Assembly (NCBI RefSeq): GCF_003482105.1
Contig: NZ_QULM01000001.1
Location: forward strand, 372,001-436,000
Reading direction: 5' to 3'
From: Coprococcus sp. OM04-5BH
GTDB taxonomy: Bacteria > Bacillota > Clostridia > Lachnospirales > Lachnospiraceae
Length of the DNA stretch: 64,000 nt
Program-made: the position numbers and the translations under genes
In this document: positions 1 to 64,000 of the stretch, piece by piece
Position numbering within the stretch: position 1 is the first letter of the stretch
How the letters are laid out: the number at the start of each line of letters is the position of its first letter
Notes under the pieces: generated by a model
What the model was told of the DNA's origin: nothing
The model's database searches: none
Seen by the model: the letters and a program-made list of their open reading frames with translations, nothing else

Positions 1-1376
1 CTCCAGAATTGTCATTTGCAGTAAGACATCTTGGTTGTGTAGCTGGTATAAATGTAACAGCTTCCCACAATCCACCAGAGTACAATGGTTACAAGGTATA
101 CTGGGAGGACGGCGCACAGATAACACCTCCTCACGATACAGGAATTATGGCTGAGGTTAAGGCCATTACAGATTTCGCTGATACAAAGACAATGGACATG
201 GATGAGGCTATCAAAGCCGGACTCCTTGTTACTATCGGCGCAGAGGTTGATGATGCTTACATGGCAGAGCTTAAGAAGCTGGTTATTAATCAGGATGCCA
301 TTGACAAGTATGGCAAGGAGCTTAAGATCGTTTATACACCTCTTCACGGAACAGGTAATATCCCTGCAAGAAGAATACTTGCAGAGCTTGGATTTGAGAA
401 TGTTTATGTGGTACCTGAGCAGGAGCTTCCTGATGGCGAGTTCCCAACTGTAGAGTATCCAAATCCTGAGGCAAAGGAAGCATTTACATTGGCACTTGAC
501 CTTGCAAAGAAGGTTGATGCAGATGTTGTGCTTGCTACAGATCCTGACGCAGACAGACTCGGTGTTTATGCCAAGGACAGCAAGACCGGTGAGTACAAGG
601 TATTCACAGGTAACATGTCAGGAAGTCTTCTATGTGAGTACGAAGTAAGCCAGATGAAGGCTAAGAATGGTTCACTTCCTGCAGATGGAGCTATCATTAA
701 GACTATCGTTACTACAAATATGGTAGACGCTATTGCCAAGGAATACGGCACAGACCTTATTGAGTGTTTCACAGGTTTCAAGAACATCGGACGTGAGATA
801 CTTAAGTTCGAGGAGACCGGCAAGGGAACATACCTCTTCGGTTTCGAGGAGAGCTACGGATGTCTTATCGGTACTCATGCAAGAGATAAGGATGCTATCG
901 TTGCAACTATGGCACTTTGTGAGGCAGCAGCTTACTACAGAGGTCAGGGCAAGACATTATGGGATGCCATGATGGATATGTATGAGAAGTATGGTTATTA
1001 TATAGATGATATCAAGACAGTAACACTTAAAGGTGTTGAGGGTTCTAAGAAGATTGGTCATATCATGAACATTCTTCGTGCAAATGTACCACTTGAGGTT
1101 GCAGGCTACAAGACAAAGGTTGTCCGTGACTATCGTCTTGAGTATATCAGAAACCTTGAGACAGGCGATGTAAGACCTACAGGCTTCCCAAATGCCAATG
1201 TTCTCTACTACGAGCTTGAAAACGAAGCATGGCTTGCAGTAAGACCATCAGGTACAGAGCCTAAGATCAAGTTCTACTTCGGCGTTAAGGGTGCTTCATA
1301 TGATGAGGCACAGAAGATGTCAGCAGACTTCGGTGATAAGGTTATGAATCTTATATACGACATACTTGAGAAGTAA
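1..1376 (+). CDS. Phosphoglucomutase/phosphomannomutase family protein (5' partial)
   Basis: Alpha-D-phosphohexomutase that interconverts glucose-1-phosphate and glucose-6-phosphate (or the mannose pair) in the cytoplasm, feeding glycogen and cell-wall sugar synthesis. The reading frame is open to base 1, so the N-terminus lies outside the window. Visible family motifs in order: the active serine loop TASHNPPEYNGYK, the metal-binding loop DPDADRLG, the sugar-binding loop GFEESYG and the C-terminal phosphate-binding loop RPSGTEPKIKF. About 457 residues remain of the usual 560-580. A strong hairpin follows the stop. Substrate preference cannot be read from the sequence; the long bacterial form is usually a phosphoglucomutase. 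Confidence 0.93.
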   Translation, partial: PELSFAVRHLGCVAGINVTASHNPPEYNGYKVYWEDGAQITPPHDTGIMAEVKAITDFADTKTMDMDEAIKAGLLVTIGAEVDDAYMAELKKLVINQDAIDKYGKELKIVYTPLHGTGNIPARRILAELGFENVYVVPEQELPDGEFPTVEYPNPEAKEAFTLALDLAKKVDADVVLATDPDADRLGVYAKDSKTGEYKVFTGNMSGSLLCEYEVSQMKAKNGSLPADGAIIKTIVTTNMVDAIAKEYGTDLIECFTGFKNIGREILKFEETGKGTYLFGFEESYGCLIGTHARDKDAIVATMALCEAAAYYRGQGKTLWDAMMDMYEKYGYYIDDIKTVTLKGVEGSKKIGHIMNILRANVPLEVAGYKTKVVRDYRLEYIRNLETGDVRPTGFPNANVLYYELENEAWLAVRPSGTEPKIKFYFGVKGASYDEAQKMSADFGDKVMNLIYDILEK

Positions 1377-1511
1377 TATGTAATGGTATGAAATAGTATG
1401 AATAATATATTTAGTATATAGATAGATGGAATGAACATATATCACAGGTATCATGTACTGGATTAAGAGATGTATGCTGGATTTGGAGACATATACTGGA
1501 TTGAAAGAGAA

Positions 1512-1560
1512 GAACCCCGGAACGATGTTCCGGGGTTCTCTGCGTTCATTTGAATTTTTT
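1512..1560 (+). terminator. Rho-independent terminator after the phosphohexomutase
   Basis: A perfect 12-bp stem (1512-1523 with 1527-1538, GAACCCCGGAAC / GTTCCGGGGTTC) with a 3-nt loop, followed within about 20 bases by a T-rich run. It lies 135 bases after the stop codon. Confidence 0.75.
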
Positions 1561-1784
1561 GCATTGAATTTCCTGCATTGGTTTTCCTGTGTTGGTTTTC
1601 CTGCATTGAATTTTTTGTATTGGATTTTTTGCATTGAATTTTTTGCATTGAATTTTTTGCATTGAATTTCCTGCATTGAATTTCCTGCATTGAATTTCCT
1701 GCGTTGGCTTTCCTGCATTGAATTTTTTGTATTGGATTTTTTGCATTGAATTTCCTGTGTTGGTTTTCCTGCATTCATTTTATG
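1561..1784. repeat. 14-bp tandem repeat array
   Basis: Fifteen units of 14 bp run in perfect phase from 1561 to 1770 (consensus GCATTGAATTTYYT), followed by one degenerate unit. Variant units (GTATTGGATTTTTT, GTGTTGGTTTTCCT) recur in the same order in both halves, suggesting duplication of larger blocks. The unit has no stop codon in any minus-strand frame, so all three minus frames stay open through the array; this is a by-product of the period and not evidence of coding. Confidence 0.95.
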
Positions 1785-1804
1785 TATTCTTTATACAATC
1801 TTAA

Positions 1805-1833
1805 TTGACTTGGATCAGGAAATTTGATAGTAA
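1805..1833 (+). promoter_or_regulatory. Possible promoter for the 1840-1970 RNA
   Basis: TTGACT at 1805-1810, a 17-base spacer, and a weak -10 TAGTAA at 1828-1833. It would place the transcript start just before the GTGTCAAATGACAC palindrome. The -10 is a poor match, so this is tentative. Confidence 0.3.
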
Positions 1834-1876
1834 TAAAGTAAAAGTGTCAAATGACACATAAAAAAGGAAAGCATGC
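1834..1876. repeat. Shared palindromic block, copy 1
   Basis: Contains GTGTCAAATGACAC (1844-1857), a perfect inverted repeat with a 2-base centre, followed by an A-rich stretch and AAAGCA. Essentially the same block of about 40 bp occurs after the thioredoxin reductase gene at 46808-46843. Spacing and symmetry suit a dimeric regulator site. Confidence 0.6.
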
Positions 1877-1975
1877 CATAACCTTGTAAGCGGTGCTAAC
1901 ATGCAAGGTGATCAAATGAAACACAGAATGAAGATAATGTAGTAAAGAGTGTATGGTGAATTGCTTTCCGGCGTG
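1860..1975 (+). ncRNA. Candidate structured RNA
   Basis: Nested complementarity suggests a folded RNA: an outer stem GGAAAGCA (1866-1873) with TGCTTTCC (1962-1969), a second helix CCATA (1876-1880) with TATGG (1952-1956), and an inner hairpin ACCTTG (1881-1886) with CAAGGT (1914-1919). No coding frame of note crosses it. No known RNA family was recognised. Confidence 0.4.
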
Positions 1976-2107
1976 CGTTTAACAGGTGGTTTTTGTCTAT
2001 AAATTCTAAGATCATATATCATTAATTTGAAATTTGTACTCTAAAGCGAAAAGGTTTTCTCCCTATGACTTAAATGTGTAAAATCCCCAAGAGAGTCAAG
2101 GGAATTT

Positions 2108-2520
2108 CGGTGGAAAAGTGCCCTAAAATCAAAAAGTGAGAAACAGGTCAAGAAAGTCCGAGCAAATTAGTGACTTAAAATCAAAAAAGTGAGAAACAGG
2201 TCAAGAAAGTTCCGGAAAAATAGTGATTTAAAATCAAAAAAGTGAGAAACAGGTCAAGAAAGTTCCGGAAAAATAGTGACTTAAAATCAAAAAAGTGAGA
2301 AACAGGTCAAGAAAGTTCCACAAAAATAGTGACTTAAAATCAAAAAAGTGAGAAACAGGTCAAGAAAGTCTGAGCAAATTAATGACTTAAAATCAAAAAA
2401 GTGAGAAACAGGTCAAGAAAGTTCCGGAAAAACAATGACTTAAAATCAAAAAAGTGAGGAACAGGTCAAGAAAGTCCGAGCAAATTAGTGACTTAAAATC
2501 AAAAAAGTGAGAAACAAAGT
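2108..2520 (+). repeat. 53-bp tandem repeat array of overlapping mini-ORFs
   Basis: The element GTGAGAAACAGG recurs at 2136, 2189, 2242, 2295, 2348, 2401 and 2454, and GTGAGAAAC again at 2507, always exactly 53 bases apart. Read from each GTG, a unit is an 18-codon frame (for example MRNRSRKFRKNSDLKSKK) whose TGA stop overlaps the next unit's GTG by two bases. The last GTG opens the following gene. Differences between units (TTCCGG versus TCCGAG, AGT versus AAT) keep the frame open. No Shine-Dalgarno precedes the GTGs. Confidence 0.9.
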
Positions 2521-2548
2521 CAAATCGAATAACAAGGAGAAGGAATTA

Positions 2549-3367
2549 TTGAATGGATTAAAGGAAAAATTGCTATTGGAAGAAAAATATTTAAAACAAA
2601 TTATTACCAAAACACAAACACAACTGCAATTACAGGAAATGAATGAAGTGACTGGCAAATTAAGGATTTCAGTTAATGAAGAAGCTTATAGATATTATGT
2701 TGTACATAGTAACACAGAGGGTAGCACAGAAACTTATTTGTCAAGAATGAGTGCGGAAAATATGAAACAGGCAAGATTGCTTGCTCAGAAAACATATCTT
2801 GAAAAGGTGAGCAGACTTGCGGAAAAAAGATTGAAACAAATAGAAAAATTACTAAAAGGGTATGAAAATGATGAGATACAGAAGATATATGACAGCATGC
2901 ATGCAGAACGGAAAAAGCTGGTTGAGCCTATTGAGTTAAGTTGGGAAGACAAAAAAGATCAGTGGATCAAACAGGAATACAGGGGAAAAGAATTTAAAGA
3001 AGGGACGACAGTTATATTGACAGAGAAGGGTGAGCAGGTCAGATCAAAATCAGAAAAGATCTTGGCAGATTATTTCTATCATCATGGTATTTGCTATAAG
3101 TATGAAAAACCATTACGGTTAAGAGGTGTGGGAATAGTTTATCCTGATTTCACTTTCTTGTCGCCTACAACCGGTGGAGAAATATACTGGGAACATGATG
3201 GAAGAATGGACGATCCCATATATGCCAGAAGTGCCATAAAGAAATTACAGGCATATGAAGAAAATGGCATATATATTGGTGAAAAATTGATTGCTACATT
3301 TGAAACTTCAGAGAGTATTATAAGCACTAAGATTATCGAAAACAAAGTAGAAAAATACCTCAGATAA
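2549..3367 (+). CDS. PD-(D/E)XK nuclease-like protein with coiled-coil N-terminus
   Basis: A protein of about 272 residues. The N-terminal half is charged and predicted helical (Glu/Lys-rich, coiled-coil-like). The C-terminal region has a restriction-endonuclease-like pattern: a conserved Glu in RSKSEKILADYF, then YPDFTFL, then EIYWEHDGRMDD. Catalytic activity is inferred only. A GTG at 2507 inside the last 53-bp repeat gives a longer frame, but TTG 2549 is preferred because AAGGAGAAGG (2534-2543) sits 5 bases upstream. The product resembles hypothetical proteins common in Lachnospiraceae. No partner gene is adjacent; the neighbours are repeats on both sides. Confidence 0.7.
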   Translation: MNGLKEKLLLEEKYLKQIITKTQTQLQLQEMNEVTGKLRISVNEEAYRYYVVHSNTEGSTETYLSRMSAENMKQARLLAQKTYLEKVSRLAEKRLKQIEKLLKGYENDEIQKIYDSMHAERKKLVEPIELSWEDKKDQWIKQEYRGKEFKEGTTVILTEKGEQVRSKSEKILADYFYHHGICYKYEKPLRLRGVGIVYPDFTFLSPTTGGEIYWEHDGRMDDPIYARSAIKKLQAYEENGIYIGEKLIATFETSESIISTKIIENKVEKYLR

Positions 3368-3400
3368 TTATTGTATGCAAATGGAAAAGATGCGATATAT

Positions 3401-3520
3401 TTACAATAGTGTATATAGATTATAGATTATGCAATGGGCGACATGCTTACAATAGTGTATATAGATTATAGATTATGCAATGGGCGACACGTTTACGATA
3501 GTGTATATGAATTATGTGAT
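3401..3520. repeat. 46-bp tandem repeat, three copies
   Basis: TTACAATAGTGTATATAG begins at 3401 and 3447 and, slightly diverged (TTACGATAGTG), at 3493, giving a 46-base period. It lies in the gap after the nuclease-like gene and is unrelated in sequence to the 14-bp and 53-bp arrays upstream. Confidence 0.85.
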
Positions 3521-3576
3521 GTTCACATCTTTGAAAAGTAGAAGACAAAGTGATAAATATGTGTTTATCAATATAC

Positions 3577-3617
3577 AAATAGGATTGGGAGCAAAAAGTC
3601 CCAATCCTATTTTATTT
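3577..3617. terminator. Bidirectional terminator
   Basis: The stem AATAGGATTGGGA (about 3578-3590) pairs with TCCCAATCCTATT (3599-3611) around a short A-rich loop, with T runs on the right and A runs on the left. It lies between convergent genes and overlaps the stop codon of the glycosyltransferase. Confidence 0.8.
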
Positions 3618-4665
3618 TCTTGATATCTTCAATATCGCTGTCGGAGACGATGTAGTGGGGCCGCTCCTTCACTTCTGTGTAGGTTTTCGCAATGTACTTG
3701 CCCATTATTCCCATGCACAGGAACTGCAGTCCTGCAATAAAAAGGATGATACAGACCAGAGATGGCCAGCCGGCTACGGGATCGCCGAATATCAGCTTTC
3801 TTATGAAGAAGAACAGCAACATGGCAAATGACAGTATGGTACAGAAAATTCCAAAGCCTGACGCTACAGACATAGGAGTTTCGGAGAAATTAATGATACC
3901 ATTTACGGCGTATTTAAACAGGCCAAAGAAGCTCCACTTGGTCTCGCCTGCAATTCTGTTGATATTTTCAAATTCTATCCATTTGGTCTTAAAACCAATC
4001 CAGCCAAATATACCCTTGGAAAATCTGTTGTATTCGCTCATAGCAAGGATGGCGTCCACCATCTCGCGTTTCATAAGGCGGAAATCCCTGGCACCGTCAA
4101 CTACATTTGCATCGGAAATTTTGTTGATGAGCTTATAGAATTGCCTTGTGAAAAATGACCGGATAGGGGGTTCGCCCTTTCTGGTGACACGCCTGGTAGC
4201 AACGCTCTCGTAGTCCTCAGTCTCAAGAATGTGGATCATCTCAGGCAGAAGTGTCGGCGGATCCTGAAGATCAGCGTCCATAACCGCCACATAGTCGCCG
4301 GAGGCATTGGAGAAACCTGCATACATGGCTGCTTCCTTTCCGAAATTCCTTGAAAATGAGATATATTTGTAAGCAATATTTTCCGGAAATGAAGCGTCTG
4401 AAACAGCTGTTTTGTTGGAAGTTGTTTTGTCGGTGGCGGAAGGACGGGCGTCAGATGGATTTTCACAGAGATTACTTCTGTGGCACAGATCCTTCATAAC
4501 GTCTTTGGTCTCATCTGTGGAGCCATCGTCGATCAGCAATACTTCAAAGCTGTAATCGTGAGTTTCTTTGTTCATCTGAGTTATGACTTTATTCAATTCC
4601 TTTGCAAATAATGGAAGTGCAGGGGCTTCATTATAGCATGGTATTATAAGACTTATTTTCTTCAT
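3607..4665 (-). CDS. Family 2 membrane glycosyltransferase (GtrB/DPM1-like)
   Basis: Likely moves a sugar from a nucleotide donor to undecaprenyl phosphate at the inner face of the membrane, for envelope glycan decoration. The N-terminal GT-A domain starts SLIIPCYNEAPALP and carries IDDGSTD and VMDADLQDPP (DXD region); the QFYKLINKISD segment and two C-terminal membrane helices are typical of the GtrB/YkcC group. About 352 residues. Start at MKKISLIIP is chosen for GGAG 5 bases upstream; the frame extends 29 codons further without support. Odd feature: a Ser/Thr/Asn-rich insert of about 30 residues (SDARPSATDKTTSNKTAV) inside the catalytic domain. No flippase partner is adjacent. Confidence 0.85.
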   Translation of the reverse strand: MKKISLIIPCYNEAPALPLFAKELNKVITQMNKETHDYSFEVLLIDDGSTDETKDVMKDLCHRSNLCENPSDARPSATDKTTSNKTAVSDASFPENIAYKYISFSRNFGKEAAMYAGFSNASGDYVAVMDADLQDPPTLLPEMIHILETEDYESVATRRVTRKGEPPIRSFFTRQFYKLINKISDANVVDGARDFRLMKREMVDAILAMSEYNRFSKGIFGWIGFKTKWIEFENINRIAGETKWSFFGLFKYAVNGIINFSETPMSVASGFGIFCTILSFAMLLFFFIRKLIFGDPVAGWPSLVCIILFIAGLQFLCMGIMGKYIAKTYTEVKERPHYIVSDSDIEDIKKIK

Positions 4666-5179
4666 GGCATCTCCAATACAAACTGTCGGTTGATATATCA
4701 AACAAAATTTACGGTTGTTTGGTATAAATATCTCTAATCTTAATAATATCATGAAAAGGTGTATAATTCCACGATTAAAACCAGATGATTTGATAAATTG
4801 ATAAAAATAGGGAACAAATAGTTAAAAACACTATATTTACTGAAAAATATCCGCAAAAGTTGCAAAAAACCATATGCAATCCCCACTTGGGCACAAAAAC
4901 AATAAGAAATAAAACCGCCAAAGTCCCGGACTTCTTCACCGACAGTGTTCCGATGGATACCCGGATATTGGTAGGGTGACGGCCGCTTGGGTAAAAATTA
5001 CCCAAAATCTCTGTATAATTTGGCAAATTTGGATTGTTTTAATGACAAATCCGTAATTAAATGATATCATGGCAGTGGGTGCAATTAGGACATTGTACAC
5101 CTAAACCAGGGGATGAAGCACAAAGACTTTAACAATACATATATGTGTGCTTCTCGGGAAACAAGGAGGTAATATTTAG
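4666..5179. other. Intergenic region between divergent genes
   Basis: No convincing gene. It holds a perfect 8-bp inverted repeat TTGGGTAA / TTACCCAA (4987-5005) of unknown role, and a promoter-like pair for the Yip1 gene (listed separately). The minus-strand open frame near 4775-5026 lacks a ribosome site and was not accepted. Confidence 0.6.
5042..5070 (+). promoter_or_regulatory. Putative sigma-A promoter of the Yip1 gene
   Basis: ATGACA (5042-5047), 17-base spacer, TATCAT (5065-5070). It would leave a leader of about 100 bases before the start codon. Confidence 0.45.
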
Positions 5180-6115
5180 ATGGATCCACAGGGAAATATG
5201 AATAATCCACAGATGAATAACCAGCAGTTTGGCGGACAGCCAATGAATGGTCAGCAGTACGGACAGCCAATGAATGGTCAGCAGTTTGGCGGACAGCCAA
5301 TGGGTGGTCAGCAGTACGGACAGCCGATGGGCGGCCCACAGTACGGACAGCCAATGGGTGGTCAGCAGTACGGACAGCCGATGGGCGGCCCGCAGTACGG
5401 ACAGCCAATGGGTGGTCCACAGTACGGACAGCCGATGGGTGGCCAGCAGTACAGACCACAGCCAAATCCGGTTGTGACAAACTGCATCCAGGGCTTCTTA
5501 GGTCTTCTTACATCGCCTGCTGACGCTATAAGAAATCTTATGTCATCAGCAAATATAGCTACAGGAAGTATCTTCATTGGTTTACATGCCATTGTATCAT
5601 TCCTGTTTGTACTTATTTCACTTGCGGTTATAGGCGGAAAGAACCTTGCAAATCCTATATTCTACGCACTTATCATGGTCATTGTACTTGAATTTGCTGT
5701 TGCCGGTGTTGCAACATTACTTATCGGCATAGTATTCAGAGGCGGAGTAAACTTTAACCAGGCTATCACAGCTACAGGTATTGCCGCAGCATATGGTGCT
5801 GTTGCAGTTGCAGCAAGCTGTATAATCTCACTTCTTGCAGCACTTACAGAAGTAAGAGCCATTGGTTCATTTGCAGATATACTCTACAGAAGTATCATGT
5901 TTGTCGGAATAATGCTTGCTATCAAGGCAGTTATGGACGTTGCAAATCTCAACCCTAACCAGAAGATAATCGCAGCGGCAGCAACAGTTCTTGTATGCCT
6001 TATCGTATGCGTATTCCTTGATTTCCTCGGTGGAAAGATTGCAGACGGAACAACTATAAGCAATATCCAGAGTGTTATAGGAAGTGCAGATTGGTATCAC
6101 TCATTATATAAGTAA
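5180..6115 (+). CDS. Yip1-domain membrane protein with Gln/Gly/Pro/Met repeat tail
   Basis: 311 residues. The first 95 are a repeated low-complexity segment built from GQPMGGQQYGQPMGGPQY-type units, encoded by a near-perfect DNA repeat. The remainder is hydrophobic with about five membrane helices and matches the general layout of Yip1/YIP1-like integral membrane proteins (PNPVVTNCIQGFLGLLTSPADAIRNL opening). Start ATG 5180 follows AAGGAGG with 9-base spacing. Function in bacteria is not established. The repeat tail should be prone to length change by slippage. Transcribed alone, ahead of the ileS promoter. Confidence 0.75.
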   Translation: MDPQGNMNNPQMNNQQFGGQPMNGQQYGQPMNGQQFGGQPMGGQQYGQPMGGPQYGQPMGGQQYGQPMGGPQYGQPMGGPQYGQPMGGQQYRPQPNPVVTNCIQGFLGLLTSPADAIRNLMSSANIATGSIFIGLHAIVSFLFVLISLAVIGGKNLANPIFYALIMVIVLEFAVAGVATLLIGIVFRGGVNFNQAITATGIAAAYGAVAVAASCIISLLAALTEVRAIGSFADILYRSIMFVGIMLAIKAVMDVANLNPNQKIIAAAATVLVCLIVCVFLDFLGGKIADGTTISNIQSVIGSADWYHSLYK

Positions 6116-6151
6116 GGCAGATTAAATGTGGTCAAAAGTGAGAATAACTTA

Positions 6152-6180
6152 TTGACTATAAAAATATAAATTGCTATACT
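6152..6180 (+). promoter_or_regulatory. Sigma-A promoter of ileS leader
   Basis: TTGACT (6152-6157), exactly 17 bases, TATACT (6175-6180). Transcription would start near 6187, at the head of the T-box leader. Confidence 0.8.
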
Positions 6181-6186
6181 AAGCAT

Positions 6187-6500
6187 GTTAAAAATAAACA
6201 TGATCAAAAACAATGACAGAGACAGTAGACAGCACATGAAAGCTTTAAGCGAGTCGGGGATGGTGGAAGCCCGGTGTAAGTAGTGGCTGATCGAATATCA
6301 CTCTGGAGTTGCAGACCGAAAGATATGATCTTATCAAGTAGGCTCTGTCGTAGTTCCGGCGTTAACGGAAACGTGTATGCATTGCAGGTGGTTAAGGGAT
6401 CATAGATATTGTGGTCGCACAGGCAATAAGTATAGTGGTAATAGGTGGTATAACGAATTTCAAGCCCTTTCGTCCTGATTACGACGGAAGGGCTTTTTAA
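6187..6500 (+). promoter_or_regulatory. T-box leader (tRNA-Ile sensing) with terminator
   Basis: A cis-acting leader that reads the charging state of tRNA-Ile and controls ileS by transcription termination. Stem I begins near the AGCGAGTCGGGG segment; the specifier loop GAATATCAC carries ATC (Ile) at 6297-6299. A T-box sequence AGGTGGTATAACG (6443-6455) presents UGGU, matching the ACCA end of tRNA-Ile. It is followed by the terminator stem AGCCCTTTCGTC (6463-6474) / GACGGAAGGGCT (6483-6494) and a T run. The T-box departs from the usual GGTGGNACCGCG. Confidence 0.92.
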
Positions 6501-6534
6501 ATTATAATTTTGAAAAAAATAAAATGAAAGGACG

Positions 6535-9500
6535 ATGGATCAGATGTACAACAAAGTATCCACAAAGCTCGATTTCGTAGAGCGTGAACAGAAGGTACTG
6601 GATTTCTGGAAGGAAAACCAGATATTTGAGAAGAGTGTAGAAGAAACAAAGGATTTGCCAACTTATACCTTCTATGACGGACCTCCAACAGCAAATGGTA
6701 AGCCACATATAGGACATGTCCTTACCCGTGTAATCAAGGATATGATCCCAAGATATCAGACAATGAAGGGACATAACGTAGTAAGAAAGGCAGGCTGGGA
6801 TACTCACGGTCTTCCTGTAGAGCTTGAGGTTGAGAAGCTTCTTGGAATTGATGGCAAGGAACAGATAGAAGAGTATGGTCTTGAGCCATTTATCCAGAAA
6901 TGTAAAGAATCAGTATGGAAATATAAGGGCATGTGGGAAGAGTTCTCAGGAAAAGTTGGTTTCTGGGCAGACATGGATAATCCATATGTAACATATCATG
7001 ATGACTTCATCGAGTCAGAGTGGTGGGCACTTAAGAAGATCTGGGATAAGGGTCTCTTATACAAGGGCTTCAAGATCGTTCCATATTGTCCACGTTGTGG
7101 TACACCTCTTTCAAGCCACGAAGTTGCCCAGGGATATAAGACAGTTAAAGAACGTTCAGCAGTAGTAAGATTTAAGGTTATAGGTGAGGATGCATATTTC
7201 CTTGCATGGACAACAACACCTTGGACACTTCCATCAAACGTAGCCCTCTGTGTAAATCCGGATGAGACCTACGTTAAGGTTAAGGCTGCTGACGGATACA
7301 CATATTACATGGCAGAGGCACTTCTTGATAAGGTATTAGGCGGACTTGCAAAGGAAGCAACAGAGGATTCACCTGCTGTAGCAGCTTATGAGATTCTTGA
7401 GACATACAAAGGAAAGGATCTTGAGTACAAGGAGTATGAGCCACTTTACCAGGCAGCAGCAGATAAGGCAGCAGCTCAGAAGAAGAAGGGCCACTACATC
7501 ACATGTGATTCATATGTAACAATGACAGATGGTACAGGTATCGTTCATATAGCTCCTGCTTTTGGTGAGGACGATGCAAATGTAGGAAGAAAGTACGATC
7601 TTCCATTTGTACAGTTTGTAAATAGCAAGGGTGAGATGACAGAAGAGACACCATTTGCAGGCTTATGGGTAAAGGACGCAGATCCTAAGGTACTTGTAGA
7701 CCTTGACAACAGAGGACTCCTCTTCGACGCACCTAAGTTTGAGCATGAATATCCACACTGCTGGAGATGTGACAAGCCACTTATCTACTACGCAAGAGAT
7801 ACATGGTTCATCAAGATGACAGCAGTAAGAGATCAGCTTGTTAAGAATAATGATACAGTAAACTGGATCCCTGAGAGCATTGGTAAGGGACGTTTCGGCG
7901 ACTGGCTCAAGAACGTTCAGGACTGGGGACTTTCAAGAAACCGTTACTGGGGTACTCCACTTAATATCTGGGAGTGCGAGTGCGGATGCAGACATGCCAT
8001 CGGTTCAAAGGCAGAGCTTAAGAGCATGAGTGACAACTGTCCTGATGACATTGAGCTTCACCGCCCATTCATCGACGCTGTTACTATCAAGTGTCCTGAG
8101 TGTGGTAAGCAGATGCACAGAGTATCAGAGGTTATTGACTGCTGGTTCGATTCAGGATCAATGCCATTTGCACAGTGGCACTACCCATTTGAAAATGAGG
8201 ACATCTTCAAGCAGCACTTCCCTGCTGACTTCATCAGTGAGGCTGTTGACCAGACAAGAGGCTGGTTCTACTCACTTATGGCTATATCAACACTGCTCTT
8301 TGACCAGGCACCATTCAAGAACGTAATCGTTCTTGGTCACGTTCAGGATAAAGACGGACAGAAGATGAGTAAGTCAAAGGGTAACGCTGTAGATCCGATG
8401 GACGCACTGAACAAGTACGGTGCAGACGCCATCAGATGGTACTTCTACAGCAACTCAGCACCATGGCTTCCTAACAGATTCCATGAGGACGCAGTAGTAG
8501 AGTGTCAGAGAAAGTTCATGGGAACACTTTGGAACACATATGCTTTCTATGTACTTTATGCAAATATAGACAACTTCAACCCATTAGAGCACGAGCTTGA
8601 CTACGAGAAGCTTTCACTTATGGACAAATGGCTTCTTTCAAAGCTTAACTCAACAGTTAAAGCAGTGGACAGCAACCTTGCAAATTACAAGATTCCTGAG
8701 ACCACAAGAGTTCTTGAGGAGTTTGTTGATGATTTAAGTAACTGGTATGTTCGTCGCGGCCGTGAGAGATACTGGGCAAAGGGAATGGAGCAGGATAAGG
8801 TAAATGCTTACATGACACTTTATACAGCACTGGTTACAATAGCTGAGACTGCTGCACCAATGATCCCATTCATGGCAGAGGATATCTACCAGAACCTGGT
8901 TAGAAATATCGACAAGGACGCTCCACTTTCAGTTCATCTGTGCGAGTTCCCTACAGTGGATGAGCAGATGATAGACCCTGAGCTTGAGACAGCTATGGAC
9001 GAGATCCTTAAGATCGTAGTTCTTGGACGTGCTGCAAGAAACACTGCAAATATCAAGAACAGACAGCCTATCGGTACAATGTATGTTAAGGCTGACAAGA
9101 AGCTTGAGGGTGAGGAGAAGGCGATCATCGAGGACGAGCTTAACATCAAGAATGTAGTATTCTCAGATGATGTATCAGCATATACAACCTACAGCTTCAA
9201 GCCACAGCTCAGAACTGTTGGACCAAAGTATGGCAAGCACCTTGGCGGTATCAAGGCATATCTTTCATCAGTAGACGGAAATGCAGCCATGGCAGAGCTT
9301 AAGGCAAATGGTGCTCTTAAGTTCACAGTCGATGACATGGAGATCGCCCTTGCTGAAGAAGATCTTCTTATAGATATGGCACAGATGGATGGCTTCGTTT
9401 CAGAGAGTGACGGCGGAGTAACCGTAGTTATCGATACAAAGCTTTCAGAGGAGCTCTTAGAGGAAGGTTTCGTAAGAGAGATCGTATCAAAGATCCAGAC

Positions 9501-9714
9501 CATGAGAAAAGAAGCAGGCTTCGAGGTAATGGATAAGATAACTGTTTACGCTGAAGGAAACGACAAGGTTCAGTCAGTTATCGCTGCAAATGCCGACAGT
9601 ATCAAGGTAGACGTTATGGCTACAGATATGGTTACAGGCTCAGTTGACGGATATTCAAAGGAATGGAACATCAACGGTGAGAAGGTAACACTTGGTGTTA
9701 AGAAAAACGCTTAA
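6535..9714 (+). CDS. ileS: Isoleucyl-tRNA synthetase
   Basis: Charges tRNA-Ile with isoleucine in the cytoplasm. 1059 residues with the class I motif PHIGHVLTRVI near residue 60, WDTHGLPVE soon after, a CP1 editing domain (TTTPWTLPSN), CXXC pairs in the middle domain (CECGC, CPECGK), KMSKSKGN near residue 610, the anticodon-binding region, and a long C-terminal extension. The length and WDTHGLPVE fit the eukaryote-like IleS2 group, which is often less sensitive to mupirocin; that property is inferred. ATG 6535 follows GAAAGGA. Regulated by the T-box just upstream and ended by a strong terminator. Confidence 0.97.
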   Translation: MDQMYNKVSTKLDFVEREQKVLDFWKENQIFEKSVEETKDLPTYTFYDGPPTANGKPHIGHVLTRVIKDMIPRYQTMKGHNVVRKAGWDTHGLPVELEVEKLLGIDGKEQIEEYGLEPFIQKCKESVWKYKGMWEEFSGKVGFWADMDNPYVTYHDDFIESEWWALKKIWDKGLLYKGFKIVPYCPRCGTPLSSHEVAQGYKTVKERSAVVRFKVIGEDAYFLAWTTTPWTLPSNVALCVNPDETYVKVKAADGYTYYMAEALLDKVLGGLAKEATEDSPAVAAYEILETYKGKDLEYKEYEPLYQAAADKAAAQKKKGHYITCDSYVTMTDGTGIVHIAPAFGEDDANVGRKYDLPFVQFVNSKGEMTEETPFAGLWVKDADPKVLVDLDNRGLLFDAPKFEHEYPHCWRCDKPLIYYARDTWFIKMTAVRDQLVKNNDTVNWIPESIGKGRFGDWLKNVQDWGLSRNRYWGTPLNIWECECGCRHAIGSKAELKSMSDNCPDDIELHRPFIDAVTIKCPECGKQMHRVSEVIDCWFDSGSMPFAQWHYPFENEDIFKQHFPADFISEAVDQTRGWFYSLMAISTLLFDQAPFKNVIVLGHVQDKDGQKMSKSKGNAVDPMDALNKYGADAIRWYFYSNSAPWLPNRFHEDAVVECQRKFMGTLWNTYAFYVLYANIDNFNPLEHELDYEKLSLMDKWLLSKLNSTVKAVDSNLANYKIPETTRVLEEFVDDLSNWYVRRGRERYWAKGMEQDKVNAYMTLYTALVTIAETAAPMIPFMAEDIYQNLVRNIDKDAPLSVHLCEFPTVDEQMIDPELETAMDEILKIVVLGRAARNTANIKNRQPIGTMYVKADKKLEGEEKAIIEDELNIKNVVFSDDVSAYTTYSFKPQLRTVGPKYGKHLGGIKAYLSSVDGNAAMAELKANGALKFTVDDMEIALAEEDLLIDMAQMDGFVSESDGGVTVVIDTKLSEELLEEGFVREIVSKIQTMRKEAGFEVMDKITVYAEGNDKVQSVIAANADSIKVDVMATDMVTGSVDGYSKEWNINGEKVTLGVKKNA

Positions 9715-9738
9715 TGCATTATAAATAAAAATGTTACA

Positions 9739-9780
9739 CAGGGATGTGCGGATTGTATCCGCATGTCCCTGTTTTTTTAC
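9739..9780 (+). terminator. ileS terminator
   Basis: CAGGGATGTGCGGAT (9739-9753) pairs with ATCCGCATGTCCCTG (9757-9771), followed by seven T residues. Confidence 0.92.
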
Positions 9781-9990
9781 ACTATTGCAATATTGACATA
9801 GCGTTATAATAATTTTCTTGAATAGCAGTATAAAATATAATATTATTATTTTATTCAACAAATGGAGAAAGGGGTGCAAAAAGGAAAATACAAAAAGGAG
9901 AAATTATAAGAGAACGAAAGGAAGCAGAGTATGGGGTTAAGTAGAAAAATCAATATGTATTATTGAGAAAACAATAAGGGGAACATTACA

Positions 9991-10515
9991 ATGAAAAAGT
10001 TACGACATAAAAAACTGATCATAATTTCTCTTGCAACAGTATTGGTTGTAGTATTGGTTATATGGCAATTAAATAGACCAGATGAGTATGTTGTAAAAAG
10101 ATTTATTAAGGAACTTGACGCATATGATTATGTGGCGGTTTTTTGCTTGAACGATTATAACTCTAACGAATATACATCCAAGGTAGTTTATTCATTTACA
10201 GATGATGACAACACACTATATTGCTATGCTGACTCAAGAAAAATTAAACTCGATGGTGTAAGTCGTGAATTCTTCCAGAAGGTTTATGAAAATTATTATT
10301 TAGATGGACAGAATTTAGATCGTATAGTTGTGAATAAAGGATTTGTCTCTTTTTGTAATCTGAATGGCAGAGAGGCATATGTATATTCGTCAGATGGGAA
10401 GACTCCCAAGCCCGGTGAGATCAGTGGTATTCGTACTGAGAGAATGCACAAGTTTAAGATAGTAGATAATTGGTATCATTTTTCAAGCTGTGATATCGGA
10501 AGATGGTTTAGGTAG
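9991..10515 (+). CDS. Membrane-anchored hypothetical protein
   Basis: 174 residues: a basic N-terminus (MKKLRHKKL), one strong membrane segment (IIISLATVLVVVLVIWQL, about residues 10-27), then an extracytoplasmic region rich in Tyr, Asp and Asn with no motif I recognise. ATG 9991 follows AAGGGG. It stands alone ahead of a run of decayed genes and is itself AT-rich compared with ileS. Function unknown; it could be a lipoprotein-like or immunity-type surface protein, but nothing visible decides this. Confidence 0.6.
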   Translation: MKKLRHKKLIIISLATVLVVVLVIWQLNRPDEYVVKRFIKELDAYDYVAVFCLNDYNSNEYTSKVVYSFTDDDNTLYCYADSRKIKLDGVSREFFQKVYENYYLDGQNLDRIVVNKGFVSFCNLNGREAYVYSSDGKTPKPGEISGIRTERMHKFKIVDNWYHFSSCDIGRWFR

Positions 10516-10525
10516 AAATAGCTGA

Positions 10526-10792
10526 CGGGGGTTGCGTGAGAATCCTGTTTGGAGCATGAACTATGTAGGACGTGTGATAGGGGAGAATTTCAGTGGCAAT
10601 TTCTTGAAAGAGGTGCTTATGCAAGTTTCGGCAGAGTTGCCATTTCGTGGTCCAGAGATATATGCAAAAGGAGATTATCACTATCATTGCAAAATAGATG
10701 GCGAGTTTGTATGGTTTCAGGGATATGAAGAAATATTTTACATAGATGAAAAAATATATGAGTGTCATTTTCATGGAGGAGCTATTCGATAA
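10526..10792 (+). pseudogene. DUF5680-domain protein, C-terminal fragment
   Basis: Encodes the last 85 or so residues of a DUF5680-type protein, with the typical pieces NPVWSMNYVGRV, LPFRGPEIYAKGDYHY, WFQGYEEIFY and a final YECHFHGG. A TGA three codons upstream of the first homologous residues, and no plausible start with a ribosome site, show that the N-terminal part is missing. The stop overlaps the next fragment's ATG by one base. Confidence 0.7.
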
Positions 10793-11060
10793 TGAATATA
10801 ATTGAAAAGGAAATTGAGGCAAAGGATTATCTGACAAAATCCAATATCCCTGCCGGTGATTATGTTATTAATCCATATGTGGGCTGTCCACATGGATGTA
10901 AATAATGTTATGCCAGTTTCATGAAAAGATTTACAGGACACAAGGAAAAATGGGGTACATTTATAGATATCAAAAGATGCTCAAAGCCGATAAGCAAATA
11001 AAATAGAAGGGAAGACAGCTTTTCTTTCATCTGTTACAAATTGCTATAATCCTTATGAGG
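10792..11060 (+). pseudogene. Radical SAM (SPL-like) protein, broken N-terminal fragment
   Basis: Starts like spore-photoproduct-lyase-type radical SAM proteins: LTKSNIPAGDYVINPYVGCP, then HGCK. The next codon is TAA at 10903-10905, exactly where Tyr should stand in the iron-sulfur motif CXXXCXXC (CPHGCK*CYASF). The same frame continues FMKRFTGHKEKWGTFIDIKR to a stop at 10999-11001. A shifted frame then reads TAFLSSVTNCYNPYEE, the next block of the same family, before homology ends. Nonsense mutation, frameshift and deletion make this a dead gene. Confidence 0.75.
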
Positions 11061-11064
11061 AAAT

Positions 11065-11247
11065 ATACTGTATAAGCATGGTATTGAAAAATGTAATCAG
11101 TGTAAAGAGTTTCCGTGCGATAAGATTATAGATATGTTGGAGCGTTCAAAGAACTATCAGAAAAAGTGTAAGGAAGTGTGTTCTGAAGAAGAATATGATG
11201 CATTAGAGAAGGCTTTTTTCGATAAAGAGAGCAATCTTAGAAAATAA
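11065..11247 (+). pseudogene. DUF3795-like cysteine-rich protein, C-terminal fragment
   Basis: An open stretch of 60 codons reading YKHGIEKCNQCKEFPCDKII and ending SEEEYDALEKAFFDKESNLR. The CNQCKEFPC pattern matches the C-terminal half of small cysteine-rich DUF3795 proteins. There is no start or ribosome site, and the fragment abuts the radical SAM remnant directly, so a deletion seems to have joined the two. Confidence 0.55.
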
Positions 11248-11321
11248 GATATGTGGCTAAAGAAATAAAATGAAAGGGTACAGAGGATAAGTTGCAGATG
11301 CTTAACCTTAATTACGGTGAC

Positions 11322-11354
11322 TTTCCCTTAAAAAATGGAAATGTTTAAGGGAAA
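11322..11354. promoter_or_regulatory. TTTCCCTTAAA inverted pair downstream of fic
   Basis: TTTCCCTTAAA (11322-11332) and TTTAAGGGAAA (11344-11354) face each other 20 bases beyond the fic stop. The same element occurs four times upstream of fic. No T run follows, so it looks more like a binding site than a terminator. Confidence 0.5.
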
Positions 11355-11373
11355 TATAAAATACTTAATGGTA

Positions 11374-12420
11374 TTATTTCATTCTAAAATAGCAAGTGTT
11401 CTTTCCTGAGCCTTCACGTTTTAGTTCACCAGATGCGACTAATTTTCTTAGTGAGCCCTCTATAGAGCTGACGCTAAGCGAAGGGCAAAGCTCACGAATA
11501 TCCTGCTTTGTGAAGCGACCTATTTTGTGTAAGGTTGCTCGTCTGACTGTTTCGAGAGCTGGCAACTTTGTTTCAACAAGTTCAAAACGTTCTTCGAAAT
11601 CTTTGTATGCAGCAAGAACAGTACCAAGCAAATACTTGATAAATGGAACTGAGTCCTCTGTCCCTTCATGCCAGCCAATTTGTGCCTGACCAAGTGCGTC
11701 GTAATACAGGTCCTTGTTCTTGGCAATCTTAGCTTCCAATGAAATATACTTGCCAACATAAAAGCCATTTCTGTATAACAGAAGTGTTGTAAGCAAACGG
11801 CTCATTCGTCCATTTCCATCATTGAACGGATGGATGCAAAGAAAGTCATGAATGAAGATTGGAATTGCAATCAGGGGTTCAACTTCCATATTTCCAATGA
11901 CACGATTATATTCCTCACATATTCTATCTAAAGCCTGTGGAGTATCGTATGGAGCAAGTGGAGTGAACAGAGTTTCTACATGGCCATCTGGATAGGTGGC
12001 ACTAATATAGTTTTGTACACTTTTAGTTCTTCCGGCCATAGGATTATTCATGTGGCTATACAATATTTTGTGAAGCTGTAAAATATAATTCTGTGTGATA
12101 GGAATTGCATCAAAGCTTTCGTGAATAATATTAAGAACATCGCGATACCCTGCAATTTCCTGCTCATCACGGTTCTTTGGTGTTGTTTTTTCTTCTACAA
12201 TCTGCTTGATACGAGTGCTTGTTGTAACAATTCCCTCAATTGCGTTTGATGCCTCGGTGCTTTGTATTTTAGCAATCTCAACCAGTTTTTCTAATTCTTC
12301 AGGACGTTGTTTCAGGTACATTTCCTGTTTACCGGCCTCTTTATAAATTGCTGCAATTAAGCTAAGAACATCTGAATCCCACTTTTGCTTCTTGATTTCA
12401 GAGTAATTAAAAGTTCTCAT
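11374..12420 (-). CDS. Fic family protein with C-terminal winged helix
   Basis: Fic proteins transfer AMP or similar groups from nucleotides to target hydroxyls. About 348 residues. N-terminal helical region with EASNAIEGI, matching the inhibitory motif (S/T)XXXE(G/N) of class II Fic proteins, which blocks activity until relieved. The core carries HPFNDGNGRMSR (complete HPFX(D/E)GNGR with catalytic His). The C-terminal 60 residues resemble a winged-helix DNA-binding domain (SSIEGSLRKLVASGELKREG). ATG at 12420 is chosen for GGAGG 7 bases upstream; an in-frame GTG nine bases earlier abuts the ribosome site. The DNA-binding domain and the repeats in its promoter suggest autoregulation. Confidence 0.9.
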   Translation of the reverse strand: MRTFNYSEIKKQKWDSDVLSLIAAIYKEAGKQEMYLKQRPEELEKLVEIAKIQSTEASNAIEGIVTTSTRIKQIVEEKTTPKNRDEQEIAGYRDVLNIIHESFDAIPITQNYILQLHKILYSHMNNPMAGRTKSVQNYISATYPDGHVETLFTPLAPYDTPQALDRICEEYNRVIGNMEVEPLIAIPIFIHDFLCIHPFNDGNGRMSRLLTTLLLYRNGFYVGKYISLEAKIAKNKDLYYDALGQAQIGWHEGTEDSVPFIKYLLGTVLAAYKDFEERFELVETKLPALETVRRATLHKIGRFTKQDIRELCPSLSVSSIEGSLRKLVASGELKREGSGKNTCYFRMK

Positions 12421-12437
12421 TTCCTTCACCTCCGATT

Positions 12438-12503
12438 ATTTCCCTTAAATATTACCACAAAATAAGGGAAACGGCAACATATTAAGGGAATTTTCCCTTA
12501 ATA
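12438..12503. promoter_or_regulatory. Cluster of TTTCCCTTAA operators upstream of fic
   Basis: Four half-sites: TTTCCCTTAAA near 12439-12449, TAAGGGAAA near 12464-12472, and the perfect palindrome TTAAGGGAATTTTCCCTTAA at 12483-12502. They cover the region where the minus-strand fic promoter must lie. Confidence 0.55.
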
Positions 12504-12559
12504 GCATGCGTATTATAAGGTAAAGTATGCAGGGGTAATAGGAATAAGATTCCTTTGTC

Positions 12560-12649
12560 GGAGGAGACATGTCCTTAAAGCCCTGACCAAAAGGAACAAC
12601 AGTACAGCAACCGGGATAGGAGCAGGGACGTTTTTGGTTTCCTTGGCAT
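12560..12649 (-). pseudogene. Phage HNH endonuclease start, frameshifted remnant
   Basis: On the minus strand, ATG at 12649 after GGAG reads MPRKPK. With one A removed from the following A run it continues RPCSYPGC, the usual opening of phage-encoded HNH endonucleases near terminase genes. Homology ends soon after. A short remnant, so the assignment is tentative. Confidence 0.45.
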
Positions 12650-12768
12650 CGTGTTTCTCCTTCCGTGTGGACATAAGAAAAGCCCTGTAGGATTGCTCCC
12701 ATAAGGTTCTCTGTAATTTTCATTTTCGCTATTATAATAATATCAGAAGGCGTGGGTGTCTTTCTATG

Positions 12769-12956
12769 TCATTTCATGTCCACTTCGCAGGAAGGTGGAA
12801 TTTTTACTTCTTCCAGTGCTTTCCCGTGAAGTTTATGGAGATAACGTAGTTCGTATCCCATATCAACAGCAATCTGCTCCCAAGTGATGAAGCAAAGGTA
12901 TCGTTCCTCCAAGAGGGTCCGGTATTCCGTATTTCCTACTTGTTTGATGACCTCTT
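12769..12956 (-). pseudogene. Phage DUF1492 protein, C-terminal fragment
   Basis: On the minus strand an open frame reads EVIKQVGNTEYRTLLEERYL, then TWEQIAVDMGYELRYLHKLH, ending in EVDMK and a stop at 12769-12771. This is the C-terminal half of DUF1492-type phage regulators (sigma-factor-like). It is cut at about 12953, exactly where the duplicated immunity-island sequence begins, marking a recombination junction. Confidence 0.6.
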
Positions 12957-13184
12957 ATGAACGAGAATCCTAAAATTTATGTGGTAAATGGCAGGGTTTT
13001 TAATGAAAAGTACGGCATTTCCAAATATGACTTACTGATGTCGGATGAAGAATGTCTGCTTTGTATTTTGCCTGACGAACTGAATCCTGAGGTTATGAGT
13101 TGCAAGGAAGTTGCATTAAGAGATTATGAGATTGGTGGGGGTCTGTTTTCTGAGTATGTAGAGAACTGTCCGGAGTTGATGTAG
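12957..13184 (+). pseudogene. Duplicated C-terminus of the island membrane protein
   Basis: 75 codons (IYVVNGRVFNEKYGISKYDL ...) nearly identical to the last 75 codons of the gene at 19020-19874, with only a few substitutions. The membrane-spanning N-terminal two thirds is absent. It begins at a recombination junction with a phage remnant and is followed, in the same order as the full copy, by the CbrC gene copy. Offset between the copies is exactly 6690 bases. Probably not functional. Confidence 0.8.
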
Positions 13185-13209
13185 TTGTGAAGATGAAGAG
13201 GATACAAAA

Positions 13210-13557
13210 ATAAATGATAATTCTTTGAAATTACCCAAATTTAAATATCATCCCAATGTTTACGATAAAGAAAAAGTTTTAGATGCAGTTCAGTTCGATA
13301 ATAATGTATGTCAGTGTTGTGGCAACAAAACAGATGTGTATGTGTCAACTATGTACTGCAGTGAAGAAGTGGATTGTATTTGCATGGAATGTGTGGCAAA
13401 TGGTAAGGCAGCAGAAAAGTATGATGGTGAATTTATCCAATACGCAGAGGAAATATCAGATGAGGAGAAAAGGACTGAATTGTTTAGGCGAACACCGGGA
13501 TATTGTTCTTGGCAAGGCGAATATTGGTTGGCCTGTTGCGATGACTATTGCGAGTAA
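13210..13557 (+). pseudogene. CbrC-family gene copy, start lost and 3' end cut
   Basis: Same sequence as the first two thirds of the intact CbrC-family gene at 19900-20430. The start codon ATG of the full copy is ATA here (13210-13212), and homology stops at the Glu codon at about 13554, followed at once by an unrelated sequence and a TAA stop. The Cys pairs CQCCGNK and CICMEC are still readable. Translation from an internal start is possible but unlikely to give a working protein. Confidence 0.8.
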
Positions 13558-13559
13558 GT

Positions 13560-13671
13560 GTACGGACGAGGATCTTGACCCGCATACAATGATCTTTTTG
13601 ACACGGTAAATGAACACTTTACAATCTCTAAGATTGCGGATTCATTTTCCTTGTTTATGGAAGGGCTATAT
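13560..13671 (+). pseudogene. SUKH-like immunity protein, C-terminal remnant
   Basis: A short frame reads DLFDTVNEHFTISKIADSFS and then LFMEGLYD, the usual closing segment of SMI1/KNR4 (SUKH) immunity proteins. Sequence just before it (DEDLDPHT) is in a different frame. There is no start. It is sandwiched between the truncated CbrC copy and a chimeric gene. Confidence 0.5.
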
Positions 13672-13864
13672 GATTCAACATACATATAATGTGCAAGCTT
13701 TTAATGATGGCAACAAAATAATTCAACCTGTCCTTTCGGATGAGTATGAGGCGCTGCTTGGCTGTCTTATTGAATATCTGGACGACATAGTTATGGGGGG
13801 TAAATCTATCAATTTGAATATTCATTATTCAGCACCCGATTGGGTGTGGGATAAGTTGTCATAG
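13670..13864 (+). pseudogene. Chimeric fragment joining two island genes
   Basis: 64 codons from ATG 13670. The first part (IQHTYNVQAFNDGNKIIQPV ... EALLGCLIEY) matches the start of the gene at 16699; the second part (YLDDIV.GGKSINLNIHYSA) matches the sequence at the end of the gene at 18322 and just beyond it. The switch falls near 13780. This is direct evidence for recombination between islands of homology. The copy is followed to about 13920 by sequence matching 19009-19070. Confidence 0.75.
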
Positions 13865-13968
13865 GTATATTGGAGTGGAAAGGAATTTAAGTATAGAATG
13901 AGATTCATAAAAAAGCATCCGTATTTATCGTATGGAGTATGAACAATTTGTAAAATGCTGCTTTTGTA

Positions 13969-13997
13969 TTGCTTTTGTCAGGACAAATGGATATAAT
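13969..13997 (+). promoter_or_regulatory. Toxin-antitoxin promoter with palindromic operator
   Basis: TTGCTT (13969-13974), 17-base spacer, TATAAT (13992-13997). The spacer contains the palindrome TTGTCAGGACAA (13975-13986), a good candidate site for the RelB-type antitoxin. Confidence 0.6.
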
Positions 13998-14030
13998 ATA
14001 GTTAGAAAAAACTCGAAAGGAGTGTTTACT

Positions 14031-14339
14031 ATGGCAACAAAATCAGCAAATTTATACGTACGCATAGAGCCTGATGTAAAAGAACAGGCAGAAGGAATCT
14101 TAGCAGCATTAGGAATTCCTGCATCCAATGCAATAAATATGTTTTACAAACAAATTATTCTTCAAAGAGGACTTCCTTTTGAAGTGAAAATGCCATCCGC
14201 TCGTCTTGTAGACGTTAGTGCATTATCAGAAGCACAGATGAATGCAGAACTAGAGAAAGGATATGCGGATATGCAGGCTGGTCGTACTAGATCAGCAAAA
14301 TCTGTTTTTGCTGATATCCGCAAGGATTACAGTTTATGA
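14031..14339 (+). CDS. RelB/DinJ family antitoxin
   Basis: 102 residues. N-terminal ribbon-helix-helix segment (SANLYVRIEPDVKEQAEGIL, then LGIPASNAINMFYKQIIL) matches RelB/DinJ antitoxins, which bind DNA and neutralise a RelE-type toxin. ATG 14031 follows GAAAGGAG; an upstream in-frame ATG at 13932 lies before the promoter and is rejected. The stop overlaps the toxin start (ATGA), so the two are translationally coupled. A palindrome in the promoter suggests autorepression. Confidence 0.9.
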   Translation: MATKSANLYVRIEPDVKEQAEGILAALGIPASNAINMFYKQIILQRGLPFEVKMPSARLVDVSALSEAQMNAELEKGYADMQAGRTRSAKSVFADIRKDYSL

Positions 14340-14668
14340 TTTATGATATCGAGATTTCAGATCAGGCCGAGATAGACCTTCGTGGAATTTTCGAATACAT
14401 TGCTTTTGAACTGCAGGCACCAGGAAATGCAAGTGGTCAGCTTGATAGGCTTGAAGCATGTATTATGGATCTTGATCATATGCCGAAGAGATATCGACAA
14501 TATGAATTGGAACCATGGAAAAGTCGAGGGCTACGCGTAGCGCCAGTAGACAATTATCTTATTCTATATATTCCAGATGATGATACACAAGTGGTTACGA
14601 TTATCCGTGTTATGTACGGTGGACGAGATGTGGATACGCAATTAAACAGATTAACAAAATCAAAATAA
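14336..14668 (+). CDS. RelE/ParE family toxin
   Basis: 110 residues, the expected size. The fold pattern of the RelE/ParE superfamily is visible: ISDQAEIDLRGIFEYIAFEL helices, then a beta segment with LRVAPVDNYLILYIPDDD and VVTIIRVMYGGRD at the C-terminus. Members are either ribosome-dependent mRNA interferases or gyrase poisons; which one applies is not decided by the sequence. Overlaps the antitoxin by 4 bases. A weak hairpin (AGCATCAATCA / TGGTTGGTGCT, 14674-14699) follows and may end the operon. The pair sits inside the immunity island and may stabilise it. Confidence 0.9.
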   Translation: MIYDIEISDQAEIDLRGIFEYIAFELQAPGNASGQLDRLEACIMDLDHMPKRYRQYELEPWKSRGLRVAPVDNYLILYIPDDDTQVVTIIRVMYGGRDVDTQLNRLTKSK

Positions 14669-14763
14669 TTTGAAAGCATCAATCAGAAATGGTTGGTGCT
14701 CTTTCATGCATGGAGAAATCTGGGCTTTTTTAATGCCCATTTTTACGGAAGGAGGTATCGACC

Positions 14764-14916
14764 GTGGCTAACAGAATCATGGGTATTACTGTCGAGATTG
14801 GCGGAGATACCACCAAATTACAGACTGCCCTAAAGGGAGTCAATGGACAAATTAAAAGTACGCAGCAACAGTTAAAGGATGTAGATAAGCCTAGATTATT
14901 CACGGCTCAGCCGTGA
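14764..14916 (+). pseudogene. Phage tail tape-measure protein, N-terminal fragment
   Basis: GTG 14764 after GGAGG opens a frame reading RIMGITVEIGGDTTKLQTAL and KGVNGQIKSTQQQLKDVDK, the standard beginning of Siphoviridae tape-measure proteins. Homology breaks after DVDK and the frame stops 8 codons later at the two hairpins at 14901-14933. A full protein would exceed 700 residues. This shows past prophage DNA in the island. Confidence 0.75.
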
Positions 14917-14933
14917 AAGTGGCTGAAAGCCAC
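14901..14933. repeat. Pair of adjacent hairpins at a junction
   Basis: CACGGCTCAGCCGTG (14901-14915) and GTGGCTGAAAGCCAC (14919-14933) are two perfect small inverted repeats side by side, exactly where the tape-measure homology ends. Such hairpins are seen at the ends of IS200/IS605-type elements, but no transposase is present. Confidence 0.5.
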
Positions 14934-14971
14934 ATAGTTACTGTATTTTAGCTGAATATTGCTTTTCACCT

Positions 14972-15254
14972 ATGTTTTGCTATGTGTCCACGAAGATTAC
15001 GGACGAAGGCTGGAAGTCGGATATATGGTCAGGGAAGAAGCTGAACGAGAGGAAGATAGTGGCTGGAGCTTTATGGCAGGTAATGAGGATGATGAGTTTA
15101 TAGAGGATTATAAAAATATTAAATTATTATCAATAGCAGAAATGTGCCAGATGGCTCCGGAGATTCAGGAGCATATTGATAAGCTGGTAGGAACAGCACT
15201 TATAAGGATTATACCTTTGATGAATTGAGAAAATTGCAGGTGAAAAAAGGTTAA
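14972..15254 (+). pseudogene. DUF2185 (Imm33-like) immunity gene with two frameshifts
   Basis: Three frames together give one DUF2185 protein: MFCYVSTKITDEGWK from ATG 14972, then after a one-base loss VGYMVREEAEREEDSGWSFM ... IDKLVGTA, then after a second shift near 15200 YKDYTFDELRKLQVKKG to the stop at 15252-15254. The DSGWSFMAGNEDDEF core is the family hallmark. DUF2185 proteins are predicted immunity proteins. Two independent shifts indicate decay, unless these are sequencing errors. Confidence 0.7.
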
Positions 15255-15260
15255 AGCAAC

Positions 15261-15464
15261 ATGAATAATAAAGACATAAAAATATGTGATGAATGTGGTA
15301 GTGAATTTTTAGTGGGTTCATCTAAAATGATGGGGTTATGCCCTGAATGTGCATCCGTTTTATATGGATATGAAAACTGCAAACATATTTTTCATCAAGG
15401 AAGATGTGTAAAGTGTTTGTGGAAGGGCAACAAAAGCGAATATGTTAAAAGGCTGGAGGGATGA
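15261..15464 (+). CDS. Small zinc-ribbon protein
   Basis: 67 residues with four Cys pairs or singles arranged as CDECG ... CPEC ... CKH ... CVKC, suggesting one or two zinc ribbons. The start lies 6 bases after the DUF2185 remnant; no clear ribosome site. Its TGA overlaps the ATG of an 11-codon frame (MKYEILYPDE), perhaps the head of a lost downstream immunity gene. Function unknown; could itself be a fragment. Confidence 0.5.
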   Translation: MNNKDIKICDECGSEFLVGSSKMMGLCPECASVLYGYENCKHIFHQGRCVKCLWKGNKSEYVKRLEG

Positions 15465-15609
15465 AATATGAAATTTTGTATCCCGATGAGTGATAAAAAT
15501 CATTTTCCTTGTTTGTGGATATGTTGTACCCTGCTGATTTAAAGTCTGGAAAATAAGAAACTTTCGCATTTAAGCTGTAGATTTTGCAGCAGAAAAGGAG
15601 GATTGAAAA

Positions 15610-16632
15610 ATGACACAGAAAGAAAAACTATTTTATTACTTGGACAGGATAAATAATAGCACCGAGCTTAAGGATGAAATATATTGGAAATGTGGATTGG
15701 AAATATGGAAACCTAACGAATTACAGGATGACTTGGAATCTCTAATGGAGGGTGGCTGTAAACAGAATTATGAACTTATTCCATTTGCCAGTGATGGTGA
15801 TGGTGGAGTATGTGTATTGGTGGATAATCAATATGTTTCCATGATTGATTCGGAAGGTGGAGCCGGATATATCGCAGCTTCTGTAGATGATTTTATAAAT
15901 ATACTATTATGGTACAAATATATTCCAATTACGAAAAAAGTATTTGATGGTTTTGAGGAGTTTATAGAAGATTACCAGAGAGATGAATACGGTTCGAATA
16001 CATCGGAGCTTATAAATGATTTTTTACAATCTGAACATCTTGATTTGGATAACAGAATGGTATATGAAAAATTCCTAAAAGGAGTCTCATTGACTCCTGC
16101 ATTCATCATAGAACCGATGGATGAAGAATATGAGATTTCAGAGAATTTGTTCGAATTCGATGAAGCAGAATTTAATGAAAAGATAAGATGTACAGGCTTT
16201 GCGGCTAATGAAGGAGATGTTGATATGGTTTTTGAAGATGCGTTCACTGATTTACAGTCAGAATTTGTTTCTCTGTGTATGGAATATACGGGCGGATGCG
16301 TTGATAAAATATATATCTATATTTATCAGGATGCATCACAGAAAATGTTCAATGCTATTTTTGTCAAAGGAGATAGGGTCATACCTGCCGGTAATTTTGC
16401 TGATGATGAAGCCTCTGATGAATTTTTATCAATTGGAACAAAAGATATTAGTAAGCTGGTTGAGTTGTGTGATATGTACCAACAAAAATGTCCGAATGAA
16501 TATAAGCTGGAGTTTGATGTTGCAACTCATAAATTTGATGCATCCTATCGTTATGATGACTATACCAAAAGTGGAATATCACCTGTGTCAGAATTGATGG
16601 ACTGGTATAGAAAAATTAAAGAAAGTATGTAG
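15610..16632 (+). CDS. Two-domain immunity-like protein (SUKH-like plus YezG-like)
   Basis: 340 residues. Residues 1-150 resemble a SMI1/KNR4 (SUKH) domain (YELIPFASDGDGGVCVLVDN, YIAASVDDFINILL). Residues about 195-340 resemble YezG/DUF600-type immunity proteins (VFEDAFTDLQSEFVSLCMEY ... FDVATHKFDASYRYDDYTKS). Such proteins bind and block nuclease-type toxins of contact-dependent systems. ATG 15610 follows AAGGAGG. The middle linker (FLKGVSLTPAFIIEPMDEEY) is duplicated at 20500 and the C-terminal domain has a stand-alone paralog at 21258. No cognate toxin is present in the window. Confidence 0.6.
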   Translation: MTQKEKLFYYLDRINNSTELKDEIYWKCGLEIWKPNELQDDLESLMEGGCKQNYELIPFASDGDGGVCVLVDNQYVSMIDSEGGAGYIAASVDDFINILLWYKYIPITKKVFDGFEEFIEDYQRDEYGSNTSELINDFLQSEHLDLDNRMVYEKFLKGVSLTPAFIIEPMDEEYEISENLFEFDEAEFNEKIRCTGFAANEGDVDMVFEDAFTDLQSEFVSLCMEYTGGCVDKIYIYIYQDASQKMFNAIFVKGDRVIPAGNFADDEASDEFLSIGTKDISKLVELCDMYQQKCPNEYKLEFDVATHKFDASYRYDDYTKSGISPVSELMDWYRKIKESM

Positions 16633-16698
16633 CACGTGACATTTTGAAGTTTATATATTGAGCCTTTGCCAAAGAAATATGATAGGAGAAAGAAGAAA

Positions 16699-17256
16699 TT
16701 GATTCAACATACATATGATGTGCAAACCTTTGATGACGGAAACAAAATAATTCGCCCTGCTCTTTCGAATGAGTATGAAGCACTGCTTGGCTGTCTTATT
16801 GATTTTCCGGATTTGATGGAAAGAAGTGTAGACATAGTGATTGACGGTGAGGCTGAAATATATAATACGGCTGGAAATGTTTTTTCTGCGGACATAGAAA
16901 AGGAAATTACCGTTATAACATGTTATTTGGTTGACGATTACGAGCCTCTTTGCGTAAGTACCGAAGATCTTAAGAAGCTTCTTTATGAATGGAATAATAT
17001 CCGGAGATTTAAAAAATCTCATAGTAAACTATATGATATTTTGCTGGCAGAGCTTGAGGCTGGAAATACAATACGTGAAACCTACAGAGGTCGTTTCAGT
17101 GATAGTGATGAAACAACATTTATTTTTCTAAATAAGACACTAAAGACGAAGGTTAGGACGGATATTCTGGGTGTAACTTATATGGAAGTAAATGACCCGC
17201 ATTATTGGAATGCAGAATATGATGACAAAGAGAATAGACTTTGCCTTGCCTGGTAA
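16699..17256 (+). CDS. Island protein of unknown function (immunity-like)
   Basis: 185 residues from TTG 16699, preferred over upstream starts because AGGAG lies 10 bases before it and the chimeric copy at 13670 has ATG at the same position. Acidic, no membrane segment. Contains ALSNEYEALLGCLIDF and a C-terminal PHYWNAEYDDKENRLCLAW that is duplicated as a loose fragment at 21143-21218. I do not recognise a family; the company it keeps and its acidity suggest an immunity protein. Confidence 0.55.
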   Translation: MIQHTYDVQTFDDGNKIIRPALSNEYEALLGCLIDFPDLMERSVDIVIDGEAEIYNTAGNVFSADIEKEITVITCYLVDDYEPLCVSTEDLKKLLYEWNNIRRFKKSHSKLYDILLAELEAGNTIRETYRGRFSDSDETTFIFLNKTLKTKVRTDILGVTYMEVNDPHYWNAEYDDKENRLCLAW

Positions 17257-17280
17257 GGAAATTAAGTAGGAGGAATGCGT

Positions 17281-18135
17281 ATGGATATGAATGGAATCTA
17301 TCAGAAAGATAATAAATTTGAGGGCGAGGAGAGCTTGTATTATGTCCTTGCTGGAAACGGTGGTTCTTCACGTTTGAGCAAGAATGAAAAGTATCATATT
17401 ATTACATGTTCTGCTGTTGCAATATATGATATAAATGCTGATTGTGTGGTAAAGAAGATAAAGATTATGACATGGCCTATATCAAATCAGGAGTATGAGG
17501 CACAGAATGAAAACAGCGAATATTTTAACAGATTTAAAGATGGTGTGATTTATAAGGTTTTGGGAAGATTACAGTATAGTACCTTTGGGGAACTTGCATT
17601 TTTGTATGTAAAAGAGGTATTAGAAGAAAATGTATCCGGAACAAAGCTTGATAAAAAGCAGGAAAAATATCTGGCACCGATTGTTTTAGAAGATGATGTT
17701 TTGGGGAAATTGGTGTTAGAGAAATCAGAAGGGCTGTTTGAAGGAACGTATCATTTTTTAGGTAATGATATTACGATTTATATTGAGGTAGAATGGAGTA
17801 GTAAAGCAACCTGGAAAAAGCCTTTGACTGTTGCAAGAGATTTTGTGGAGCATATTGTGTCAAGAGATGAAGCATTTAGAGAATATATTGCAGCTGATGA
17901 AGCATTGTATGACGCTGCTTTGGAGTGCTTGGAAGACTATGAAGATGAATGTGAAATTCATTTTTCTACACCGGAAGAATTTGCAAACGCATTAAAAGGA
18001 CGCATGAAATACATCTTTGTGAATCAAAATGGTTCCTATACTATAGGATATGATGATGGCTATGTATTTGGCGGACATGAGATTGATGTAGATGTGGATT
18101 CTAAGGGCAAAATGGTGTGTGCGGATATGAGATAG
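17281..18135 (+). CDS. DUF2262-like protein (immunity candidate)
   Basis: 284 residues, soluble and acidic. The second half (LGKLVLEKSEGLFEGTYHFL ... ITIYIEVEW ... DFVEHIVSRDEAFREYIA) resembles DUF2262 proteins, often found near polymorphic toxin loci. Start ATG 17281 is favoured over ATG 17275 because AGGAGG (17268-17273) is 7 bases upstream. The leader AAGTAGGAGGAATG is repeated before the gene at 20733, as if the ribosome site moved with a cassette. Confidence 0.55.
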   Translation: MDMNGIYQKDNKFEGEESLYYVLAGNGGSSRLSKNEKYHIITCSAVAIYDINADCVVKKIKIMTWPISNQEYEAQNENSEYFNRFKDGVIYKVLGRLQYSTFGELAFLYVKEVLEENVSGTKLDKKQEKYLAPIVLEDDVLGKLVLEKSEGLFEGTYHFLGNDITIYIEVEWSSKATWKKPLTVARDFVEHIVSRDEAFREYIAADEALYDAALECLEDYEDECEIHFSTPEEFANALKGRMKYIFVNQNGSYTIGYDDGYVFGGHEIDVDVDSKGKMVCADMR

Positions 18136-18321
18136 ATAACAGCCTTGGCAATCTGTACAACAATCGGCTTTAGAAAATAACTTGCACAGGAAATTCGCAA
18201 AAGTATAGATTGCTTTTTTGAAGCACAGAAATGTCCAAATGGTATTGGAAAGCCGTTTATTTGTGTAAGAATTGGTGAGTTTTTTTGAACAGAATAATGA
18301 TAGAAAGTAGTAAGTGAGATT
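18136..18321 (+). other. Gap with an unassigned open stretch
   Basis: No start-to-stop gene. A frame from about 18180 to 18288 reads AQEIRKSIDCFFEAQKCPNG and KPFICVRIGEFF before a stop; it may be the tail of another lost gene, but I do not recognise it. Confidence 0.3.
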
Positions 18322-19006
18322 ATGAACACAATTAACAAGAGTATAAAAGATGCCCTGTTTAGAGCCTATAACACAAGAAACAGAAACAACAAAAATCAGA
18401 AACGTTTTGATGTGATATTTGGAACAATATTTTTTTTGTGTCTCATTTTGACTATAGCTGCATTTGGCTTGATGGGAGCGAACGTAAAAGCAGGAGTTAT
18501 CATGCTCCTTGTAATTTTTTTATGCTTTGGAGCAGCTGTTACATATGCTTTGCTAAGGAAAAAACGTATTATGAAGCTGCTGTATTCGGTGCCTGTGGGA
18601 GCGGAAAATATAGAAAAGATAGATGTTAAACAGGTAGAGATTCTGAATCAACTGTACGAGGAATCTGCACTTACTATTGGAATGGAAGCTATTCCGGATG
18701 AAGAATTTTTCAATATTCTGTACAACTGGTTAATCGGCATGAATGCATTGCCGGAAGGCAAACTTAAACTGTATTACCTTACAGGAAAGCTGTGGAATCA
18801 GCGATTTGCCTGCAAAGTAAATGATGATACGCAGATTTTATGTATCGCTATGGGCGATCTGAATATCAATGCAGAAAATACGGAGCAGTTTTCGTATGAG
18901 CATATGGTGTTTGGAAGATATTTGGACGACATAGTTACAGGGGGTTAAATCTATCAATTTGAATATTCATTATTCAGCACCCGATTGGGTGTGGGATAAG
19001 TTGTAA
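18322..19006 (+). pseudogene. Two-helix membrane protein, frameshifted near C-terminus
   Basis: 208 codons to the first stop at 18948. Two membrane segments (VIFGTIFFLCLILTIAAFGL; VIMLLVIFLCFGAAVTYALL), then a cytoplasmic domain homologous to that of the gene at 19020 (YSVPVGAENIEKIDVKQVEI ... NIENAEN-type end). After YLDDIVTGG the frame ends, but removing one T restores KSINLNIHYSAPDWVWDKL to a stop at 19004-19006, exactly as read in the chimeric copy at 13790-13864. So the C-terminal 20 residues were lost by a one-base insertion; the shorter protein may still work. Confidence 0.6.
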
Positions 19007-19019
19007 TAGGTATATTGGA

Positions 19020-19874
19020 GTGGAAAGGGAATTTAAGTATAGAATGAAATTCATAAAAAAGCATCCGTATTTATTTTGGCAATACATTGGTTTTTTCATA
19101 TTGGCGGTTGATTGTCTGTATGTTTGGTTTAATTTGGAAAATGAGCAGGTAAGCTATGCATTTATTGTACTTTCGGCAATGCTTGCCTTTGCGATTATAA
19201 CTCTGTCGCCTTTTGTAATTAAATGCAGGAAAAAAATGAAAGACCCTGCAGAGATAGAAGAATCCTATCGGTACAAATACATCGAAGAATGGTATATACA
19301 TATATATGGCTCGGCAAAAGGTGTGGCTGTTATTATAACTATGATCGTTTTGTTTATTGGTGGTACGTGTGTCCTGACATACTTCGGTTTACCTTTTTTG
19401 GCATTTTTATTGTTTTATGTCGATGTCTGGATTTACTGTCTGTGGAAAAACCACGTAAAGCGCACATTTTACAAAGTACCAGATGGTGCAAAACGGTGTG
19501 AGCTTATTTATGTGAAGGATATAGCATTTCTTGATTTGCTCAATTCCCAGACTGCACTTTGCTACTTTTCAAAGCCAAGTGACGAGATGCTTGATTTTTT
19601 ATATAACCGATTTTATAGTGAAACATTAAATCAGAAGCGCTTGCTTATGAATGAGCATCTGAAAATTTATGTGGTAAATGGCAGGGTTTTTAATGAAAAG
19701 TACGGCATTTCCAAATATGACTTACCGATGTCGGATGAAGAATGTCTGCTTTGTATTCTGCCTGACGAACTGAACCCTGAGGTTATGAGTAGCAAGGAAG
19801 TTGCATTAAGAGATTATGAGATTGGTGGGGGGCTGTTTTCTGAGTATGTAGAGAACTGTCCGGAGTTGATGTAG
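19020..19874 (+). CDS. Island membrane protein, paralog of the 18322 gene
   Basis: 284 residues with about four membrane helices in the first 145 residues (YIGFFILAVDCLYVWF; FIVLSAMLAFAIITLSPFVI; VAVIITMIVLFIGGTCVLTY; FLLFYVDVWIYCLW) and a soluble C-terminal domain (KVPDGAKRCELIYVKDIAFL ... CILPDELNPEVMS). The paralog upstream has the same C-terminal domain after two helices. GTG 19020 is used; ATG 19044 is an alternative. Its last 75 codons are duplicated at 12957. Function unknown; membrane immunity to a pore-forming or cell-wall-active toxin is one possibility. Confidence 0.6.
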   Translation: MEREFKYRMKFIKKHPYLFWQYIGFFILAVDCLYVWFNLENEQVSYAFIVLSAMLAFAIITLSPFVIKCRKKMKDPAEIEESYRYKYIEEWYIHIYGSAKGVAVIITMIVLFIGGTCVLTYFGLPFLAFLLFYVDVWIYCLWKNHVKRTFYKVPDGAKRCELIYVKDIAFLDLLNSQTALCYFSKPSDEMLDFLYNRFYSETLNQKRLLMNEHLKIYVVNGRVFNEKYGISKYDLPMSDEECLLCILPDELNPEVMSSKEVALRDYEIGGGLFSEYVENCPELM

Positions 19875-19899
19875 TTGTGAAGATGAAGAGGATACAAAA

Positions 19900-20430
19900 A
19901 TGAATGATAATTCTTTGAAATTACCCAAATTTAAATATCATCCTAATGTTTACGATAAAGAAAAAGTTTTAGATGCAGTTCAGTTCGATAATAATGTATG
20001 CCAGTGTTGTGGCAACAAAACAGATGTGTATGTGTCAACTATGTACTGCAGTGGAGAAGTGGATTGTATTTGCATGGAATGTGTGGCAAATGGTAAGGCA
20101 GCAGAAAAGTATGATGGTGAATTTATCCAATACGCAGAGGAAATATCAGATGAGGAGAAAAGGACTGAATTGTTTAGGCGAACACCGGGATATTGTTCTT
20201 GGCAAGGCGAATATTGGTTGGCATGTTGCGATGACTATTGTGAGTATTTAGGTGATGTAGGATATGCGGAATTAAAAGAGATGAATTTAGTAAGTATTAT
20301 TGAAGAATACAAAAAAGTAGAGGGAATGGACTTTGATAATGAAATGTTAGAAAAGGGCGGTTCCCTGGCTGGATATTTGTTCAGATGTATTCATTGTGGA
20401 AAATTTAGATTGAATGTTGATTGTGATTAA
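19900..20430 (+). CDS. CbrC family (UPF0167) protein
   Basis: 176 residues. Typical CbrC layout: LPKFKYHPNVYDKEKVLDAV near the start, Cys motifs CQCCGNK and CICMEC, the segment RTPGYCSWQGEYWLACCDDY, and a final CIHCGKFRLNVDCD. In E. coli CbrC is linked to colicin E2 tolerance, and family members are frequent in toxin-immunity clusters. ATG 19900 lies 26 bases after the membrane gene. The 5' two thirds is duplicated at 13210 with the start codon lost, so this is the intact copy. Confidence 0.85.
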   Translation: MNDNSLKLPKFKYHPNVYDKEKVLDAVQFDNNVCQCCGNKTDVYVSTMYCSGEVDCICMECVANGKAAEKYDGEFIQYAEEISDEEKRTELFRRTPGYCSWQGEYWLACCDDYCEYLGDVGYAELKEMNLVSIIEEYKKVEGMDFDNEMLEKGGSLAGYLFRCIHCGKFRLNVDCD

Positions 20431-20477
20431 GGGAAGCAATGGAGTTAGGTAAGAAAGACAAAAAAGGGTGCGTGACT

Positions 20478-20663
20478 ATGCTTAGAATAAAAGATGAATT
20501 CCTAAAAGGGGTGTCATTGACTCCGGCATTCATCATAGAACCAACGGATGAAGAATATGAGGTTTCAGAGAATTTGTTCGGATTCGATGAAGCAGAATTT
20601 TATGAAAAGATAAAATTTACAAGTTTTGAGGATAGAATATCTGTAATTGATGTGTTAAAATAA
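20478..20663 (+). pseudogene. Fragment of the SUKH/YezG fusion linker
   Basis: From ATG 20478 the frame reads EFLKGVSLTPAFIIEPTDEE ... FGFDEAEFYEKIKF, closely matching the middle linker of the gene at 15610, and then ends in unrelated sequence (SFEDRISVIDVLK). Neither flanking domain is present, so it is a recombination leftover. An in-frame start at 20439 exists but adds nothing homologous. Confidence 0.65.
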
Positions 20664-20732
20664 GGGAAAATGAAATTTCCTTTATTCAGGTTATTAAAGC
20701 TTGGAAATGGAATTAAGTAGGAGGAATGTTTT

Positions 20733-21131
20733 ATGTCATACTTAATTGTAGCAGTTGTAGTAGTTATTTTTATTGCCGTGGTTTTTATAGTGGCAGGAAA
20801 AGACAGTAAAGAACGCATAGATATGGTTTCCAAATTAACAGAGGAGCAGAGAAATATTTTAATGTCAACAGAAGTAAATTTTGTTGGGAAAAATGCATGG
20901 GTACAAAAAGCAATGGTAGCGAAAATGAAGGATAAAGGAAATAAAATAGACATAAGGCTATTATGGTTTAATGAGGTACTGCAAAATAATGAATATAATA
21001 AAATTACAATGGCGGATGTAGCAATAACAAAATCAGAACAGGAAGAACATAACTTAAAGGAAGGCGATTTTGTAAAATTCTATTTTGCACCGGAAAAAAG
21101 TATAGGCAGGACAAAAATAATATGGGAGTAG
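20733..21131 (+). CDS. Single-pass membrane protein of unknown function
   Basis: 132 residues: a strong N-terminal membrane helix (YLIVAVVVVIFIAVVFIVAG) followed by a basic soluble domain (FVGKNAWVQKAMVAKMKDKG ... EGDFVKFYFAPEKSIGRTKI). ATG 20733 follows AGGAGG with 9-base spacing, in a leader (AATTAAGTAGGAGGAATG) also found before the DUF2262-like gene. No family recognised. Confidence 0.6.
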   Translation: MSYLIVAVVVVIFIAVVFIVAGKDSKERIDMVSKLTEEQRNILMSTEVNFVGKNAWVQKAMVAKMKDKGNKIDIRLLWFNEVLQNNEYNKITMADVAITKSEQEEHNLKEGDFVKFYFAPEKSIGRTKIIWE

Positions 21132-21142
21132 GCTTTCATTTA

Positions 21143-21218
21143 TACGAAAGTGAATGCTCCACATTATTGGAATACAGAATATGATGACAAAGGGAACAGA
21201 CTTTGTCTTGCTTGGTAA
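21143..21218 (+). pseudogene. Duplicated C-terminal tail of the 16699 gene
   Basis: Reads VNAPHYWNTEYDDKGNRLCL then AW and a stop, matching the last 22 residues of the 16699 product with a few changes. No start or upstream homology. Confidence 0.75.
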
Positions 21219-21257
21219 GGGAAAGCTGAAATTCTAAATTTGCTGAAGGGGTAAATT

Positions 21258-21671
21258 ATGATTTTTGAAGATGCATTTACAGAAAAACAATCAGAAATAA
21301 TATCAATGTTTTTAGAGGTTATAGGTGATAATGTAGATACAATATATGTTTTCGTCCAATCGGATGAATGGTCAGCAATGGAAACGTGTGCCTTCGGAGT
21401 AAAAGGCTCAATACTTGGTAATCTTGAAGCGGGTATATCGGATAAAGATATATTAGATATATTTGATGTGATAGAGGATGAAATTATACCTGAACTTGAA
21501 GATATATGTAAAGAATACGATATGCCTATGCCTCAAGAATTTAGGTATGTATATAATGTTGCTTCCGGTGCATTTGATTCAAATTATAGATATGGGGAAG
21601 AATTGAGTGCACTTGAAGATTATAATCCAGGAATAGAAGCCCAGAAGTGGATAGATTCGTTTAAAGTATGA
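21258..21671 (+). CDS. YezG-like immunity protein
   Basis: 137 residues, strongly acidic. Clear paralog of the C-terminal domain of the 15610 protein: MIFEDAFTEKQSEIISMFLE, VDTIYVFVQSDEWSAMETC and VYNVASGAFDSNYRYGEEL align along its length. YezG-type proteins neutralise LXG/Rhs-type nuclease toxins in Firmicutes. ATG 21258 follows GAAGGGG with 8-base spacing. Last intact gene of the island. Confidence 0.6.
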   Translation: MIFEDAFTEKQSEIISMFLEVIGDNVDTIYVFVQSDEWSAMETCAFGVKGSILGNLEAGISDKDILDIFDVIEDEIIPELEDICKEYDMPMPQEFRYVYNVASGAFDSNYRYGEELSALEDYNPGIEAQKWIDSFKV

Positions 21672-21777
21672 TTAAATAAGCACGCATTTATTTGAGGTTG
21701 ATAAATCGTGGAAAATTGAAAGGATACAGAGAAATAAGGTGGTTTGCCATAAATTGTGATTGTGGGGCAAGCCACCT

Positions 21778-21951
21778 TTCAAATTATTGCGAATCCGTAA
21801 TCTTTTCCACTTTAGACAATATGATCTTGGACACATTATGGAAAACATTATATACAATGATTTTCTGAGACGTGGATATAATGTCAATGTAGGGGTGTCG
21901 TATGAGCCATATCTGGCATTTGTCACAGGATACCTGGGAGAGATACCATGA
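21778..21951 (+). pseudogene. DUF4143-type ATPase, fragment
   Basis: A stretch without a proper start reads RQYDLGHIMENIIYNDFLRR and GYNVNVGV, the C-terminal hallmark of AAA ATPases with a DUF4143 domain (DIGHxxENxVYxELxRRGY). It then runs into unrelated residues and stops. The rest of a roughly 400-residue gene is absent. Confidence 0.65.
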
Positions 21952-22014
21952 GTCTGTTTAAGTTAGAATAATTATTGTGCAAAGCGTTCATTGCAAGTTG
22001 ATTTTATCATACAA

Positions 22015-22051
22015 ATAGGACCATTCGATCATACAAATGGTCCTATTTTTT
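22015..22051. terminator. Terminator at the end of the island
   Basis: ATAGGACCATT (22015-22025) pairs with AATGGTCCTAT (22036-22046), followed by a T run. It separates the island from the convergent minus-strand operon. Confidence 0.8.
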
Positions 22052-22075
22052 AGAAACTTATTTTGCAGCCTTTTT

Positions 22076-22294
22076 TTATTTCTTATATGACTCGCCTATT
22101 ATTGTATTACGCGGATCCACCATGGCGTGGATTATGGTATTTCCCCTTTGCTGGAAGTCGTTTGCCTCACCGATATCTCCACCTAAGACAGAGGACTTCA
22201 CTATCTTTTTGATTATTATATTGCCGGCAACGCAGATGCCGCATAGTATACCGCCTATAAGCCCTATGATCAGAGCGGGTACTGATATTACCAT
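22076..22294 (-). CDS. Small membrane protein after the zinc-ribbon gene
   Basis: 72 residues with one glycine-rich membrane segment (VPALIIGLIGGILCGICVAG, about residues 5-24) and a basic cytoplasmic tail. The ATG at 22294 overlaps the end of the upstream gene by 7 bases, so the two are co-translated and probably act together. GGAAAGG stands upstream. No family recognised. Confidence 0.7.
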   Translation of the reverse strand: MVISVPALIIGLIGGILCGICVAGNIIIKKIVKSSVLGGDIGEANDFQQRGNTIIHAMVDPRNTIIGESYKK

Positions 22295-24006
22295 ATGCCC
22301 CTTCCTTTCCGGGATATCTGTTTTAACCCTGAAGATTTCATTGTGGTACGGCTGATGTTGTACCGTTTCATATTATTTCTCATACTGGCAAATGCAGCCG
22401 AGCCGGTGGCGAACAGGAACAGCCATGGAGTGATATTGTTCAGAAGCCCGCATATAAGGCCAAGCACCGCATAAGCAAATACAACGCCTATTCCTATAGG
22501 TATAGCAGATCTTGCAACCTTGGCAGTGTCGTTAGGCAGGTGTGCCACCACCTTGCCGGTCTGTCCGTTTACCAGGATATTTATTATGTTATCGTTACAT
22601 CTGAAGGTCATGAACCACACCGGAAGCAGAGCGTATTCCAAGTCTGCCACATCGCAGGTGGTCTCCTCGCTCTCAACAGTTACAGGCTGGAACTCTGCAC
22701 AGGAATCATATATGTATTCGTCAATAAATTCCTTTGCCCTTTTCTTTGATATATTAATGGCTTCCCCTGCAGGCACATCATAGACATTTGCATAGAAGCC
22801 TGTGAGATACTTAGGGGTGAAAGGTATGGCTCTGTCGGTGTCCCAGGGCTCAAGACGTCTGGACACGTCGTCATTTAACTGCCTTGATGAGTCTGCGGTT
22901 ATCCTTGCATATATGCATTCGATATCACGGAGCAGCTTCACAGGTATAGTGGTGGTTTCGCTGGAAGATGAGGATGATAGCATCTTTTCCTGTCTTATCT
23001 GCTTAGTTCCGTTTAATTTCATTGCTTTTCTTATATCTATGGTAGGCAGCCAGTACGGGATGTACACACCTATCAGGTTATCAAGGCGGTAGTTATCTAT
23101 CTCCCTGCTGACAAATTTACTGTTTTGTATGGCAGCCTTTATATTCGTCATGGCTTCCTCTTTGGTAACGGAGAAGGGAATGACCAGATCCGGACAGAAC
23201 TCGTTGGATACCTTGTCAAATACTATGGACGGCTGACCACAGTAGGCACATATGGTGGAAGCGTCTCTTCCTGTCAGCATAAGCTTCGCACCGCAGGCGG
23301 CACACCTGTAGATATTGAAGTTCAGATATTTAAGCTTAAAGTCGTTGTCAGGAACCTCGTCGGGGGTGTCGAAGTACAATTCATCCAGAGCCTTTTCGCT
23401 CTCCTTGATGTAGCGTTCCACACGCATATGACCTCTGGCTTCCCGTTTCCTCTGCTCCAGCTCGTCAGGGGTAGGACCGGTTTCCTCCTTAAGGGTAAGC
23501 TCAGACTGATCGTCTGCCTCATCATCAGAATTTCCGGCGTTGTTTCCAGCCATACCGGAGCTTACGTCAGCTTCCAGTGAAGGGGCAAATACTATCTCTT
23601 CCGTTATCTGTCCGCCGTGCTCCCTTAAGTTGTAGCCAAAGGCTTCGTAGGTATCGTCCTGGAAGAAATTAACCTCCGGTTCTTTGGAATTGTCATGGTC
23701 ATCATGTTCATAATCGTGTTCCTCAGAGCTGCCATTCTCAGAGCTGATATCTTCATCGTCATCCTCATTCAGCTTTAACTTAAAAGCGGGTCTGACACCC
23801 TTATCTGTATCATCTTTTTTTCCGTCAGAGGAGAAATAATCCTCGGGAACATCTTCGTTCATGTCCGCAAGAGAATTGGCATTTGCATAGTAGTAGTCCG
23901 TGTCGCCCTCTTCTGCATATATAGAGCCGCAGTTTGGACACTCGGCCTTTCTTGTGGCGGGATTAAGTCTTACCGCACCGCCGCAGTTTTTACATCGCAA
24001 TATCAT
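22288..24006 (-). CDS. Zinc-ribbon membrane protein (TFIIB-type zinc ribbon)
   Basis: 572 residues. N-terminal zinc ribbon ILRCKNCGGAVRLNPATRKA with CPNCG, a very acidic linker (about residues 40-190), a second ribbon (YRCAACGAKLMLT ... CAYCGQPSIVF), a domain common to this uncharacterised family (LVIPFSVTKEEAMTNIKAAI ... GVYIPYWL), then two membrane segments near the C-terminus. Start at 24006 is preferred (GGAGGGACGAAT before ATG); the frame extends 8 codons further. The leader contains TTAAATGGGCTGATGTTCAA, shared with other genes here. Divergent from the Hsp70 operon; role unknown. Confidence 0.75.
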   Translation of the reverse strand: MILRCKNCGGAVRLNPATRKAECPNCGSIYAEEGDTDYYYANANSLADMNEDVPEDYFSSDGKKDDTDKGVRPAFKLKLNEDDDEDISSENGSSEEHDYEHDDHDNSKEPEVNFFQDDTYEAFGYNLREHGGQITEEIVFAPSLEADVSSGMAGNNAGNSDDEADDQSELTLKEETGPTPDELEQRKREARGHMRVERYIKESEKALDELYFDTPDEVPDNDFKLKYLNFNIYRCAACGAKLMLTGRDASTICAYCGQPSIVFDKVSNEFCPDLVIPFSVTKEEAMTNIKAAIQNSKFVSREIDNYRLDNLIGVYIPYWLPTIDIRKAMKLNGTKQIRQEKMLSSSSSSETTTIPVKLLRDIECIYARITADSSRQLNDDVSRRLEPWDTDRAIPFTPKYLTGFYANVYDVPAGEAINISKKRAKEFIDEYIYDSCAEFQPVTVESEETTCDVADLEYALLPVWFMTFRCNDNIINILVNGQTGKVVAHLPNDTAKVARSAIPIGIGVVFAYAVLGLICGLLNNITPWLFLFATGSAAFASMRNNMKRYNISRTTMKSSGLKQISRKGRGIW

Positions 24007-24024
24007 ATTCGTCCCTCCCCCATT

Positions 24025-24044
24025 GAACATCAGCCCATTTAAAA
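24025..24044 (-). promoter_or_regulatory. Shared leader motif, copy A
   Basis: On the minus strand TTAAATGGGCTGATGTTCAA lies 18 bases before the start codon of the zinc-ribbon gene. The same 20 bases sit at the same distance before the cytidylate-kinase-like gene (50396-50415). Confidence 0.6.
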
Positions 24045-24053
24045 TTTGCCTTT

Positions 24054-24965
24054 CTGGTAACGCCCCCTCCCATTATGGGTAACGCCCCCTCGTTTACACT
24101 TGGCGGCAAGTCGATTGTGCCATTCAAATATGCGTTTTCAACGCATGGGCACAATCTCTGGGTAACGCCCCCTCGTTTACACTCGGCGGCAAGTCGATTG
24201 TGCCATTCAAATATGCGTTTTCAACGCATGGGCACAATCTCTGGGTAACGCCCCCTCGTTTACACTCGGCGGCAAGTCGATTGTGCCATTCAAATATGCG
24301 TTTTCAACGCATGGGCACAATCTCTGGGTAACGCCCCCTCGTTTACACTCGGCGGCAAGTCGATTGTGCCATTCAAATATGCGTTTTCAACGCATGGGCA
24401 CAATCTCTGGGTAACGCCCCCTCGTTTACACTCGGCGGCAAGTCGATTGTGCCATTCAAATATGCGTTTTCAACGCATGGGCACAATCTCTGGGTAACGC
24501 CCCCTCGTTTACACTCGGCGGCAAGTCGATTGTGCCATTCAAATATGCGTTTTCAACGCATGGGCACAATCTCTGGGTAACGCCCCCTCGTTTACACTCG
24601 GCGGCAAGTCGATTGTGCCATTCAAATATGCGTTTTCAACGCATGGGCACAATCTCTGGGTAACGCCCCCTCGTTTACACTCGGCGGCAAGTCGATTGTG
24701 CCATTCAAATATGCGTTTTCAACGCATGGGCACAATCTCTGGGTAACGCCCCCTCGTTTACACTCGGCGGCAAGTCGATTGTGCCATTCAAATATGCGTT
24801 TTCAACGCATGGGCACAATCTCTGGGTAACGCCCCCTCGTTTACACTCGGCGGCAAGTCGATTGTGCCATTTAAATATGCGTTTTCAACGCATGGGCACA
24901 ATCTCTCGGCGGCATTTCGTCAGCACCATTCTAAATGTGTCTTCGACACTTGGTGCTTCCTCTGA
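24054..24965. repeat. Array of ten 83-bp hairpin repeats
   Basis: Units begin at 24077, 24160, 24243, 24326, 24409, 24492, 24575, 24658, 24741 and 24824, exactly 83 bases apart and almost identical (first unit TTGGCGGC for TCGGCGGC; last unit CATTTAAATATG for CATTCAAATATG). Each carries a compound inverted repeat: GATTGTGCC with GGCACAATC enclosing ATGCGTT with AACGCAT around a TTC loop. A partial unit precedes (24054-24076). A diverged unit with the same fold follows (about 24918-24965, GCACCA ... GTGTC TTC GACAC ... TGGTGC). No spacers, so not CRISPR; no ORF of note. Confidence 0.95.
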
Positions 24966-25334
24966 CAAAGGGCTGACACAATAAAAATCATAACCTGAAT
25001 ACTATCTTATAAAAATAAAGATCCCATATAAATAATATAATTTCAATGTAAAGAAAAAGCAACACCATAAATGCAGGTATCAAATCCGTAATGTATGAAA
25101 ATAATTATCTTAAATCCCGGGATTTTATTAGTTTTTATTAAATACTTTATACTTGTTTTATTTTTTCTTAAAAGTATGTTCAAAAGTAGATATTATTATA
25201 TATTAGACACTGGAGGATTGTATGTAGTGTTAGTGGAATTGAGCTGATGTTAGTCATGTGAAGTTTTAAATGCACTGATATCAATTAGCGTGTCGGTTTT
25301 TAATTTAGCTGATATTTATTATGGAGGCTTTTAT
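24966..25334. other. AT-rich gap before the Hsp70 operon
   Basis: No gene seen. It presumably holds the promoter of the Hsp70 operon. A sequence GAGCTGATGTTAG at 25241-25253 resembles the shared leader motif but stands 80 bases before the start. No CIRCE operator was recognised. Confidence 0.5.
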
Positions 25335-27098
25335 ATGAGCAGAGTAATAGGAATAGATTTAGGAACAACAAACAGCTGTGTGGCGGTACTGGAGGGCGAT
25401 CAGCCGGTGATCATACAGAACTCAGAAGGCGGCAGGACCACTCCGTCAGTCATTGCATTTGGCAAGAACGGAGAGAGACTTGTAGGGGACACCGCCAAGA
25501 GACAGATGACAGTGAACATGGACAGAACCATTACTTCTATTAAGAGGGAAATGGGAAGCACCTACAGAAAGTCGATTGACGGCAAGGAGTATTCTCCACA
25601 GGAGCTGTCAGCCATAATTCTTTCAAAGCTTAAGGCAGACGCAGAGAGCTATCTGGGAGAGCCGGTAAAGGATGCGGTTATTACAGTGCCGGCATATTTT
25701 GATGACAGCCAGAGACAGGCAACCAAGGACGCAGGCAGGATAGCAGGTCTCAATGTTTTGAGGATAATAAATGAGCCTACTTCAGCAGCCCTTGCCTATG
25801 GTCTTGACAACGGACATTCCCAGAAGATACTGGTGTACGATCTGGGTGGAGGAACCTTTGATGTGTCGGTTATTGAGATCGGAGACAATGTAATAGAGGT
25901 TCTAGCCACAGCCGGAGATAACCATTTGGGCGGTGATGATTTCGACATAAGGCTCACAGAATATATAGTTGAAGAGTTCAGAAAAGAGACAAAGGTCAAG
26001 CTGGCTAAGGATCCGGTAGCCATGGGAAGAGTACGGGAGGCAGCAGAGAATGCCAAGAAGGAGCTTTCCTACCAGACCCAGACCCACATTAACCTTCCAT
26101 TTATCTCTGTGGTGAAGAACAATCCGGTACATCTTGACATGACCATATCAAGAGAGACCTTTAACCATATCACCGAAGATCTGGTGGACAGGACAGCAGG
26201 CCCTGTAAATCAGGCACTTCGTGATGCCGGCATAGCTGCCAGGGAGCTGGACAAGGTTCTTCTGGTGGGCGGTTCCACAAGGATACCGGCAGTGCAGGAT
26301 AAGATTGTAGGACTTACAGGCAAACAGTTGTCCAAGAGTGTGAACCCTGATGAGTGCGTTGCCATGGGTGCAGCCATTCAGGGCAGCAAGCTGTCCGGTG
26401 AGTTAATGGTCACAAATAAGGTAAATGACATTCTACTTATGGATGTTACCCCACTTTCATTGTCCATCGAGACTCTGGGTGGCGTGGCAAATGTCATAAT
26501 CCCAAGGAATTCACCTATACCTACAAGGGAGAGCAAGGTATTTACCACGGCGGCGAACTTCCAGAAGGATGTAGAAGTAAAGGTATATCAGGGTGAGCGG
26601 AGATTTACCAGGGACAACAAGCTTCTGGGTAATTTCAGGCTCAGCGGCATAAAACGTGCCATGGCAGGCGTTCCACAGATAGAAGTAACCTTTGATATTG
26701 ATGCAAATGGTATCCTTAAGGTATCCGCCAAGGATCTGGGCAGAGGCGCCACACAGCAGATAGTGATCACCGCCAGCAATAACCTTTCTGAGGAAGAGAT
26801 AAGAAGAGCCAGAGAGGACGCCATGAGATATGAAAATGAAGCCAACAGCAACCAGGAGAAGATCGACATCAAGAATGAGGCTGAGGCATATGTGTATAAG
26901 GTAGAGAAGGTGCTTGCTGACCACAGCGGAGAGCTTGACAAGAAGCAGGCAAAGCTTATAAAGTCAGATGTGGATTATCTGAAGAAGCTGGTGTGCCGTA
27001 ACGATATAAACAAGATGACAGATATAGAAGCAGGACAGATCAAGGAGGCTTACAGAGCCCTTAAGGAATCTGCGGCAGCTTTGGAGAGGTATATGTAA
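25335..27098 (+). CDS. DnaK-family Hsp70 chaperone (paralog)
   Basis: ATP-driven chaperone acting with a J-domain partner. 587 residues from ATG 25335 (GGAGG 8 bases upstream; 15 more codons are open upstream but unsupported). ATPase motifs: [23 protein letters not shown], the [11 protein letters not shown] phosphate loop, and [14 protein letters not shown]. Substrate-binding domain from about residue 385 ([14 protein letters not shown]). It is shorter than housekeeping DnaK (about 610-640) and lacks the acidic EEVKD-type tail. Lacks grpE or hrcA neighbours; instead it heads an operon with a J-domain protein, so it is probably a second, specialised Hsp70. Confidence 0.9.
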
Positions 27099-27493
27099 TG
27101 AAGGATAAGATCATAAGATTTATGAGAGGAAGATACGGCAACGACCAGTTGTCAGGATTCCTTATCTGGACAGGACTTATAGTAATGGTGCTTGATGCCA
27201 TTATAAAGACAGGAATTTTGTACGGTCTTGGTCTTGTTATGGTAATATATGGATATGTGAGGGTATTTTCCAAGAAATATTCGCTGAGAAGTGCCCAGAA
27301 CAAGTGGTTCCTTGAGAAGACGGCAGGAGTCAGACTTTATTTTAAGAAGTTAAAGAAATCAAAGGAAGCAGGCAAGGAATATCGTATATTTATATGCAAC
27401 AAATGTGATCAGCTTATACGAGTTCCGAGAGGACGCGGTAAGATAGAGATAAGATGTCCTAAATGCGGCAACAAATTTATAAAGAAGAGCTAG
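27098..27493 (+). CDS. Membrane protein with C-terminal zinc ribbon
   Basis: 131 residues. Two close hydrophobic segments (LIWTGLIVMVLDAIIKTGIL; YGLGLVMVIYGYVRVF) then a C-terminal zinc ribbon FICNKCDQLIRVPRGRGKIE followed by RCPKCGNKF. The ATG overlaps the dnaK stop by one base, so translation is coupled. Position in the operon suggests it links the chaperone to the membrane or to a client; no direct evidence. Confidence 0.75.
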   Translation: MKDKIIRFMRGRYGNDQLSGFLIWTGLIVMVLDAIIKTGILYGLGLVMVIYGYVRVFSKKYSLRSAQNKWFLEKTAGVRLYFKKLKKSKEAGKEYRIFICNKCDQLIRVPRGRGKIEIRCPKCGNKFIKKS

Positions 27494-27504
27494 GAGATAT
27501 TGTT

Positions 27505-28443
27505 TTGTTTGGTTATATCGTATGTAATCAGTCAGAAATGAAATTTAAAGAATATGATGAATACCACAAGTACTATTGTGGACTGTGCAGGGGATTAAGG
27601 AACCGTTACGGAGTGAAAGGACAATTGTCCTTAAGCTATGACATGACCTTTCTTATAATGCTGCTTACAGGGCTTTATGAGCCGGAAGAGGCAGCAGGCA
27701 CAGGCAGGTGCATACCTCATCCTGTGAAGAAGCACCGGTACACAATGAACAGGTATACGGAATATGTTGCTGACATGAACGTGATCCTGACTTATTATAA
27801 ATGTCAGGATGATTGGACCGACGAAAGAAAAGTGATCAAAAAGCTGTACTCGGATATATTGTTGTCCAAGAAATCTGAGGTCAGGAAGAAATATATGGAG
27901 AAGATCAAGATCATAAAGGATAATCTTGAGGCTATTTCCGGACTTGAGAAGCAGGACAGCAGTGACATAGATTGTCTGGCAGGACATTTTGGTAAAGTTA
28001 TGGCAGAAATCTGCAGCCCTGAAAAGGATGAATGGGATAAAGAATTAAGAGCAATAGGGTATCATCTTGGAAGATTTATATATATAATGGATGCCTATGA
28101 TGACCTTGAGAAGGATGTGAGGAGCAAGAACTTCAATCCTCTTATATCAAGACTTAAATATATAAATGATAAAAGTTCCATGAATGTTTCCGAGAGTGTT
28201 TCCGAGGATATGAGCCATGACCTTCCACTGGATATTGAGCAGGTGGATGTGGAGGCCTGGAAGGGATTTGCCCGGTGGACAAGGGATGCACTGGCCATGG
28301 ACGCCAGCTCCTGTGCAAGGGCATTTGAGCAGCTGCCTATTATAAAGAATGTGGAAATCCTCAGAAATATATTGTATTCTGGAATATGGAATGCCTATAT
28401 AAACCGTACCAGAAAGCGTATCGGTGAAGAAAATATTGAATAA
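27505..28443 (+). CDS. DUF5685 family protein
   Basis: 312 residues. Opens LFGYIVCNQSEMKFKEYDEY and HKYYCGLCRGLRNRYG, the hallmark of DUF5685, and continues as a helical protein with a Cys cluster (YYCGLC) and YDDLEKDVRSKNFNPL. Related proteins resemble tRNA isopentenyl/prenyl-synthase-like all-helix folds, but function is unknown. TTG 27505 is chosen because AGGAG (27492-27496) lies 8 bases upstream and FGY is the family start; an ATG at 27463 lies inside the previous gene. Third gene of the Hsp70 operon. Confidence 0.75.
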   Translation: MFGYIVCNQSEMKFKEYDEYHKYYCGLCRGLRNRYGVKGQLSLSYDMTFLIMLLTGLYEPEEAAGTGRCIPHPVKKHRYTMNRYTEYVADMNVILTYYKCQDDWTDERKVIKKLYSDILLSKKSEVRKKYMEKIKIIKDNLEAISGLEKQDSSDIDCLAGHFGKVMAEICSPEKDEWDKELRAIGYHLGRFIYIMDAYDDLEKDVRSKNFNPLISRLKYINDKSSMNVSESVSEDMSHDLPLDIEQVDVEAWKGFARWTRDALAMDASSCARAFEQLPIIKNVEILRNILYSGIWNAYINRTRKRIGEENIE

Positions 28444-28479
28444 ATTCCAGGGACGTCAGTACCGGGAAGGCAGATTTCA

Positions 28480-28493
28480 ATGGGCTGATGTTA
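28480..28493 (+). promoter_or_regulatory. Shared leader motif, copy B (partial)
   Basis: ATGGGCTGATGTTA lies about 20 bases before the J-domain gene, matching the core of the leader motif at 24025 and 50396. Confidence 0.45.
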
Positions 28494-28512
28494 GTGATAG
28501 AAGGTGAATTAG

Positions 28513-29304
28513 ATGAGAGATCCCTATGAGGTGCTGGGACTTGAGAGAGGTGCCAGTGAAGAGGAGGTTAAAAAAGCATACAGGAAGCTTAGCAGGATAT
28601 ACCATCCCGATGCAAATGTAAACAATCCCAACAAGGATCAGGCTGAGGAGAAATTCAAGGAGATCCAGCAGGCTTATAAGGCTATAATGAGTGGAAATAC
28701 AGGTGGTACAGGCGACAGCTCCCCATACGGTTCCGCAGGCTATGGCGGTTCCGGTTACAGGGGTTCCGGTTATGGCAGCTCCGGTTATGGTAATTCCGGC
28801 TATGGTGGTTCTTACAGGAACCAGGGATCGGGAGATCCGGATTTCGAGGATATGTTCTGGGGCTTTGGTCCATTTGGGTTTGGGGCTGCGGGAAGAAGCA
28901 GAAACGAAGAGTACGATCCGAATGACAGGGAGTCCAGATATTTTAATGCAGCCAGGAATTATCTCAGAAACGGAAGCTACGAAGAGGCAAGAAATGTCCT
29001 TAATGAGATAGAAAACCATAACGGAAAGTGGCATTATTACGCCGGTGTGTGTAATGCAGGACTCGGAAACAGGATAAGGGCACTGGAGATGCTACAGAGA
29101 GCCATGACTCTTGAACCGGACAATGCGGAGTACAAAAAGGCATACGAGCAGATAAAATCAGGTGAGCAGTGGTATATGGACAGAGGCAATTCCTATGGAA
29201 TGGATATGAATATGAATCCTATGTCAAGATGCTGCAATACAGCATGTACGCTGCTTTGCCTTACGAGTTGTTGCTGTCCCGGATCATTCACTTTATGCTG
29301 TTAA
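28513..29304 (+). CDS. J-domain protein with TPR-like tail
   Basis: 263 residues. The N-terminal J domain ([20 protein letters not shown], then YHPD with the essential HPD) stimulates Hsp70 ATPase activity. A Gly/Ser/Tyr-repeat linker ([18 protein letters not shown]) follows, then a helical TPR-like region ([20 protein letters not shown] ... [15 protein letters not shown]), and an unusual Cys-rich end ([16 protein letters not shown]). It lacks the DnaJ zinc-finger and substrate domains, so it is a specialised co-chaperone, presumably of the DnaK paralog upstream. Confidence 0.85.
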
Positions 29305-29348
29305 TGAAAAATATACAAAGCCATATAGTAAAAACCTATAAAATAAGC

Positions 29349-29390
29349 AACGAGCATGATTTTTTGTAAAATTATTGCTCGTTTTGTTAT
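29349..29390 (+). terminator. Terminator of the Hsp70 operon
   Basis: AACGAGCA (29349-29356) pairs with TGCTCGTT (29376-29383) across an AT-rich extension, followed by TTTGTTAT. Confidence 0.7.
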
Positions 29391-29448
29391 ATTTATTTGA
29401 CGTCAGTCTACTTTTTAGGTAAATAATTAACAAAAATCAACTGATGTA

Positions 29449-29477
29449 TTGAGAAATGAGTCCATTTTTGGTAATAT
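29449..29477 (+). promoter_or_regulatory. Putative glgP promoter
   Basis: TTGAGA (29449-29454), 17-base spacer, TAATAT (29472-29477), about 70 bases before the start codon. Confidence 0.5.
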
Positions 29478-29545
29478 TAAACAGTATAAAATGTGTTGAG
29501 TGTATGTAAACGATACATTAATAATATTCAGGAGGGCATGGATAA

Positions 29546-31990
29546 ATGAAGAAGATTTCGGATTTTGACAAAGAAAGCTTCAAAAAGGAAGTTGCCAAGA
29601 ATGTAAAGACTTTATATCGTAGGTCTATTGACGAGGCAACTAACCAGCAGGTATTTCAGGCTGTATGTTATGCAGTGAAAGATGACATTATTGATAGATG
29701 GATTGCAACTCATAAAGAATATGAGAAGAGGAATGCCAAGACAGTTTACTATCTTTCAATGGAATTCCTTATGGGTAGAGCACTTGGTAACAACCTCATC
29801 AACCTTACTTATTATGATTCAGTAAAGGAAGCACTTGCAGAGTTAGGTTTTGACCTTAACTTCATAGAGGATCAGGAGCCGGACGCAGCACTTGGTAACG
29901 GTGGTCTCGGACGTCTTGCAGCATGTTTCCTTGATTCACTTGCAACACTTGGATATCCTGCATACGGCTGTGGTATCAGATACAAGTACGGTATGTTCAA
30001 GCAGGGCATTAAGGATGGTTATCAGGTAGAGCTTCCGGATGACTGGCTCAGAGACGGCAACCCATTTGAGGTTAAGCGTTCAGAGTATGCTGTAGAGGTT
30101 AAGTTCGGTGGATATGTAAGAGTTGAGAACAAAAATGGTAAGAACTACTTCATCCAGGAGGATTACCAGTCAGTTCGTGCCGTACCATATGACCTTCCTG
30201 TTATCGGATATGGCAACAACGTAGTAAATACACTTCGTATATGGGACGCAGAGGCAATGCAGGAGTTCTGTCTTGATTCATTTGATAAGGGTGAATATCA
30301 GAAGGCAGTTGAGCAGCAGAACCTTGCTAAGACAATCGTAGAGGTTCTCTATCCAAATGATAACCATTACGCAGGTAAGGAGCTGAGACTGAGACAGCAG
30401 TACTTCTTCATTTCAGCATCAGTACAGAGAGCGATCCTTAAGTTCAAGGAGACCAATAAGGATATCCACAAGCTTCCTGATAAGGTGACATTCCAGATGA
30501 ATGATACGCATCCAACTGTAGCAGTTGCAGAGCTTATGAGAATACTTATGGATGTAGAAGGTCTTGAGTGGGATGACGCATGGGATATCACATGCAGAAC
30601 ATGTGCATATACAAACCATACTATCATGGCTGAGGCTCTTGAGAAGTGGCCTATCGAGTTATTCTCAAGATTACTTCCTCGTGTATACCAGATTGTAGAA
30701 GAGATCAACAGAAGATATGTACTTAAGATCCAGGAGATGTATCCGGGCAACCAGGATAAGGTAAGAAGCATGGCTATTCTTTACGATGGTCAGGTTAAGA
30801 TGGCTCACCTTGCTATTGCAGGTTCATACTCAGTAAACGGTGTTGCTGCCCTTCATACAAAGATCCTCGAAGAGAGAGAGCTTAAGGACTTCTATGAGAT
30901 GAGACCTGAGCAGTTCAACAACAAGACAAACGGTATTACCCAGAGACGTTTCTTATTACATGCTAATCCACTTCTTGCTTCATGGATCACAGACAAGATC
31001 GGTGATGAGTGGATCACAAAGCTTACACACCTTAAGAAGCTTAAGGTATATGTTGACGACGAGAAGTGTCAGCAGGAATTCATGAACATCAAGTACCAAA
31101 ACAAGATCCGTCTTGCAAATTACATCAAGGAGCACAATGGTATCGACGTAGATCCACGTTCAATCTTCGATGTACAGGTTAAGAGACTTCACGAGTACAA
31201 GAGACAGTTACTTAACATTTTACATGTTATGCACTTATATAACAGACTTAAGACAGAGCCTGAATTCGATATGTACCCAAGAACATTCATCTTCGGTGCT
31301 AAGGCTTCAGCAGGATACAAGAGAGCTAAGCTTATCATTAAGCTCATCAACTCAGTTGCAGACGTTGTAAACAATGATGAGTCTATTGATGGCAAGATCA
31401 AGGTTGTATTCATTGAGAACTACAGAGTATCAAACGCAGAGATAATATTTGCAGCAGCAGATGTATCAGAGCAGATCTCAACAGCTTCAAGAGAGGCTTC
31501 AGGTACAGGTAACATGAAGTTCATGTTAAACGGTGCTCCTACACTTGGTACAATGGACGGTGCAAATGTAGAGATCGTTGAAGAGGTTGGTATCGACAAC
31601 GCATTCATCTTCGGACTTTCAGCAGAAGAGGTTATGAAGTATGAGCGTGAGGGTGGATATAACCCAATGGATATCTACAACAACAACCAGGCAGTCCGCA
31701 GAGTGCTTACACAGCTCATCGACGGCACATACGCTAAAGATGATCCTGACAGATTCAGAGATCTTTACGACTCACTTACTAAGGAAGATGTTTACTTCAT
31801 CCTTAAGGACTTCGATTCATATGCAGAGGCTCAGCAGAGAGTAGACGCAGCTTACAGAGATGAGAAGAAGTGGGCTAAGATGGCAATGCTCAACACTGCA
31901 ATGGCAGGCAAGTTCTCATCAGACAGAACCATCGAAGAGTATGCTAAGGAAATCTGGCACTTAAAGAAAGTTAAGGTTACTTTAGATTAA
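29546..31990 (+). CDS. glgP: Glycogen/starch phosphorylase
   Basis: Removes glucose from glycogen or maltodextrin ends with phosphate, giving glucose-1-phosphate. 814 residues, the standard length. Family landmarks: NAKTVYYLSMEFLMGRALGN, DAALGNGGLGRLAACFLDSL, FDVQVKRLHEYKRQLLN and the pyridoxal-phosphate site EASGTGNMKFMLNGAPTLGT with its Lys. ATG 29546 follows AGGAGGG. Single-gene transcript ended by a strong terminator. The branching enzyme glgB lies 23 kb downstream, so glycogen genes are dispersed here. Confidence 0.97.
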   Translation: MKKISDFDKESFKKEVAKNVKTLYRRSIDEATNQQVFQAVCYAVKDDIIDRWIATHKEYEKRNAKTVYYLSMEFLMGRALGNNLINLTYYDSVKEALAELGFDLNFIEDQEPDAALGNGGLGRLAACFLDSLATLGYPAYGCGIRYKYGMFKQGIKDGYQVELPDDWLRDGNPFEVKRSEYAVEVKFGGYVRVENKNGKNYFIQEDYQSVRAVPYDLPVIGYGNNVVNTLRIWDAEAMQEFCLDSFDKGEYQKAVEQQNLAKTIVEVLYPNDNHYAGKELRLRQQYFFISASVQRAILKFKETNKDIHKLPDKVTFQMNDTHPTVAVAELMRILMDVEGLEWDDAWDITCRTCAYTNHTIMAEALEKWPIELFSRLLPRVYQIVEEINRRYVLKIQEMYPGNQDKVRSMAILYDGQVKMAHLAIAGSYSVNGVAALHTKILEERELKDFYEMRPEQFNNKTNGITQRRFLLHANPLLASWITDKIGDEWITKLTHLKKLKVYVDDEKCQQEFMNIKYQNKIRLANYIKEHNGIDVDPRSIFDVQVKRLHEYKRQLLNILHVMHLYNRLKTEPEFDMYPRTFIFGAKASAGYKRAKLIIKLINSVADVVNNDESIDGKIKVVFIENYRVSNAEIIFAAADVSEQISTASREASGTGNMKFMLNGAPTLGTMDGANVEIVEEVGIDNAFIFGLSAEEVMKYEREGGYNPMDIYNNNQAVRRVLTQLIDGTYAKDDPDRFRDLYDSLTKEDVYFILKDFDSYAEAQQRVDAAYRDEKKWAKMAMLNTAMAGKFSSDRTIEEYAKEIWHLKKVKVTLD

Positions 31991-32065
31991 TAAATGAAGA
32001 CTGATTGAACAATGATAGGATATGCTTTGCAGATTTTGTCGGTTGACAATTAGTCATAAAAGAAT

Positions 32066-32105
32066 AAGCCCCTCAGTTAGTTAATAGCTGAGGGGCTTTT
32101 TTTTA
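32066..32105 (+). terminator. glgP terminator
   Basis: AGCCCCTCAG (32067-32076) pairs with CTGAGGGGCT (32088-32097), followed by eight T residues. Confidence 0.9.
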
Positions 32106-32138
32106 CGGCAACGAGTCAAGTGCAATATCGCTGCATTA

Positions 32139-33503
32139 TTATTTCTCGTCACGTTCACTTAAAGGTATGTAAGTGGTTGGCCTTGCAAGGCTTGTATAGG
32201 TAGGTCTTACAATTTTGTAACGGTTGACCAGCTCTTCCATACGGTGGGCACTCCAGCCTACAACTCTTGCACAGGCGAAAAGCGGTGTGAACAGTTCGTG
32301 AGGAAGCTTGAGCATCTTGTATAACAATCCGCTGTAGAAATCAACATTAATACTTACCAGACGATCTGTCTTGCCCTCTTCTATCAGAAGCTTGGGAGCA
32401 AGCTCTTCAATCATCTCATAAAGGGCAAATTCCTCTGTCATATTCTTTTCTGAAGCCAGGTGCTTAACATATTTTTTGAATACAAGGGCACGAGGATCGG
32501 AAAGAGAGTAAACAGGATGTCCGATACCATATATGATTCCGTTCTTATCAAATGCCTCACCACGGATGATTTTTCTTAAGTAGTCAGATACTTCCTGTGC
32601 ATTGTTTAAATCCTTAACGTGAGACTGGATGTCTGACATCATCTCCATTACCATATAATCTCCTGCACCATTAAGAGGCCCCTTAAGGGAACATAATGCA
32701 GCGGTCATTGTGGCGTATGTATCAGAACCTGAAGAGGTTACAACTCTTGTGGTAAATGTTGAGTTGCTTCCGCCGCCGTGTTCCATATGCAGAACCAGTG
32801 CAAGGTCAAGAACCTTTGCTTCGAGAGAGGTGTATTTTCTGTCGGATCTCAATGTGCTTAATATATTCTCTGCAAATGAAAGCTCCGGGTCGGGTTTGTG
32901 TATATAGCAGCTTTTGCCCAGCTTGTAGTGGCGGTATCCCTGATATGAATAAACCGCAAGTCTTGGAAATGTAGATATAAGATTAAGACACTGCTGCATA
33001 ACATTATCAAGGGAGTTATCTGTCTCACGCTTGTCATAGGTTCCAAGGGCAAGGACAGATCTTGCCATATTTGAAATGATATCCTTGGTAGGATTTTTCA
33101 TTATAACGTCCTGAATGAAGTTATGAGGAAGGTCATAGCTTATGTTGAGGACCTTCTTGAACTCTGCCAGCTCCTTTTTGTTGGGAAGTTCACCATATAA
33201 TAAAAGATAGGCACACTCCTCATACCCGAAACGGTGATCTTCAATGAAGCCCTTTATAAGATCATGTATCTCATAGCCTCTGTAGTACAATTCACCCTTA
33301 CATGGTATTCTCTCGTCACCTACTATATCGTAGGCCTTGCTTAAGGATATATTTGTAATTCCGGCATTTATTCCCTTTCCGGTCACGTCTCTTAAGGCAC
33401 GATTTACTCCATAGTACTGGTACAGACTTTCATCAACCAGATCGTGTTCAATACAAATATCAAGATGTGTGGAAGTATAGTTGCCGATATTATTAATAGA
33501 CAT
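32139..33503 (-). CDS. gltA: Citrate synthase
   Basis: Condenses acetyl-CoA and oxaloacetate to citrate, the entry to the oxidative arm leading to 2-oxoglutarate and glutamate. 454 residues, longer than the usual 380-430 because of an N-terminal extension (about 45 residues before DVTGKGINAGITNIS). Catalytic regions: LVLHMEHGGGSNSTFTTRVV with His, and IIYGIGHPVYSLSDPRALVF with the second His; an Asp-bearing FYSGLLYKML segment follows. ATG 33503 follows GGAGG. No aconitase or isocitrate dehydrogenase is adjacent. A citrate versus 2-methylcitrate preference cannot be read. Confidence 0.93.
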   Translation of the reverse strand: MSINNIGNYTSTHLDICIEHDLVDESLYQYYGVNRALRDVTGKGINAGITNISLSKAYDIVGDERIPCKGELYYRGYEIHDLIKGFIEDHRFGYEECAYLLLYGELPNKKELAEFKKVLNISYDLPHNFIQDVIMKNPTKDIISNMARSVLALGTYDKRETDNSLDNVMQQCLNLISTFPRLAVYSYQGYRHYKLGKSCYIHKPDPELSFAENILSTLRSDRKYTSLEAKVLDLALVLHMEHGGGSNSTFTTRVVTSSGSDTYATMTAALCSLKGPLNGAGDYMVMEMMSDIQSHVKDLNNAQEVSDYLRKIIRGEAFDKNGIIYGIGHPVYSLSDPRALVFKKYVKHLASEKNMTEEFALYEMIEELAPKLLIEEGKTDRLVSINVDFYSGLLYKMLKLPHELFTPLFACARVVGWSAHRMEELVNRYKIVRPTYTSLARPTTYIPLSERDEK

Positions 33504-33565
33504 ATTTGTTCCTCCGTATAATTATTGGCGTGGACCATTAAACCAACGCTGTTAAGACTTAAATC

Positions 33566-33594
33566 ATTATGGCACTTTTTGTCACAGTCTGCAA
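33566..33594 (-). promoter_or_regulatory. Putative citrate synthase promoter
   Basis: On the minus strand: TTGCAG (33594-33589), 17-base spacer, CATAAT (33571-33566), about 63 bases before the start codon. Confidence 0.5.
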
Positions 33595-33721
33595 CTTTTT
33601 TCAGGTGAATGTAATAGCTTTTGTTCACTTTACAATCATTCTGAATTAAGCTAAAATCAAAACATACTATATGTCACAGAATGTGAATAGTATTAATAAT
33701 AATTAGGGTCAGAGGTGGAAC

Positions 33722-34711
33722 ATGGCAGTACCGGGTAAGAACAATTCAGGAAAAACAGATAAGAATACTGCAGATAAGAAGGTCTCAACACAGAGTGCCA
33801 ACACAGCAAAGAGCGGTAATAAAGGAACTGCAGGTACAAAGAGCAGTTCAAAGAGTAACGCAGCAAAAAAGGCAAGACAGGAAGCTATAAGACGCAGGAA
33901 CAAGAAGCGTGCCCGTATCACTATAGTGATGGCAGTGGTGGTCGGAATTGCATTTGCAGGGATCATAACAATGATCATGAGAGCCAGATATTTCAGGGTG
34001 GCGAAGACTAATGCTGAGTATGTTATGGGAACAAGGTTTGACATAACAAACTACATAACTCCTGAGAGCGAAGGCACTGAGGTATACTGCGACATAGATT
34101 ACATAGACGCCGATCATGTAGGCTCCTATGACGTGGAGTATACATTAAAGCGTGGAAAGCTTTCAACAAAGAAGACATTGACGGTAGAGGTTGTAGACAA
34201 AGACAGCCCCATGTTCGTAGGACCTGACGATATATATGTCGTTACAGGCGAGGAGATAAAGTGGTCCGATTATTATACAATAAAAGATTCACAGCCGGAT
34301 CTTGAGGAGAAGATCACTTGCGGCAATAAGGCAGATACCAGTGAAGCAGGCACCAGGACAGTTTCACTTTCTGTTGTGGATTGGAGCGGAAATAATAATT
34401 CTAAGGAAGTTAAGATGCATGTAATAGACCTTCAGGGAGACGATGCCATTGCGGCAAAGGCAGTGAGAAACTATAAGCTCAAAGAGGGAAGCAGTACAGG
34501 TGCTGCGAATATATATGTAATGGATGTGACGGAAGAGGCGGGAATTGCTGCTTACGTTCTTGTGGATAGTGATGTGATATATACAGTGGCTGATGACGGA
34601 ACCTGCAGCAGATATGGAGATGAAGGTAGTGATGTAACAGATAAGGCAGATGAAATCATGGCAAAAGGATCTGCCGTGAACAAGTATGATAGATTGTATG
34701 GATTCTATTAG
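33722..34711 (+). CDS. Membrane-anchored protein with Ig-like (DUF5011-type) domains
   Basis: 329 residues. Lys/Ser/Ala-rich cytoplasmic N-terminus (about 60 residues), one membrane helix (ITIVMAVVVGIAFAGIITMI), then extracellular beta-rich repeats of the DUF5011/bacterial Ig-like type (VGSYDVEYTLKRGKLSTKKT; GTRTVSLSVVDWSGNNNSKE). ATG 33722 follows GAGGTGG. Likely a surface or wall-associated protein. It precedes the protease gene by 45 bases in the same direction, so the two may form an operon. Confidence 0.75.
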   Translation: MAVPGKNNSGKTDKNTADKKVSTQSANTAKSGNKGTAGTKSSSKSNAAKKARQEAIRRRNKKRARITIVMAVVVGIAFAGIITMIMRARYFRVAKTNAEYVMGTRFDITNYITPESEGTEVYCDIDYIDADHVGSYDVEYTLKRGKLSTKKTLTVEVVDKDSPMFVGPDDIYVVTGEEIKWSDYYTIKDSQPDLEEKITCGNKADTSEAGTRTVSLSVVDWSGNNNSKEVKMHVIDLQGDDAIAAKAVRNYKLKEGSSTGAANIYVMDVTEEAGIAAYVLVDSDVIYTVADDGTCSRYGDEGSDVTDKADEIMAKGSAVNKYDRLYGFY

Positions 34712-34756
34712 GATATTCACGCATTTAGAATGGGTATCGGCAAAGGAGTGTAACAG

Positions 34757-37423
34757 ATGAGGTGTGTAAATTGCGGAAAAGACATAAATGATGACGCTGC
34801 TTCATGTAGATATTGTGGTCATGTGTATGATATGGCGAGAGCTCAGGCTGAATACCAGAAGGCTCAGGCAGAATATCAGCAGGCCCAGGCAGAGTATGAG
34901 AGAAAAATGCGGGAGTACAATCGCCAGATGCAGGAATACCAGCAACAGATGGCACAGTACAACAGCTCAAAGCAGACACCTCAGGGACGGAAGAACGTTG
35001 ATCAGCTCCAGCCGGGTATGCAGAACAATAATATGAATCAGCCATATGGTAAGAATAGTGGTGGATTTAATTCATTTTCAGGGAATGATAACCGGCAGAA
35101 CATACAGAATAATAACAACATGAACAGACAGCCGGGCATGCAGAATAACAACATGAACAGACAGCCGGGTATGCAGAATAACAACATGAACAGGCAGGGT
35201 AATCCGAATAATTTCGGTAATTCGAACCGTCCGCAGTCCGGTGTGTCGAATAATAATAATAACGGAAAGAATATGCCTCCACAGAAAAAAAATAAGACCA
35301 CTACGGTGATAATAATAATAATGGTGTTGATTCTTCTGGCGCTGGTGGGAACCGCCTTGTATCTTATATTAGGACCGGGGGATGGCACCGGAAGCAGGAG
35401 AAAGAAGGACAACAACAGTGCTTCAACCACGGACACTCAGGCAGTTGAGGTTACAGAGGATACTGAAGAGCAGACAGAGACGGTGGCAGGCTCAAGTTGT
35501 ACGGTTCTCTTCTATATGATAGGCTCCAACCTTGAGAGTGGCGACAGCTATGTGAACTATGGCGTATATAATTCTATGGAGGGTGGTTGTGCCACGGACA
35601 ATCTGGATATGCTCATTGACGCAGATATTACCGATGATGTAAATGTGGTCATACAGACCGGTGGAACCGGCTACTGGGCAAATGACTACGGCATGGAAGG
35701 TGATCATGTACAGCGCTTTCAGGTGACAGATACAGAATTTGTTGAGAAGGAGGATCTGGGAGATGTGTGTATGTGTGAGGAAAGCACTCTTGAGGATTAC
35801 CTTAAGTGGGTTAAGACCAACTATCCATCAGACCGTTATATACTGGTCATGTGGGATCACGGCGGTGGTATGAGTACCACTGCATTTGGCTCTGATACCT
35901 CGGTAAATCACGGTGATACGCTTGAGATAGCTGATATGGCACAGGCAATGGAAGCAGCAGACATAAAGTTTGATATGACTATTTTCAATGCGTGTCTCAT
36001 GGCTACTGTTGAGACTGCAAATGCACTCAGCCCTTACAGTGATTATATGATCGCTTCCGAGGAGGTCATATATTCATTTGGCTATGATCATCAGGTATGG
36101 CTTGACGCCCTGTGTCAGGATCCTGCCATATCAAGTGAAGAACTGGGCAAGACAGTAATAGACGGCTTCAAGGCAAATTATGATGAGTTTAACAGTATGT
36201 ACAGTTCCGTAAATGGCGAGTACATGTACGGACTGGCAATGATAGATACGGAAAAAGCATCAGAGCTGCAGACTAAGCTTAATGACTATTTTAAGACTGC
36301 AGATGAAGCCATATATGACAAGAAGCTTCAGGATTATCTTACAGCAAGAAATAACTGTGGTAATTTCAGTGATACCCAGTCTGCTGATATTGTGGACTTC
36401 TGCAGTAACTATAACCTGGACGGAGGAGACACAGTGACAGCAGCTGTGCAGGACTCCGTTGTATATAAGCAGTCCAATATTACCTATTCCAATGGCTTGT
36501 CTGTATATCTTCCTTATGGTGAGAGCACAAGCTGCCAGATATATTCCTACTATGGAAGAGAAAATCTGGAGACTCTGGGAGAACAGACCAACGTAGTTAC
36601 ATTCTGTGATGATATGTTAAGTGCCTATGCAGGCTATGCCTGTGACGGAGATATATCTGCACTGGGCATGGACAGCTATTACAATTCGAAACTTGTAGAG
36701 GCATATAAGGACACCTATGACGGCTACGATACAGCGTCACAGTTCGACCTTCAGTATACCAAGGAGGGCAACAGCTACTATCTGGAGCTTGGAGATTCCT
36801 TTAGCAACGTAAGTTACATGGAGGCCCGTGTAGGTTATGACTACAGTGGAGACAGAGCGGTAGTCCTTGGTTCAGACATAAATGCCATAACCTGGGATTC
36901 ATCAGGTAAGGTAGACGTTACATTCCCATCCCAGTGGCTCAGCATAGACGGACAGATAGTCAGCTACATAACCACCTATCATAATACTATGGGAAATGGT
37001 GATGTGGAAATGCAGGGAGTTATACCATTTGTATTGAATGGTGACATGGAGCATCTGTATGGAATAGTCATGAACAGTTCCCTTTCAGGAGACCGATCAT
37101 TCCCGGGTTATACAGAGATAGATGTGGATACACTTTCTTTCAAGGAAGACTATATATATGAAATGTATGACGGCATGGACATAACATTTGTGTATCCGAC
37201 GGTGGAGCACAAGGGCAACGCCCTTGATGAAAGCTCTGTAGAGTTTGTTACGCTGGGAAATGTCCACAACTACAAGGTGGGCACGTTCTCTGTAGGCTAT
37301 AAAGACATAGATGAATTTAAGACATACCTTGGAACCTTTGCAGATACAGCAAAGGGTTACTCCTATGTAAGGGTTGTGGATCACTTTAACAGAGAATATG
37401 TGACAGACCTTATACCACAGTAG
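34757..37423 (+). CDS. Clostripain-family (C11) cysteine protease, membrane-anchored
   Basis: 888 residues. N-terminal zinc ribbon (MRCVNCGKDINDDAASCRYC), a Gln/Glu/Tyr helical repeat (AEYQKAQAEYQQAQAEYERK), an Asn/Met-rich repeat (NNMNRQPGMQ three times), one membrane helix (TVIIIIMVLILLALVGTALY, about residues 188-208), then an extracellular C11 peptidase domain with VLFYMIGSNLESG, catalytic His in YILVMWDHGGG and catalytic Cys in FNACLMATVE. C11 enzymes cut after Arg or Lys and often self-process. The cytoplasmic zinc ribbon on a surface protease is unusual. GGAGTG precedes the ATG. Confidence 0.88.
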   Translation: MRCVNCGKDINDDAASCRYCGHVYDMARAQAEYQKAQAEYQQAQAEYERKMREYNRQMQEYQQQMAQYNSSKQTPQGRKNVDQLQPGMQNNNMNQPYGKNSGGFNSFSGNDNRQNIQNNNNMNRQPGMQNNNMNRQPGMQNNNMNRQGNPNNFGNSNRPQSGVSNNNNNGKNMPPQKKNKTTTVIIIIMVLILLALVGTALYLILGPGDGTGSRRKKDNNSASTTDTQAVEVTEDTEEQTETVAGSSCTVLFYMIGSNLESGDSYVNYGVYNSMEGGCATDNLDMLIDADITDDVNVVIQTGGTGYWANDYGMEGDHVQRFQVTDTEFVEKEDLGDVCMCEESTLEDYLKWVKTNYPSDRYILVMWDHGGGMSTTAFGSDTSVNHGDTLEIADMAQAMEAADIKFDMTIFNACLMATVETANALSPYSDYMIASEEVIYSFGYDHQVWLDALCQDPAISSEELGKTVIDGFKANYDEFNSMYSSVNGEYMYGLAMIDTEKASELQTKLNDYFKTADEAIYDKKLQDYLTARNNCGNFSDTQSADIVDFCSNYNLDGGDTVTAAVQDSVVYKQSNITYSNGLSVYLPYGESTSCQIYSYYGRENLETLGEQTNVVTFCDDMLSAYAGYACDGDISALGMDSYYNSKLVEAYKDTYDGYDTASQFDLQYTKEGNSYYLELGDSFSNVSYMEARVGYDYSGDRAVVLGSDINAITWDSSGKVDVTFPSQWLSIDGQIVSYITTYHNTMGNGDVEMQGVIPFVLNGDMEHLYGIVMNSSLSGDRSFPGYTEIDVDTLSFKEDYIYEMYDGMDITFVYPTVEHKGNALDESSVEFVTLGNVHNYKVGTFSVGYKDIDEFKTYLGTFADTAKGYSYVRVVDHFNREYVTDLIPQ

Positions 37424-37509
37424 ACGTGTGATAAAGCAGTGTATACCGGTACAGGGATGATTGCAGTATGATATTAAAAAGGTGTTGATGTTCAGTAATG
37501 GAGGGGTAA

Positions 37510-38205
37510 ATGGGCAACACAGACATATTTCTTGACAAATACAAGCAGCTTGAGAACTGTGCAATAAATGAATTTAAGCTTCCGCCGGATGGGTCAGCGG
37601 TTGCCAAGCTTGAGAAAAGAAGCGAGTTCAAGGACATAAAATATGAGCTTAACTATTGCAGGGAGGTAAGGAATCTTCTTCAGCATAATCAGAAGCTTGA
37701 TGATGAGTTCCCTGTGGAGCCAAGCAATAAGATGATAGAGCTTCTTGACACAGTGATAGACAGGATAAAAAATCCGGTAAGGTGCATAGATGTGGCGATC
37801 CTTGACAGAAACCTTATATGGCGTTCCTATGAAGACAGGGTTCTGCCTACCATAAAGCTCATGAATGAGAAGAACATATCCCATATACCTATTCTTAAGG
37901 ACAGGAGAGTTGTGGGAGATTTCAGTGATAACTGCGTATTTCCGTTTTTGCTGGGGGATGATAACTGCCACATAGACGAGAATACCCGGTTTAAGGATCT
38001 TAAGCAGTATCTTGATCTGGAAGCACACCCATCAGAGGTTTTTAAGTTTATTCCGGCGGACTCAAAGCTGTCTTACGCAGAGAAGCTCTACGAGGAAGCC
38101 AGGAACAGACATGAAAGGATAGGGCTTGTATTTCTCACTGCAAATGGAAGAAGTGATGAGAGGATACTTGGTATCCTTACAGCCTGGTTGATAATCGGAC
38201 AGTAA
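37510..38205 (+). CDS. CBS-domain protein with HEPN-like N-terminus
   Basis: 231 residues. The N-terminal 85 residues are helical and contain LNYCREVRNLLQHNQ, where RNLLQH fits the RX4-6H motif of HEPN RNases. Residues about 90-230 form a CBS-type module (VLPTIKLMNEKNISHIPILK, DRRVVGDFSDNCVFPFL ... LVFLTANGRSDERILGILTA), which usually senses adenine nucleotides. ATG 37510 follows GGAGGGG. A terminator follows. A nucleotide-gated HEPN protein is an inference from motifs alone; it may equally be a regulatory helical domain without nuclease activity. Confidence 0.6.
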   Translation: MGNTDIFLDKYKQLENCAINEFKLPPDGSAVAKLEKRSEFKDIKYELNYCREVRNLLQHNQKLDDEFPVEPSNKMIELLDTVIDRIKNPVRCIDVAILDRNLIWRSYEDRVLPTIKLMNEKNISHIPILKDRRVVGDFSDNCVFPFLLGDDNCHIDENTRFKDLKQYLDLEAHPSEVFKFIPADSKLSYAEKLYEEARNRHERIGLVFLTANGRSDERILGILTAWLIIGQ

Positions 38206-38283
38206 CATATAGCAGATAAATATTTAATTTCGGAACAGCTGTCCGGAATTCATGCAGGCATGAACTGTATGACTGTAAATAAA

Positions 38284-38325
38284 AAAGACATGTAAGATTG
38301 ATTTTCTTGCATGTCTTTTTTGCTA
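38284..38325. terminator. Terminator after the CBS gene
   Basis: AAGACATG-TAAGA (38286 onward) pairs with TCTT-GCATGTCTT, ending in TTTTT at 38316-38321. It can serve both the plus-strand gene and the convergent minus-strand gene. Confidence 0.75.
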
Positions 38326-38376
38326 TCGTAGAATATGTTTTATATTTAAACATCCGGCAATCACTGTTATATGTTA

Positions 38377-39645
38377 TCAGAGAGGTGGACGTCTCAACTG
38401 CTCATCAAGCTCCTTGCTTTCGATTACTGTAACCTTTGTGTTTTTGATCTTAGTCTGCTTTGATTTTATCCTGCGGGCATGTATCTTCTTAATAAGTATT
38501 ACAAGAAGTATGATTATAATACCGATACTGATTAAGACAACCGAAACTCCGTATTTGTCCAGGATCTTGTCGAAGAAATTGTAATTGGCCTTAGTCCATA
38601 TACCACTGTCCTCCAGATCTTCACGGATCTTGTCTACAGAATACGTTGTTCCTGTACAATCAGGTATGTTGCTTAAGAAATCCTTGTTTGGAACAAGGTC
38701 AGGAGCATGCTCGGTTGTAACGTTGAAGTAATCATATTTGAGGACATCCTTGCCGGTAGTTGTTATAGGATCGTCATTCGCAAGGTCAACCAGATACCAC
38801 TCACCGCCTATATATACAGCGTTCCATGCGTGGGAGTCGTAGGTTACGGCGTCCTTTGTCTCGTCAGACTGCTTTGGATTACCCTGTATGTAGACACAAG
38901 GCACATCAAGCTGATCCATTACAGCCTTGAATGCTTTGGCATATCCGAAGGAGGTTGCACTCTTGTGACTGGTGTTGAACACACCGTCTATGGTGCCTGC
39001 CCAGTAATCTTTGGAATTATATGCATCGGCCTCAGTGTTGTAATATATGTTGTCGATTATTTCGTTGTGGATGGTGTACTCCTTCTCGTAATCATGAGCG
39101 TCTGCGGAAACCTTGGCAACATAGTTGGCAATCTCGATATCCATGTTGTTCTTGATAACCTGACGGGAATTACCATTTGCATAATCCTCGTAACAGTAAA
39201 CGCTTACCTGGTAGAATACTGAGCCCTTCTCACCATTTGAGACAGCCTGATATGTACAATCAGGTATGAGCCAGAAGTATTCAGGATGGTCTGCATAGAA
39301 CGCGTGGATAACTCTGTCCAGTCCACCTGAATTGATGACATCCCAGTCCTGTTTGCTTACATTGACTGTAAAGGCTGTGTAGGTCTTTTTTTCATTGATG
39401 TCTACATACTGTGAAGCATTGGCTGTAGAATTATGAAACTTGTAGGCAGCCTCAGCTATGGAATCGTACACGGACTTATACGCATCGTTTTCAAATTGAT
39501 CGTAGTAATATGTTTTGCCGTCTATGGATGGAGTCTCGGATTTGGAACTGTCAGACTCTGCCCTGACGGTTAAAGTATTTCCTCCGGCAAAAGTACTGAC
39601 TGTCATTGCAACTGACATCAGCAGTACAAGAAACCTTTTTTTCAT
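38377..39645 (-). CDS. Secreted transglutaminase-like protein, catalytic Cys replaced
   Basis: 422 residues. Signal peptide (KKRFLVLLMSVAMTVSTFAG, cleavage near residue 29), a transglutaminase-core region (about 200-300) and a C-terminal membrane helix (VSVVLISIGIIIILLVILIK) with basic tail. The core has SHAWNAVYIGGEWYLVDLAN with the His and Asp of the triad, but the Cys position before GYAKAF is Ser (KSATSFGYAKAF in place of the usual CXGYAKAF). This predicts a binding rather than cross-linking role, unless Ser is tolerated. A GGGGGATGA leader precedes the ATG, with GAACATCAG, a partial shared leader motif, 19 bases upstream. Confidence 0.8.
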   Translation of the reverse strand: MKKRFLVLLMSVAMTVSTFAGGNTLTVRAESDSSKSETPSIDGKTYYYDQFENDAYKSVYDSIAEAAYKFHNSTANASQYVDINEKKTYTAFTVNVSKQDWDVINSGGLDRVIHAFYADHPEYFWLIPDCTYQAVSNGEKGSVFYQVSVYCYEDYANGNSRQVIKNNMDIEIANYVAKVSADAHDYEKEYTIHNEIIDNIYYNTEADAYNSKDYWAGTIDGVFNTSHKSATSFGYAKAFKAVMDQLDVPCVYIQGNPKQSDETKDAVTYDSHAWNAVYIGGEWYLVDLANDDPITTTGKDVLKYDYFNVTTEHAPDLVPNKDFLSNIPDCTGTTYSVDKIREDLEDSGIWTKANYNFFDKILDKYGVSVVLISIGIIIILLVILIKKIHARRIKSKQTKIKNTKVTVIESKELDEQLRRPPL

Positions 39646-39836
39646 GCAGTCATCCCCCTATTTTGAACATCAGACTATTAATTTGCTTTTATATAAAGCT
39701 TGACACTATCTTGTTATGGAGCATAGTCCATAATTATATGTCACTGCTGAAATTCGTAATTAAACTATATTATAGCATGTAGGTGTGATTTAATCCACTA
39801 CAAATTTTGCCCTGAATGTAGTGTATTTTGACATTA

Positions 39837-40013
39837 TTACATTTGTTTTCTTACTATCTTATACTCATCATCCAACTGGAAGTATGGACAGGATTCATAT
39901 GAATTTGAAATAAATCTTCCGAAGTCATCCTCGTCCATGTTGACCATACATTCTGAAAAATCATCTTCCTCATCATATACATAATGAGCACACAGATCAC
40001 AACTTGCTGCCAT
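39837..40013 (-). CDS. Small CXXC protein (DUF6472-like)
   Basis: 58 residues: ASCDLCAHYVYDEEDDFSEC, then VNMDEDDFGRFISNSYESCP and YFQLDDEYKIVRKQM. Cys spacing CXXC ... C ... CP with an acidic middle suggests a metal-binding mini-protein; this family is common in Lachnospiraceae. ATG at 40013 follows GGAGG with 8-base spacing. It lies between the ABC-F gene and the transglutaminase-like gene, same direction as both. Function unknown. Confidence 0.8.
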   Translation of the reverse strand: MAASCDLCAHYVYDEEDDFSECMVNMDEDDFGRFISNSYESCPYFQLDDEYKIVRKQM

Positions 40014-40072
40014 GATAAATCCTCCAAAATCAAAAATTTATTTACCCGGGATTTTTACCGGTTATTCAATAT

Positions 40073-41884
40073 TTATTTGCCTAAGCTCTCCACAAGCTCT
40101 TCAAGATAGAAGTAACGATCCATAAGCTTTGTGAGCCTTGCGTCGGTTTCTTCCTTTTCTGCCATAAGCTTGTTGAGCTTCACGAAATCCGTAGTCACAC
40201 CGGCTATCTCCTTATCAAGTTCTGCGATACGATCCTCGCAGGCAGTGATATCGTCCTGAATGGTGTCATACTCACGCTGCTCGTTAAAGGAAAGCTTGGT
40301 CTTGGCTCTTTTTGGCTTCTCGTGTTTTGATGCTTCCGTGACCACAGGAGCAGGACAAGCTTCTTTAGAGACCTTATTAAAGTTCGCCGCAGAATTGGCA
40401 AAAGTTCCGTACTGCACATAGTAGTCTGTATATCCGCCCTCAAACTGGGATATGTGGCCTTCCCCGTCAAATACCAGGAGCTTCCTTACAACTCTGTCCA
40501 GAAAATATCTGTCATGGGATACTACGATAAGAATGCCCCGGAAACTGTCCAGATAGTCCTCAAGGATACAGAGGGTGGATATATCAAGATCATTTGTAGG
40601 CTCATCAAGGATCAGTACATTAGGAGCCGTAGCCAGTATCTTAAGCAGATAGAGACGCCTCTTCTCACCACCTGACAGCTTGGCAATCTTCTGGTACTGA
40701 AGTGTGGAGTCAAAAAGGAAACGCTCACACAGTACGGAGGCGGACATGGTCCCCTCGGTGGTCTTGATATATTCGGCAGTTTCCTTTACATATTCAAGGA
40801 CCCCCATATCAAGAGGCAGAGCCTCATTTTCCTGGGAGAAATATCCTATACGCACGGTGTCGCCGATCTCTATATGGCCTGAATCCGGTTTTATAAGACC
40901 GCAGATAAGCTTCATAAGGGTTGATTTGCCGCAGCCGTTGGGACCTGTTATGCCGATCCTGTCAGTTCTTAGGAAGTTGTAAGAGAAATCCGATATTACC
41001 GGGTGGTCGTAGCTCTTATACAGATCATATATCTCTATGGTCTTATTACCGAGCCGGCTGCCGATGGAGTTCATGGTGACGGTCTGGGTCTCCTTGATCA
41101 GTTCCTCAGACGCCAGTTTCTCGTATCTGGCTATATGAGCCTTCTGCTTGGTGCTTCTGGCTCTGGCACCGCGCCTTATCCATGCCAGCTCCTTTCTGAG
41201 GATGTTCTGGTGTTTCTTCTCTGTTGCAAGTGCCATATTCTCACGTTCTGCCTTAAGTTCCAGATATCCCTCGTAGTTGGCGTTATAACTGTAGGTCTTT
41301 CCCTTATCTATCTCTACGATCCTGTTACATACCTTATCAAGGAAATATCTGTCGTGGGTGACCATAACGAGAGCACCCTTATAATTATTCAGATATTCCT
41401 CAAGGTATTCCGTCATGTCATTGTCCAGGTGGTTGGTAGGCTCGTCAAGAACCAGTATTTCACAGTCGGACAGCAGGGCAGCAGCCAGTGCAACCTTCTT
41501 TTTCTGCCCCCCGGACAGCTTATTTGCTTCTATATTAATGTCCTTAAAGCCCAGTTCTCCAAGGAGAGCTTTAGCGTCTCCCTCGATGGTCCATTGATTT
41601 GATTCATTTTCATTTGCAGTTACAACACAGTCATATATGCTGCGACCCTCAGGAAATTCAGGAGTCTGGGGCAGGTAGTTGATGACTACGTTGTTGCCCT
41701 TTATGACCTGCCCTGAATCGCAGGTGTCAAGTCCGGATATAAGCTTGAGCAGTGTTGACTTGCCGGTGCCGTTTATTCCGATGATGCCGATCTTCTCTCC
41801 GGAATTGACGGAGAAGTCCGCATGATCGAACAGCACCTTGTCTGTATATGCTTTGCTGAAATCTTTAATAGTAAGTAAATTCAT
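40073..41884 (-). CDS. ABC-F family ATPase (Uup/YdiF-like)
   Basis: Soluble twin-ATPase protein acting on ribosomes, easing stalled translation or giving antibiotic protection. 603 residues without membrane helices. First cassette: Walker A GINGTGKST, signature KLSGGQKKKV, Walker B ILVLDEPTNHLD. Second cassette: GPNGCGKST, KLSGGEKRRL, VLILDEPTNDLD. A linker rich in Arg/Lys (AWIRRGARARSTKQKAH) lies between, and the last 80 residues form a coiled coil (EDRIAELDKEIAGVTTDFVK) like the Uup DNA-binding tail. ATG 41884; AAGGAT upstream. Housekeeping role more likely than resistance, given no leader peptide. Confidence 0.92.
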   Translation of the reverse strand: MNLLTIKDFSKAYTDKVLFDHADFSVNSGEKIGIIGINGTGKSTLLKLISGLDTCDSGQVIKGNNVVINYLPQTPEFPEGRSIYDCVVTANENESNQWTIEGDAKALLGELGFKDINIEANKLSGGQKKKVALAAALLSDCEILVLDEPTNHLDNDMTEYLEEYLNNYKGALVMVTHDRYFLDKVCNRIVEIDKGKTYSYNANYEGYLELKAERENMALATEKKHQNILRKELAWIRRGARARSTKQKAHIARYEKLASEELIKETQTVTMNSIGSRLGNKTIEIYDLYKSYDHPVISDFSYNFLRTDRIGITGPNGCGKSTLMKLICGLIKPDSGHIEIGDTVRIGYFSQENEALPLDMGVLEYVKETAEYIKTTEGTMSASVLCERFLFDSTLQYQKIAKLSGGEKRRLYLLKILATAPNVLILDEPTNDLDISTLCILEDYLDSFRGILIVVSHDRYFLDRVVRKLLVFDGEGHISQFEGGYTDYYVQYGTFANSAANFNKVSKEACPAPVVTEASKHEKPKRAKTKLSFNEQREYDTIQDDITACEDRIAELDKEIAGVTTDFVKLNKLMAEKEETDARLTKLMDRYFYLEELVESLGK

Positions 41885-42134
41885 AAATATCCATATCCTT
41901 TATATTTGGCAGGGGATTACCCACTTCAGTATCCCCCGGTCTTGTTCACTGGACATTTTAGCGCAAAAGCAGCCCGATAACAAGCGGACATTAGAAGTAA
42001 TATGCGATATGGGCAAATATCAGCAAAATGAAATTATACCGGGTGGTCTGTAGAACCGGGGAAAAAACTTACGGATAATCATAATTCTGGGAAAAATAAA
42101 AATGACTTGAGTAATTCCGAAATTGAAAATGAGA

Positions 42135-42166
42135 GGACCGGCATATATTAGAATAGGTGCCGGCCC
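42135..42166 (-). terminator. Probable terminator of the HPr-like gene
   Basis: On the minus strand, GGCCGGCA and TGCCGGTCC pair around a loop of about 15 bases, followed by TCTCATTTTCAATTT. It lies about 10 bases beyond the stop. Confidence 0.5.
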
Positions 42167-42176
42167 CGCGTCGCTT

Positions 42177-42425
42177 TTAAGCGGCAATCGTGTATGGTGC
42201 AAGGAAATCCCTTATCTCATCTGTGATCTCGTCATAGAAAATTACTGCGAGATCTGTGTTGAGTCCGAGGCTTGCAACACCAAGGATAGACTTAGCGTCT
42301 ACCATGAGATTTCTGTTGTTGCCGGAGATATCTGCATCTCCCGGATATTTTATCATAACCTCAACAAAATTTTTCACATCATCAAATGAATAAAACCTAA
42401 CCTTAATAGTATTTGCATTCATCAT
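42177..42425 (-). CDS. HPr-like protein lacking the phosphorylatable His
   Basis: 82 residues, the size of HPr. The VDAKSILGVASLGL segment matches the Ser46 region of HPr, with Ser exactly at residue 46. The His15 loop (GLHARPA) is absent; the equivalent stretch is RFYSFDDVKNFVEVMIKYPG. It therefore cannot relay PTS phosphate in the usual way but could be a Ser-regulated or Crh-like partner; Crh also lacks His15. AAAGGAGG precedes ATG 42425. A paralog lies at 47031. Confidence 0.8.
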   Translation of the reverse strand: MMNANTIKVRFYSFDDVKNFVEVMIKYPGDADISGNNRNLMVDAKSILGVASLGLNTDLAVIFYDEITDEIRDFLAPYTIAA

Positions 42426-42608
42426 AACTATGTCCTCCTTTTGAATAAAAATTATTTTGGGCGCCTAAATACCCCTTTTTTTCTTACCCCAAAGAAAATT
42501 GTAAAGATTATTTTTTCTTTCAGCATGTTATATCATCTTTTTTGGGGAAGGTCAAATAAAAAAATATAAACAAGTCTCCCAAATTCTAAAATTTTTATAA
42601 ACTAAAAC

Positions 42609-42655
42609 GAATAAGATAATTCTTATTGATATGGTAGGGAAATGAAAATTATACT
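42609..42655 (+). promoter_or_regulatory. cysK promoter with overlapping palindrome
   Basis: TTGATA (42626-42631), 18-base spacer, TATACT (42650-42655). The inverted repeat AATAAGA-TAAT-TCTTATT overlaps the -35 and suits an Rrf2/CymR-type sulfur regulator. The leader that follows has complementary GGAAG and CTTCC segments. Confidence 0.5.
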
Positions 42656-42751
42656 TCCGTGTGGAAGGTGAAAAGAATTATCATGTAGTTTATTTCAGGG
42701 GGAGTCTTCCCGGAACCGAAAAATATATATTAAAGAAAGAAAACAGAAATT

Positions 42752-42985
42752 ATGGCAAAGATAGCAGCACGTTTGACAGAACTTATAGTAAATACACCAC
42801 TTCTGGAACTTACTAATTATGAGAAGGAGCTTGGACTTAAGGCACATATTGTGGCGAAGCTTGAGTATTTTAATCCATGGGGATCAGTAAAGGATCGTGC
42901 AGCACCAGCCCTTTGCAGAAAGCAAATTTTAATTGTCCAAGCACATAATTTAAGGATTGCATTATCTGTTATAATTTATTGTTAA
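42752..42985 (+). pseudogene. cysK: Cysteine synthase, N-terminal fragment
   Basis: The first 51 codons read LIVNTPLLELTNYEKELGLK and LEYFNPWGSVKDRAA, the start of O-acetylserine sulfhydrylase with the PLP Lys in SVKDR. After Ala at about 42905 the sequence changes to unrelated codons and stops at 42985; a full protein has about 305 residues. Promoter and start are intact, so a short product may be made. Loss of the remaining 250 codons points to a deletion or insertion junction near 42905. Confidence 0.8.
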
Positions 42986-43228
42986 ATTCTCGGCAACCCC
43001 TTATAAATACTAACTTTTCTGTAGGTGTTCATTATGCTTACTTTGCTGATAACAAATAGAACTTTTTATTCTCCATTATTGTGGTTTGATAACGGAAATA
43101 TTAATGCAGAATAACTTCTGTTATGATATAATAATTCGGAGTGTTCAATATAGAGATGCTGTCACGAATAAATAGGATTTTTATTCAATAATGCGTATCT
43201 GTATGCTTCAAAAGAAGAACGGGCTACG

Positions 43229-43417
43229 ATGGATAAGAAACCACATTATCGTCAAAGTGCCATAGTATTTCTGATGATAGGGATTGAGTTTTTGTTAATT
43301 GCAATTTCTGTATTCTGTATAAATCGTTGGATTCGTTATATAGCCATTGCGGTTGCTATTATCGCTATAATTTATGTGGTTGTTTCTAGCGTGATGATTG
43401 AAATGCATAAGAAATAA
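43229..43417 (+). CDS. Small two-helix membrane protein
   Basis: 62 residues with two adjacent hydrophobic segments (AIVFLMIGIEFLLIAISVFC; YIAIAVAIIAIIYVVVSSVM) and short charged ends. No strong ribosome site; lies in a region of gene fragments, so it may be a relic. Confidence 0.4.
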   Translation: MDKKPHYRQSAIVFLMIGIEFLLIAISVFCINRWIRYIAIAVAIIAIIYVVVSSVMIEMHKK

Positions 43418-43418
43418 G

Positions 43419-43555
43419 TGGAGAAGTATAATCTGATTGCTTGGGATGTTCCATGTCATGGAAAATCCAGACCCTACGAAAAGTTTGATTTGGAGGATAC
43501 GACTAATGTAATCATTAAAATAATGAAAGAATTTCTTGAGGAAAAGGTATTATGC
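43419..43555 (+). pseudogene. Alpha/beta hydrolase fragment
   Basis: Reads EKYNLIAWDVPCHGKSRPYE and KFDLEDTTNVIIKIMKEFLE before a stop. WDVPCHGKSRPY is the strand-turn segment before the nucleophile elbow of alpha/beta hydrolases. No start and no GXSXG motif remain. Confidence 0.6.
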
Positions 43556-43664
43556 AGTTGAGGAAATAAAAATGCAATATATTGAATACGGAAAATAAAG
43601 TAAAGGATATGCGAATTTACTTGAAAAATTCTTGGGTAAACCGATGGAATAGAGGGGTTTGGAT

Positions 43665-45026
43665 ATGAAGAAAAAGTTTCATTTTAAATTGTCTACTACG
43701 CAGACAACCATGCTCAGTTTTTTCTTGGCAATACTTGTGGGGAGCGTATTACTTGCATTGCCAATTAGTTCAGCTAATGGCGAAGCAGTTCCATATATAG
43801 ATGCACTATTCACAGCAACAACCGCAATATGCGTAACAGGACTTGTTACACTTCCAACTGTTTCAACATGGAGTCTTTTTGGACAGGTTGTTATATTGAT
43901 TTTAATACAAATTGGCGGGCTGGGTGTTATTACTATCATGTCAGGGCTTATGATTAGTCTGCATCGGAAAATAGGTATCAAAGACAGAATGCTAATTCAG
44001 GATGCATTTAATCTGAATACATTATCAGGGATTGTAAAGTTTATAAAAAAAGTTCTTGTTGGTACATTTGTTGTGGAAGGTACTGGAGCAATTCTGTATA
44101 TGACAGTATTTGTGCCTAAGTACGGTGCAAAAGGAATATGGATATCTATATTTAATTCCATATCAGCATTTTGTAATGCAGGAATTGATATCATATCCGA
44201 AAATAGTTTATGTGATTATGCATTAAATCCGATGATTAATATTGTAACGAGTGCATTAATTATTATTGGTGGAATTGGATACATCGTCTGGTGGGATGTA
44301 ATAAGAGCATTGAAAGATATACGAAATAAAAAGTTAAAATTCTTTTCAAATTTGACATTACACAGCAAGATAGCTCTTTCTGCAACAGGAGTACTTATAG
44401 TTGTTGGAGCGGTGTTTTTCTTTATCTTTGAATATAATAATCCACTTACTATGAAGGATTATTCTTTATTTGACAAAATACAGGCTTCGTTATTTCAATC
44501 TGTAACTACGAGAACTGCCGGATTTGCAACAATACCACAACAGAATCTGACGAATGCCTCTGCTACTGTTTCGTTATTGTTGATGTTTATTGGCGGTTCC
44601 CCGGTAGGAACAGCAGGTGGAATCAAAACTGTTACAATTGCTGTGCTAATCTTTGCCGCATTTAGTACGATAAATAACAAAGAAGATGTAGTACTTTTCC
44701 AGCGAACAATCCCAAAACAGGCAGTTAGTAAAGCTGTTGCAGTGGTATGTATGTCGTTTATGATTATGTTTATATCAACACTTCTTTTATCAGCAGTTAC
44801 AAATGCGAATGCACTTGACATTGCTTATGAAACAGTAAGTGCAACTGCAACAGTAGGTCTTACAAGAAACTTGACCCCAATACTGAATATATGGGGAAAA
44901 CTGATTATTATTGTAACCATGTATCTTGGACGAGTTGGACCTATATCACTTGTGATTGCGTTTAATACAACGAAAGAGAAAAAAAATATTATTAAAGAGC
45001 CTACCGAGGAAATCAGTATTGGATAA
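43665..45026 (+). CDS. ktrB: Potassium uptake channel subunit, TrkH/KtrB family
   Basis: Membrane pore that imports potassium when driven by its RCK partner. 453 residues with four M1-P-M2 repeats; selectivity-filter segments are TTAICVTGL, ISAFCNAGID, TRTAGFAT and TATVGLTRN, each with the key Gly. ATG 43665 follows GAGGGG; the frame opens 2 codons earlier at TTG. The regulatory subunit gene starts 23 bases after the stop, forming an operon. Flanking DNA is full of gene fragments, so the pair may have been inserted here. Confidence 0.92.
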   Translation: MKKKFHFKLSTTQTTMLSFFLAILVGSVLLALPISSANGEAVPYIDALFTATTAICVTGLVTLPTVSTWSLFGQVVILILIQIGGLGVITIMSGLMISLHRKIGIKDRMLIQDAFNLNTLSGIVKFIKKVLVGTFVVEGTGAILYMTVFVPKYGAKGIWISIFNSISAFCNAGIDIISENSLCDYALNPMINIVTSALIIIGGIGYIVWWDVIRALKDIRNKKLKFFSNLTLHSKIALSATGVLIVVGAVFFFIFEYNNPLTMKDYSLFDKIQASLFQSVTTRTAGFATIPQQNLTNASATVSLLLMFIGGSPVGTAGGIKTVTIAVLIFAAFSTINNKEDVVLFQRTIPKQAVSKAVAVVCMSFMIMFISTLLLSAVTNANALDIAYETVSATATVGLTRNLTPILNIWGKLIIIVTMYLGRVGPISLVIAFNTTKEKKNIIKEPTEEISIG

Positions 45027-45049
45027 TCTATTGTGAAAGGATGAAGAAA

Positions 45050-45700
45050 ATGAGCATAAATAAATCATATGCCATACTTGGACTTGGCAGATATGGCAGG
45101 TCTGTTGCAAAAGAACTTGTGGAAAACGGAGCGGAGGTACTTGCAGTTGATATTGATGAAGATATTGTGAATGCGGCAATATCCGAAATTCCATATTGTA
45201 AATGTGCCGATGTTACAGATGCTGAAGTAATTAAACAGCTTGGTATTGCAAATGTTGATGTAGTAATAATTGCCATAGCAACAAATTTAGAAGCAAGTGT
45301 CATGGCAACCCTGTTATGCAAGGAAATAGGCGTTAAAACTGTTATTGCAAAATGTGCAAGTGAAATGAATTGTAAGATATTAAGTAAAGTGGGAGCAGAC
45401 CGCATTGTATTTCCGGAAAGTGAATCAGGAATCAGATTAGCCAAAAATCTTCTAAGTTCTGGTTTTATTGATATTATAGAACTTTCAAAAGATGTTTCCA
45501 TGGTAGAGCTTGAAGTGAAGCCGGAATGGGAAGGAAAAAATTTATCAGAATTAAATCTAAGAAGAAAATATTCTATCAATGTTGTAGCTATTATTCAGGA
45601 CAAGAATATCTGTGTTAATATTGATCCGGAGAAGCCTTTGAAAAAGACAATGAGGCTTATAGTGATTGCAAATACAGCAAGACTGGGTAAGTTGAAGTAA
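45050..45700 (+). CDS. ktrA: Potassium uptake regulatory subunit, TrkA/KtrA family
   Basis: Cytoplasmic RCK protein gating the KtrB pore by nucleotide binding. 216 residues. Rossmann fold with YAILGLGRYGRSVAKELVEN and the acidic VLAVDIDEDIV, then a C-terminal TrkA_C domain (VSMVELEVKPEWEGKNLSEL). ATG 45050 is chosen because AAAGG lies 9 bases upstream; ATG 45041 abuts that site. Second gene of the ktrBA operon. Confidence 0.92.
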   Translation: MSINKSYAILGLGRYGRSVAKELVENGAEVLAVDIDEDIVNAAISEIPYCKCADVTDAEVIKQLGIANVDVVIIAIATNLEASVMATLLCKEIGVKTVIAKCASEMNCKILSKVGADRIVFPESESGIRLAKNLLSSGFIDIIELSKDVSMVELEVKPEWEGKNLSELNLRRKYSINVVAIIQDKNICVNIDPEKPLKKTMRLIVIANTARLGKLK

Positions 45701-45719
45701 TGACTATTTTTGGTGGTTG

Positions 45720-45875
45720 ATGAAAAAACAGAATATTGGATTTGCCTTTCTTTTGTTGGGGGTGATTTTCGCACTTGCACCATCATAGTTTGAAGCCATG
45801 TTTGTATCCTATGCACACAGCCAGGAGGATATAGACAGAACATGTGAGATCATAAAGAAATATAAAGATAATTAG
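45720..45875 (+). pseudogene. hemL: Glutamate-1-semialdehyde aminotransferase, C-terminal remnant
   Basis: From ATG 45720 a frame ends LAPS at TAG 45786-45788 and, in the same frame, continues FEAMFVSYAHSQEDIDRTCE then IIKKYKDN to a stop at 45875. APSQFEAMFVSYAHS is the HemL C-terminus, so TAG stands where Gln (CAG) is expected. The other 400 residues are missing. It abuts the trxB gene. Confidence 0.65.
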
Positions 45876-45886
45876 GAGAGGAAGAT

Positions 45887-46813
45887 ATGAGAGATTTGGT
45901 TATTATAGGCAGCGGTCCTGCAGGCTTGTCTGCCGCAATTTACGCCAAAAGAGCAATGATGGATGTAGTGGTTATGGAAAAGGCTGCTTTTTCCGGTGGA
46001 CAGATCGTGAATACTGAGAAGGTGGACAATTATCTGGGAATGCCCGGTATAAGCGGATTTGATATGGCTATGAAGTTCAGGGAGCATGCAGATCTGTTTG
46101 AAATAGAGTTTGATGACAGGGAGGTAATGAGCCTTGAGGATCACGGAGACCATAAGACAATCAGTCTTGAGGATGGCACAGACCTGGATACAAGGGCAGT
46201 GCTGGTGACTACAGGAGCAAGACACAGGAATTTAGGTGTTCCGGGGGAGGAAGAATTCGCCGGAGCAGGAGTTTCATATTGTGCTACATGCGATGGTGCC
46301 TTTTTCAGGAACAAGGAGGTTGCTGTGGTAGGTGGGGGAAACATAGCTCTTGAGGATGCCTTATACCTGTCAAAGATGTGCAGCAAGGTACATCTTATTC
46401 ATAGGCGGGATGAGTTCAGAGGAGAAAAAATACTGGGCGCGCAGGTGCTTGAGACTCCAAACATAGAATTTCATCCATTTGCCAAGGTGACTGAGATAGG
46501 CGGAAAGCCGGGCAGCCTGGAGTTGAAGATAGCAGAACAGGTAAATGGAACTCCGGAGGAACATATGCTTTTAGTGTCAGGAATGTTTATAGCTGTGGGA
46601 ACTGTTCCGTTGACAGATTTTATTGAGGGAATAGTGGAGCTTGATGAAGCTGGTTATGTGAAAGCGGGAGAGACAGGACAGACAAGTGTTCCCGGCATAT
46701 TTGCAGCAGGAGATGTCAGAACAAAGAATGTGCGTCAGGTTGCAACGGCAGTGGGAGATGGAGCCGCGGTTATTCATTATGTTGAGGAGTATCTTAACAG
46801 ACTATTAAAGTAA
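45887..46813 (+). CDS. trxB: Thioredoxin reductase
   Basis: FAD enzyme that passes electrons from NADPH to thioredoxin. 308 residues. FAD-binding GSGPAGLSAAIYAKRA at the start, redox site CATCDGAF, NAD(P)-binding VVGGGNIALEDALYL, and the C-terminal FAD motif GIFAAGDVRTKNVRQV. The second nucleotide site lacks the full GGGXSA of classic enzymes (GGGNIA), seen in some clostridial types; the cofactor could be NADPH or ferredoxin-linked. ATG 45887 follows AGGAGAGG. Followed at once by the shared palindrome block. Confidence 0.92.
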   Translation: MRDLVIIGSGPAGLSAAIYAKRAMMDVVVMEKAAFSGGQIVNTEKVDNYLGMPGISGFDMAMKFREHADLFEIEFDDREVMSLEDHGDHKTISLEDGTDLDTRAVLVTTGARHRNLGVPGEEEFAGAGVSYCATCDGAFFRNKEVAVVGGGNIALEDALYLSKMCSKVHLIHRRDEFRGEKILGAQVLETPNIEFHPFAKVTEIGGKPGSLELKIAEQVNGTPEEHMLLVSGMFIAVGTVPLTDFIEGIVELDEAGYVKAGETGQTSVPGIFAAGDVRTKNVRQVATAVGDGAAVIHYVEEYLNRLLK

Positions 46814-46843
46814 AGTGTCAAATGACACATGAAAAAGTAAAGC
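46808..46843. repeat. Shared palindromic block, copy 2
   Basis: TAAAGTGTCAAATGACACAT with GTGTCAAATGACAC at 46815-46828, then GAAAAAGTAAAGCA. It begins inside the last codons of trxB. Counterpart of the block at 1834-1876. A hairpin with TGACAGCGTCA follows at about 46856-46890. Confidence 0.6.
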
Positions 46844-47030
46844 ACGATCTAAGGAGTATAGTGACAGCGTCAGATATATGTACTCTATTTAAAATGTACT
46901 GCAAAGAAGTTGTTCTATATATGTTCAATTCTTGACGTTAGGGGATAAGGGTGTTAATATGAATTTGTAATATGAATTTACAGATTGGTGACAAAAAAGT
47001 CACATAAGATATGCTCAGGGAGGATTAGAG

Positions 47031-47264
47031 ATGCAGATAACAGAAATGAAGGCAAAGGTCAATACAATGGAGGATATAAAGAGTCTCGTTGCGATTCTTA
47101 ATCAGTTTCCGGGTGATGTTGATGTTTCATCAGCACAGTATGTAGTAGATGGAAAGTCTATTCTCGGAGTATTCAGTCTTGACCTTGAGAAGCCGCTTAC
47201 TATTAAGTTCCACGGTGAGATCCCAGATGACATCGACAGCAAGTTAGCACAGTACAAGTGTTGA
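47031..47264 (+). CDS. Second HPr-like protein lacking His15
   Basis: 77 residues. VVDGKSILGVFSLDLEKPLT matches the Ser46 segment of HPr (Ser at residue 43), while the His15 loop is replaced by AKVNTMEDIKSLVAILNQFP. Same modified plan as the gene at 42177 (SFDDVKNFVEVMIKYPGDAD versus TMEDIKSLVAILNQFPGDVD), so the two form a paralogous pair. ATG 47031 follows GGGAGG. A terminator hairpin follows at 47349. Confidence 0.8.
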   Translation: MQITEMKAKVNTMEDIKSLVAILNQFPGDVDVSSAQYVVDGKSILGVFSLDLEKPLTIKFHGEIPDDIDSKLAQYKC

Positions 47265-47348
47265 TTTTCCGGGGGCAGGACAGATATTATACATAAATTA
47301 ATATTTGGCAGTTAACAGTTAATATAGTAAGGATTATACTGCAGTAAC

Positions 47349-47398
47349 AGAAAAACCATAACATCCGACCAACTCGTATGCTGTGGTTTTTCTTTTTA
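47349..47398 (+). terminator. Terminator after the HPr-like gene
   Basis: AGAAAAACCATA (47349-47360) pairs with TGTGGTTTTTCT (47382-47393), followed by TTTTATTCT. It lies just before the uridine phosphorylase ribosome site. Confidence 0.65.
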
Positions 47399-47421
47399 TT
47401 CTACTTAAAGGAGGCGGTTAC

Positions 47422-48198
47422 ATGATATATCAGGGAGATACAGGTTTAGAGTACCACGTTAAGGTAAAAAAGGGAGACGTAGGCAGGTATGTGATACTGC
47501 CTGGAGATCCCAAGAGGTGCAGCAAGATAGCGGCATATCTTGATGACGCAAAGCTGGTGGCAGACAACAGGGAATTTGTCACATATACAGGATATCTGGA
47601 TGACGTTAAGGTGTCCGTGTGTTCCACAGGAATAGGAGGACCATCGGCGGCTATAGCCCTTGAGGAGCTGGTTCATGTAGGAGCAGATACGTTCATAAGA
47701 GTGGGAACCTGCGGCGGTATGCAGATGGATGTACTGGCAGGAGAACTGGTCATAGCTACAGGAGCAGTCAGGATGGAGGGCACATCAAGGGAGTACGCGC
47801 CTATTGAGTACCCTGCGGTTACTGATCTTGCAGTGACAAATGCCCTTATTGCGGCAGCCAAGGAGATGGGAGTGACAGCTCATGCGGGAGTTGTGCAGTC
47901 CAAGGATTCCTTCTACGGACAGCATGAGCCGGAGAAGAAGCCTGTGGGATATGAGCTTCTTGCCAGATGGGACGCCTACTGCAAGCTGGGATGTCTTGCC
48001 TCGGAGATGGAGGGGGCAGCCCTTATGATAGCGGGAGCTTCCCTTAGAGTAAGGGTGGGTGCCTGCTTCCTTGTAGTGGGCAATCAGGAGCGTAGAGCGG
48101 CAGGTTATGAGGAGACTCAGGTGTATGATACAGAGTCGGCAATAAAGACCGCCATAGGAGCTATAAGAAAGCTTGAAAAAAGTCCTCAAAACATATAA
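47422..48198 (+). CDS. udp: Uridine phosphorylase
   Basis: Cleaves uridine with phosphate to uracil and ribose-1-phosphate for pyrimidine salvage. 258 residues. Nucleoside phosphorylase family 1 motifs: [35 protein letters not shown] with [21 protein letters not shown] and the substrate-binding [16 protein letters not shown] 47422 follows AAAGGAGG; an upstream in-frame start lies within the terminator and is rejected. Confidence 0.9.
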
Positions 48199-48239
48199 AA
48201 TAGAGATAGCATGATTTAATAACTTTTCAGTCATTTGTT

Positions 48240-48300
48240 CGTAACTTCTGTTGGGGGACGGAAGGTGCCGGAGATTTGACAACAGTAGTCTGACGCAAGT
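48240..48300 (+). promoter_or_regulatory. Possible structured leader of the ACP gene
   Basis: CTGTTG and CAACAG pair around a GC-rich interior, followed by TCTGAC-GCAA-GTCGGA, a hairpin with a GNRA loop. It lies about 40-100 bases before the ACP start. No riboswitch class recognised. Confidence 0.35.
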
Positions 48301-48338
48301 CGGAGGGTAGTTACACTATAATTATTGGGAGGTTAGAA

Positions 48339-48590
48339 ATGGACAAGGAAACATTAAAGAGCAAAGTTTTAAAAGTAGTTTCAGATGTGTTACCGGAGAT
48401 CGATGTTGACAATATTGATATGTCTGCAGAGCTGACGAAGAAGTACGGCATTAATTCAGTGTCGGTCATTCAGATCATAGTAGCATTAGAGCAGGAATTT
48501 GGTATCCTGTATGAGGATTCAGAGCTTGCATTAGGATTATATTATGACATGAATGATTTGGTAGACTCAGTTGCAGCAAAGGTTAAATAG
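48339..48590 (+). CDS. Acyl carrier protein
   Basis: 83 residues, acidic, with the four-helix carrier plan. The phosphopantetheine Ser lies in YGINSVSVIQIIVALEQEFG (NSV in place of the usual DSL), near residue 41. It is not beside fatty-acid synthesis genes, which argues for a dedicated carrier. GGGAGG precedes ATG 48339, and the BtrH-like gene starts 16 bases after the stop, so the two form an operon. Confidence 0.88.
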   Translation: MDKETLKSKVLKVVSDVLPEIDVDNIDMSAELTKKYGINSVSVIQIIVALEQEFGILYEDSELALGLYYDMNDLVDSVAAKVK

Positions 48591-48605
48591 GGGAGGTACA
48601 CAGAC

Positions 48606-49652
48606 ATGAGTAATAAGAAAATATTGCCGGTGAGTTATCCGATGATAACTTCATGGCAGTGGCATGCCACATTATTTTCAATAATAGGCGATGATGAGAG
48701 AGCAAAGGAATGGATATACAGCAATTATATCCAGCTTAGATGTTACAACATAGAAGAGATATTCACAGGTGATGAGATGCTTTTGGCTGATATGATGCCG
48801 GGTAGCAGCTCCATTAAGGAATGTCCGTATCTGTTGTTCTCCCTTATGACCAAGGAGCAGGTTGAGAGTTATTGTGGAGATATCATAACATTTATCATTA
48901 AGACAATAGACCTGGGCGGCTATGTATACGGAGTATTTGACGAGGCTAAGATCCTCTGCGACACAGGAGCTGATTACAAGTTCCCACACGAGCTGTTCAT
49001 ATTCGGATATGACAAGGACAAGCAGGAATTTAACGTAGGTGACTTTACATTCGGAGACCACTACTCATACACAACCGTATCATTTGAGGATGTTAAGAAG
49101 GGCTATGATATAATTACAGCCGCAGATGATCATATGTTTAAGGATGATTATAAAGGGCGCAGAGGTTTATATGTTATCCAGAAGAACCTTGAAGAGGAAT
49201 ACTACAAGATTGATACAAAGTTCATTAAAGATACTCTTGTGGAATACCTTGAGGCAAAGGACAGCAAGAACCATTACCGTATGATGAGAAACAGGTTCAC
49301 AGATACTGTATTTGGCGTGAATGTATATGACGCGGTGCTTAAGCAGATCGGTATCCAGTTATCAGGTGACGATCCGGATTTCGATATCAGAGCACTTCAT
49401 CTTGTATACGATCATAAGGTTCTCATGAATGAGAGAATAAAGTACCTCATGGAGAAGGGCATATTGGAGTACAATAGTGAGATCCTCGACTCATACATGG
49501 AGGTTGTAAACCTCATGCTCACAGCAAGGAATCTTCTTATTAAATGTTCTATCACAGGCAAGGTCGACTGCCTTGACAGATTTGAGAAGTATATAATGGG
49601 AGCAAAGGAGAAGGAGATCGCTATTTTAAGTAAGGTAGCAGAGCTTCTGTAA
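48606..49652 (+). CDS. BtrH/C39-peptidase-like protein, partner of the ACP
   Basis: 348 residues, no signal or membrane segment. The segment YVYGVFDEAKILCDTGADYK, FPHELFIFGYDKDKQEFNVG and DFTFGDHY follows the pattern of papain/C39-like and BtrH N-terminal domains (pattern: vD.y, H..lv.Gyd, v.D). The expected N-terminal Cys is not seen; SWQWHATLFSII occupies that region. The C-terminal 150 residues are helical. BtrH of butirosin biosynthesis transfers an acyl group from an ACP, so pairing with an ACP is suggestive. The substrate is unknown, and a carrier-dependent acyl transfer or a non-ribosomal product assembly step is inference. Confidence 0.55.
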   Translation: MSNKKILPVSYPMITSWQWHATLFSIIGDDERAKEWIYSNYIQLRCYNIEEIFTGDEMLLADMMPGSSSIKECPYLLFSLMTKEQVESYCGDIITFIIKTIDLGGYVYGVFDEAKILCDTGADYKFPHELFIFGYDKDKQEFNVGDFTFGDHYSYTTVSFEDVKKGYDIITAADDHMFKDDYKGRRGLYVIQKNLEEEYYKIDTKFIKDTLVEYLEAKDSKNHYRMMRNRFTDTVFGVNVYDAVLKQIGIQLSGDDPDFDIRALHLVYDHKVLMNERIKYLMEKGILEYNSEILDSYMEVVNLMLTARNLLIKCSITGKVDCLDRFEKYIMGAKEKEIAILSKVAELL

Positions 49653-49678
49653 TAACGGGAAAGCATATATTACCATAA

Positions 49679-49724
49679 AAAAGCTTCACACCGGTGATGA
49701 ATATCATTGATGTGAAGCTTTTGT
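49679..49724 (+). terminator. Terminator of the ACP operon
   Basis: AAAAGCTTCACA (about 49679-49690) pairs with TGTGAAGCTTTT (49711-49722), then TGTTG. The stem is long and T-rich at the end. Confidence 0.8.
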
Positions 49725-49775
49725 TGTAGATGTTTTAATTTATGGGACCGTAGTTGTTACAAGGTCCTGTCTGTT

Positions 49776-50378
49776 TTATTTTAACTTAGCCATTCTCTTC
49801 TCAATGTATGCGCAGAGGAAATCGGCTGTCTCTTCAATTCCGAAGTATGATGAGCTTATGCATATATCATAAGTTGTTGCGTCCCCCCAGCCCTCAACAC
49901 CGTGGCTGTCGTGGTAGTTACGACGCTGTTTATCCTTCTTCTCAATGAAGACCTTTGCTTCCTTTTCTGAAAGCTTGTCTGCAGTCATGATACGTTTAAT
50001 TCTCGCGTCATCCTCAGCATTTACAAATATTGTGATGAGGTTCTCGTTTCCGTGGAGTGCCACGTCAGCACAACGTCCGACTACTACAAATGATTCACCG
50101 GAAGCGGCCTTTTCTTTAATGAAATCAGCCTGCATCTGTGCAAGCACATCCTCCATTGAAGCATTGTGCTCATTATATTTTCTTGAAAGAAAGATATTGC
50201 GCTTTTTCTCATCGTATTTTACAAGCTCCTCATAATCGGAATTATTCTCGTCTGCAATATGCTTTAAGATGTTCTTATCATACAGAGAAATTCCAAAATG
50301 TTCTGCAATCCTCTCGGCAATCACATGTCCACCGCTTCCGCATGTACGACCAAGAGCAATAAGTATCTGTTTGTCCAT
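49776..50378 (-). CDS. Cytidylate-kinase-like protein
   Basis: 200 residues. P-loop variant IALGRTCGSGGHVIAERIAE, then FVVVGRCADVALHG and IKRIMTADKLSEKEAKVFIE with KKDKQRRNYH, as in the Cytidylate_kin2 family, which is related to Cmk but of uncertain substrate. ATG at 50378 follows GGGAGG with 6-8 base spacing; an in-frame start 8 codons upstream lies within the shared leader motif. Leader carries TTAAATGGGCTGATGTTCAA at the same distance as in the zinc-ribbon gene. Confidence 0.85.
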   Translation of the reverse strand: MDKQILIALGRTCGSGGHVIAERIAEHFGISLYDKNILKHIADENNSDYEELVKYDEKKRNIFLSRKYNEHNASMEDVLAQMQADFIKEKAASGESFVVVGRCADVALHGNENLITIFVNAEDDARIKRIMTADKLSEKEAKVFIEKKDKQRRNYHDSHGVEGWGDATTYDICISSSYFGIEETADFLCAYIEKRMAKLK

Positions 50379-50395
50379 ATACGTACCTCCCGACT

Positions 50396-50415
50396 TGAAC
50401 ATCAGCCCATTTAAA
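50396..50415 (-). promoter_or_regulatory. Shared leader motif, copy C
   Basis: TTAAATGGGCTGATGTTCAA on the minus strand, 18 bases before the start codon. Upstream bases CAGCCATTT extend it into an inverted repeat (CAGCCATTTAAATGGGCTG), and a TATACT -10-like element lies further upstream. Confidence 0.6.
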
Positions 50416-50436
50416 TGGCTGACACAATATAGTATA

Positions 50437-50462
50437 TTGCCCCTGGTATTTCAGGGGCAACA
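50437..50462. terminator. Hairpin between permease and kinase genes
   Basis: TTGCCCCTG pairs with CAGGGGCAA around a short loop. It lies beyond the permease stop, but without a clear T run, so termination is only likely. Confidence 0.4.
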
Positions 50463-50494
50463 CAGTTAATCTCATACTATTATCTTATCACAAA

Positions 50495-51874
50495 TTATAT
50501 AGTAATTCCACCGCAGTAGCGAAGGAAAATAATAAGCATTGATATTGCAACTACGATGATCGTAGCAGGTGCTGCTGTCTTACAGTACTTGCCCCATCCG
50601 ATAGGATGACCGTTCTTAGCTGCAACGGCTGTACCTACAACGTTTGCAGAAGCACCGATAGGAGTTGCACTGCCACCTATATCAGTACCCATTGATAATG
50701 TCCATGCAAGGCAGTGAACAAGAGCCGGACTACCTGATGCACCTGCAAGTCCCTTGATTACAGGAAGCATTGTTGCGGCAAATGGAATGTTATCAACAAA
50801 TGCACTGGCAAATGCTGAGAGCCAGATGATGATGGCTACCATAAGGTATACATTTCCACCGCAGATCTTCTCGATAACGCCTGCGATAGCTGTTAAAACG
50901 CCTGTCTGTTCAAGACCGCCTACAACAATGAAGAGACCGATGAAGAAGGCAAGGGTCTTCCAGTCAACACCCTTTAATACCTTGCCGATATTCTTGCCTG
51001 ATGTGGCAAGGGTTATTATTGCTATAAACGTTCCGATAAAGGCAACTGTAAGATGTGTTGCTGAGTGTGACACAAGAAGGATAACCGCAATACCGAAGAT
51101 AACGCTTGATATAACAAATTCTCTTGTGCTTGATATAGCAGACTTAGGATCAGGGATAGCAGAAAGATCTACTGTCTCGCCGTCCTTTGGAGCAAGCTGC
51201 TTGTGGTATACCAGGTAGAAGTAGATAACTACCACAATAAGACATATTCCTGCAATGACACCTGTGTTCTTTAAGAAGTCGAAGAATGAGTAGCCAAGGC
51301 CTGTACCGATGATGATGTTTGGTGGGTCACCGCACATTGTAGCGGAACCGCCCAGGTTCGCACAGAATATCTCCGACAGGATCATAGGAACCGGATTAAG
51401 CTTAAGAAGCTTTGAAAGCTCTACAGTTACTGCTGCAAGGAACAGGATAACTGTGATACTGTCTATGAACATTGAAAGCACTGATGCCATGACCATGAAT
51501 GTTATGAAGAGAGGGATAGGCTTGTAATTAACAAGCTTAGCCAGTCTTAAGCATAACCAACGGAAGAAGCCGGCATGAGCCATGCCTTCAACCATGATCA
51601 TCATTCCACACAAGAAGATGATGGTTGCCCAGTTGATACCTGAGCTTTCCTCACTCTGGGTGGAGTACCAGAAGTTTAATGTAAAGATTGCTTTGTAATT
51701 AAGGGTTTTTACTACTGCGTCGATACTGCGCATTGCAACGCCAAATACGAAGATAAGGGTCAATGCACCTGCTGTAAGTGTTACGTACTGCTTCTCGATC
51801 TTATCAAGAACCATCAGGGCGAACATTACAAGAAAGATTGACACAGCAATAATCTGAGCTGCTGTCATTTGCAA
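50495..51874 (-). CDS. ArsB/NhaD-superfamily ion permease
   Basis: 459 residues with about 11-12 membrane helices. Family landmarks: WATIIFLCGMMIMVEGMAHA, ILSEIFCANLGGSATMCGDP with PNIIIGTG, and near the end DIGGSATPIGASANVVGTAV followed by HPIGWGKY. The repeated GGSAT(X)xGxxxN segments are the inverted-repeat substrate loops of the ion transporter superfamily (CitMHS/ArsB/NhaD, PF03600). Substrate (dicarboxylate, Na+/H+ or arsenite) cannot be decided; no arsenic genes are nearby. ATG 51874 follows GGAGG. Confidence 0.85.
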   Translation of the reverse strand: MQMTAAQIIAVSIFLVMFALMVLDKIEKQYVTLTAGALTLIFVFGVAMRSIDAVVKTLNYKAIFTLNFWYSTQSEESSGINWATIIFLCGMMIMVEGMAHAGFFRWLCLRLAKLVNYKPIPLFITFMVMASVLSMFIDSITVILFLAAVTVELSKLLKLNPVPMILSEIFCANLGGSATMCGDPPNIIIGTGLGYSFFDFLKNTGVIAGICLIVVVIYFYLVYHKQLAPKDGETVDLSAIPDPKSAISSTREFVISSVIFGIAVILLVSHSATHLTVAFIGTFIAIITLATSGKNIGKVLKGVDWKTLAFFIGLFIVVGGLEQTGVLTAIAGVIEKICGGNVYLMVAIIIWLSAFASAFVDNIPFAATMLPVIKGLAGASGSPALVHCLAWTLSMGTDIGGSATPIGASANVVGTAVAAKNGHPIGWGKYCKTAAPATIIVVAISMLIIFLRYCGGITI

Positions 51875-52243
51875 TTCCTCCTATATAAAATAATATACTT
51901 AACCATGGGCTGGGATGTTATATACTTAGATCCTTTGGCAACATGGTTTTGAACCATATGCAATAATAGCACATTGCACCGGGGAATACTAATATTATTT
52001 TATTTTTTTTGTAAATTTCTTTTTTTATGTTAAAATATATGTCTGTAGGTCGTTTAAGTGCGAAAAAGCATAATAAAAATAATATTTCAGGGGTTTTATT
52101 GGTTTATTTGCCGGAGATTTCTGCATAGATATAATAAATGACCTTATTCTCAGGAAAATGAAAGCATGAAAAGGGATATCATTACAGTAAAGCATTACAG
52201 CGTTTCATAGGTTGAGATATTAATATTATTAAGGAGATATGGA
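51875..52243. other. Divergent intergenic region
   Basis: AT-rich and without a gene. On the plus strand TTGCCG (52108-52113), 16-base spacer, TATAAT (52130-52135) is a plausible promoter for the LOG gene. The minus-strand permease promoter must lie near 51900-52000 but is not clear. Confidence 0.5.
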
Positions 52244-52810
52244 ATGAATATTTGCGTATACGGATCATCAAGCGATGATATAGATAAGAAATACATAGAA
52301 GCCACAGAGCGGCTTGGAGAGCTTATGGCGGAGCATGGACACGGGCTGGTGTTCGGCGGCGGGGCCAGAGGTCTTATGGGAGCGGTTGCAAGAGGCGTTG
52401 CCGGAAAGAACGGCAGTATAATCGGTGTTGCACCGGGGTTTTTCAATGTGGACGGAGTGCTCTTTGACAAATGCACGGAGTTCATCACCACAGATACCAT
52501 GAGGGAGAGAAAGGCTGTCATGGAGGACAGGGCAGACGCCTTTATCGTAACGCCCGGAGGCATGGGTACATTTGAAGAGTTCTTTGAGATACTTACCCTT
52601 AAGGAGCTGGGACGTCACGGCAAGGCAATAGTCATATTCAACATAGACGGCTACTATGATAAGCTGATCCAGATGCTTGATGAATCTGTGGAGAAGAAGT
52701 TCATGGTGCCTGCCATCCGTGAGATTTACACAGTCCTTGATGATGAGGAAGAGATCTTAAAGTATCTTGAGGGTTACAAGACCGAGGTAGGTAGGGTATT
52801 CAAGTTCTAA
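52244..52810 (+). CDS. LOG family protein (nucleoside 5'-monophosphate phosphoribohydrolase-like)
   Basis: 188 residues. Rossmann-type fold: NICVYGSSSDDIDKKYIEAT, GLVFGGGARGLMGAVARGVA and the hallmark TPGGMGTFEEFFEILTLKEL (PGGXGTXXE). LOG enzymes release the base from nucleoside monophosphates; many are misnamed lysine decarboxylases. ATG 52244 follows AAGGAGATATGGA. The physiological substrate in gut bacteria is unknown. Confidence 0.9.
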   Translation: MNICVYGSSSDDIDKKYIEATERLGELMAEHGHGLVFGGGARGLMGAVARGVAGKNGSIIGVAPGFFNVDGVLFDKCTEFITTDTMRERKAVMEDRADAFIVTPGGMGTFEEFFEILTLKELGRHGKAIVIFNIDGYYDKLIQMLDESVEKKFMVPAIREIYTVLDDEEEILKYLEGYKTEVGRVFKF

Positions 52811-52940
52811 GAGCAAACAGGACATGATCGATATTTAATTTAAAGGCTTCAGAACAAAGGCTTCAGAACAGAGATTTTGAGACAAAAGCCGGGGAAAAAG
52901 TATGGTTTCAAGGGTTATATATACATGGGAGTGATAAAGC

Positions 52941-53666
52941 GTGGCAGATACAAACTATGGTGTAAATGATCTCATAAGAGACGAGTTATACAAGAATATG
53001 GATGAGGAGTACGGCAGGCAGCAGGCGAAGCTGATCCCGGAATGTGGCAATATCATAGGTGTGAGAATGCCTGTGCTCAACAAGATGGCAAGGGAAATCG
53101 CCAGTGTAAACTGGAAGGAATATCTGCAGGGTGCAAGGAGCGACACATACGAGGAGATACTGCTACAGGCTCTTGTCCTTGGGTATGCCAGAGGCAAGGT
53201 TGACGATATACTACTGTATATAGAAGAGTTTATTCCGCTTATAGACAACTGGGCGGTGTGCGATCACCTGTGTGCAGGTCTTGGCATGGCAAGGGAGTAT
53301 CAGGAAGAGTTTTGGGAATTTATAACAAAATGGGTGAGCCGGGACGGCAGGCTTAAGAAGCCGGGGCATCCCGAGTATATAATGCGTTTTGTTACGGTCA
53401 TGATGCTGGATTATTTTATAAATGACAGGTATATAGACAATGTGCTCTTCGCTTACAATACCATGAAGCATCCGGGATATTACTTCAAGATGGGTGTTGC
53501 CTGGGGTCTTGAGACTGCATATTACAGCTATCCGGATAAGGTGCTGGCATTTTTGAAGGATAATGACCTGGATGATGAGACCCTTTCCATGACATTTAAG
53601 AAGCTGCTTAATTCAGGGAAGTTAAGTGACGAAGAAAAACAGGCTATAAAAGAAATCCGTGAATGA
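52941..53666 (+). CDS. AlkD-like DNA alkylation repair protein
   Basis: 241 residues built from HEAT-like helical repeats. Typical pieces: GVRMPVLNKMAREIA, EEILLQALVLGYARGK, LIDNWAVCDHLCAGL (with the Trp/Asp region near the active site) and FVTVMMLDYF. AlkD removes alkylated purines without base flipping; many relatives lack proven activity. GTG 52941 follows GGGAGTGA. Separate from the LOG gene by 130 bases. Confidence 0.85.
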   Translation: MADTNYGVNDLIRDELYKNMDEEYGRQQAKLIPECGNIIGVRMPVLNKMAREIASVNWKEYLQGARSDTYEEILLQALVLGYARGKVDDILLYIEEFIPLIDNWAVCDHLCAGLGMAREYQEEFWEFITKWVSRDGRLKKPGHPEYIMRFVTVMMLDYFINDRYIDNVLFAYNTMKHPGYYFKMGVAWGLETAYYSYPDKVLAFLKDNDLDDETLSMTFKKLLNSGKLSDEEKQAIKEIRE

Positions 53667-53769
53667 ATAAAATTCAAGATAAAAAAACAGCATATATGAT
53701 CATAGATTGTAAAAAATCGTAAAAAATTTAAAAATACTAATATTATAGATAAATTGAATAATAAAAAAT

Positions 53770-53831
53770 AAAACCTCCATACTAATAAGTAATAAATGGA
53801 TACAAATATTACTGAACAGCATGGAGGTTTT
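53770..53831 (+). promoter_or_regulatory. Anti-Shine-Dalgarno stem ahead of a small ORF
   Basis: AAAACCTCCAT (53770-53780) is perfectly complementary to ATGGAGGTTTT (53821-53831), which contains the GGAGG ribosome site of the 44-codon ORF at 53836. Loop of 40 bases. The stem would hide the ribosome site. Confidence 0.65.
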
Positions 53832-53835
53832 TATT

Positions 53836-53970
53836 ATGAAATTATTTTTAAAAAGTTGTCTCAGACTTATCAAGGGTACTGTTTTGGTTGGCATTGCCTA
53901 TGCTATGATGAAGTGTTGCCGGTTATGCCTTGAGGCAGAACGCAAGACCCTTTCAAAAACCGAGTCATAA
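53836..53970 (+). CDS. 44-residue membrane peptide
   Basis: MKLFLKSCLRLIKGTVLVGI, then AYAMMKCCRLCLEAERKTLS and KTES. One hydrophobic helix (about residues 8-26) with basic residues on both sides and a CC/C cluster. GGAGG lies 8 bases before ATG 53836, inside an 11-bp stem with upstream sequence. The plan resembles small membrane peptides of type I toxin-antitoxin loci or small stress proteins, but no antisense RNA promoter was identified. Confidence 0.55.
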   Translation: MKLFLKSCLRLIKGTVLVGIAYAMMKCCRLCLEAERKTLSKTES

Positions 53971-54068
53971 CACATCACATGAAGAAAGAAAATCCGGTCA
54001 CATATGACAGTCTTCTTGAAATTCCTGCTTCGGAGCAATTGCTTCCCTGAAATACTGTTTTATAGACA

Positions 54069-54599
54069 TTACTTTCCCGAAAGGCTTGACATGGTGTCTG
54101 CGATAACCTGAATTACCAGGTCGGGATTTTCATTCTTGTACTGGAGAAGGGCGTTGGAGCAGCCCTGTATCAGCATGGTAACCTTTACATTGTATGACAG
54201 TTCATTTAACTCAGGATGACCCTTGAATATTGTCTCCTTGATCTTTGCTTCAAGCTTGGAAGTGAGCAACCCGTAGTTTTTGTCATTTGCAGGGAAAAGG
54301 ATGTTAAACATGTGTCCCTGGTTTATGAAAGCGTAGCAAAGCTGGGCAGTAGCCTCAGCCGGGTTGCTTATGAACAGCTCCGGATTTGGGATGTCCGATA
54401 TGAGCTTTTCTATGGCATCGTTCTCCAGATAATCTGCAAGGTCATATATATCCTTGAAGTGCAGGTAGAAGGTCTGCTTGCTTATGCCGGCTTTCTCAGT
54501 AAGCTCCTTCACGGTTATCCTCTCTAGAGCTTTCTTAGAGCGAAGCTCCAGAAATGCACTGAATATACTATTTCTTGTTCTTGTTATTCTTAAATCCAT
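54069..54599 (-). CDS. TetR family transcriptional regulator
   Basis: 176 residues. N-terminal helix-turn-helix (RITVKELTEKAGISKQTFYL, then HFKDIYDLADYLE) typical of TetR/AcrR; the C-terminal part is the variable ligand and dimer domain. Divergent from glgB, with GACTACAGTC inverted repeats in the shared region, so it probably represses itself and perhaps glgB. Ligand unknown. Confidence 0.9.
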   Translation of the reverse strand: MDLRITRTRNSIFSAFLELRSKKALERITVKELTEKAGISKQTFYLHFKDIYDLADYLENDAIEKLISDIPNPELFISNPAEATAQLCYAFINQGHMFNILFPANDKNYGLLTSKLEAKIKETIFKGHPELNELSYNVKVTMLIQGCSNALLQYKNENPDLVIQVIADTMSSLSGK

Positions 54600-54670
54600 A
54601 TGGCTTATCTTTCCTTATATCAATTCTATGTGAATATAACTTCAAATTTCTAATATTATTTACACTTTTA

Positions 54671-54763
54671 GACTACAGTCAAATAATTGACTAAGATAAA
54701 TTATTGCTTATGGCAATGGACTTTCCTGTGCCTTATAATAATGGAAAATATGACTACAGTCAA
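54671..54763. promoter_or_regulatory. Repeated GACTACAGTCAA sites between tetR and glgB
   Basis: GACTACAGTCAA at 54671-54682 and again at 54752-54763, each an inverted repeat GACT-AC-AGTC. A TATAAT (54735-54740) lies between them. Good candidates for the operator of the divergent TetR protein. Confidence 0.6.
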
Positions 54764-54839
54764 GAATATAATTCTGTGGCGTGATATTAGACGTTTCACG
54801 GGATTGCAGAAAATACATCAGGGAACAAGGGAGAAGGTT

Positions 54840-56753
54840 ATGGATATATATGAATTTTATTCAGGCAAATGTTTCGAGGCATATGAGGAATTAGGAGCAC
54901 ATCTTATAAGAGAAAAAAAAGCCGGCAAGACCGGGGCAAATAAAAAGACAGGGACAGTAAAGGCAAAGGATACAGAGGTAAAGGGTGTTAGATTTGTAAC
55001 CTATGCACCCAACGCAGCAGGAGTAAGCCTTATGGGAGATTTCAACAGCTGGGGCGAAACAGAGATGACAAGGTGCTATGGCGGAGGCTTCTATGAGGTG
55101 ACAGTGGCTGGTGCCCGCCCGGGAATGATGTACAAGTATAAGATATATCACAGGGATGGCAGCAGCATGGAGCACTGTGATCCTTACGGCTTCGGCATGG
55201 AGCTTCGCCCGGCATATGCCTCTATCATAAGAGACCTGGATGAGTATAAGTTTAAAGACAGCAGGTGGATGAAGACCAGAAGTGTAAGACAGGGTTCGCC
55301 TTTGAATATATTCGAGGTTCATCTCGGTTCCTTTAAGACCAAGCCTGTATATGATGAAAACGGAAATGAGTTGACAACGGAGCAGGTGGCAGAGGAAGGC
55401 AGAGTCCATGAGAGCTGGTATACATACACAGAGATTGCTCCGCTTCTTGTGGAATATGTGAAGGCACACAATTACAACTATGTGGAATTTATGCCATTGT
55501 CAGAGCACCCAAGTGACCAGTCCTGGGGATACCAGAATACAGGCTTTTTCAGTCCTACCTCAAGATACGGAACAGCGGCAGAGCTGATGGAGCTTGTGGA
55601 TGTGCTCCATCAGAACAATATCGGAGTTATCATGGATTTTGTTCCGGTGCATTTTGCTCTTGATGGTTACGGACTTGCAAGGTATGACGGAACGCCTCTC
55701 TACGAGCACCCTACAAATGATGTTGGCTACAGCGAGTGGGGAAGCATGAACTTCATCCATTCAAAAGGTGAGGTGTCAAGCTTCTTACAGAGTGCAGCTA
55801 ACTACTGGCTTGAGAAGTATCATTTTGATGGTCTCAGAATGGACGCCATAAGCCGTATCATCTACTGGATGGGAGATCCTGACAGAGGGGTGAATGAGCG
55901 TGCGGTAGAATTTATCCGTACCATGAACAAGGGACTTAAGGAGAGACACCCAAGTGCCATGCTCTGTGCTGAGGACTCCACAGATTACAAGGGAACCACC
56001 AAGGAGGTTCAGTACGGAGGACTGGGCTTTGATTACAAATGGGATATGGGCTGGATGAATGACACCCTTGATTTCTTCAGAACCCTTCCGTTCTGCAGGG
56101 CAGAGCACTACCACAAGCTGACATTCTCAATGATGTATTACTATAATGAAAGATATATGCTGCCACTGTCCCACGATGAGGTGGTACACGGCAAGGCGAC
56201 CATCCTTCAGAAGATGGCGGGACCGTATGAGGAGAAGTTCCCACAGGCCAGAGCACTCTATGCTTACATGTATGCCCATCCCGGCAAGAAGCTTAATTTC
56301 ATGGGAAATGAGCTTGGCCAGTTAAGAGAGTGGGATGAGAAGAGACAACAGGATTACGACATATTAAAGTATCCGCTTCATTCAGCCTTCAATACCTATA
56401 TCAAGGATCTCAACAAGATATATATGAAGGAGAAGGCCCTGTGGGCATGGGATGATGATCCTCATGGCTTCGACTGGATACTCTGCGGCAAGGAGCAGGA
56501 TGTGGTATATATCTTCCAGAGAGTAGTTGAGGAGGAGAAGATCATAGTCGTTCTTAACCTTTCGGGAATGACCTACTACAATTATCATTTCAGATATGGC
56601 TTCGGCAATTCCATGAAGGTGATCATAAACAGTGACTGGAATAAGTACGGCGGCTCCACACCGGACAGTGAGAAGACAATATATGGTGATAAAGGTGATT
56701 TTGGATTTGACCTGAAGCCCTTGTCTGCATTATATTTAAGACCGGAGGATTAA
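54840..56753 (+). CDS. glgB: 1,4-alpha-glucan branching enzyme
   Basis: Creates alpha-1,6 branches in glycogen. 637 residues. N-terminal CBM48 domain (GVRFVTYAPNAAGVSLMGDF with NSW), then the GH13 catalytic barrel: VIMDFVPVHF, catalytic Asp in FDGLRMDAISR, catalytic Glu in MLCAEDSTDYKG, and LSHDEVVHGK with the third Asp. ATG 54840 is chosen for AGGGAGAAGG just upstream; a longer open frame starts at 54687 within the operator region. The next gene begins 3 bases after the stop. Confidence 0.95.
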   Translation: MDIYEFYSGKCFEAYEELGAHLIREKKAGKTGANKKTGTVKAKDTEVKGVRFVTYAPNAAGVSLMGDFNSWGETEMTRCYGGGFYEVTVAGARPGMMYKYKIYHRDGSSMEHCDPYGFGMELRPAYASIIRDLDEYKFKDSRWMKTRSVRQGSPLNIFEVHLGSFKTKPVYDENGNELTTEQVAEEGRVHESWYTYTEIAPLLVEYVKAHNYNYVEFMPLSEHPSDQSWGYQNTGFFSPTSRYGTAAELMELVDVLHQNNIGVIMDFVPVHFALDGYGLARYDGTPLYEHPTNDVGYSEWGSMNFIHSKGEVSSFLQSAANYWLEKYHFDGLRMDAISRIIYWMGDPDRGVNERAVEFIRTMNKGLKERHPSAMLCAEDSTDYKGTTKEVQYGGLGFDYKWDMGWMNDTLDFFRTLPFCRAEHYHKLTFSMMYYYNERYMLPLSHDEVVHGKATILQKMAGPYEEKFPQARALYAYMYAHPGKKLNFMGNELGQLREWDEKRQQDYDILKYPLHSAFNTYIKDLNKIYMKEKALWAWDDDPHGFDWILCGKEQDVVYIFQRVVEEEKIIVVLNLSGMTYYNYHFRYGFGNSMKVIINSDWNKYGGSTPDSEKTIYGDKGDFGFDLKPLSALYLRPED

Positions 56754-56755
56754 GA

Positions 56756-58312
56756 ATGATTTTAGATGTAAGTAATTTAAGCCACGGATTTGGCGACAGA
56801 GCAATATTTGAAGATGTGTCCTTCAGACTGTTGAAGGGCGAGCATATAGGGCTTGTAGGGGCAAATGGTGAGGGTAAGTCTACCTTCATGAACATAGTTA
56901 CAGGGAGTCTCATGCCTGACGCAGGAAAGGTAACATGGGCGAAGAACGTAACAGTAGGATACCTTGACCAGCATACAGTCCTTACTAAGGGCATGACCAT
57001 CGGTGAGGTGTTAAAGAGTGCTTTCTCAAGATTGTTTGAAATGGAAGCACGTATAAATGAAATATGTGACAAGCTGGGAGAGGTCACTGATGAGGACGAG
57101 ATGAACGCCCTTCTTGATGAGATGGGAAGCCTTCAGGATCTTTTAGACAGCCATGATTTTTATAATATAGATTCAAAGGTAGAGGAGGTAGCAAGAGCAT
57201 TTGATCTGTTGCCTCTGGGACTTGATAAGGATGTAACGGACCTGTCCGGAGGACAGAGGACTAAGGTACTGCTGGCGAAGCTTCTGCTTTCAAAGCCAGA
57301 GATACTCTTACTTGACGAGCCGACCAACTATCTGGACGCCAATCATATAGAGTGGCTTAAAAGGTATCTCAGGGATTATGAGAATGCATTTATACTCATC
57401 TCCCATGACATACCATTTTTAAATTCGGTTATTAACATCATCTACCACATGGAGAACTGTAAGCTCACAAGATATGTGGGAGATTATGATAAGTTCCTTG
57501 AGGTGTACGAGGTGAGAAAGAACCAGCTTGAGGCGGCTTACAGGAAGCAGCAGCAGGAGATATCTGAGCTTAAGGATTTCGTTGCCAGAAACAAGGCAAG
57601 GGTTGCTACCAGGAACATGGCAATGTCAAGGCAGAAGAAGCTTGACAAAATGGAGATCATAGAGCTTGAGAGAGAGAGACCGAAGCCGGAATTTAACTTC
57701 AAGGAGGCGAGAACCTCAGGTAAGGTTATATTTGAAACCACAGATCTTGTTATAGGCTATGACAAGGATAAGCCGTTGTCCAGACCTATGAACCTGAGAA
57801 TGGAGAGGGGAGACAAGATTGCTATTGTGGGAACAAACGGTATTGGAAAGACAACCTTCCTAAAGAGCGTTCTGGGGCTTATCCCGGTTATATCGGGAAA
57901 GGCAAATCTGGGAGATTATCTGTACAAGGGGTATTTCGAGCAGGAGTGCAGCATGGGCGAGAATACCTGTCTTGAAGAGATCTGGCAGGAGTTTCCGGGA
58001 TATACCCAGTATGAGGTAAGAAGTGCCCTTGCCAAGTGCGGTCTCACCACAAAGCACATAGAGAGCAAGGTGAAGGTGCTGTCCGGTGGAGAACAGGCCA
58101 AGGTAAGATTATGCAAGCTTATCAATACCGAAACAAATGTCCTTCTTTTAGACGAGCCTACCAATCATCTTGATGTGGATGCGAAGGATGAGCTTAAGCG
58201 TGCCTTAAAGGCATACAAGGGTTCCATACTTGTGGTATGTCATGAGCCTGAGTTCTACGAAGGACTGGTGAAGGACATATGGAATCTTGAGCAGTATTCA
58301 TTACTGTCATAA
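56756..58312 (+). CDS. ABC-F family ATPase (YbiT-like)
   Basis: 518 residues, two ATPase cassettes without membrane segments. First: GANGEGKST, DLSGGQRTKVLLAKLL, ILLLDEPTNYLD. Second: GTNGIGKTT, VLSGGEQAKVRLCKLI, VLLLDEPTNHLD. The short linker (ELKDFVARNKARVATRNMAM) and lack of a C-terminal coiled coil separate it from the ABC-F gene at 40073 and place it near YbiT. Acts on ribosomes. GGAGG of its ribosome site lies within the last codons of glgB, so the two are probably co-transcribed. Confidence 0.92.
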   Translation: MILDVSNLSHGFGDRAIFEDVSFRLLKGEHIGLVGANGEGKSTFMNIVTGSLMPDAGKVTWAKNVTVGYLDQHTVLTKGMTIGEVLKSAFSRLFEMEARINEICDKLGEVTDEDEMNALLDEMGSLQDLLDSHDFYNIDSKVEEVARAFDLLPLGLDKDVTDLSGGQRTKVLLAKLLLSKPEILLLDEPTNYLDANHIEWLKRYLRDYENAFILISHDIPFLNSVINIIYHMENCKLTRYVGDYDKFLEVYEVRKNQLEAAYRKQQQEISELKDFVARNKARVATRNMAMSRQKKLDKMEIIELERERPKPEFNFKEARTSGKVIFETTDLVIGYDKDKPLSRPMNLRMERGDKIAIVGTNGIGKTTFLKSVLGLIPVISGKANLGDYLYKGYFEQECSMGENTCLEEIWQEFPGYTQYEVRSALAKCGLTTKHIESKVKVLSGGEQAKVRLCKLINTETNVLLLDEPTNHLDVDAKDELKRALKAYKGSILVVCHEPEFYEGLVKDIWNLEQYSLLS

Positions 58313-58424
58313 AGATAGTTGAAATCTGTGATAGTATGTGGAACGTGAGTATACAAGGGCAGATTGAACCCGGTGGTATCTGTGGACTTGAGTAAAAAAA
58401 CATAATAGGGAATGGAATACATAG

Positions 58425-60212
58425 ATGTCTGAATTACTTAACATATTAAGAGAGCATAAGATAATAGCTGACGGCGCATTTGGAACTTATTTTCAGAGCA
58501 AATATGGTGATAATGACAATGTTGCTCCGGAGCGGGCGAACCTTACGGACCGCTCCAAGGTTGTTGCCATACATAAGGATTATATTGCAGCAGGGGCGAG
58601 ACTCATAAGGACGAATACGTTTGCAAGTAACACAATATCCCTGGGGATGAATTTCATGGAGGTTCTGGCAAATGTAAGAAATGCGGTGGCAGCAGCCAGG
58701 ACGGCGGTAAGGGAAAGCTTTGTAAGAGATAAAGTGTTCATAGCCGGAGACATAGGCCCCATACCGAAGGATTCCGGTGCGGATCACAGCCAGATCGTAA
58801 ATGAATACATGACCATAGCTGATATTTTTATAGAAGAGAAGCTGGACATGATACTTTTTGAGACCCAGGCGGAGCTTTCGGACATACTTCCGGTTATACA
58901 TCACATAAAGGAAGTAAGTGACATGCCGGTGTGGGTACAGTTCTCCGTGAACCAGTTCGGATACAGTAATGCAGGACTTTCGGCAAGGAAGCTGTGGGAG
59001 CTGGCGGCAGCAGATGATGATATAGACGGAATAGGCTTAAACTGTGGAATAGGTCCTGCCCACATGGAGAAGATACTTAAGACCGTGAACCTTGACTGCG
59101 GCAAATTCGTATCAGTGCTTCCAAATGCCGGCTATCCGAAGCTGTTCATGAACAGACTTACATTTTCAAACAATATAGGATATTTCTCCGAGAAGGCGGG
59201 AGTATTTGCCCGGATGGGAGCGGACATTATAGGCGGCTGCTGTGGAACCGACCCTGCCAATATTGAAGATATACGGAGAACAGTTTCTTTACAGCATAAT
59301 GATAAGATTAAGACCGTGGCAGGTCAGACCCATGAGGCTTTCGACCCTTGTGACACCGGGCTTCTCTCCGTAAGAAAGAATGATCCGACTCACAAGATAA
59401 TTGCAGTGGAGCTGGTACCTCCTGTCAATGCGGATGATGAGAAGCTTCTTGACGCTGCAAATATCTTAAAGAATGCCGGAGCTGATGTGGTTACATTTCC
59501 GGATTCTCCATCAGGAAGAACCAGGGCAGATGCAGTGCTCATGGCGGAAAAGGTTAAGAATGAGACAGGACTCAGGGTCATGCCTCATATCTGCTGTCGT
59601 GATAAGAATGCCATAGCCATAAGAGCGACCATACTCGGGGCAAGGCTTAACGGAATAGAGGATTTCCTGGTCATAACCGGGGATCCTGTGCCGGTTATGA
59701 TAAGACAGACCACAAAGAGTGTGTTCAACTTCGATTCCATAGGAATGATGAACATAATCTCTGACATGAATGAGGAGATTCTTAAATCCCACAGGGTAAG
59801 CTATGGGGGAGCCATAAATCATAACAGGGTAAATCTTAACATAGAGATAGAACGCGTTAAAAAGAAAATGAAGGCAGGTGCTACATTCTTCTTAAGCCAG
59901 CCGGTGTTCTCAGCCAGGCAGGCTGAGATATTAAAGGGGATAAAGGAGCAGACCGGTGCGGTGATACTGGTGGGTATCATGCCTTTGGTGAGCAGAAGAA
60001 ATGCCATGTTCATGAAGAGTGAGATGAGTGGTATCAACATTCCTGATGAGGTTATCAACAGATATCCTGAAGATGGCAGCAGGGAAGAGGGAGAAGCTGT
60101 GGGCGTAGCCCTTGCAAAGGACATAATGGCTGCAACGGAAGACTTCGCTGATGGATACTATTTCTCCTTCCCATTCAACAGAGTCGGTATGTTAAAGAAA
60201 ATCATGGAGTAA
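58425..60212 (+). CDS. Bifunctional homocysteine S-methyltransferase / methylenetetrahydrofolate reductase
   Basis: 595 residues. The first 290 form a homocysteine methyltransferase (ADGAFGTYFQSKYGD at the start; zinc ligands in GLNCG and in GGCCGTDPANI). The rest is a MetF-like FAD reductase (AVELVPPVNADDEKLLDAAN; FLVITGDPVP; ATFFLSQPVFSARQAE). Same architecture as B. subtilis YitJ. It links methyl-THF formation to methionine synthesis. ATG 58425; a terminator follows. No S-box or other riboswitch was recognised upstream. Confidence 0.92.
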   Translation: MSELLNILREHKIIADGAFGTYFQSKYGDNDNVAPERANLTDRSKVVAIHKDYIAAGARLIRTNTFASNTISLGMNFMEVLANVRNAVAAARTAVRESFVRDKVFIAGDIGPIPKDSGADHSQIVNEYMTIADIFIEEKLDMILFETQAELSDILPVIHHIKEVSDMPVWVQFSVNQFGYSNAGLSARKLWELAAADDDIDGIGLNCGIGPAHMEKILKTVNLDCGKFVSVLPNAGYPKLFMNRLTFSNNIGYFSEKAGVFARMGADIIGGCCGTDPANIEDIRRTVSLQHNDKIKTVAGQTHEAFDPCDTGLLSVRKNDPTHKIIAVELVPPVNADDEKLLDAANILKNAGADVVTFPDSPSGRTRADAVLMAEKVKNETGLRVMPHICCRDKNAIAIRATILGARLNGIEDFLVITGDPVPVMIRQTTKSVFNFDSIGMMNIISDMNEEILKSHRVSYGGAINHNRVNLNIEIERVKKKMKAGATFFLSQPVFSARQAEILKGIKEQTGAVILVGIMPLVSRRNAMFMKSEMSGINIPDEVINRYPEDGSREEGEAVGVALAKDIMAATEDFADGYYFSFPFNRVGMLKKIME

Positions 60213-60218
60213 AATTAA

Positions 60219-60255
60219 TAAAAACCGGGCAGAGTGATCACCCGGTTTTTATTAT
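60219..60255. terminator. Bidirectional terminator
   Basis: AAAACCGGG (60221-60229) pairs with CCCGGTTTT (60241-60249), with A and T runs on the two sides, between convergent genes. Confidence 0.9.
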
Positions 60256-60294
60256 GGTAATTATGGACATGTGATATGTGGTATTTAATACACG

Positions 60295-61647
60295 TTAGTT
60301 AGTTTCTTTGGCTTTGTAAGCCTCAAAAACCTTCTCAGGTGGGCAGGTGAAGTACATTATGGAGAGCATAAGTGTACAGGATGCCCAGATGATAGGCTCT
60401 GTAATGGTAATTCCAAGATAACCAAGATGAGGTGCCAGGAATATAACTGACAGGATCTTGAATATCATCTCAAGAGTACTTGAAGCTATAGGAACGATCT
60501 TTCTTCCCATTCCCTGCATTGAACATCTGAGAACGAAGAGAGGTCCAAGGACGTAGAAGCAAGGAACACTGATCTTCAGGTACATGATGGCAGGATCTAC
60601 AATGGCAGCCTTGGTGGTTCCCGTAACCAGTCTGATAAGTGGAGAAGCCAGCAGCATATCCAGTATCACCAGAACGGTGGTTATTATCATATTTATCATT
60701 ATGCCGGCCTTTATACCCTCTTTCACACGGTCTATCCTTCCGGCACCCATATTCTGGCTGACAAAGGTGGTTACGGCATTTCCCACTATGTATAGCATTA
60801 CCGTCAGGATATCGAATACCCTTCTGGCAGCAGTGTGGGCAGTGATTATATCTGTACCCAGCTTGTTGATGGCACTCTGTAATACGATGGTACCGATATT
60901 TACAATACAGCTCATGAAGCCCATGGACAGGGCGGACATGCACAGATCGGTGAAATCCACATGGGATACGGAATACTCACCCTTCTTAGGAAGTAACCAT
61001 TTGCACTTGAATAAGAGGTATGCCGTACATCCGATGGCGGATACTGCCTGGGAGATCACGGTGGCAACAGCGGCACCTACCACTGCCATGTTGAAGCCCC
61101 TTATGAACAGCAGGTCAAGTCCGATGTTTAAGACAACGGATACGCCGAGGAAATAAAGGGGAGTCTTGCTGTCACCTACGGCTCTTAATATATTGGCAGA
61201 AAGATTATAGAGGGCTATGAACACCAGTCCCACAATGATGATCCTTACATAGTCATCAGCCATGCCAAGAATCTCCGCAGGAGTGCCAAGGAGCCTTAGT
61301 ACTGGGTAAATGAATACCAGTCCTAAGACAATGAGGAAAATGGTTGCCAGAGCCGTAAGTATGGTGGATACGGCAACAGTTCTTCTGAGCTTCTCGTAAT
61401 CCTTTGCTCCGTAATTCCTGGCGATAGGTATTGCAAGTCCCAGGGTTCCGCTGATCAGGAAACCCATAAGCATGTTGGATACAACGCTTGTGGCACCTAC
61501 GGCAGCCAGTGCGTCTGAGCTTACATAATTTCCCACAATGGCTGAATCGGCGAAGTTGTACAACTGCTGGGACAATTGACCGATGATCATAGGAATAGCG
61601 AATAACCATATAACCTTCATTGGTTTTCCTGTGGTCAAATCTTTCAT
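60295..61647 (-). CDS. MATE family efflux transporter
   Basis: 450 residues with 12 membrane helices in two halves. Typical start MKDLTTGKPMKVIWLFAIPM followed by IGQLSQQLYNFADSAIVGNY, with GTLGLAIPIARNYGAKDYEK; the second half has VTTFVSQNMGAGRIDRVKEG. Exports drugs or metabolites using a cation gradient; substrate unknown. ATG 61647 follows AAAGGATG. Monocistronic. Confidence 0.93.
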   Translation of the reverse strand: MKDLTTGKPMKVIWLFAIPMIIGQLSQQLYNFADSAIVGNYVSSDALAAVGATSVVSNMLMGFLISGTLGLAIPIARNYGAKDYEKLRRTVAVSTILTALATIFLIVLGLVFIYPVLRLLGTPAEILGMADDYVRIIIVGLVFIALYNLSANILRAVGDSKTPLYFLGVSVVLNIGLDLLFIRGFNMAVVGAAVATVISQAVSAIGCTAYLLFKCKWLLPKKGEYSVSHVDFTDLCMSALSMGFMSCIVNIGTIVLQSAINKLGTDIITAHTAARRVFDILTVMLYIVGNAVTTFVSQNMGAGRIDRVKEGIKAGIMINMIITTVLVILDMLLASPLIRLVTGTTKAAIVDPAIMYLKISVPCFYVLGPLFVLRCSMQGMGRKIVPIASSTLEMIFKILSVIFLAPHLGYLGITITEPIIWASCTLMLSIMYFTCPPEKVFEAYKAKETN

Positions 61648-62081
61648 ATAAAAACATCCTTTCTTAAAAATAAATCATAATAAAATAAATCATAACCATA
61701 AAGCTTCTAAAAAATATAAATACAAAATCCACATCAGTAAAAAAAAGAAAATGCCTGACCGGATAATAAAAATACATTGTGCATATTAGTTTAATAACAA
61801 ACAGTATAATTTCCAGCGTGAAAACGATTTCACAAATAGTTTCGAAGTCCAATCTATAACGGATGGGAAAACAAGTCAATAGGCAAAACGCAAATAAAAA
61901 AAGTTTGTAAAAAGTGTTCAAATTATAAGTTATAATGTGTGTAAAATACCCTCTTACAAGAGTTAACAGCCTAAAAAATTGGCGATGGATAAAAATGGGT
62001 TGCAAAAAATCCCATAATATAAGAAAATAAAAAAACAGAGGCAATTATAAGTGATCATGAAAGGTATATAAGGCATATATA
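61648..62081. other. AT-rich divergent intergenic region
   Basis: More than 400 bases without a supported gene, holding the promoters of the MATE gene and hflX. No repeat or RNA structure stood out. The minus-strand open frame at about 61664-62044 is a hydrophobic AT-rich artefact without a ribosome site. Confidence 0.55.
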
Positions 62082-63356
62082 TTGTACGATAACGAATTAG
62101 ACGGAAAGAAAGAAAAAGTAATAGTGTTTGCCGTGGCAGTGGGTGACAGCGAGCTTCAGGATGTGGAAGCGTCCTTAGATGAAATGACGGAGCTGTTAAA
62201 GACTGCGGGAGCAGAGACCTGTGGAAGGCTGATCCAGCCGAGAGAGTATCCGGATCACGGGCTGTATCTTGGAAAGGGTAAGATCGAGGAATTGAGAGAG
62301 CTTATCTGTGAGACAGGAGCCACCGGCGTATGCTGTGATGATGAGCTTTCGCCGGCGCAGCTTATGAATCTGACAGATGCACTGGACATAAAGGTTATGG
62401 ACAGAACAATGGTCATCCTTGATATATTTGCAGCTCATGCAGGAAGCTATGAGGGCAAATTACAGGTAGAGTTGGCACAGCTTAAGTTCAGAGCCACAAG
62501 ACTTGTGGGAATGAGAAGCTCTCTTTCAAGGCTTGGCGGCGGAATAGGTACCAGAGGTCCCGGAGAGAAGAAGCTGGAGATAGACAGACGAGTTATAAGA
62601 GACAGGATATCAAGACTTAAGGCGGAGCTTAGGGAAGTGGTATCCAGGCGTGACGAGCAGCGAAAGCAGAGAAGCCGTTCACACATTCCTGTTGTGAGCA
62701 TCGTGGGATACACCAATGCAGGCAAGTCGACCCTCTTAAATTATGTAACAGGGGCAGGGGTTCTTGAGGAGGATAAGTTATTTGCAACTCTTGATCCCAC
62801 AACCAGGAATTACGGTCTTAAGAGCGGACAGCAGATACTTCTCACGGATACGGTAGGTTTCATAAGAAAACTGCCTCATCATCTGGTTGAAGCCTTTAAA
62901 TCAACCCTTGAGGAAGCGAAATACAGTGATATAATCCTTCATGTGGTGGACGCTTCCGATGAGAACAGGGATAAGAACATGGAGACCGTGTACGACACCC
63001 TGAGACAGCTTAAGATAGACGAGGAGACGGAGAAGACCATCATTACTGTTTTTAACAAGACAGATATGATAGAAAATAAGGATGAGCTGTACAGCATAAA
63101 GGACCTTATCTCTGACAGGACCGTGTATATATCGGCTAAGACAGGCTGGGGTGTGGAGGAGCTGTTTGATGTTATCGAGGAGATCCTCAGAAACAGCAAA
63201 TCCTACATAAGACACACATTTCCGTATACCGAGGCGGGAAAGCTGGGGATCATAAGGAAATACGGTGAGCTTATTACAGAAGAGTATCTTGAAGACGGAA
63301 TATTTGTTGAGGCCTATGTTCCAAAGGCAATTCTTGGACAACTGGGACTTGATTAA
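62082..63356 (+). CDS. hflX: GTPase HflX
   Basis: Ribosome-associated GTPase that splits or rescues stalled 70S ribosomes under stress. 424 residues. N-terminal HflX domain (YLGKGKIEELRELICETGAT, ARLIQ-type start), glycine-rich linker LSRLGGGIGTRGPGEKKLEI, G1 GYTNAGKST, G3 DTVGFIRKLPH, G4 FNKTD, G5 SAKTGWG. The start is TTG 62082 (weak AAGG upstream) with no better ATG before the conserved region. Confidence 0.93.
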   Translation: MYDNELDGKKEKVIVFAVAVGDSELQDVEASLDEMTELLKTAGAETCGRLIQPREYPDHGLYLGKGKIEELRELICETGATGVCCDDELSPAQLMNLTDALDIKVMDRTMVILDIFAAHAGSYEGKLQVELAQLKFRATRLVGMRSSLSRLGGGIGTRGPGEKKLEIDRRVIRDRISRLKAELREVVSRRDEQRKQRSRSHIPVVSIVGYTNAGKSTLLNYVTGAGVLEEDKLFATLDPTTRNYGLKSGQQILLTDTVGFIRKLPHHLVEAFKSTLEEAKYSDIILHVVDASDENRDKNMETVYDTLRQLKIDEETEKTIITVFNKTDMIENKDELYSIKDLISDRTVYISAKTGWGVEELFDVIEEILRNSKSYIRHTFPYTEAGKLGIIRKYGELITEEYLEDGIFVEAYVPKAILGQLGLD

Positions 63357-63385
63357 GTATATGTATGTATTAAAGGAGGAGAAAA

Positions 63386-64000
63386 ATGGACGAAAACAAT
63401 ATGAATCAGTTTGATTCTTTCTCACAAGATCCGGTAAATGACGTGGCACCTGCAGACAATGTGACAGGCAGCGGGCAGGTTCAGAACACAGACACCGGAT
63501 TTAACGGCGGAGCAGCCCAGAATACAGATTTTGGATTTAATGGCGGGGCAGCCCGGAATACAGATTTTGGATTTGATGGCGGTATGGCACCACAGAATGA
63601 CAATTTCAATATCTATGGTGATGATATCTCAGGTGGATATGAGATCATGGAAAAGAAGAGCAAAAAGGGTCTCATTATCGGGATCTCAGTGGCAGCAGTG
63701 GTTGTTATCGCAGCACTTGTCACAGGCTTATATTTTATTCTTAGAAAGACACCTGAGGAAATAGTTAAGAATGCCATGAAGGATACATTTGCAGAGACCC
63801 GGGAAAAGGGATATTCCCTGTTGAATGATACTCTTGGATTGTCTGAGTTCTCCACAGAAAAGGCAGACTCAGAGGTAACCTTCACAGTGGATGAATGCAT
63901 TGTACCTGAGTATAAAGGTATAGGCATGACAGGCTATGCATCTGTTGACGCTACAGATGAGGATGACGTTAAGGCAGCCATGGGCGGAAGCCTTGAGATC
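63386..64000 (+). CDS. Membrane-anchored protein with N-terminal repeat (3' partial)
   Basis: 205 codons, open to the window end. N-terminal acidic Asn/Gly repeat (NTDFGFNGGAAQ / NTDFGFNGGAAR / NTDFGFDGG), one membrane helix (GLIIGISVAAVVVIAALVTG, about residues 92-111) and the start of an extracellular domain (TPEEIVKNAMKDTFAETREK). ATG 63386 follows AAAGGAGG. Similar in plan to the Yip1 and protease proteins here, with Gly/Asn-rich cytoplasmic repeats ahead of a membrane segment. Function unknown. Confidence 0.75.
   Translation, partial: MDENNMNQFDSFSQDPVNDVAPADNVTGSGQVQNTDTGFNGGAAQNTDFGFNGGAARNTDFGFDGGMAPQNDNFNIYGDDISGGYEIMEKKSKKGLIIGISVAAVVVIAALVTGLYFILRKTPEEIVKNAMKDTFAETREKGYSLLNDTLGLSEFSTEKADSEVTFTVDECIVPEYKGIGMTGYASVDATDEDDVKAAMGGSLEI

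What the first reader, a model, noticed from the sequence alone, without database searches (positions are those of the whole stretch)
12950..21700. Scrambled island of immunity-like genes with duplicated and chimeric pieces
About nine kilobases carry at least eight small acidic or membrane genes of immunity type (CbrC, DUF2185, SUKH-like/YezG-like fusion, YezG-like, DUF2262-like and unknowns). Six segments are duplicated: 12957-13556 repeats 19647-20246 at an exact 6690-base offset; 13678-13780 matches 16703-16805; 13780-13920 matches 18918-19070; 16072-16195 matches 20500-20620; 17180-17256 matches 21143-21218; and the AGGAGGAATG leader is reused. This fits an orphan immunity archive that gains and reshuffles cassettes, with no toxin in view.
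Basis: partly seen in the sequence, partly recalled or inferred. Interest (0 to 1): 0.8.

Follow-up and report, generated by a model that had tools for sequence, protein, structure and literature searches.

The report
Decayed tandem array of immunity genes
A bacterium of a gut-dwelling family carries a worn, repeated row of genes that probably protect it from the protein poisons of neighbouring bacteria; such 'immunity stockpiles' are already known, and this one mainly gives a close look at how they wear down and how two protective genes become joined into one.

The parts
12954..13556 (+). Left remnant: 3' end of membrane gene 2 plus 5' two-thirds of a CbrC/UPF0167 gene, cut at both ends (repeat e); the CbrC start codon is lost
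   Evidence: 97.5% identical to 19644-20246; PF03691 1e-35 for 13225-13557; codon comparison
13557..13670 (+). Tail of a SUKH-type gene (remnant)
   Evidence: 13591-13680 read in frame is 44% identical over 27 aa to a SUKH-type protein of L110, E 8e-6 for that single comparison
13671..13782 (+). 5' part of the unknown immunity-like gene (repeat b), joined to the 3' end of membrane gene 1
   Evidence: 85.7% to 16700-16811
13774..13928 (+). 3' end of membrane gene 1, intergenic, 5' start of membrane gene 2 (repeat d), followed by the toxin-antitoxin pair
   Evidence: 95.5% to 18918-19074
13932..14668 (+). Type II toxin-antitoxin pair: RelB/DinJ antitoxin (13932-14339) and ParE/RelE-type toxin (14336-14668), inside the array
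   Evidence: TIGR02384 3.4e-18; PF05016 1.3e-15
14764..14892 (+). Phage tape-measure fragment (N-terminus only)
   Evidence: PHROG 5755 5.4e-16; 84 bp at 14890-14973 are 90.5% identical to phage record MT835606
14959..15228 (+). Imm33 (DUF2185) immunity gene
   Evidence: PF09951 7.5e-19
15610..16632 (+). Fusion: SUKH-type domain (residues 1 to about 193) + linker that looks like a translated leader (194-206) + EsaG-like domain (from codon ATG at 16225)
   Evidence: SMI1_KNR4 in 6 of 6 members of A2, best 6.1e-6, window alone 0.0074; C-terminal part 30-34% identical to 21258-21671; leader alignment; positions
16666..17256 (+). Unknown acidic gene of the unit, 196 aa (contains repeats b and c)
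   Evidence: No Pfam hit; 0 of 299 family genomes; net charge -9
17275..18135 (+). DUF7021 + DUF2262 gene; immunity role doubtful
   Evidence: PF10020 1.6e-26, PF22886 1.1e-6; relatives outside arrays
18322..18948 (+). Membrane gene 1, distant homologue (25%) of membrane gene 2
   Evidence: Alignment A7; two TM-like stretches
19020..19874 (+). Membrane gene 2
   Evidence: Three TM-like stretches; 27 relatives at 61-100% in the protein search, 1 of 397 family genomes
19900..20430 (+). Intact CbrC/UPF0167 gene
   Evidence: PF03691 9.8e-51
20497..20634 (+). 3' end of the SUKH part (repeat a), remnant
   Evidence: 89.9% to 16070-16207
20733..21131 (+). Small membrane-anchored unknown gene behind the repeated AGGAGGAATG leader
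   Evidence: No Pfam family above cut-off; leader; one TM-like stretch
21140..21223 (+). 3' end of the unknown gene (repeat c), remnant
   Evidence: 85.7% to 17178-17261
21258..21671 (+). Stand-alone EsaG-fold immunity gene

Best explanation
This is a heterogeneous polyimmunity locus: a co-oriented row of immunity genes without their own polymorphic toxins, in a Lachnospiraceae chromosome, between ileS and glgP. Its products most likely bind and block nuclease-type effector toxins delivered by other bacteria: EsaG-fold (Imm36/DUF600) proteins against EsaD/NucA-type nucleases, CbrC-type against colicin-like/LHH nucleases, Imm33 and SUKH against other toxins. Structurally it is the decayed remnant of up to four partial tandem copies of a unit CbrC - SUKH - unknown - membrane 1 - membrane 2, one copy still largely intact (15610-20430). 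Recombination at shared gene ends and leaders duplicated, deleted and exchanged members, and once joined a SUKH gene in frame to an EsaG gene through the latter's leader. Shown: repeats, families, EsaG fold, toxin adjacency in some relatives. Inferred: neutralising function, tandem-unit history, recombination mechanism.
For: Repeats far above chance. EsaG fold; Zhang et al. list this family as Imm36 = DUF600, BH3703-like fold, mainly paired with Tox-NucA, found in heterogeneous polyimmunity loci (PMC3482391 table row). LXG + Endonuclea_NS_2 toxin directly upstream of an EsaG-like gene in L119 (and in L120, near-identical by reading), and an Endonuclea_NS_2 tail beside one in L109. UPF0167 directly downstream of an LHH toxin tail, and an EsaG-like gene about 240 bp before a PT-HINT/WHH toxin gene, in L110. 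Imm33 and EsaG-like genes in tandem in L108. SUKH profile in 6 of 6 members of A2. All array genes on + strand, gaps of 18-186 bp between genes from 15610 to 20430. AT-rich: GC 0.34-0.40 over 13-22 kb against 0.45 at 7-9 kb. Precedents: polyimmunity loci and proteins (PMC3482391 section 39); recombination between esaG and tipC paralogues at conserved blocks (PMC9484751).
Against: By my reading of the ORFs around them, only 4 of 11 EsaG-like loci had a polymorphic toxin near (two of the four, L119 and L120, are near-identical), and 0 of 3 SUKH-like loci, one of which lies at a contig end; a second EsaG-like hit in L110 was not read. Pfam gives no DUF600 match for 10 of 10 EsaG-like proteins. 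The unknown and membrane genes have no typed relative. DUF2262 sits outside arrays in relatives. Repeat divergences are unequal, so one tandem duplication cannot explain them. No strain comparison and no functional test.
Confidence: 0.8

Rival explanations
1. A true cassette archive: individual immunity genes and fragments are imported one by one from other strains and inserted in any order, with no tandem-unit ancestry.
For: Unequal divergence of repeat pairs, e vs b Fisher 1.9e-6. The left membrane fragment shares two marker positions (NENP, SC) with P0042, a partial relative covering residues 102-277 of membrane gene 2 (126 member sequences), rather than with the right copy. Rows at least 94% identical to array proteins but with a different sequence at one end: 5 of 9, 5 of 15 and 4 of 6 in three protein searches.
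Against: Two of five repeats keep gene-gene junctions, and all fit the unit order. Of those 14 odd-ended clusters 12 have a single member sequence, all 14 a single contig, so assembly chimeras are possible; and 3 of the 14 (P0044, P0054, P0062) end in frame-shifted array DNA, not foreign DNA.
Confidence: 0.3
2. A degrading remnant without current function: an old toxin-immunity or phage-borne region that is decaying by duplication, deletion and phage/TA insertion.
For: Truncated copies at 12954-13928 and 20497-21223; phage tape-measure and phage regulator fragments; CbrC start codon lost in the left copy.
Against: Intact members are found near-identical and open many times: clusters of 331, 299 and 365 member sequences for the fusion, membrane gene 2 and the EsaG gene (the contig column shows only 1, 3 and 1, so independence is not known).
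Confidence: 0.15
3. An operon with a different shared function (for example envelope or stress proteins) that merely resembles immunity genes.
For: Two membrane genes, an unknown and DUF2262 have no immunity evidence.
Against: EsaG fold, Imm33, CbrC and SUKH in one co-oriented row, with some relatives beside toxins.
Confidence: 0.06

Closest known systems
Heterogeneous polyimmunity loci and polyimmunity proteins (Zhang et al. 2012, PMC3482391)
   Same: Row of unrelated immunity genes in one orientation with short gaps and no polymorphic toxin; Imm33, SUKH and Imm36 (DUF600) are all listed there, as is a multi-immunity-domain protein class that combines such domains
   Different: Repeats fit decayed tandem copies of one multi-gene unit; a fused protein lies inside an extended locus, two things that paper thought might not occur in the same bacteria; a type II TA pair interrupts it
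Tandem esaG / tipC arrays of Staphylococcus and Streptococcus (Garrett et al. 2022, PMC9484751)
   Same: EsaG-fold immunity genes; conserved blocks at gene ends and intergenic parts; copy-number change by homologous recombination proposed there
   Different: Those are arrays of one family; here the unit is heterogeneous, and I recognised no T7SS gene in the window (reading)
[quoted passage not shown]
   Same: Co-oriented short orphan immunity genes, some SUKH
   Different: No tyrosine recombinase found among the ORFs scanned, other phylum, aimed at T6SS effectors there
S. aureus EsaG (PDB 8guo, 8gup)
   Different: 14-18% identity; toxin partner unknown here

Membership tests
[quoted passage not shown]
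   Imm33, SUKH-type + EsaG-like fusion, CbrC/UPF0167, EsaG fold, plus remnants
Heterogeneous polyimmunity locus | Not interrupted by polymorphic toxin genes or cassettes | tested here: met
   No LXG, PT-HINT or other polymorphic-toxin domain above cut-off among the array ORFs scanned; caveat: a RelB-ParE type II pair lies inside
Heterogeneous polyimmunity locus | Same orientation and short intergenic distances | tested here: met
   All + strand; gaps 33, 18, 186, 71 and 25 bp from 15610 to 20430
Heterogeneous polyimmunity locus | Content differs between strains | tested here: inconclusive
   Protein variants with other partners, but most are single sequences and may be assembly chimeras; no strain genomes reached
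rAID | Predicted tyrosine recombinase next to the array | tested here: not met
   None among the ORFs Pfam-scanned within 9.9-24 kb; none by my reading of the 42 ORFs of 180 aa or more in the window
rAID | Conserved intergenic sequence motifs | tested here: inconclusive
   One 20-bp leader twice; TAAGGRAA 18 times in the window against 6.5 expected, four at stop codons of array genes or remnants but six around the Fic gene
EsaG/YezG (DUF600, Imm36) immunity | EsaG / BH3703-like fold | tested here: met
EsaG/YezG (DUF600, Imm36) immunity | Gene next to an LXG/EsaD-type nuclease toxin (in relatives) | tested here: met
   L119 (LXG 2.5e-23 and Endonuclea_NS_2 1.2e-30) and L109 (4.8e-22) by profile, L120 by reading; not seen in 7 of 11 loci; none in the window itself
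EsaG/YezG (DUF600, Imm36) immunity | Neutralises an EsaD-type nuclease | not testable with these tools
   Needs a co-expression or competition assay
EsaG/YezG (DUF600, Imm36) immunity | Recognised by a DUF600 profile of Pfam (not itself a defining trait) | tested here: inconclusive
   None of 10 members matched one in single-sequence scans; I did not check that the profile is in this copy
SUKH superfamily | SMI1_KNR4-type domain | tested here: met
   6 of 6 members of A2 (window and five relatives), best 6.1e-6; window sequence alone 0.0074, under the cut-off
CbrC (colicin E2 tolerance equivalog) | Score above the NCBIfam equivalog cut-off | tested here: not met
   131.8 bits against a cut-off of 300; it is a UPF0167 (PF03691) protein, not the equivalog

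The most novel reading that the evidence does not exclude
Polyimmunity proteins arise here by recombination in the ribosome-binding leader of a downstream immunity gene. The 15610-16632 fusion reads in frame through a former leader (linker CTGFAANEGDVDM, DNA with GGAG 8 nt before ATG 16225), so the cell may make both a SUKH-EsaG fusion and free EsaG from an internal start. The same joint is used with other upstream partners (P0008 SUFU-type, P0009 unknown) and with another downstream end (P0006).
Probability: 0.25. Interest if true: 0.6.

Novelty: new member of a known kind. Interest (0 to 1): 0.4.

Why it matters
It documents an EsaG-type orphan immunity array in a Lachnospiraceae lineage; interbacterial warfare in this family is, in my judgement, less studied than in Bacteroidales (no call). 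It offers a readable record of how such arrays grow and decay, and a concrete test of how separate immunity genes become fused proteins.

Tried and rejected
Viral, plasmid and phage sources: the fusion and CbrC proteins gave no confirmed relative in viral contigs, and the 20-bp leader no exact match there. Array DNA 15610-21671 had no match in plasmids, the EsaG protein none. Phages (megablast of 12900-21700) gave one 84-bp match beside the tape-measure fragment.

Species: the window's genome is not held. The nearest ileS was 81% at protein level among the 80 loci kept of 593 or more matches, a capped list; 79% at DNA level among 98 relatives of that genome; and 75% or less over more than 1 kb in a genus of 37, 34 of them matched. 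So no strain comparison.

Insertion hot spot: ileS-glgP is under 400 bp in 58 of 65 relatives with both genes read, and 1.7-9.2 kb in 7. The other 15 of 80 loci were not scored: in 5 the contig ends within 2.7 kb, in 10 there is no glgP within 9.6-10 kb. By my reading none of the 7 inserts is an immunity array. Not supported as an immunity hot spot.

Anti-phage defence: no PADLOC match for 10 array proteins. Sequence searches of solved structures with A1 and A2 gave nothing credible. The fusion model failed (pLDDT 41), so the two-domain structure is untested. Alignment A4 misplaced the EsaG proteins and was not used. P0008 is absent from the table although one search lists it at 98% over 43%.

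Full report
WHAT IS THERE. The window is DNA of a Lachnospiraceae bacterium, judged by its ileS relatives; the species was not found. The array lies between ileS (6535-9714) and glgP (29546-31990). In 58 of 65 relatives where both genes were read these are less than 400 bp apart; here they are 19.8 kb apart (15 further loci could not be scored, 10 of them with no glgP within 9.6-10 kb). The array is AT-rich, and its genes are all on the + strand.

REPEATS. A self-comparison gives five dispersed direct repeats: e 12954-13556/19644-20246 (97.5%), d 13774-13928/18918-19074 (95.5%), a 16070-16207/20497-20634 (89.9%), b 13671-13782/16700-16811 (85.7%), c 17178-17261/21140-21223 (85.7%). They score 98.7-1021 bits; 200 shuffles reached 34.6 at most. 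Direct repeats also occur elsewhere in this window: block 1-8751 has some of up to 317 bp, and an 83-bp tandem array lies at 24 kb.

WHAT THE REPEATS MEAN. In gene terms, the left part reads: 3' end of membrane gene 2 and start of CbrC (e); tail of a SUKH gene; 5' part of the unknown gene (b); 3' end of membrane gene 1 and start of membrane gene 2 (d). The middle part reads SUKH-EsaG, unknown, DUF2262, membrane 1, membrane 2, CbrC, all open. The right part reads SUKH 3' end (a), a new small gene, the unknown gene's 3' end (c), EsaG. All three follow one cyclic order, CbrC - SUKH - unknown - membrane 1 - membrane 2. I therefore read the array as up to four partial tandem copies rather than a scramble. 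This is an inference. The left triple would fit by chance in 3 of 6 orders; the stronger point is that d and e preserve gene-gene junctions. The copies are not from one event: pair e differs at 15 of 603 sites and pair b at 16 of 112 (Fisher 1.9e-6). Also, the left membrane fragment shares two marker positions with P0042, a partial relative from other samples, not with the right copy, so exchange between strains or gene conversion has probably also acted.

THE FUSION. 15610-16632 joins the SUKH-type part to an EsaG-like part. The joint encodes CTGFAANEGDVDM (residues 194-206). Its DNA aligns, with gaps, to the leader of the free EsaG gene and contains GGAG 8 nt before the ATG at 16225. The whole fusion recurs in public data (clusters of 331 and 50 member sequences), so it is not an error of this assembly. 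Others share the joint with different neighbours: P0008 (SUFU-type head, 2.5e-4 and under the cut-off), P0009 (unknown head) and P0006 (same head, another tail after the ATG; 67 members, 9 contigs, one of 213 kb). P0008 and P0009 are single sequences and could be assembly chimeras. Multi-domain 'polyimmunity proteins' are described by Zhang et al.; both SUKH and Imm36 are in their list of commonly combined domains (section 39), and Imm36 is noted as fused to SuFu and Imm5. A SUKH-Imm36 fusion is therefore not a new class; what may be new is the way the joint arose.

INTRUDERS. A RelB/DinJ-ParE pair (13932-14668), a tape-measure fragment (14764-14892) and, on the minus strand left of the array, a phage regulator fragment (12772-12951) show that mobile DNA has entered the locus. 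No recombinase was found among the ORFs scanned.

PLACE AMONG KNOWN SYSTEMS. The tested features of a heterogeneous polyimmunity locus are met, except strain variation, which stays open. The recombinase that marks rAID was not found. The mechanism proposed for esaG and tipC arrays, recombination at conserved blocks within genes and at gene ends and intergenic parts (PMC9484751: abstract, passages and Discussion read), fits the fact that each of the five repeats here includes a gene end, a gene start or a gene junction. For PMC12247911 I read the abstract and two sections; for PMC3482391 passages and section 39.

LIMITS. No function was tested, no strain genome of the species was reached, and variant proteins were not verified on reads. 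Allele statements rest on protein sequences returned by the searches.

Noticed in passing
window 24076-24906: Ten tandem copies (99% alike) of an 83-bp unit; on the minus strand the array matches Rfam GA-cis RNA (RF02987) five times, just upstream of the zinc-ribbon gene 22288-24030. A ten-fold tandem of a described RNA motif looks unusual.
   Followed up: partly
window 11323-12500: A Fic gene (11374-12429, minus) is bracketed by TAAGGGAA sites in both orientations at 11323-11353 and 12440-12500, possibly operator sites.
   Followed up: no
window 12772-12951 and 14764-14973: Phage debris on both sides of the left remnants: a transcriptional-regulator fragment (PHROG 36, 5e-9) and a tape-measure N-terminus, the latter followed by 84 bp similar to phage record MT835606.
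   Followed up: partly
window 1-8751: Direct repeats of up to 317 bp (89% alike) outside the array; not examined, possibly the repetitive coding sequence near 5180-6115.
   Followed up: no
window 10532-10789: DUF5680 gene with a TTG start (2.6e-29) between ileS and the Fic gene.
   Followed up: no
window 21760-21951: Short frame right of the array that reads like the end of an AAA-ATPase/DUF4143 protein (my reading; no Pfam match).
   Followed up: no
L110 (G326:C1:779000-798000): Dense polymorphic-toxin locus of a related species with PT-HINT/WHH and PT-HINT/LHH toxin genes, several SUKH-type genes, EsaG-like and CbrC-like genes and repeated fragments; a good living comparison for the window's array.
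   Followed up: partly
L112, L113, L114, L115, L116: EsaG-like genes in a different, conserved neighbourhood (two lipoprotein-like genes upstream in all five; a membrane gene and an ankyrin-like gene downstream in L113-L115), with no toxin recognised, by my reading.
   Followed up: no
P0007, P0030, P0065: Array protein ends joined to Lon-type protease, relaxase and trigger-factor sequence in single contigs; either large rearrangements or assembly chimeras.
   Followed up: no
P0044 (public protein, contig of 194 kb): Its odd head is frame-shifted array DNA: the end of membrane gene 1 runs into the middle of membrane gene 2, which looks like an internal deletion in another strain.
   Followed up: partly
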